A DNA stretch of 22,186 bases, taken from a virus. Within the stretch, counting starts at the first letter, position 1; every line of letters begins with the position of its first letter. Positions 1 to 22,186 of the stretch are shown here, one piece after another. The DNA lies in the IMG/VR virus record IMGVR_UViG_3300037054_000026, positions 1 to 22,186 of that record; one strand, written 5' to 3'. The position numbers and the translations under genes were made by a program. The notes beneath the pieces are model-generated. The model was not told the DNA's origin, did not search any database, and saw only the letters and a list, made by a program, of their open reading frames with translations.

Positions 1-309
1 GGCGACCTGATCACGCCGCTCACAGCACTGTTCTCCGGCTACATCGCCGGAACGGTCCTGACCGTTTCGCAGGCGAACCTAGGCCTGATCACCGAGGGGA
101 TGAGCCTCTACGGCCCGGGAGTTGCGGCCGGCACCGTCGTCGGCGCTCCGGGAAGCGGCGGCACCTTCGCCGTCTCGATCTCGCAGACGGTCGGATTGGC
201 AGGTTCGCCGGTCGCCATGAGCGCGGGAGATGTTTACCTCGTGGCGCAAGTGCTGGAGGCATGGCCGGATTGGACTAAGGTTGTCGCCACGCTTCAGAAC
301 GGAAGCTGA
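1..309 (+). CDS. C-terminal part of a phage head/connector-region protein with a promiscuous beta module (5' end cut)
   Basis: The reading frame is open from the first base and stops at TGA 307-309, so only the last 102 residues are present and the start lies upstream. Residues encoded by about 31-219 form one copy of a repeat module (FSGYIAGTVLTVS at its start, TFAVSISQTV near its end) that recurs in three other genes of this window. The last 30 or so residues (VYLVAQVLEAWPDW and a short tail) are outside the module and may be the true C-terminus of the host protein. Its place directly before the neck and sheath genes suggests a capsid-associated or head-tail connector protein, but I do not recognise the family from this fragment. 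An internal ATG at 100 lies inside the module and is unlikely to be a start. Confidence 0.75.
   Translation, partial: GDLITPLTALFSGYIAGTVLTVSQANLGLITEGMSLYGPGVAAGTVVGAPGSGGTFAVSISQTVGLAGSPVAMSAGDVYLVAQVLEAWPDWTKVVATLQNGS
31..219 (+). repeat. Promiscuous beta module, copy A (in the first partial gene)
   Basis: About 63 codons following the pattern F-(S/T)-G-x-I-x-G-T-x-L-T-V-S, then a G-x-G-V-A-A-G-T stretch and a Y/F-x-V-S-x-(S/A)-Q-T end. The 18 bases GCGGCCGGCACCGTCGTC at 124-141 are identical to 2156-2173 in the sheath gene, so this copy and sheath copy C2 are related at the DNA level as well as in protein pattern. Confidence 0.75.
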
Positions 310-384
310 ATCGTAGTTCTTGAGAAAATTCCGATTAGGTGTAAGCGTGCACCGACGTCGACTCTGTGAGAGAACCATCGCGCC

Positions 385-687
385 ATGCAGTTCAACGCTT
401 TCGGATCGAAGCCTCTCGGCTACCAGCAGATCACGTCGCTGTCGGCAGCCGAGAAACTTACCCCGCCGGCCGGCGCGTCGCTCGCGGTGATAAACCCGGA
501 GACGCAGGCGGTGCGCTGGCGCGACGACGGAACGGCGCCGACGGCGACCGTCGGGATGCTAATCGCGGTCGGCGACGAGTTCACCTACCAGGGCGACCTC
601 TCCGCCATCCAGATCATCGAGGTGACGGCGAGTGCGAAGCTCAACGTCAGCTACTACGCAGCCACCGGAGGCTTGCTGAAGCCGTGA
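385..687 (+). CDS. Small conserved phage structural-region protein (100 aa), function unknown
   Basis: A 100-residue protein starting at ATG 385 with a GAGAGA-like ribosome site upstream. It has a predicted mostly beta composition, with AVINPETQAVRWRDDGTAP in the first half and LNVSYYA near the end. I associate proteins of this size and pattern (a residue-rich AVRWRDDG core, then a DLSAIQ stretch) with the connector region of tailed phages, where they are usually annotated as hypothetical. The stop codon overlaps the next gene's GTG start (GTGA, 684-687), which argues for translational coupling with the neck protein. Function is not known; a small decoration or connector accessory protein is a guess from position. 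The longer out-of-frame reading at 366-687 is a shadow. Confidence 0.75.
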   Translation: MQFNAFGSKPLGYQQITSLSAAEKLTPPAGASLAVINPETQAVRWRDDGTAPTATVGMLIAVGDEFTYQGDLSAIQIIEVTASAKLNVSYYAATGGLLKP

Positions 688-1409
688 CCCTGTCGATCCT
701 CCCCACCGAAGACCAGGCGCTGACGGCGCTGACCACGTTCCTGACGGCGGTCATTCCCGACGGCTGTCCGGTCGTTCAGGGCCAGCCGAACCGCGTCCCG
801 GAGCCGAACGCGGCCAACTACGTCGTCATCACGCCGCGCAACCGCCCGCGCCTCTCGACCGACGGCGTGGCTTATGCGGACGCGGCGTTCACGGGCCACA
901 TCGCCGGGACGGCCATGACCGTGACCGCGGTCGCCTACGGCGAGCTTTCCGCCGGGCGCCCGGTGTTCGGGCCCAACGTCGCGGCGAACACCAAGATCGT
1001 CTCCGGCCTCGGCGGGGTCGGCGACTACGTGGTGTCGCCGTCTCAAACGGCCGCCGCCGGGCCGATGGCCGCGGGGGTCGTCGAGGTCTCGCAGCAGACA
1101 GAGTTCGTCGTGCAGATCGACGCCTACGGCCCGATCGGCGGCGACGTCGCGCAGACGATCACGACCATGCTCCGCTCGCTGTGGGGCGTCGACCAGTTCG
1201 CGGCGCAGGAGCCGAACTACGGCGTGGTCCCGCTTTTCGCCTCCGACCCGCAGCAGATGCCGTTCAGCGACGACCAGCAGCAGGTCGAGAACCGCTGGAT
1301 GCTCGAAGCTTACCTTCAGATCAACCCCGTCGTCACCGTGCCGCAGCAGTTCGCGGACGCGCTCGTCGTCGGGCTCGTCGACGTGGACGAACGATTCCCC
1401 GCATCATGA
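684..1409 (+). CDS. Phage neck / tail terminator-like protein (LIC_12616-like) with inserted beta module
   Basis: Start is GTG 684, overlapping the previous stop by 4 bases; the frame is open back to 366 but that extension is out-of-frame shadow of the preceding gene. The product is 241 residues. Conserved-looking parts are VVQGQPNRVPEP near residue 30, YVVITPRNRPRLST, QTEFVVQIDAYGP and a C-terminal NRWMLEAYLQINPVVTVPQ block, which I recognise as the LIC_12616 / gp12-like neck terminator family. Such proteins cap the tail tube and contact the head connector. Residues about 68-128 are a foreign repeat module placed between the RPRLST and QTEFVVQ blocks, which are normally close together, so the family fold is interrupted at a loop. 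Position just before the sheath gene fits this role. Family call is from remembered pattern, not a search. Confidence 0.72.
   Translation: MTLSILPTEDQALTALTTFLTAVIPDGCPVVQGQPNRVPEPNAANYVVITPRNRPRLSTDGVAYADAAFTGHIAGTAMTVTAVAYGELSAGRPVFGPNVAANTKIVSGLGGVGDYVVSPSQTAAAGPMAAGVVEVSQQTEFVVQIDAYGPIGGDVAQTITTMLRSLWGVDQFAAQEPNYGVVPLFASDPQQMPFSDDQQQVENRWMLEAYLQINPVVTVPQQFADALVVGLVDVDERFPAS
885..1067 (+). repeat. Promiscuous beta module, copy B (in the neck protein)
   Basis: About 61 codons starting AAFTGHIAGTAMTVTAVA and ending VVSPSQTAAAGPM. It keeps the FTG-x-I-x-GT-x-(M/L)-TV-x-AVA opening, the central V-A-A-N-T segment and the GGVGDYVVSPSQT end seen in the sheath copies (GGVGTYTVSVAQT). It interrupts the neck family between its RPRLST and QQTEFVVQ blocks. 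Confidence 0.75.
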
Positions 1410-1420
1410 GGAACTGACCA

Positions 1421-3571
1421 ATGACCATTCCCGCCTCCCAACTCGTCAGCGTAACTCCGCAAGTCCTCCCCGCGGGCGGCAACGCGCTCTCGATGACGGG
1501 CGTCGTCCTGACCGAGAACGCGCGGGTGACGATCGCCCGCCTCGGCTCCCTGACCCCGTTCCCGACGCTGCTCGCGGTGCAGAACTACTTCGGCGCCAAC
1601 TCGGACGAGGCGATCATCGCCGGGATTTATTTCAAGGGGTTCAACAACTCCAACGTCAAGCCGGCCTCCATCGGGTTCACGCAATATCCGGCCACGGCGG
1701 TGGCCGCTTATCTCCGCGGCGGCGCCTTCGGCCTCACGCTGGCGCAGATGCAGACGTTGAACGGGCCTCTCACCGTCGTGATGGACGGCTACAGCCACGT
1801 CATCAACACGATCAGTCTCGCGAGCTACAACAGCTTCTCGGCCGCGGCGGCGGCCATCCAGGCGGCGTTCAGCGACCCGACCGAGGCGAGCTTCACCGGG
1901 TCGATCGGCTCCGGATTCACGGCGTCGGGCAGCAGCACCAACTTGACGGTTTCCGCAGTCGCCACCGGGCGCATTTCGGTCGGCGACACAGTCACCGGCA
2001 TCGGGATTCCGGCGTCCACCACCATTCTGTCTCAGACCAGCAGCAGCGTCTCCGGGGCGAGCGTCACGGCTTCAATCGCCGGCGCGGTCATGAACGTGAC
2101 GGCCGTTGGATCTGGGGCTGTGGCGCCGGGACAACTGCTCACGGGGTCGGGCGTCGCGGCCGGCACCGTCGTCGTCAACCAACTTTCCGGAACGGCCGGC
2201 GGCGTCGGCACCTACACCGTCAGCGTTGCTCAGACGACGAGCTCCACCACGGTCACCTGCGGCACGCCAGGAGACGCCGGCGTTTACGTCACCAGCGCCG
2301 CCACCACGGCGAGCTCGGCGACCTGCGCCGGGCTTTCGACGGTCCTCGACGTCACGACCGACACCGACCACACGATCTCGGCCGGCCAGACCGTGGTCGG
2401 GGCGACCGTAGCGACCGGCACTTTGATCACGGCGCAGATCAGCGGCACGGTCGGCGGCACCGGCCTCTACCGCCTCAGCGGCGCGCAACAGACCATCGTT
2501 TCTGAGAGCATGACCGGAGTGGCGACCGCCCCGGCAGTGACCTACGATTCGCAGTCCGCCGCCTTCGTCGTCACGTCCGGCGACACCGGCGCGCAGTCGA
2601 CGGCGGCGTTCGCGACCGGAACGCTGGCGACGTCCCTCAAGCTGACCTCGGCGACGGGCGCGGTCCTGTCGCAGGGCGCCGACGCCACGACGCCGGCGGC
2701 CTTCATGGCGGCGGTGACCAACGGCTCGACGAACTGGGCCACGTTCATGACCGCCTTCGATCCGGACGGCGGCACCGGCAACGCGATCAAGCTTCAGTTC
2801 AGCGCATGGGTGAACACGACCCTGGAAGAATACGTCTACGCCTGTTGGGACCCCGACCTCGCGCCCGGCACCGTCGTGCCCGCGTCGTCGAGCCTCGGCT
2901 ACCTGCTCCAGCAGGGCGCCTACGACGGAACCGAACTCATCTCGTCGCCGGACTACAATCTCGCGGCGTTCTTCTGCGGCGCCACGGCGTCCATCGACTG
3001 GAACCAGCGCAACGGGCGCATCACCTACGCCTTCAAAGGCCAGGACGGCCTCGTGCCGAACGTCACCGACCCGACGACCGCCGCGAACCTCATCGCCAAC
3101 GGCTACAACTTCTACGGCGCCTACGCGACGGCCGCGCAGCAGTTCCTGGAATACCAGCCGGGCTCGATCTCGGGCGCGTGGCAATGGGCGAACACCTACG
3201 TCAACCAGATCTACTTCAACGCGCAGTTTCAGCTCGCGCTGATGCTGCTCCTGCAGCAGGTCCGGTCGGTGCCGTACAACGCGGAGGGCTACTCGACCAT
3301 CGCGCAGTCTATGCAGGACGTCATCGAGCAGGGCCTCAACTTCGGCGCATGGCGCAAGGGCGTTCCGCTGTCGTCGCTTCAGATCGCGGAGGTGAACAAC
3401 TCGGCCGGCGTCGATATCGCCGGCATCCTGTCGACGCAGGGATGGTATCTCCAGATCCTCCCGGCCACCGCGCAGGTCCGCCAGGCTCGCGGCTCGCCGC
3501 CGATGACCTTCTGGTACATGGACGGCGGCGACGTCCAGAAGATCAACCTCGCGAGCGTCGCGGTTCAATGA
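1421..3571 (+). CDS. Tail sheath protein, DUF3383 family, enlarged by three tandem beta modules
   Basis: Starts at ATG 1421 after an AGGA site; 716 residues. The N-terminus (MTIPASQLVSVTPQVLPAGG), the FPTLLAVQNYFGANSDE block and the C-terminal part (FMAAVTNGSTNWATFMTAFD, YVYACWDPD, GSPPMTFWYMDGGDVQKI) are characteristic of DUF3383 contractile tail sheaths, which polymerise around the tube and contract on infection. The family is normally near 500 residues. The excess is an insert at about residues 158-367 made of three copies of the module shared with the neck and baseplate genes, between the AAAIQAAFSDP segment and the VTYDSQSAAFVVTSGDTG segment, which are normally almost adjacent. If folded outward, each sheath subunit would carry about 200 residues of surface decoration. 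The following gene is the tube, as expected. Confidence 0.93.
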   Translation: MTIPASQLVSVTPQVLPAGGNALSMTGVVLTENARVTIARLGSLTPFPTLLAVQNYFGANSDEAIIAGIYFKGFNNSNVKPASIGFTQYPATAVAAYLRGGAFGLTLAQMQTLNGPLTVVMDGYSHVINTISLASYNSFSAAAAAIQAAFSDPTEASFTGSIGSGFTASGSSTNLTVSAVATGRISVGDTVTGIGIPASTTILSQTSSSVSGASVTASIAGAVMNVTAVGSGAVAPGQLLTGSGVAAGTVVVNQLSGTAGGVGTYTVSVAQTTSSTTVTCGTPGDAGVYVTSAATTASSATCAGLSTVLDVTTDTDHTISAGQTVVGATVATGTLITAQISGTVGGTGLYRLSGAQQTIVSESMTGVATAPAVTYDSQSAAFVVTSGDTGAQSTAAFATGTLATSLKLTSATGAVLSQGADATTPAAFMAAVTNGSTNWATFMTAFDPDGGTGNAIKLQFSAWVNTTLEEYVYACWDPDLAPGTVVPASSSLGYLLQQGAYDGTELISSPDYNLAAFFCGATASIDWNQRNGRITYAFKGQDGLVPNVTDPTTAANLIANGYNFYGAYATAAQQFLEYQPGSISGAWQWANTYVNQIYFNAQFQLALMLLLQQVRSVPYNAEGYSTIAQSMQDVIEQGLNFGAWRKGVPLSSLQIAEVNNSAGVDIAGILSTQGWYLQILPATAQVRQARGSPPMTFWYMDGGDVQKINLASVAVQ
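1892..2062 (+). repeat. Promiscuous beta module, copy C1 (sheath, first of three)
   Basis: Starts FTGSIGSGFTASGSS with an extra Gly/Ser-rich stretch, then NLTVSAVATGRISVGDTV and GIPASTTILSQ. It lacks the usual YTVS-x-x-QT ending and runs directly into copy C2, so it is probably truncated by unequal recombination. The 15 bases TTCACCGGGTCGATC at 1892-1906 are identical to 10765-10779 in the J-like baseplate gene. Confidence 0.7.
2069..2260 (+). repeat. Promiscuous beta module, copy C2 (sheath, second of three, most complete)
   Basis: Reads ASIAGAVMNVTAVGSG at the start, GSGVAAGTVVVNQLSGTAGG in the middle and GVGTYTVSVAQTTSSTTVT at the end. This is the best-preserved copy in the window and a good query for the module. 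It shares 18 identical bases with copy A (2156-2173 versus 124-141). Confidence 0.75.
2327..2521 (+). repeat. Promiscuous beta module, copy C3 (sheath, third of three, diverged)
   Basis: A diverged copy reading LSTVLDVTTDTDHTISAGQT, then VATGTLITAQISGTVGGTGL and a final YRLSGAQQTIVSESMTG. The opening is degraded, but the GTLITAQISGT-GG-TG-Y core and the Q(Q)T end keep the register of copy C2. Between C2 and C3 lies a short Thr/Ala/Cys linker. Confidence 0.65.
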
Positions 3572-3596
3572 TCGAAGGTAACGAAGGAAAAAAGCT

Positions 3597-4028
3597 ATGA
3601 CCGACCTCACTGCCGCCAACGCGATCGTCGCCCTCACGGCGCCGGGCGTCTTCAACACGCCGTTCACGCTTCAGGAATACGCGGCCGACGACATCTTTAG
3701 CTCGGCGCAGATCGAGGCCGGCGAAGGATCGATGGGCGTCGACGGCTACTACTCAGCCGGCTTCACCTTCAAGGAGGTCTCGCAGGAATACACGCTGCAG
3801 GGCAACTCTCCGTCCAACAAGTTCTTCGACGATCTCTACGAATACGAGAAGGCGAACCGCACCAAGGTGGCGCTCGGAGGCTCGACGACCATGCCGGGCC
3901 TCGGCATCAGATGGGTGACGACCCGCGGGTTCATGATCATGTACAACCCGATCGTGTCCGCCGGCAAAATCGTCAAGCCGCGGAAGTACGAGATCCGCTG
4001 GAACTCGTCGGCGCCGCAGCCGGCTTGA
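3597..4028 (+). CDS. Phage tail tube protein
   Basis: A 143-residue protein with ATG 3597 preceded by GAAGGA. Visible blocks are FTLQEYAADDIFSSAQIE, GVDGYYSAGFTFKEVSQEYT and SNKFFDDLYEYEKANRTK, followed by a beta-rich C-terminal half. Size, pattern (a VDG-x-x-SAGF segment followed by a region about pairs of strands and a FFDDLYEYEKAN helix) and position between the DUF3383 sheath and the tail assembly chaperone match the tail tube of this phage type, which forms the inner channel for DNA. The family is related in context to the DUF3277-type tube proteins; the exact family name is not certain. No repeat module is inserted here, consistent with a protein buried under the sheath. Confidence 0.78.
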   Translation: MTDLTAANAIVALTAPGVFNTPFTLQEYAADDIFSSAQIEAGEGSMGVDGYYSAGFTFKEVSQEYTLQGNSPSNKFFDDLYEYEKANRTKVALGGSTTMPGLGIRWVTTRGFMIMYNPIVSAGKIVKPRKYEIRWNSSAPQPA

Positions 4029-4064
4029 CCGCCCTCGCGCTGACCGCAGAACGCGAGGGACGGC

Positions 4065-4553
4065 ATGAGGAAAGTCAAAGAAGTCACCATCGCGGCCGAG
4101 GGCCGCGACAAGGGCAAGAAGTTCGTCCTCCGGGAGGGGGACGTGTTCACCGCAGAGTGGTGGTTCATCCGGGCGCTGCGCATCGCCGAGCGCGCCGGCG
4201 TCGACGTCCCGGGCGGCATCATGTCGGGGGCGAGCGGCGTCGCCGCCATCGGCATCATGACGGTCTTGAGCAGCGCCTCGGACCCCGAGGAGCTTCGCCC
4301 CCTGCTCTCCGAGATGCTGGCGGACGTCACGATCGTCACGGACGAGAAAACTCAACACACCCGCGGCCTCGTCACGGACGGCACGAACGACGACGTCGAG
4401 GAGATCAGCACACTTCTGACGCTCAGGCAGGAGTGGCTGACGATGCACCTAAATTTTTCCGTGGCCGACGCGATCTCGAAATTGATTCCGGTGAAACCGA
4501 CGTCGGCGGACTTGCGGAATACAAAAACCTCCCGGCATCCGTCGGAACGGTGA
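4065..4553 (+). CDS. Tail assembly chaperone, short zero-frame product (162 aa)
   Basis: This is the product when no frameshift occurs. The first 131 residues are shared with the long form: MRKVKEVTIAAEGRDKGKKF, then FTAEWWFIRALRIAERAG, a Gly/Ala stretch, an acidic helix (SDPEELRPLLSEMLADVT) and a C-terminal LRQEWLTMHLNF. The 31 residues after the slip site (starting SVADAISKLIPVK) are unique to this form and end in a basic, low-complexity tail. In the lambda system the short form is far more abundant than the fusion and both are needed at a set ratio, without being part of the virion; the same is inferred here. Confidence 0.78.
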   Translation: MRKVKEVTIAAEGRDKGKKFVLREGDVFTAEWWFIRALRIAERAGVDVPGGIMSGASGVAAIGIMTVLSSASDPEELRPLLSEMLADVTIVTDEKTQHTRGLVTDGTNDDVEEISTLLTLRQEWLTMHLNFSVADAISKLIPVKPTSADLRNTKTSRHPSER

Positions 4554-4690
4554 TCTCGAGCCGGATGGCGACGCTGGTCGAATGCCAGAGTGTGCTCGGC
4601 ATCGAAGACGTCTATGATATTATCGAGGTGCTGGCCGTGGACGCGCACAATCGGCGCGTTCTGGCAGAACGCAGCAAGCGGGAGAATTGA
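4065..4690 (+). CDS. Tail assembly chaperone, full-length product made by -1 ribosomal frameshift (208 aa)
   Basis: The zero frame opens at ATG 4065 (site GAGGGA at 4055-4060) and alone would give 162 residues ending at TGA 4551-4553. At 4451-4457 the heptamer A AAT TTT is in register for simultaneous -1 slippage; slippage there joins codon 131 to the -1 frame, which runs to TGA 4688-4690 and adds 77 residues (FRGRRDLEIDSGETDV onward, with GIEDVYDIIEVLAVDAHNRR near the end). A 7-bp stem begins 6 bases after the heptamer. Long-tailed phages commonly make their tape-measure chaperone as a short form and a frameshifted long form (the lambda G/GT arrangement), and this gene sits exactly between tube and tape measure. 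The extension contains an ATG at 4565, so separate initiation cannot be excluded, but the signal makes frameshifting the simpler reading. Confidence 0.82.
4451..4507 (+). other. -1 programmed ribosomal frameshift signal
   Basis: Slippery heptamer AAATTTT at 4451-4457 is read A AAT TTT in the chaperone frame, giving Asn and Phe tRNAs that can re-pair one base back. After a 6-base spacer (4458-4463), GCCGACG at 4464-4470 is the exact reverse complement of CGTCGGC at 4501-4507, forming a 7-bp GC-rich stem; inside the loop CGGT 4489-4492 can pair with ACCG 4496-4499. A Shine-Dalgarno-like AGGAG lies upstream at 4429-4433, a little further away than in the best-known bacterial stimulators. Direction and register lead exactly into the -1 extension frame. 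Confidence 0.8.
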
Positions 4691-4695
4691 AAGTG
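4680..4695 (+). promoter_or_regulatory. Ribosome binding site deciding the tape measure start (GTG 4693)
   Basis: GGGAG at 4680-4684 sits 8 bases before GTG 4693 but only 2 bases before the in-frame TTG 4687. The spacing favours GTG 4693. The start lies 2 bases after the chaperone stop at 4690, so the genes are probably translationally coupled. Confidence 0.6.
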
Positions 4696-6759
4696 CCGAC
4701 GATCGTCGATTCCCTCGTCGTCGAGCTTGAGCTGGACCCGTCCAAGTTCGAGTCCGGACGCCGGCAGGCCGACGACGCGTTCGACAAAACCAAACTCAAG
4801 GCGGCGAAGGTCGGCGAGGAGATCGAGGGGCAGACCAAGAAGCTCGCGGAGGGCTTCGGGGCGGTCAAGACGAATGTCCTCGGGCTGTTTGCGGCCTTCA
4901 CTGGCGTTGGCATTGCCGCGTTCACGTCGCAAATGCTGCACGCAGATGCCGCGACCGGCCGCGCGGCCAAGAACTTCGGTATGGCGACGAATGAGCTTGG
5001 CGCATGGCAGGGGGCGGTAAAAATTGCTGGCGGATCGGCGGAGGACGCAACCGCCGCTATCGGTGGCCTGACCCAAGCACTTGAAACTGCGAAGGTGACG
5101 GGCGACCCGTCCGGATTGCTGAAATGGGCGCAGTGGGCGCAAATCGACATCCGGGGAATGAACGGCGAACTCAAGACCGCGACCGAACTCTACCTCGAGC
5201 TTGCCGATAAAATGAAGGCCATGAGTGACGCCGGCAATTCGGCGGGGGCGTTCACATTGGCGAATGCACTCGGCGTTCCGGCCGGCATGATTCCGATGTT
5301 GATGCAGGGGCGGCAATACTCCGAAGCTTTGCTCGCTAACATGCGGGAAGTCGGCGCGGTAACGAAGGAGCAGTCTGCACAGGCAATCAAATACGAAAAT
5401 GCCTGGGTCCGGGCCTGGATCAGAATCCAGGCCGCTGTACGCGAGTTTTATCCGATACTGACGGACCTCGGGAACGCCCTCACGCTGGCATTCAGCCCGA
5501 AGGCCCTTGCGGTTTATGCGCAGGGACTCAAATCCATCGTGGCTGACTTCAAAGTGGCCCAAAGTTGGATTTCCTTTGATAAGGCATCCGTGACACGCGC
5601 GGCTATCGCTGATGCTGACATCCAGCGGGCCAAGTGGGCGGCCATGCAAAAGGATTTGGACGACTGGAAAGCAGGAGAAGGCGGCAAGAAATACACCGGC
5701 GCCGACCTCGACAAGTTCATGGGACAGGCCGGCGCAGACAAACCGCAAGACAAACCGCCGCTGCCGCGCACCTTGCAGGGATACGGGGCACCGACGGCAC
5801 CGGGAGAGGTCATCGACGAAAGCGAGACGTCCGGCCTACGCGGCACCGGGCGCAAGATGAACAAGGTCGAGGGCATGATCGTCCACCACACCGGCGGCGG
5901 AGGCGACACGGCTGGCGTCGTGAACACGCTGAATCAGCGCGGGCTCTCGGTCCAGTTCGTCGTCGATCGGGAAGGAAAGACCCATCAGATCCTTCCGGAA
6001 GGCACCGAAGCCTCGCACATGCGAACCGGGTGGGGTGCGAAGGGCGACGGCAAAAGCAACAGCAACATGCAGGGTGTCGAGGTTATCGCCCGCAACGACA
6101 AGGACGTCACCGACGCGCAGAAGGCGGCCGTCGCGGCGCTCGTCGCTCGACAGGCGACGAAGTACGGCTACGACCCGAAGACCTCGGTGTTCGGTCACGG
6201 AGAGGTCAACCCGGGCCACAAGGAAGCCGACGAAGGCATGTCGTCTGTCGACATCATAAGGTCGGGGAAATACGCCGGGTCTCCGCCGAAGGTCGACGAG
6301 AAGAAACAGGAGGCCTACGGCGCCTTGAAGGCGTTTGGCGAGAAGTTGATCGCGGAACAACAACGCACTGCCGCCGCGCCGGTTTCAACCCCGCCGCCGG
6401 CTTCGGCCAATTCTCCTGCCCTGCCTTCGGCTCCTGTTTCTACGACGGCGTCAGCTTCACCACCGCTTTCGCCCGCGCCCGCTCCGACCGAGGCCGACGA
6501 TAAGCAGCAAGCCTTCGCCGACATGCTGCGCGGGCTCGGGAAGAAGCGAATGGAGAACGTGCAGCCCGGCGCCGCGGTCGCCGCCGCAGCCTCTAACGTC
6601 GACAACAGCCGGTCGAGCACGTCCACCACCGAGGTCAACATCGGGACGGTCCAGGTCAACGCGCCGCAGGCCAAAGACGCGGCCGGGGTCGGCAAGGGGA
6701 TCGGAGGCGCGATCAAATCTAACCTCTACACGCCGCAAGCCGACGGAGGGCCGCACTGA
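4693..6759 (+). CDS. Tail tape measure protein with internal N-acetylmuramoyl-L-alanine amidase domain
   Basis: A 688-residue protein in the tape-measure position. Residues 1-310 are helical and begin with a LVVELELDPSKFESGRRQAD segment typical of tape measure N-termini, with a hydrophobic stretch near 58-75. Residues about 392-530 look like an Amidase_2/PGRP zinc amidase: IVHHTGGGGDTAG carries H398/H399, and FGHGEVNPGHKEADEG carries H502 and D513, matching the H...H...(C/D) zinc pattern. A Pro/Ala/Ser-rich linker (about 555-600) leads to a short C-terminal domain. Known role: sets tail length and is ejected into the cell envelope; the inferred role of the amidase is local cutting of peptidoglycan during DNA entry. 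GC falls between about 4890 and 5660 and rises again at the amidase, suggesting mosaic origin. At under 700 residues it implies a short tail. Confidence 0.85.
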   Translation: MPTIVDSLVVELELDPSKFESGRRQADDAFDKTKLKAAKVGEEIEGQTKKLAEGFGAVKTNVLGLFAAFTGVGIAAFTSQMLHADAATGRAAKNFGMATNELGAWQGAVKIAGGSAEDATAAIGGLTQALETAKVTGDPSGLLKWAQWAQIDIRGMNGELKTATELYLELADKMKAMSDAGNSAGAFTLANALGVPAGMIPMLMQGRQYSEALLANMREVGAVTKEQSAQAIKYENAWVRAWIRIQAAVREFYPILTDLGNALTLAFSPKALAVYAQGLKSIVADFKVAQSWISFDKASVTRAAIADADIQRAKWAAMQKDLDDWKAGEGGKKYTGADLDKFMGQAGADKPQDKPPLPRTLQGYGAPTAPGEVIDESETSGLRGTGRKMNKVEGMIVHHTGGGGDTAGVVNTLNQRGLSVQFVVDREGKTHQILPEGTEASHMRTGWGAKGDGKSNSNMQGVEVIARNDKDVTDAQKAAVAALVARQATKYGYDPKTSVFGHGEVNPGHKEADEGMSSVDIIRSGKYAGSPPKVDEKKQEAYGALKAFGEKLIAEQQRTAAAPVSTPPPASANSPALPSAPVSTTASASPPLSPAPAPTEADDKQQAFADMLRGLGKKRMENVQPGAAVAAAASNVDNSRSSTSTTEVNIGTVQVNAPQAKDAAGVGKGIGGAIKSNLYTPQADGGPH

Positions 6760-7325
6760 TGAGCTTCCTCGACTCGGTCTTGACGGCGGACGGCCTCGGA
6801 ATCTTCGGGTTCGACCAGCAATCGCAATGGGGGATATTCGCCGACGGCGCGCAGATCGTCCAGGCCGAGACCGTCCACGCGTTCAACTTCAAGCAGGACT
6901 GGCCGATCTCGACTTACCAGACGGAAGAAGGCGGGTTCCAAAGCTTCAACAAGGTCGAGCTGCCGTTCGAGCCGATGGTCGAGTTCATGACCGGCGGCGG
7001 AGACGACGCGAAGCAGGCGCTTCTCGACTCCATCGCCGCGATCGCCGGAGACCTGAACCTCTACGACGTAGTCACCCCGACGGCGACCTACACGTCGTGC
7101 AACGTCACGCATTACGACTACGACCGAAAAAACGCGCGCGGCGTCGGGCTGCTGAAGGTGATGGTGCACCTCATGGAGGTTCGGGTGAACGCGACGACGC
7201 AGTACGGGACCGCGACGCCGATCACGAACTCGAAGGACCCCGGATCCAACTCGCAGCAGCACAACGGGACCGCGCAGACGAGCGACGCGCCGGCGACGTT
7301 CAACGACAGATTCTTCTTCAACTGA
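6759..7325 (+). CDS. Dit-like baseplate protein
   Basis: A 188-residue protein whose ATG 6759 overlaps the tape measure stop by one base, with a strong GGAGGG site at 6746-6751. It has a beta-rich N-terminal region (GIFADGAQIVQAETVHAF), then FKQDWPISTYQTEEGGFQSF and a conserved-looking MVEFMTGGG segment, and a Ser/Asn/Gln-rich C-terminal tail from about residue 150. Position directly after the tape measure and the N-terminal pattern fit the Dit-like N-terminal domain of simple myovirus baseplates, which links the tail tube to the baseplate hub. It also has an IFGFDQQ motif that reappears twice in the DUF2612 wedge. Family assignment is from context plus remembered pattern. Confidence 0.65.
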   Translation: MSFLDSVLTADGLGIFGFDQQSQWGIFADGAQIVQAETVHAFNFKQDWPISTYQTEEGGFQSFNKVELPFEPMVEFMTGGGDDAKQALLDSIAAIAGDLNLYDVVTPTATYTSCNVTHYDYDRKNARGVGLLKVMVHLMEVRVNATTQYGTATPITNSKDPGSNSQQHNGTAQTSDAPATFNDRFFFN

Positions 7326-7338
7326 CGACCGGACCGCC

Positions 7339-7647
7339 ATGCAGATCGTGCCGCTCACCGCGAACCCTAACCAGACGCTGACGGTCGGCCTCAACAACCA
7401 GGCTTGCCAGATATCCGTCTATCAGACGGCGGACGCGCTTTTCCTCGACCTCTACGTCAACGACGCGCTGATCATCGCCGGGGTTATTTGCGAGAACCTG
7501 AACCGGATCGTGCGCGACCTCTATCTCGGCTTCCAGGGCGACCTCGGCTTCGTCGACACGCAGGGCGATTCGGACCCGAACTACACGGGGCTCGGCTCGC
7601 GGTTCCAGTTGGTCTACCTGACGCCGGCCGAGGCGGGAGATACCTGA
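7339..7647 (+). CDS. Baseplate plug protein (Pam3 gp18-like)
   Basis: A 102-residue protein. The pattern MQIVPLTANPNQTLTVGLNN, then a short strand series (CQISVYQTADALFLDLYVND), a NLNRIVRDLYLGFQGDLGFV block and a final GLGSRFQLVYLTP matches the small baseplate plug family described for cyanophage Pam3 (gp18). In that structure the plug closes the central channel of the baseplate before infection. No strong ribosome site is visible; the gene begins 13 bases after the previous stop and ends directly against the hub start, so coupled translation is likely. Confidence 0.75.
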   Translation: MQIVPLTANPNQTLTVGLNNQACQISVYQTADALFLDLYVNDALIIAGVICENLNRIVRDLYLGFQGDLGFVDTQGDSDPNYTGLGSRFQLVYLTPAEAGDT

Positions 7648-8532
7648 ATGTCGTTCGTACAGCGGAAGCTAAAATCGACGTTCGTGCTCGGCACCGGCAA
7701 CTTTGGCCTGCAGGGGCAGAACCAGCTCGAGCTGTCGGGCCTCCGGACCACGTCCGACGTGATCTACGCCGGCGGCCTCGGCGTCGGAACGCTCGACCTG
7801 GCCATCTACGGCATGACGCTTTCCCACATGAACCAGCTTTCGACGCTCGGGATGGTCTACTCGGAAGTTCGCCGCAACAGCATCACGCTGGATGCCGGAG
7901 ACGACAAGAACGGCATGGCCACGGTGTTTCAAGGGATAATTTTGAATGCTTGGCCCGACATGAATGCAATGCCGAACGTACCGTTCCGCATCACCGCGAT
8001 GGCTCAGTTGCTGACTGCGGTCGCGCCGTCTTCGGTTGTAAACGTAAAGGGCAGCGCCGACGCGGCAACTTTGCTGGCCGGGCTTGCTCTTAAAATGAAC
8101 CCTCCATGCAGGTTTGAAAACAACGGCGTCAGCGTGAAGCTGCAAAACCCGTACTACGACGGAAGCGCATTTAATCAAGCGCAACAGATCGTGCGTCACG
8201 CCGGGATCGAGTGGAATAGTTGCGAGAAAGGTATTCTGGCGATCTGGAAGCCTGGGCAAACGCGCGGCGGAACGACCATCATACTTTCAAAAGACACCGG
8301 AATGGTCGGTTACCCGACGGCGACCTCCAACGGATTATCGGTGCGAACTATTTGGAATCCATCGATCTCTTTAGGAACGAGGATTCAAGTTAAGACCACC
8401 TTGAAGCTGGCGGCAGGTTCCGGCGAGTTCTCAGTCTACAAAATTGACCATCATCTCGACGCTTATACACCTAACGGTCGATGGTTCTCCGACATCCAAA
8501 GCACGCCACCGGCACTGATGCAGACGCCATGA
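7648..8532 (+). CDS. Baseplate hub protein
   Basis: A 294-residue protein starting at ATG 7648 with GGGAG upstream, immediately after the plug stop. It lies between plug and spike, the place of the hub (T4 gp27/Mu gp44-like fold) in this baseplate type. Visible blocks include MSFVQRKLKSTFVLG, LSGLRTTSDVIYAGG, LDLAIYGMTLSHMNQLSTLG and a C-terminal SGEFSVYKIDHHLDAYTPNG, the last being a common hub ending with a YKI-x-H-x-LD motif. Known role: trimeric hub connecting tail tube and spike. From about 7920 to 8500 the DNA is clearly poorer in GC and uses A/T third positions much more than the first 270 bases, which points to a recombination junction inside the gene. Confidence 0.72.
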   Translation: MSFVQRKLKSTFVLGTGNFGLQGQNQLELSGLRTTSDVIYAGGLGVGTLDLAIYGMTLSHMNQLSTLGMVYSEVRRNSITLDAGDDKNGMATVFQGIILNAWPDMNAMPNVPFRITAMAQLLTAVAPSSVVNVKGSADAATLLAGLALKMNPPCRFENNGVSVKLQNPYYDGSAFNQAQQIVRHAGIEWNSCEKGILAIWKPGQTRGGTTIILSKDTGMVGYPTATSNGLSVRTIWNPSISLGTRIQVKTTLKLAAGSGEFSVYKIDHHLDAYTPNGRWFSDIQSTPPALMQTP

Positions 8533-9224
8533 CAGACACCACGGAACCAACGGGCCAAGGCTACCCGAGGCAAGCGGGACCGAGCGACGATGCGACCGAT
8601 TTCTCGCAGCGTAATTTCCAGATTTGGCAGGCGCTTTCCCGCGTGCGCACGGCGGTCGTCGTCAAGATCATGGGGGTCGACGGCACCAACGACACGCTCG
8701 CGCCCGTCGGAACCGTCGATGCGATGCCGCTGGTCAAGCAGATGGACGGGGCCGGGAAGTGCTTCTCTCACGGGACGATCTTCAGCCTGTCCTACGTGCG
8801 CATGCAGGGCGGCACCAACGCGATCATTTGCGACCCGAAGGTCGGCGACCTCGGCCTGGCCGTGATCTGCGACCGCGACATCTCGTCGGTCAAGGCGAAC
8901 AAGGGCGAGGCGAACCCCGGATCGCGTCGGAAGTTCAGCCTCTCGGACGGCGTCTACATCGGCGGGATGCTCAACGGGATGCCGGAGCAGTACGTGTTCT
9001 TCACGCCGACCGGCATGAAGCTCGCCGACAAGAACGGCAACGTGATAGAGATGAAGGTAGGATCCATCGACGTCACGACGGCGGCGTTTAGGGTCAACGG
9101 CGCGATCATCGCGGGCTTTGGAACGGCCGATCAGGTCGGACTGCAAACTCACATTCACGCGCAAGGGACCGATAGCCACGGCGACACTGAAGTGCCGACC
9201 AACCTACCGACGGCGGGAACATAA
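8529..9224 (+). CDS. Gp138-family membrane-puncturing spike protein
   Basis: Start ATG 8529 overlaps the hub stop (ATGA); the open frame upstream to 8481 is shadow. The product is 231 residues. An OB-fold N-terminal domain is indicated by VRTAVVVKIMG, LAPVGTVDAMPLVKQMDG, THG-like SHGTIFSLSYVRMQGG and NAIICDPKVGDLGLAVICD, then DISSVKANKGEANPGSRR and DGVYIGGMLNGMPEQYV, all typical of the phi92 Gp138 family. The C-terminal part is a short beta region ending with THIHAQGTDSHGDTEVPT. H208 and H210 form an H-x-H pair like the iron-binding tip of P2/phi92 spikes, and H217 is nearby. The trimer would form the needle that pierces the outer membrane. The beta-helical shaft is short compared with longer relatives. 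Confidence 0.82.
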   Translation: MTDTTEPTGQGYPRQAGPSDDATDFSQRNFQIWQALSRVRTAVVVKIMGVDGTNDTLAPVGTVDAMPLVKQMDGAGKCFSHGTIFSLSYVRMQGGTNAIICDPKVGDLGLAVICDRDISSVKANKGEANPGSRRKFSLSDGVYIGGMLNGMPEQYVFFTPTGMKLADKNGNVIEMKVGSIDVTTAAFRVNGAIIAGFGTADQVGLQTHIHAQGTDSHGDTEVPTNLPTAGT

Positions 9225-9608
9225 ATGAACACGCTTCTGCTCGATCGTGCGACATGGGATTTAATGACCAATGCGGCCGGCAACATCGCCACCGCATTCG
9301 ATTCCGCGCCGGTGTCGACGGCGGCTCAAAAGACCGTCTACGCGCTGGCGCAAGACGCCGCCAGCGCCATCAGGCTGTTTCAAACGGAGCTTTGGTTCGA
9401 CACCACGCAGGGCATCCCGTACTTCGATCATATCCTCGGAAAAAAGCCGTCCGTTCCGCTGATGAAGGCGTACTTCGTGAGGGCCGCGAAGACGGTCCCC
9501 GGCGTCGTTTCGGCGGTGTGCTACATAGAGGCGATCGCGAATCGCGTCGTGACCGGACAGGTGCAGGTCTTCGACGCAAAAGGCAACTCGGCAACGGCGG
9601 CGTTCTGA
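9225..9608 (+). CDS. Baseplate sheath initiator / gp25-like protein
   Basis: A 127-residue protein whose ATG directly follows the spike stop. Blocks TLLLDRATWDLMTNAAGNIA, AQDAASAIRLFQTELWFDTT, GIPYFDHILGKKPSVPLMKA and a C-terminal TVPGVVSAVCYI region match the small gp25-like proteins of simple myovirus baseplates (an aligned-codon pattern with SAIR-F-x-x-E-x-W-(F/Y)-D-T-x-x-G-(I/V)-P-Y). Known role: nucleates sheath assembly on the baseplate. It lies between spike and J-like wedge, exactly as expected. No inserted module is present. Confidence 0.7.
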   Translation: MNTLLLDRATWDLMTNAAGNIATAFDSAPVSTAAQKTVYALAQDAASAIRLFQTELWFDTTQGIPYFDHILGKKPSVPLMKAYFVRAAKTVPGVVSAVCYIEAIANRVVTGQVQVFDAKGNSATAAF

Positions 9609-9609
9609 C

Positions 9610-11037
9610 ATGACAGCGGTCCCGTCGGTAACTTTCGGCCCCAACGGCGTCATCATCCCGAGCACCCAAGCGGTGCTTCAGGGTGTCATCGCCGACTTCC
9701 AGGCGGCCTTCAACAACACACTGAACCTATCGTTGAGCAACCCGTCATCGCTCGCGACGCCGCAAGGCCAGCTCGCGACCAGCATGGCGGCGGCGATCAA
9801 CGCCGCGAATCAGACGTTCCTTCTCCAATCGACGCAGACCGACCCCGCTTATGCGTTCGGCCGTTGGCAGGACGCAATCGCGCGGATTTATTTCATCTAC
9901 CGGATCGGTTCGCAGCCGACCGTCCTGCAAATCGTGTGCAACGGTTCCGCCACGCCGATCCCGATCGGGTCCACGATCCAGGATGAAGACGGCAACATCT
10001 ACACGGCGACCGCGGCCGGGACGCTCCCGGTCGGCGGCGGGTCGATTACGTTGCCTTTCGCAAACAACATCCCGGGGCCGATCGCAGTTCCGGCCACCAA
10101 CGCGGTCACGATCTATTTGGCTATCCCGGGATGGGATTCGGTCTCGGTTGCGTCCGGGGTGCTCGGCTCGAACACGGAATCGAGATCAGCGTTTGAAACC
10201 CGGCGCGCCGCGACGGTCGCCGGAAACAGCTTCGGGGCCATCGGATCGATCATCGGCGCGGTCGCCAAGGTCCCCGGGGTCACCGACCATTGGGGTTACG
10301 ACAACGACAAGTCGACGGCGACGACGATCATGGGCGTCACGGTCGCGCCCAACTCGATCTACATCGCGGTCGCCGGCGGCGCGCCGATCGACGTCGCCCA
10401 GGCCATCCTGTCGAAGAAGTCTCCCGGCAGTCCATACACCGGGAACACGACGGTCACGGCTTACGACAACAACCCGCTGTACTCCGCGCCGGTCCCCTAT
10501 GAGGTGACGTTCGAAATTCCGGCCCCGCTTCAGATATTGTTCGTCGTCAACATCACGAACGGCGCGCTCGTGCCGTCGAACGCCACCGCGCTCATCCAGG
10601 CCGCGATCATCAACGCATTCGCCGGAGCCGACGGAGGTCCGCGGGCGCGCATCGGATCGACGATCTACGCGAGCCGCTTCTACGCCGCCGTCGCGGCGCT
10701 CGGAGCGTGGGCGAGCATCATCGACATCTTCATCGGCAGCAACAACAACGCCGCCGCGGCGTCTTTCACCGGGTCGATCTCCGGAACGAACTTGTCCGTC
10801 AGCGCGGTGGCGTCCGGCTCGTTGGCGATCGGGCAGACGATCTCCGACGCGACCGGGAACATCGCGGTCGGCACTCGGATATTGTCCGGCAGCGGCGCGT
10901 CTTGGACCGTGAGCGTGGCGCAGGCCGTGTCGAGCGAAGCGATGCAGGCCTGCGTGGCAAATCAAAACACCGTCGTCGTCAACGCCAACCAACTCCCGGA
11001 GATATCCGGGAACAACATCCTCGTGAACCTCGTATGA
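9610..11037 (+). CDS. Baseplate J-like wedge protein with inserted beta module near the C-terminus
   Basis: A 475-residue protein starting at ATG 9610. The core is baseplate J: a helical N-terminal region (STQAVLQGVIADFQAAFNN, LATPQGQLATSMAAAINAAN), the QDAIARIYFIYR segment, a central beta domain (IPIGSTIQDEDGNIYTA), the EFETRR-like SAFETRRAATVAGNS helix and GAVAKVPGVTDHWGYDN. Near the C-terminus, residues about 385-445 are one copy of the repeat module, placed between WASIIDIFIGS and the terminal TVVVNANQLPEISGNNILV, which are normally nearly joined in the family. J-like proteins form the wedge ring that links hub to sheath. Its stop overlaps the next start (ATGA 11034-11037). Confidence 0.88.
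   Translation: MTAVPSVTFGPNGVIIPSTQAVLQGVIADFQAAFNNTLNLSLSNPSSLATPQGQLATSMAAAINAANQTFLLQSTQTDPAYAFGRWQDAIARIYFIYRIGSQPTVLQIVCNGSATPIPIGSTIQDEDGNIYTATAAGTLPVGGGSITLPFANNIPGPIAVPATNAVTIYLAIPGWDSVSVASGVLGSNTESRSAFETRRAATVAGNSFGAIGSIIGAVAKVPGVTDHWGYDNDKSTATTIMGVTVAPNSIYIAVAGGAPIDVAQAILSKKSPGSPYTGNTTVTAYDNNPLYSAPVPYEVTFEIPAPLQILFVVNITNGALVPSNATALIQAAIINAFAGADGGPRARIGSTIYASRFYAAVAALGAWASIIDIFIGSNNNAAAASFTGSISGTNLSVSAVASGSLAIGQTISDATGNIAVGTRILSGSGASWTVSVAQAVSSEAMQACVANQNTVVVNANQLPEISGNNILVNLV
10762..10947 (+). repeat. Promiscuous beta module, copy D (in the J-like wedge)
   Basis: Reads SFTGSISGTNLSVSAVASG at its start, then SLAIGQTISDATGNIAVGT and a closing GASWTVSVAQAVSSEAMQA. It has an eroded central part but keeps the opening and the VSVAQ end. 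The 15 bases at 10765-10779 are identical to the start of sheath copy C1 (1892-1906). It is preceded by an Asn/Ala linker, which looks like a junction. Confidence 0.75.
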
Positions 11038-11804
11038 GCGGCCCCCCGTTCCCTCCGAGCCCTCAACCGGGATCGAACGCCATCGGGGCATTCGTCATCG
11101 GACAGTCTCCGATAGGCCCGATCGAGTCGTTCCAGGTTTGGAAGACCATAATCTCGGAGTACGCGAACAGTCCGATTCTGACGCAACTATGCGAGAACAT
11201 CGACGCCTACGTCGACCAGACGACGAACTTCAGCAACCTGTTCGATTGGATATGGAACGTCGACTCCGCGGAGGGCGTCGGGCTCGACGTGTGGGGACGA
11301 ATCGTCGGCGTCAACCGCGTGCTGCAGGTCGCGGCCTCGGAGTTTTTCGGGTTCGATCAGCAGAACCCGACCGTCGACAACTTCGGGCCCGGCGGCGATT
11401 CTCCGTTCTACGTCGGCGTTCCGACGACGGGCAACTACGCCTTGTCAGATCAGGCTTATCGGCAGCTCATCTTCGCCAAGGCGCTCGCGAACATCTGCGA
11501 CGGATCGATCTTGTCGATCAATCAAATTCTCATGAACTTGTTCGGAGGCAGCGGAGATTGCTATGTGACGGAAGGCACTCCGGTGCTAGACAGGTGGTTC
11601 GGCTTTGACCAGCAGATTCCGTCGGTCGATGGCCTTGGTCCGGCTGCCGGGCAGTCGCCGTTTTTCTCTAGCGTCTACACGAAGATGACGATGACCTACA
11701 CCTTCAGGTTCTTGCTTACCCCGGTTCAGAAGGCCATTATCGAACAGTCTGGAGTGCTACCAAAGCCGGTCGGCGTCGTCGCCACCGTCGTTCAAATCTA
11801 CTGA
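11034..11804 (+). CDS. DUF2612 baseplate wedge protein
   Basis: Start ATG 11034 overlaps the J-like stop; the long open frame upstream is shadow. The product is 256 residues. The N-terminal helical part (NSPILTQLCENIDAYVDQTT, FSNLFDWIWNVDSAEGVGLD, VWGRIVGVNR) and the block DQAYRQLIFAKALANICDGS, NQILMNLF, then MTMTYTFRFLLTPVQKAI, are characteristic of DUF2612 baseplate proteins. They complete the wedge and often provide the attachment point for fibres, which fits the fibre genes that follow. Two copies of an FGFDQQ-x-P-x-VD-x-x-GP segment at 11346-11413 and 11598-11670 frame the helical block; they probably form equivalent beta hairpins. The same FGFDQQ motif is in the Dit-like protein. Confidence 0.82.
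   Translation: MSGPPFPPSPQPGSNAIGAFVIGQSPIGPIESFQVWKTIISEYANSPILTQLCENIDAYVDQTTNFSNLFDWIWNVDSAEGVGLDVWGRIVGVNRVLQVAASEFFGFDQQNPTVDNFGPGGDSPFYVGVPTTGNYALSDQAYRQLIFAKALANICDGSILSINQILMNLFGGSGDCYVTEGTPVLDRWFGFDQQIPSVDGLGPAAGQSPFFSSVYTKMTMTYTFRFLLTPVQKAIIEQSGVLPKPVGVVATVVQIY
11346..11413 (+). repeat. FGFDQQ segment, first copy in the DUF2612 wedge
   Basis: Encodes FGFDQQNPTVDNFGPGGDSP followed by FY. It matches the second copy at 11598-11670 in FGFDQQ, P, VD, GP and SPF, with different codons at several positions (GGG TTC GAT versus GGC TTT GAC), so the similarity is kept at the protein level. Confidence 0.7.
11598..11670 (+). repeat. FGFDQQ segment, second copy in the DUF2612 wedge
   Basis: Encodes FGFDQQIPSVDGLGPAAGQS then PFF. 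Second member of the internal duplication described for 11346-11413; a third occurrence of the FGFDQQ core is in the Dit-like protein near 6803-6820. Confidence 0.7.
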
Positions 11805-11816
11805 GGGGCCCGCGCC

Positions 11817-12809
11817 ATGCAAGCATCCGGTATTCCTACCAAGTTCGCCAATCCGTTCGCCGTGTCGGCTGCTGGAGGCTACACCAGGGAGGTCCCGAAC
11901 ACGACGGCGGACGCCAACGCGGCATCGCTGACGCTCGGCTTTCCCCCGAACACATTCCTGCCGATCGGCGCCGGCGGTGCTCCTCCCGACGGGCGCGACT
12001 TCAACGGGCTGCTCAATCAGATCACCGCGTGGAACCAGTGGCAGCAGGCCGGCGGTACCGTCGGGTATGATGCGGCGTTCTCTGCGGAGATCGGCGGCTA
12101 TCCGCTAGGGGCCGTTATCTCGGCAGCGACGATTGGAAACTTCTGGATCAGCGCTGTCGACAACAACGTCACGGACCCGGACACTGGAGGGGGCGGATGG
12201 TTTGGGTTTTATGTGATCAACACTGCTCCTAGCGTTCTCATGACGCCGGGCGCTGGCAACTACACGACGATAAGCGCGAACTTCCTCGTCGAGGGATGGT
12301 CGGCCGGCGGCGGCGCCGGGGGCAGCGACACAAACAACATCGGATCGGGGGGCACTGCAGGAACCTACGGGCGAAAACTATACACCGGCATGACGGTCGG
12401 AGCGGTGATCCCTTACGTGATCGGTGCCGGAGGTGCATTCGGAACGGCCGGCGGCGGGAACGGCACCGTCGGTGGGAATACTACGTTCGGGACCGTCGGC
12501 GTTGGATTGATGACACTATTCGGAGGTCCCGGGAATCTTGGAAACAGCGGACAACGTGGAGTGCGGGCGGCGAACCCGACAGGGTGCGATTTTTATATCC
12601 TCGGTCAGAACGGTGCGGCCGGCATCTTGGCTACGGCGAGCTTCGGCGGCGTCGGCGGTTCGGCACCGCTCGGCGGCGGCGGCGGCCAAGGATCATCCGG
12701 CGGTGCCGGCGAAGTCGGAATCATTCCGGGCGGTGGCGGTTCTGGCGGAGCGCAGCTTAATGTCGGCGGGCCGGGCGCCGGCGGCGGACTAATCATAACT
12801 CCGCAATGA
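11817..12809 (+). CDS. Tail fibre/adhesin with glycine-rich C-terminal domain
   Basis: A 330-residue protein with a GAGGGG site at 11803-11808. The N-terminal domain (residues 1-150: MQASGIPTKFANPFAVSAAG, then LTLGFPPNTFLPIGAGGAPP, DGRDFNGLLNQITAWNQWQQ and GGYPLGAVI) is a known tail-fibre attachment module found in many proteobacterial phages. From about residue 158 the sequence becomes glycine-rich (GWSAGGGAGGSD, VIGAGGAFGTAGGGNG, PLGGGGGQGSSGGAGE, GGGGSGG) in the manner of Gly_rich receptor-binding domains, in which polyglycine helices or loops pack into a compact tip whose exposed loops contact the receptor. Position after the wedge genes supports a receptor-binding role. The stop overlaps the next gene's start (ATGA). 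Confidence 0.8.
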   Translation: MQASGIPTKFANPFAVSAAGGYTREVPNTTADANAASLTLGFPPNTFLPIGAGGAPPDGRDFNGLLNQITAWNQWQQAGGTVGYDAAFSAEIGGYPLGAVISAATIGNFWISAVDNNVTDPDTGGGGWFGFYVINTAPSVLMTPGAGNYTTISANFLVEGWSAGGGAGGSDTNNIGSGGTAGTYGRKLYTGMTVGAVIPYVIGAGGAFGTAGGGNGTVGGNTTFGTVGVGLMTLFGGPGNLGNSGQRGVRAANPTGCDFYILGQNGAAGILATASFGGVGGSAPLGGGGGQGSSGGAGEVGIIPGGGGSGGAQLNVGGPGAGGGLIITPQ

Positions 12810-15800
12810 GAATCAACATGAAAAAACACATTTTAGCATTGTTCCTCGCCGCGGCGGCGGCGGCGTTCGCAAGTTCGTTCGCTCACGCTCAGTCCGGATG
12901 TCCCGCCATCGTGAACGGAGCAGTGTTGACTGCAGGGCAATGGAACGCGTGTTTTTCCGCAAAAAACAACACTCTCGGTTACATCCCGCTGAACACTGGC
13001 GGCGGCACGATGACCGGGCCGCTGAAGACGGCGGCATCGATCACGGCGGGGGCGGGACTGAACATCGTTCCCGGAATCGCTCCGACGTCGCCAAACAACG
13101 GCGATATGTGGACGACAGCGAGCGGACTATATGCCCGCGTCGGCGGCATCACGATTGGGCCGCTATCCGGAGGGTCGTCCTCTAGCTTTTCCGCGACATC
13201 GCCGATCCTCGTAACCTTCCCGTCCGGCATCGTAACCTACGCATTCGACTTCACTGTCGCCAACGCCTTCCTGGCGCAACAGACCAACCAGGGCGCGACG
13301 ACGACCTCCCCTGGCTGGTACGCGCGGATCGCCGGTGACACGGTTCCGCGGGTCCGGGTCGGCCTCAACGCTACTGATATCGCCAGCGTCTCGTTTGGCC
13401 CCGGCAACGCGGCGCGCGACGCCTTCCTCGAGCGCGTCGGAGCGGGAGCGTTGCGCTTCGGCGCGCCCGACGCGGCCTCCGCGGTCGCTCAGACGCTAAG
13501 CGTCCAGAACGTCGTCGCCGGCACCAGCAACACGGCCGGCGCCGTCACCACGTTCGCGGCGTCGCAGGGCACCGGCACCGGTCTCGGCGGCCCGTTCCTG
13601 TTCAAGACGGCTCCCGCCGGCAGCACCGGAACGACGCAGAACGCGCTTGTTACCGCGATGGAGATTTACGGTAGCGGCGGCGTGACCATCGGGGCGCCGA
13701 CCGGCGCAGATCAGGGCGCCGGATTTCTGAACGTCGCCGGCGGCTACAAGGTCAACGGCGCATCGGTCGGCCCGATCACCGGCGGCGCGAACGGCCAAAC
13801 GCTTCAGGGCGTCACGTCGGCCGCTCCGCTCTGGACCTCGGCTCTCAACCTTGGCGTCTCCGGCACCGCGGGAAGTGCGACGTTCGGCAACGCGACCTCC
13901 GGCACCGTCACCGTCCAACCAGTGACCGGCGCGCTCGGCTCGGTCACGGCCAGCTTGCCAGCCAACACCGGAACCATCGCGGAAACGAACTACGCTCAAT
14001 CGTGGACCGCCACGCAGACGCTGCAGACGATCCTGGCCGGAACGACGAACACCTACGACGTCGGCACCAGCGCCACGGTCGCGGCGTTCCGCACGATCTA
14101 CGCCGGAACGTCTTTCGTAGGCCCGCTCGGTCAGTTCACGACCGCCGCCGCGACGCCAGTCTTGCGTCCGATCTCCGACGGCACGACCGCACTTCAAGTC
14201 ACGAAGGCGGACGGCACCACGCGCATCATGGACTTCGACACGACCAACGCGCGGGTCGGCATTAACAAGACGCCTGGCGCCTTCGATCTCGACGTGAACG
14301 GTGCGGTGAACTTCGGGAGCACGGTAAACGCCGTCACCGGCTATCAGATCGGGGGAGCCGCCACGGCCGCCAATGTTCTGCGCGGCAACGGGACGAATTT
14401 CGTCAGCGCGATTCTCGCCGCGGCCGATCTAAGCAACGGCGTCTCCGGCTCAGGCGCGGTATGCCTCGTCACGTCTTGCGTCATGGTGACGCCAACGCTC
14501 GGCGTCGCGGCCGGCACGTCTCTCGCGGTCGGTGGCGGGTCCATCGGCTCCGACGCGCTGGAGGTGACGGGCTCGACGACCCACAACGGCGCGGTGGTGG
14601 TGAACGCGGCCAGCTTCGGCCTTTCGGGGAACCAGGCCGTCGCGGCGTGGACCACGAGCGGCGTCCGCTACAAGAACGTCGCCGCCACTCTGACAGACAC
14701 GACTTCGACCGGAACGGTTGCGACCGCTTACACCGATCGATGGGGCGGCAGCACGGTCGCCGCGTCGAACGCCGGCGTTACTTTCACAAATTATTTCGGC
14801 TCTTATTTCAACGACGCGGCGGCCGGAACCAACGTCACGCTGACGAACAAGTGGGCCGTCGGCGCCGACAGCATAAAGGTCGGAACGAGTAATCAGTTCT
14901 CGGTCGGAAACGCCGGCCACGTCACCGCCGAGGGAGTGACATCTACCGGCGCGACCGGCACCGGCAAATTCGTGTTCGACGGATCGCCGTCAATCGGAAG
15001 TCTGACGGTCACGACCGCGTTCACGGCGACCGGACTCGTAACGGTTGGGGACTTGGCCCCGCAGGCCGCAAATACTTTCCTTGCGAACGTAACTGGCGGC
15101 TCGGCTTCTCCTACGGCGGCGGCCATTCCTACTTGCACGGGGGCAGCATCGGCCCTGCAATATAGTGGCGGTCTTTCGTGCGGCACGATCACGGCGGCGG
15201 CCTCGTCTATCGCATACGGCACGACGACCGCCGGCACGGCCGTTGGCATCCCGTACAACACGACAAACGGCGGAACCATTTCGGCGCTGACGCCGGTCAG
15301 CGGCGGCGTGCTGTATGGTGCCAGCGCGACCACCCCGGCGTTCTCGGCGGCGCTCACGCAATACGGCCCGGTGTACGGCGGCGGTGCTGGCAGCGCTCCC
15401 GTCTCGATGGCGGCTGGAACGGATGGTCAGATCATAGTTGGGCAGACCGGAGCGGCTCCACTGTGGAAAACATCGGCCGGTGACGTATTATCAATCTCGA
15501 CGGTTGGCGGCTTCATCTTTTCGTCGGTTAACACTCACCTTACGCAGTTGGCAAACTTGACCAATGTCGGTTCGCTCGCTGTTGGGAACATTGTGTCCGG
15601 CTTCGGCACAATTCTGACTACCAACACGATTGGCACAGCCGCAGACACGATAACGTCGGCATCTGCTAATGCGCTCGCAGTCGGGCGACAAGGCGCGACG
15701 CAGCCCGCGTTCAACGTGGACGCTTCGACCGCCTCGCAGACTGCGGGCCTGAACGTCAAGGGCGCGGCTTTCAACGGGACGGTCGCGCTCGCCGTCATCG

Positions 15801-16597
15801 ACACCAGCGGCAATACCAACCTGACGATCAACGCTCTTGGGTCAGGCACCATCGGTATCGGCACGATCTCGACCGGATTGGTGACGATCACGCCAGCGAC
15901 GACGGTCACCGGGACGTTGACCGCGTCAAACGCCTTCTCCGCTGGCTCGATCACCGGCCCGCTTGCCACGAACGTGGTCAAGGGCGTGGTGGAAGGCGAC
16001 GGCACGACGATCACGTGCGTTGCTGGCGTCTGCACGGCGCTCGGTGCGGCGGCAACGTCAATCGACGCAGGCGGGGCCACGACGACCGTCAGCAATGGAA
16101 CGACAAACTATCTGTTGCAAATCACCGGCACGTCGCCACTCTACGTCAACAAAGTATCGGCCAGCCAACTTCCAGGCACAACTACGAACGACAATGCGGG
16201 CGCGGGTAAAATTGGAGAGTACGTTTCAGCATCAGTTACTCGTGCGTCAGGCGTTTCATTAACGAGCAGCACCGCTGCCAACATTACTAGCATCAGCTTA
16301 ACTGCCGGTGATTGGGATGTTTGGGGCACGGTGGGTTTCGCCCCCGGCGGTTCCAATACCTACACTCTGCGCGTTGGCTGCGTCAGTCTTACATCTGCTT
16401 CTACGTCGGACGCGGATAGTGGGGCATGTTACGAAGACAGCGCCACAGGGGTTATTGGCGATGTGTCGTTCTTTTCGACAGGCACGTTGAGAGTAAGCAT
16501 AGCCAGCACGACTACTGTTTATTTAACCGCAGACGCAGTGTTTGCTGTCAGCACTCTTAAAGGATATGGATTCATCGGTGCGAGGCGAGTTCGTTAA
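12806..16597 (+). CDS. Long tail fibre-like protein with N-terminal Sec-type signal peptide
   Basis: A 1263-residue, Gly/Thr/Ala-rich, beta-repetitive protein. ATG 12806 overlaps the previous stop; ATG 12818 (MKKH) is a possible alternative and neither has a strong ribosome site. Residues 1-29 read as a Sec signal peptide (MKKHILALFLAAAAAAFASS, cleavage likely after AHA). Then NTGGGTMTGPL (63-73) is the phage fibre repeat motif, followed by many fibre-like segments such as DMWTTASGLYARVGG, PAGSTGTTQNALVTAMEIYG, DFDTTNARVGINKTPGAFDL and NTNLTINALGSGTIGIG. The C-terminus (about 1130-1263) ends GYGFIGARRVR, a recurrent ending of trimeric fibre tips. Predicted role: long receptor-binding fibre. 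The signal peptide is unexpected for a virion protein assembled in the cytoplasm. The tip has lower GC than the shaft, suggesting exchange of the receptor-binding end. Confidence 0.8.
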   Translation: MRINMKKHILALFLAAAAAAFASSFAHAQSGCPAIVNGAVLTAGQWNACFSAKNNTLGYIPLNTGGGTMTGPLKTAASITAGAGLNIVPGIAPTSPNNGDMWTTASGLYARVGGITIGPLSGGSSSSFSATSPILVTFPSGIVTYAFDFTVANAFLAQQTNQGATTTSPGWYARIAGDTVPRVRVGLNATDIASVSFGPGNAARDAFLERVGAGALRFGAPDAASAVAQTLSVQNVVAGTSNTAGAVTTFAASQGTGTGLGGPFLFKTAPAGSTGTTQNALVTAMEIYGSGGVTIGAPTGADQGAGFLNVAGGYKVNGASVGPITGGANGQTLQGVTSAAPLWTSALNLGVSGTAGSATFGNATSGTVTVQPVTGALGSVTASLPANTGTIAETNYAQSWTATQTLQTILAGTTNTYDVGTSATVAAFRTIYAGTSFVGPLGQFTTAAATPVLRPISDGTTALQVTKADGTTRIMDFDTTNARVGINKTPGAFDLDVNGAVNFGSTVNAVTGYQIGGAATAANVLRGNGTNFVSAILAAADLSNGVSGSGAVCLVTSCVMVTPTLGVAAGTSLAVGGGSIGSDALEVTGSTTHNGAVVVNAASFGLSGNQAVAAWTTSGVRYKNVAATLTDTTSTGTVATAYTDRWGGSTVAASNAGVTFTNYFGSYFNDAAAGTNVTLTNKWAVGADSIKVGTSNQFSVGNAGHVTAEGVTSTGATGTGKFVFDGSPSIGSLTVTTAFTATGLVTVGDLAPQAANTFLANVTGGSASPTAAAIPTCTGAASALQYSGGLSCGTITAAASSIAYGTTTAGTAVGIPYNTTNGGTISALTPVSGGVLYGASATTPAFSAALTQYGPVYGGGAGSAPVSMAAGTDGQIIVGQTGAAPLWKTSAGDVLSISTVGGFIFSSVNTHLTQLANLTNVGSLAVGNIVSGFGTILTTNTIGTAADTITSASANALAVGRQGATQPAFNVDASTASQTAGLNVKGAAFNGTVALAVIDTSGNTNLTINALGSGTIGIGTISTGLVTITPATTVTGTLTASNAFSAGSITGPLATNVVKGVVEGDGTTITCVAGVCTALGAAATSIDAGGATTTVSNGTTNYLLQITGTSPLYVNKVSASQLPGTTTNDNAGAGKIGEYVSASVTRASGVSLTSSTAANITSISLTAGDWDVWGTVGFAPGGSNTYTLRVGCVSLTSASTSDADSGACYEDSATGVIGDVSFFSTGTLRVSIASTTTVYLTADAVFAVSTLKGYGFIGARRVR

Positions 16598-16612
16598 AAC
16601 ATTGAGGGTAAT

Positions 16613-17638
16613 GTGGAAAACACAACGATGATGACGCGCCGCAAAATATTAATCGGCGCGTCCACCCTAGTAGCCGCTCCGTTTGTCCTCCAAGCGCGGT
16701 TCGCAAAAGCTGCGGCCATGGACTGGCAATTTGACCCGCGCGATTTCGGTGCCAAGTGGGACGGCGCGGCTGATGACACCGCCGCGATCAACAAGGCGTT
16801 CGACGCGGCGCGTCAGGTCGGCGGCACGCTCGCGCTGCCGCCCGGCACTGGCGGGTTCCTTGCGGGAGGGTTGAACTTCACGCAGACGCTCGGCGGCAGG
16901 TCAGTTCGCGTCATTGGAAGCGGATCGGCGTGGGGCGGGTCGATACTAAAGGCCATCGGTTCCACCGGGTCATATCCGCACGCGCTCGACCTGTGCGGAG
17001 CCAAAGGGATCAAGCTGCAAGATTTTGTGGTGACGACCGCGCCGAACGTGACGGCGCTATCGGGCCTGTTTATGGCGTCGGCGCTCGGCGGCTACGATCT
17101 CGACATGACGCTGATCGACAATCTTTACGTGTCAGGAAATTTCACTGCTGGCGCGCTTTACGCGGCCTGTCATGCGTCGAGCGCCTATCGGGCCTGCAAG
17201 TTCTACAATTACAATTACGGCGGTCAGCCGGCAGTTTTTCTCTCAAAAACAAACGGTTGGAATTTAGGATCAAACTTCGCTTCGGTCGCCAACCGGCCGC
17301 AGGACTACGGCTGCTCGGACCTGACGTTCGACGCCTGCGAGATTCACGATATGTCGGACAACGCCGGCAGCTACGCGACCATCCTCGACGGCTGTTCGGA
17401 TATAAGATTTTTCGGCGGCAACGTCAGTCAGAATCACGGCCATACCGCCTATCACCTTGGCGTCAACAATCCGACCCGCGTCGGTTTCTACGGCACCAGC
17501 CATTACACGGACAGCGGTCCGGCTCCGAGCTACGTGTTCGAGATACCGTCCGGCCACACCATGACGACGGTCTTACGCGATCAGTTCAGCGCGGCACAGT
17601 TCGCGATTGCAGAGTACAGCAGCGGAGCACACACATGA
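16613..17638 (+). CDS. Pectate-lyase-like beta-helix tailspike with Tat-type signal peptide
   Basis: A 341-residue protein. GTG 16613 follows GAGGG (16604-16607 core) by 5 bases and is preferred; ATG 16628 or 16631 would also keep the export signal. Residues 8-33 form a twin-arginine signal: TRRKILIGAST, a hydrophobic core, then an Arg before AKA with cleavage likely after residue 33. Residues 41-60 (DPRDFGAKWDGAADDTAAIN) are the hallmark opening of Pectate_lyase_3 beta-helices found in phage tailspikes and polysaccharide lyases. The rest (FVVTTAPNVTALSG, CEIHDMSDNAGSYATILDGC, SDIRFFGGNVSQNHGH) is the repetitive beta-helix. Role: polysaccharide binding or depolymerisation, inferred. The Tat signal is atypical for a virion tailspike. 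The stop overlaps the endolysin start (ATGA). Confidence 0.75.
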   Translation: MENTTMMTRRKILIGASTLVAAPFVLQARFAKAAAMDWQFDPRDFGAKWDGAADDTAAINKAFDAARQVGGTLALPPGTGGFLAGGLNFTQTLGGRSVRVIGSGSAWGGSILKAIGSTGSYPHALDLCGAKGIKLQDFVVTTAPNVTALSGLFMASALGGYDLDMTLIDNLYVSGNFTAGALYAACHASSAYRACKFYNYNYGGQPAVFLSKTNGWNLGSNFASVANRPQDYGCSDLTFDACEIHDMSDNAGSYATILDGCSDIRFFGGNVSQNHGHTAYHLGVNNPTRVGFYGTSHYTDSGPAPSYVFEIPSGHTMTTVLRDQFSAAQFAIAEYSSGAHT

Positions 17639-18393
17639 TAGCGTCACTCGTTGCCGGATCGGTAGTGCGCGCTGGATCGCAGAACCGAGATGCCGTGCTG
17701 GCGATCCAAGCGGTGATCGGTGTTTCAGCCGATGGCAGCTTCGGCCCTGCTACCAAACTCGCGGTCGAACAATTTCAGACGGCGCACGGCCTGATTTCCG
17801 ACGGCGTGGTCGGCCACATGACGGCGATGGCTATGGATGCCGTCGCAACGGCACCGCCGAACGCCACCGTCCAGATCACGTCGGCGGTCGGCATCGAGCC
17901 GGTCTGGAACAGGTTGGCTCGGACGCAAATCGGCATCCACGAGGTCGGGGACAATTCCGGGCCGGACGTTGCCCGCTACATCGCTGGCGCTCACGCGGGC
18001 GCGCTCGGCGATCCCTGGTGCAGTATATTCGCTTGCTGGGCGCTCGAAAGCTGCGGCATCAGAGGGACGCGCAGCGCGTCCTCGCAGTCGTTCCGCACCG
18101 ATCCGAACTTCGTGAAGCTTGACGGCCCGGCCTTCGGGGCGCTGGTCGTGTTCTGGCGCTCGCCGCGCGCGCAGGGAGTCGGTCACGTCGGGTTCTATCA
18201 GAAGGAAACCTCGACCCACGTCTTCACGCTCGGCGGCAACGAGGGCGACATGGTTAAGGAGGAGTGGCTTCCGAAGGCCGCGTCGTCCTTCGGACTCGTG
18301 GGCTACTACTGGCCGAAGGCGGCCGACCTGCCGAAGACCGGCCCGGTGACCGTTTCCGTCGCGACCCCGCTCGTCACCGTCAAAGTGACTTGA
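17635..18393 (+). CDS. Endolysin: peptidoglycan-binding domain plus TIGR02594-type Cys/His hydrolase
   Basis: Start ATG 17635 overlaps the tailspike stop; upstream frame is shadow. The product is 252 residues. Residues about 17-68 are a PG_binding_1 repeat (AVLAIQAVIGVSADGSFGPA, KLAVEQFQTAHGLISDGVVG). Residues about 90-235 match the TIGR02594 / CHAP-like family: WNRLARTQIGIHEVGDNSGP, DPWCSIFACWALESCGI with C129, GVGHVGFY with H184 and TLGGNEGD with N202, then GLVGYYWP. C129-H184-N202 is the likely catalytic triad cleaving a peptidoglycan amide bond. There is no signal peptide, so release needs a holin, which is expected among the small membrane genes downstream. It is a second lytic enzyme besides the tape measure amidase. 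Confidence 0.85.
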   Translation: MIASLVAGSVVRAGSQNRDAVLAIQAVIGVSADGSFGPATKLAVEQFQTAHGLISDGVVGHMTAMAMDAVATAPPNATVQITSAVGIEPVWNRLARTQIGIHEVGDNSGPDVARYIAGAHAGALGDPWCSIFACWALESCGIRGTRSASSQSFRTDPNFVKLDGPAFGALVVFWRSPRAQGVGHVGFYQKETSTHVFTLGGNEGDMVKEEWLPKAASSFGLVGYYWPKAADLPKTGPVTVSVATPLVTVKVT

Positions 18394-18408
18394 GCCTTGG
18401 AGCAGCCC

Positions 18409-18615
18409 GTGAATAATTCGCGCGACATTGCGCTGGCGGCACTCGATGTCGCTCTAGCCGAGCAAATCAAACAACGCTTTGGGATGATTCTTATCAATGG
18501 CCCGGACTTGGACACACGGGGTCAGGCGTTGCGTAATTTCACCACCGGCCTAAAAGCTCTCCACGAGGTCCGCGATGCCGCAATTATCATAGTCACGAAA
18601 GAGTTTTCCGAGTAA
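18409..18615 (+). CDS. Small soluble protein of unknown function (68 aa), lysis region
   Basis: GTG 18409 is chosen because GGAG at 18399-18402 lies 6 bases upstream; the in-frame TTG 18397 has no site. The product is a helical 68-residue protein (NNSRDIALAALDVALAEQIK, then FGMILINGPDLDTRGQALRN and a C-terminal helix with DAAIIIVTKEF). No signal peptide, membrane segment or recognised motif is seen. It lies between endolysin and the first membrane protein, 15 bases after the endolysin stop. From here the DNA is less GC-rich than the structural block. I do not recognise the family. Confidence 0.6.
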   Translation: MNNSRDIALAALDVALAEQIKQRFGMILINGPDLDTRGQALRNFTTGLKALHEVRDAAIIIVTKEFSE

Positions 18616-18638
18616 ATCTAACCAAAGGGGATTCGACC

Positions 18639-19253
18639 ATGAGGCTTATACGGTACTATATCGCCATCGCTTTTGCCGTTGGGCTCACCTTCGCGGCTCC
18701 GGTCGCGTTTGTCGTCGCTCAAACCGCAGCACCACTAGCGACTACATCGCCGCTAACGACCACATCATCGCCGGTCACGCAGAACACCGTCACCACAAGT
18801 GGGCCTGTTTCTTCTCAGACCACGATTAGCGTCGGCACCTACGCGGGCCAGGCAATCATGTGGGTCGGAGCGGTGTTTGGCACGACCATCGGCGCCGCGC
18901 TCACCTCACTTCTGATTCAGATGATGCGGAATGCCGGGGTCGCCGGATCCGAACTATTGCGAGGTAAGCTCCAAGACATCATCGTCAACGGTTTGAACGC
19001 GGGAGCCAAGATGGCGTCCGACAGTTTGAAGGACAAAGGCCAGATCGAGATTAAAAACGCAGTGGTCGCCAGCACGGTCGCCTATGTCCAAGACCATGGC
19101 GCCGACACGCTCAAGAAACTCGGCATCGACCCGAACAGCAACATCGCCGTTGACGCGATCAAGGCGCGCATCGAGACGGCGATCAATGACCCCGCCACTC
19201 CGACGCCACCGATCCTTGATACGAAATCCGTTGCGGCAACAGGAAAGGCTTAG
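18639..19253 (+). CDS. Membrane protein, possible holin (LL-H-like)
   Basis: A 204-residue protein with ATG 18639 and an AAAGGGG site. Residues 1-28 are a hydrophobic signal-like segment (IRYYIAIAFAVGLTFAAPVA), followed by a Thr/Ser/Pro-rich linker, and a second membrane segment near 71-96 (AIMWVGAVFGTTIGAALTSL). The C-terminal half is helical and polar, with VAYVQDHGADTLKKLGID resembling the C-terminal part of LL-H-type phage holins. Placed two genes after the endolysin, it is the best-supported holin candidate here, though it is longer than most members of that family and the linker is unusual. Alternative: an exported accessory protein. Confidence 0.6.
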   Translation: MRLIRYYIAIAFAVGLTFAAPVAFVVAQTAAPLATTSPLTTTSSPVTQNTVTTSGPVSSQTTISVGTYAGQAIMWVGAVFGTTIGAALTSLLIQMMRNAGVAGSELLRGKLQDIIVNGLNAGAKMASDSLKDKGQIEIKNAVVASTVAYVQDHGADTLKKLGIDPNSNIAVDAIKARIETAINDPATPTPPILDTKSVAATGKA

Positions 19254-19257
19254 TCCC

Positions 19258-19572
19258 ATGCGACACTTCATCGCTCCGCTTCTCGTTCTCATGCTCGTCG
19301 GCTGCACCAACCCGGACGGCAGCACTATGTCATCGGACCAGATCGTTGCCGCGACGGTCGACCAGGTCTGTAGCAACCTCGGTTTGGCCGACGCAGGCTT
19401 TCAGTTCTATGTCGCGCAGCACCCGGCCAACGGGACAATCATGCGGGCAGAGGCCGATGCCTATGCAGCCGGCACAGCAGCTTGCGCCAACCGCAACAGC
19501 GGCACCATGAAGGCTGTTGTGGCGGCGCTTGCAGCTATCGCCAAAGCCGAACAGCAAGCCAAGGGCGGCTGA
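19258..19572 (+). CDS. Small phage lipoprotein, possible outer-membrane spanin-like role
   Basis: A 104-residue protein starting at ATG 19258, 4 bases after the previous stop; the open frame back to 19084 is shadow. The N-terminus MRHFIAPLLVLMLVGCTNPD is a lipoprotein signal with lipobox LVGC (C16). The mature part is an Ala-rich helical region with two further Cys and no recognised domain. Lipoproteins in lysis cassettes are often o-spanins, but this one lacks the proline-rich character of classic Rz1, so the role is only a possibility. Its stop overlaps the next start (TGATG at 19570-19574). Confidence 0.72.
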   Translation: MRHFIAPLLVLMLVGCTNPDGSTMSSDQIVAATVDQVCSNLGLADAGFQFYVAQHPANGTIMRAEADAYAAGTAACANRNSGTMKAVVAALAAIAKAEQQAKGG

Positions 19573-19880
19573 TGCGGACGCACGATCAAACCCTTTGCCC
19601 CAAGTGCCATCGCATGTACTGCGAGGGATTCTGGGGCGAAGGTGTCTGCATCGCGGACATGAAATTCAGTCGCGATCCGACTTCGCGTGGAGACGAGATC
19701 GCGGATTATGTCCGGCAGTGGTACGAGTTAAATCGCGAGACGTGGCTTGATCGTCATCGGATCAACCCGTTTGCCAGCGCGACGGATCGCGACGGGGTGC
19801 ATGCCGATGAATTTATGCTTCGGTTTCTTGGCGAAGTTGGGCGCGTGAACGCCGAAGCAGAGAGACAAAAAGGAAACTGA
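19572..19880 (+). CDS. Small protein with Cys-x2-Cys motif, function unknown
   Basis: A 102-residue protein whose ATG 19572 shares one base with the previous stop; the longer upstream frame is shadow of the lipoprotein gene. The N-terminus has C9-x2-C12 plus H13, C17 and C26 (TLCPKCHRMYCEGFWGEGVC), which could be a small zinc site. The rest is polar and helical (DEIADYVRQWYELNRETWLD, then FMLRFLGEVGRVNAEAERQK). No membrane segment. Not recognised; it may be a regulator or accessory factor carried among the lysis genes. Confidence 0.68.
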   Translation: MRTHDQTLCPKCHRMYCEGFWGEGVCIADMKFSRDPTSRGDEIADYVRQWYELNRETWLDRHRINPFASATDRDGVHADEFMLRFLGEVGRVNAEAERQKGN

Positions 19881-19882
19881 CA

Positions 19883-20167
19883 ATGGCCGCCATCTTCGCT
19901 GCACTGCTGGCCGCGCTTGCCAACCCGGCGTTTATCGCGTCGCTGTTGGCAGAGGGTCCAGAACTTTTTAAGCTCGCGCTTGCGGTCGTTGGCTACATTG
20001 AAACCAGCAGCTCTAGCCACGCCGATCCAAGCATCGCCGCAATAGGAAGCGCGGCGACCGGCGTGCGCGAGGCGATGGAGGCTGCGGCCAAGGCTGCGTC
20101 CGACGCGGCGGCGCATCCGAACGATGATAGCGGCTTTGATCCCAACGTATTCCGAAAGGAGGGTTGA
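19883..20167 (+). CDS. Small Ala-rich membrane-associated protein (94 aa)
   Basis: Begins at ATG 19883, 2 bases after the previous stop, with AAAAGGAAA upstream. Residues 1-38 form hydrophobic, Ala/Leu-rich segments (AAIFAALLAALANPAFIASL and LFKLALAVVGYIE), followed by a Ser/His linker and an Ala-rich amphipathic helix (VREAMEAAAKAASDAAAHPN), ending in a polar tail. It could be a small holin- or antiholin-like protein, but no family is recognised. It ends directly at the strong ribosome site of the next gene. Confidence 0.65.
   Translation: MAAIFAALLAALANPAFIASLLAEGPELFKLALAVVGYIETSSSSHADPSIAAIGSAATGVREAMEAAAKAASDAAAHPNDDSGFDPNVFRKEG
20156..20162 (+). promoter_or_regulatory. Strong Shine-Dalgarno for the 58-aa gene at 20170
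   Basis: AAGGAGG at 20156-20162, 7 bases before ATG 20170, is a near-complete anti-16S match and the strongest site in this part of the window. It decides ATG 20170 over the in-frame TTG 20164. Confidence 0.65.
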
Positions 20168-20169
20168 CC

Positions 20170-20346
20170 ATGCCGTGCTTCGGTCTCGTCGTTTTCATGT
20201 GGTGCCAAGTGCCCGCGCTGCCCGCCGCATACTGCGACATAGCCGTGCCTGTCCGCGTCTCGCACGCCGACACTCGTGCGACCAAGGAAGCGGCGGCGCG
20301 CGAGTTCGCAAAATGGAAAGCCACTTGTCCACAGAAGGAAAAGTGA
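20170..20346 (+). CDS. Short Cys-containing exported or membrane protein (58 aa), possible Rz1-like
   Basis: A 58-residue protein with hydrophobic N-terminus (MPCFGLVVFMWCQVPALPAA), then YCDIAVPVRVSHADTRATKE and a helix ending EFAKWKATC. Four Cys are at 3, 12, 22 and 53. The arrangement C-(x)-I-x-x-P-(V/I)-x-x-S-x-x-D-T-x-x-T ... W-x-x-x-C resembles a small protein found in lysis cassettes of many phages, some of which are labelled Rz1-like, but no perfect lipobox is visible here (FMWC). Translation should be strong because of the AAGGAGG site. It partly overlaps nothing, and the next gene starts 1 base after its stop. Confidence 0.65.
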   Translation: MPCFGLVVFMWCQVPALPAAYCDIAVPVRVSHADTRATKEAAAREFAKWKATCPQKEK

Positions 20347-20347
20347 C

Positions 20348-20764
20348 ATGCACGGCATGAAGCTCTTCGAGTGGATGACATCAGCGATGATGATCGGCAT
20401 AGCCGTGATTGTCGCATTTAGCCCAAGCGCGATTCATTCTGGCGGGTTTGCTTTGATGGCAAACATCGGACTGACGGCTTCGGTCGTAGGCGTCCTGTTC
20501 ATGGCATCAGGTTGCGCTCGCATGGCGGCACTCTATGCCAACGGCAATTGGCCGGTGATTGGTCCAAGGTTGCGGGCGGCTTGTGCGGCAGGCGGTGCGT
20601 TGGTATGGGCGCAAATGTTAATCGCGCTCATAAAGTGGTCCGAACAATCTGGCTACATTTCCATCGGTATTTCGGTGTACACATTTCTAGTTGTCGGAGA
20701 GATTATCTCCTGTCACCGCGCCGCATCGGATGGAATTGTAAGAAATGTCGGACCCAACATCTGA
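20348..20764 (+). CDS. Integral membrane protein with four predicted helices
   Basis: A 138-residue protein starting at ATG 20348, after GAAGGA in the end of the preceding gene; the upstream open frame is shadow. Four hydrophobic segments are visible: about 11-28 (SAMMIGIAVIVAFSPSAI), 33-58 (GFALMANIGLTASVVGVLFM), 73-96 (AACAAGGALVWAQMLIALIK) and 102-125 (ISIGISVYTFLVVGEIIS). There are no catalytic motifs. It overlaps the next gene by 20 bases, suggesting the two products act together. Possible holin or other phage membrane factor; the DNA is distinctly lower in GC than the tail genes. Confidence 0.72.
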   Translation: MHGMKLFEWMTSAMMIGIAVIVAFSPSAIHSGGFALMANIGLTASVVGVLFMASGCARMAALYANGNWPVIGPRLRAACAAGGALVWAQMLIALIKWSEQSGYISIGISVYTFLVVGEIISCHRAASDGIVRNVGPNI

Positions 20765-21122
20765 GGCATTCGGCCCTTTCGTCATCATTCAAGCGGCTGT
20801 CGCTGTGGCCATCGGTCTCGGCATTGCCGCATCATGGTTCAGGGGAGAAAAATCGAAGGGCCGAAACACATCTAGCGGCGGTGTCCAAGTTTATATGGAT
20901 GGGCCATTAGTGAAGGCGATTGACATCCTCCAAGGCATGTATCAGGTACTCGGCGAAATGCGCACGGAGAACAAGGAAACCGTCGCAGAGTTTCGCCAGC
21001 GCCACGAGGCTGAACTGGATCTGCTTCGTGACATCTCTGGAACGCTTAAGATCGGGGGTGAGCGCGCCGTCGACGCTGACGAAGGTGCCAGACGCCGCCG
21101 TCGGGATCATCCCACCGGATAG
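20745..21122 (+). CDS. Single-pass membrane protein with C-terminal coiled coil
   Basis: A 125-residue protein whose ATG 20745 lies 20 bases inside the previous gene. Residues 9-32 form one membrane helix (FGPFVIIQAAVAVAIGLGIA), followed by a basic stretch (RGEKSKGRN), and residues 55-100 form a heptad-like helix (GMYQVLGEMRTENKETVAEF, RQRHEAELDLLRDISG). The tail is Arg-rich. One N-terminal anchor plus a polar coiled coil is the layout of an inner-membrane spanin (Rz-like), but the positive residues just after the helix suggest the C-terminus may be cytoplasmic, which would argue against that. Proteins of this kind are, as I remember, common beside the four-helix gene in Rhizobiales phages. 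Confidence 0.7.
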   Translation: MSDPTSEAFGPFVIIQAAVAVAIGLGIAASWFRGEKSKGRNTSSGGVQVYMDGPLVKAIDILQGMYQVLGEMRTENKETVAEFRQRHEAELDLLRDISGTLKIGGERAVDADEGARRRRRDHPTG

Positions 21123-21176
21123 ACGGAACCAAACTTGCGCTGCTGAATTGCCAACAAGCCACGGGAGTCGAACGTC

Positions 21177-21365
21177 ATGCTCGGAGCGATCCTGCTGATT
21201 TTCATCGTGCTGGTGCTTTTGGGCGGCGTCGCGCCTTGGGGACGAAACCCCAACGGACCATATCCAAATCCGGGCCACTTCTACGGCGGCGGGTCCTATC
21301 TCGGCGGCGGCCTCGGTCTGGTGTTGGTGATCGTTTTGATTCTTGTGCTGCTCGGCCGCTTCTGA
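21177..21365 (+). CDS. DUF3309-like membrane miniprotein (62 aa)
   Basis: A 62-residue protein with two hydrophobic segments (GAILLIFIVLVLLGG and LGLVLVIVLILVLLGRF) separated by a Gly/Pro/Asn-rich loop (APWGRNPNGPYPNPGHFYGG). This is the layout of DUF3309, a family of tiny two-helix proteins widespread in Rhizobiales chromosomes and sometimes in phages. GGGAG upstream supports ATG 21177. Function is unknown; its presence supports an alphaproteobacterial origin. The 54 bases before it (21123-21176) hold no gene. Confidence 0.78.
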   Translation: MLGAILLIFIVLVLLGGVAPWGRNPNGPYPNPGHFYGGGSYLGGGLGLVLVIVLILVLLGRF

Positions 21366-21379
21366 TACAAGGCGACGGC

Positions 21380-21805
21380 ATGCAACTGTTCGGTCGCCAT
21401 CGGCATCACGTCCTTGATCCATTCGAGAACGCTCCGCCTTGGGCGGTCGAACTTGACGCGAAGCTTCAACACATACTGGAGGTCATCATGACCGACTACG
21501 CCAAACTGACAGCCGACATCACCGCGCAGACGACCGTTCTGCAGGGCGTCGCCACCGCGGCGGCCGGCTTGAACGCCGCGAACGCCGAGCAGGCCCAACA
21601 GATCACCGACCTCAAAGCCGCGCTCGCGGCCGCCGGCGCCACCGACCCTGCCGTTCAGGCCGCGGTCGACGCGCTCGACGCCAGCGTGCAGGGCAACACC
21701 GCCTTGGTCGCCGGTCTCGTGCCGGCCGTCACCGTCAACACGCCGACGCCTCCGGCCGCTGCCACGGCAGCGGCCGCCACCGCTGCGGCGCCGCCCGCCG
21801 CCTAA
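21380..21805 (+). CDS. Coiled-coil, Ala/Pro-rich phage protein, two possible starts
   Basis: ATG 21380 gives 141 residues beginning MQLFGRHRHHVLDPFENAPP, then WAVELDAKLQHILEVIM. A second in-frame ATG at 21488 has a better ribosome site (GGAGG at 21478-21482, 5 bases before) and would give 105 residues starting MTDYAKLTADITAQT. Both forms share a long Ala-rich helix (VATAAAGLNAANAEQAQQIT, DLKAALAAAGATDPAVQAAV) predicted to be a coiled coil, ending in a Pro/Ala-rich tail. The N-terminal block with NAPPWAVEL looks like genuine protein sequence seen in related small phage genes, so the longer form is kept as the call. Function unknown. It is the last gene before the terminator. Confidence 0.68.
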   Translation: MQLFGRHRHHVLDPFENAPPWAVELDAKLQHILEVIMTDYAKLTADITAQTTVLQGVATAAAGLNAANAEQAQQITDLKAALAAAGATDPAVQAAVDALDASVQGNTALVAGLVPAVTVNTPTPPAAATAAAATAAAPPAA

Positions 21806-21833
21806 GCGTCCGCCTTAATCGTTAACGCGACCC

Positions 21834-21870
21834 AAGCCGCCCGGTGGACCTCCCGGGCGGCTTTCGCTAT
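21834..21870 (+). terminator. Strong hairpin terminator at the end of the late operon
   Basis: AAGCCGCCCGG (21834-21844) and CCGGGCGGCTT (21853-21863) are perfect reverse complements, giving an 11-bp GC-rich stem with an 8-base loop. The stem ends in A/T pairs and is followed by TCGCTATTG, so the T-tract is short. It lies 29 bases after the last coding stop. Confidence 0.8.
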
Positions 21871-21943
21871 TGTGGGGGCTTCCCCAACCAACCCAAGGAG
21901 ATGAACGAGTCATAGTCCGCGCAACCGCGCGCCCCGCAACCCC

Positions 21944-21989
21944 GCACTTCATTTTCAGCGTCGATATATCGAGCGCAAAAACGAAGTGC
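21944..21989 (+). promoter_or_regulatory. Long near-perfect hairpin in the leader of the next gene
   Basis: GCACTTC (21944-21950) pairs with GAAGTGC (21983-21989); TTTT (21952-21955) pairs with AAAA (21978-21981); GCG (21958-21960) pairs with CGC (21974-21976); and the 12-base palindrome TCGATATATCGA (21961-21972) forms the top. Only single-base or very small mismatches or bulges interrupt it. No T-run follows, so it is not a simple terminator. It ends 22 bases before the start of the exported-protein gene and may be an operator, a structured 5' leader or part of an attachment or recombination site. Confidence 0.55.
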
Positions 21990-22011
21990 CTGATCTACGA
22001 GGCAACACGAC

Positions 22012-22186
22012 ATGCACCCGAACCGTCTCCTCCTGGCCGCGCTGGCGGCCGCCACCGTCGCCCTGACGACCTCCCCGGGCCTCGCCGCCAAGCGGCACGT
22101 TCCGGCCGATCGCCACCAGGCCGCCCCGGTTTCCTACCTCCAGGACAACAACGGCCGAACCTTCGCGGTCTTGGCTAATAAAGCCC
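22012..22186 (+). CDS. N-terminal part of an exported protein beyond the terminator (3' end cut)
   Basis: ATG 22012 follows GAGG (21999-22002) and opens a frame that is still open at the window end, giving 58 visible residues. Residues 1-26 read as a Sec signal peptide (MHPNRLLLAALAAATVALTT, cleavage likely after LAA). The mature start (KRHVPADRHQ, then SYLQDNNGRTFAVLANK) is not recognised. It is separated from the phage late genes by a terminator and a structured leader and is strongly GC-rich, so it could be an independently expressed cargo gene or the first gene of the neighbouring host or phage region. Confidence 0.6.
   Translation, partial: MHPNRLLLAALAAATVALTTSPGLAAKRHVPADRHQAAPVSYLQDNNGRTFAVLANKA

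Follow-up and report, generated by a model that had tools for sequence, protein, structure and literature searches.

Similar segments of about 60 residues recur in several structural genes of one phage, which raises the question of whether they are copies of a single inserted domain, how that domain came to lie in so many parts of one particle, and what it might do there. The window, that is, the whole stretch of DNA analyzed here (22,186 bases, the entire IMG/VR record), has the gene order of an E217/Pam3-like myophage with a contractile tail and is probably a fragment of a phage genome. A sequence-only reading of it had proposed six copies or partial copies of one beta-rich module in at least four virion genes, spread by copying between genes as a self-copying decoration system.

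Module copies and their carrier genes

A profile HMM, seeded with the copies in the window and refined by iteration over 80 viral loci, found exactly six copies of a module of ~60 residues in four ORFs of the window (E 9e-27 to 3e-11), and a second, independent profile of 61 rows returned the same six. The proposed copies are therefore all statistically strong in two agreeing searches, and neither profile found a seventh in the 22,186 bases; one search with the seeded HMM gave a single sub-threshold fragment between copies 4 and 5. Identity among the window copies is 29-48%. The genes and copies are as follows.

1..309, + strand: collar-like head protein gene, 3' part (phrog_1912), cut by the contig start; holds module copy 1
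31..195, + strand: module copy 1, E 1.2e-15, at the hairpin turn of the collar-like protein
Between the collar-like gene and the neck terminator: 100-aa ORF
684..1409, + strand: neck terminator, 241 aa (PF23961, phrog_1876); residues 66 and 127 flank module copy 2
888..1061, + strand: module copy 2, E 1.8e-22, in the neck terminator, predicted separate domain
1421..3571, + strand: tail sheath, 716 aa (DUF3383 PF11863, phrog_205), with a three-module insert of ~235 residues at residues ~150-385
1916..2044, + strand: module copy 3, E 3.3e-11, in the sheath, truncated (profile positions 2-44 of 65)
2060..2254, + strand: module copy 4, E 9.4e-27, in the sheath, the most typical copy
2315..2512, + strand: module copy 5, E 2.1e-13, in the sheath, divergent
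3597-4028: tube
4687-6759: tape measure with amidase domain
7339-7647: baseplate plug (PF22479)
7648-8532: hub
After the hub: spike-like protein
9225-9608: baseplate wedge
9610..11037, + strand: baseplate wedge, 475 aa (phrog_6), with module copy 6 near the C-terminus
10762..10944, + strand: module copy 6, E 1.8e-16, in the wedge, between AAS-x-T and P-x-x-x-A-x-N-I-x-V-x-L of insertless relatives
Downstream of the wedges: DUF2612 protein, fibers, endolysin-like protein

The four carriers (ORFs 1-309, which is cut by the contig end, 684-1409, 1421-3571, and 9610-11037) bear out the earlier count of genes. The copy that had been placed at 1892-2062 is real but not full length: it is truncated, and a stub of a further module start, common to relatives, lies 5' of it at about 1886-1906. 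Many independent contigs show the same arrangement, which rules out an assembly artifact.

Both profile and fold place the neck terminator in PF23961 (70.8 bits against a cut-off of 27) and the sheath in DUF3383 (PF11863; E 1.6e-108, above the curated cut-off), and the 475-aa wedge belongs to phrog_6 by profile match (E 2.2e-48). For ORF 1-309, the phrog_1912 match (E 3e-5) falls on the last ~30 residues, the rest lying beyond the contig end; module-bearing relatives match this family over ~80 residues and, via relatives, there is a weak link (E 0.003) to the E217 gp28 collar protein.

Elsewhere in the window, the tape-measure-like protein (4687-6759) has an N-acetylmuramoyl-L-alanine amidase domain (PF01510) at residues 392-510. 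A fiber-like ORF of 1263 aa without family matches (12806-16597) starts with an apparent Sec signal peptide (MKKHILALFLAAAAAAFASSFAHAQ), which is odd, virion proteins being assembled in the cytoplasm. Beside the fiber genes, the N-terminus of ORF 16613-17638 is Tat-like (TRRKILIGASTLVAAPF), and the ORF has a pectate-lyase-like match (PF12708).

Insertion sites and fold

The module had been described as lying between family blocks that are normally near each other, and clean empty sites were found in insertless relatives of the terminator, sheath, and wedge. In many such relatives of the terminator, about 2-10 residues separate the positions equivalent to residues 66 and 127. Residues 150 and 386 of the sheath are joined by a short linker in relatives of ~490 aa, which include cultured phages of Aeromonas, Klebsiella, Acinetobacter, Xanthomonas, and Pseudomonas, and the same site holds 0, 1, 2, or 3 modules among relatives. 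In the wedge, the module sits between AASxTVxI and NRxPxxxAxxIxVxL of insertless proteins. The collar-like site reads GDLIT-PL[module]SAGD-VYLVAQ in the window against GDLVT-LPDGS-VWLVTQ in L043; here the matching flank before the module is only about five residues long and corresponds to one arm of a hairpin that turns at LPDGS in the relative.

Relatives of the wedge have three distinct insertion sites, and those of the terminator and the collar-like protein have two each, which argues for repeated insertion during the history of these families. The terminator site would accept other cartridges as well, since in one relative (L061:9385-10167) it is occupied by another kind of beta module, duplicated and about 137 residues long, for which no PHROGs or Pfam match was found.

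AlphaFold models of two carriers are in line with these junctions. In the terminator model (pLDDT 94), residues about 64-132 are predicted to fold into a small beta domain of their own, borne on a hairpin, and the core matches the solved neck proteins of Sf14, Pa193, and E217 at Z 14-16. Of the sheath model, 448 residues align at Z 33 to the sheaths of E217 and Pa193, which are about 500 aa long and without insert. The sheath model is weak in two places, the first module, where pLDDT is about 50, and the linker that leads to copy 5. The E217 sheath lattice is built by an N-terminal arm, a C-terminal beta-turn, and a C-terminal arm (PMC10329688), and by this comparison the insert would lie away from all three.

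These results bear directly on the possibility that the segments are native core of each family and alike only through composition, all of them being Gly/Ser/Thr/Val-rich beta segments. The sequence-only reading had itself named an integral place in the core fold as the finding that would undo it. Because the predicted terminator and sheath cores are whole without the module, the segments do not appear integral to them; together with profile E values down to 9e-27 and the clean empty sites, this makes likeness through composition scarcely credible, and it is ruled out for the terminator, sheath, and wedge, the collar-like gene lying only partly within the window. Profile matches and insertless relatives both support the insertion of a single homologous module into four proteins of the virion.

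What the module is can be said in part from its fold. No Pfam family was found for it with 61 module rows, no PDB chain was related to the 61-row profile by sequence, and in PHROGs it is contained in just two larger profiles, phrog_21413 and phrog_38233. The best fold match of terminator residues 64-132 is 8eci_1 (Z 7.3, 2.0 A, 62 residues, 24% identity), a 124-residue chain in a phage Bridgette capsid entry, aligned over its residues 7-76; EF-Tu barrel domains come next (Z 5.9). That the predicted module shares its fold with 8eci_1 is held with moderate confidence, Z being below 8, and a search of PDB chains with the 61-row profile did not return this chain at E up to 10. Ig-like and FN3 profiles gave only Big_6 at E 0.22 in one of the 61 rows, and Ig-like, catalytic, and glycosidase readings of the module have no profile support. 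A viral structure library returned putative single-domain matches in other phage proteins (fibers, lyase-like, and capsid-annotated).

In our judgment the module is quite probably a promiscuous accessory domain of the virion. It would be a compact beta domain of ~60 residues with its N and C termini side by side and, because these adjoin, could be plugged into a beta-hairpin or loop while the host fold stays unbroken. Its carriers in this phage are the neck terminator, the baseplate wedge, the collar-like protein, and, with three in tandem, the sheath.

Spread and movement of the copies

The set surveyed comprises 72 dereplicated contig groups; most loci are only 5-20 kb, and the set is biased, having been fetched by module, sheath, and wedge queries. 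Cement proteins (PF22758/PF23982) carry 83 copies, sheaths 45, wedges 33, and terminators 19, and further copies are found in collar-like, plug (PF22479), fiber, and other proteins. The module occurs in three or more genes in 13 of the 72 groups; a total of 12 copies falls in six ORFs of a single record (those for cement, collar-like, terminator, sheath, and wedge proteins and one more), and a second record has 11. The plug of one relative (L138, 16661-17437) has the module, whereas the window's plug (PF22479, 7339-7647) does not. This distribution suggests one interchangeable part used across the outside of the virus.

Sheath relatives in bacterial genomes (Achromobacter, Bordetella) are without modules, and an Acetobacteraceae assembly has one, in the terminator. 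Whole-genome searches of two bacterial classes gave matches in 4 of about 754 genomes, so the module seems rare in bacterial chromosomes. A tblastn search of GenBank phages with single copies and a consensus gave no match whatever the cut-off, a null that does not show absence from cultured phages, as the low-complexity filter probably masks the query. With the terminator as query, tblastn on viral contigs returned no relatives; those used here came from loci fetched with other queries.

As to how the copies spread, the nearest neighbor of 141 of 199 copies compared lies at the same gene in another phage, and that of only 3 lies in another gene of the same genome. In the window, the terminator, the wedge, and two of the three sheath copies are likewise closest to same-gene copies in other phages. 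Cross-gene identity within genomes (199 copies) is 0.413 against 0.401 when permuted, a value reached by 29 of 500 permutations. Judged from these sequence relationships, most copies appear to be inherited in place, and would descend from ancestral insertions.

A different account, the one favored earlier, is that of a self-copying decoration module whose copies spread by recombination between virion genes of the same genome and homogenize one another. It had been argued from short exact DNA matches between copies. Both matches exist, one of 19 bases (124-142/2156-2174) and one of 15 bases (1892-1906/10765-10779), and both exceed a codon-resampling null (P 0.0085 and 0.0025), but they do not prove copying: four further exact direct repeats, 16-17 bases long and unconnected with the module pairs, occur in the window, and across genomes the DNA excess over the codon null is near nominal, with no clear excess. 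We therefore regard the window's matches as marginal, near the codon and repeat background.

Firmer signs of exchange come from relatives. In L161, the sheath and the wedge share a collinear two-module cassette (61% identity over 186 aa; at the DNA level, 68% over 435 bases, E 1e-41), and in nine genomes cement copies resemble the sheath copies of their own genome more closely than those of other genomes (0.570 vs 0.533, permutation P 0.005). Other gene pairs, however, show no same-genome excess of identity, and no mobility gene or target-site duplication was seen that would warrant the term self-copying. With window copies that are only 29-48% identical and mostly nearest to the same gene elsewhere, recombinational copying between the genes of this genome did not hold up, and we consider a self-copying module unlikely. 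Gene-to-gene transfer appears supported only in some relatives (the L161 cassette and the cement/sheath pairs). For an accessory domain mostly inherited in place, new sites and cassettes would then arise through occasional recombination between genes or between phages, as seen in relatives and not in this window.

Module-specific exchange between L161 and L162, suggested by low synonymous divergence of their sheath modules, was rejected, the low-divergence stretch covering most of the gene. The two sheath genes (L161:1757-3934 and L162:381-2558) are near-identical mostly and strongly diverged over the last ~100 codons, and this step is possibly a recombination boundary at the sheath C-terminus.

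Possible role and comparison with known systems

Charged residues make up 3.0% of the modules compared with 11% of the rest of the carriers; Ser/Thr account for 31% and Gly for 19%, and 33 of the 199 modules are without any charged residue. The hairpins and loops that receive the module are probably exposed on the particle. The most likely role would be display, with outward-facing, nearly uncharged Ser/Thr/Gly-rich knobs presented in high copy number. The E217 tail has 204 sheath subunits (PMC10329688), and at three modules per subunit, a comparable tail would carry several hundred. Such knobs may provide weak multivalent attachment to surfaces or glycans, reinforce the particle, or both; to adhesion or reinforcement as the actual role we give a little less than an even chance.

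The domain might instead persist without benefit, as a neutral or selfish hitch-hiker tolerated at hairpins. Many relatives that lack the insert are evidently viable (in GenBank, phages of Acinetobacter, Xanthomonas, Aeromonas, and Klebsiella), and some copies, such as copy 3, are truncated. However, dN in the modules is mostly 0.1-0.3 of dS in diverged pairs, comparable to the carrier cores, and the module copies are under purifying selection; moreover, the frames stay open, and the sheath site retains one to three copies across widely diverged relatives. A hitch-hiker without benefit is for these reasons quite improbable.

We put forward, only tentatively, a more far-reaching version of the accessory domain, an exchangeable coat domain that spans the whole particle: docking hairpins would be offered by six or more proteins of the virion (cement, collar-like, terminator, sheath, wedge, and plug), hundreds of copies would extend from head to baseplate, and cassettes of one to three modules would move between genes and phages, serving as a multivalent adhesin or armor. 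If this is right, the head, neck, tail, and baseplate of one particle carry the same part, and phages own a second, unnamed equivalent of the Ig-like domain, more systematically used. Five or six conserved virion proteins offer defined insertion sites with natural empty controls, so deletion experiments could probe the function of such an accessory domain. With a Pfam-type model for the module, misleading family boundaries such as those of phrog_21413 and phrog_38233 would also be mended.

Those two PHROGs, of unknown function and annotated as tail fiber protein, respectively, already hold the module in larger profiles (60 and 54 of the 61 module rows match) but are whole-protein families that neither define the domain nor record its spread through the particle. 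The DUF3383 sheath, PF23961 terminator, phrog_6 wedge, and PF22758 cement of E217/Pam3-like myophages are the module's host proteins, and in the GenBank phages and solved structures compared they lack it. Arthrobacter phage Bridgette has dimeric capsid cement proteins (PMC13033339), of which 8eci chain 1 is likely to be one; it resembles the module in predicted fold but is a separate small protein without sequence-profile relation. The open-access literature searched gave no account of this module or of one domain in so many particle parts, which is weak evidence of novelty.

The closest parallel is that of the Ig-like domains, which are known from five classes of structural protein in phages (PMC9022992, reviewing Fraser et al. 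2006) and are thought to help adhesion or adsorption (PMC9022992). Like the module, these domains (Big_1/Big_2, I-set, FN3) are small beta domains added to or inserted in several classes of virion protein, with variation from relative to relative. They are, however, roughly 80-100 residues long, whereas the module has about 60 and matches no Ig-like Pfam model. It also occurs in up to six genes and 12 copies in a single genome, and the proteins that take it up as an insert include sheath, terminator, collar-like, wedge, and cement proteins. The module appears to behave like the phage Ig-like domains but, by sequence profile, to be a different family.
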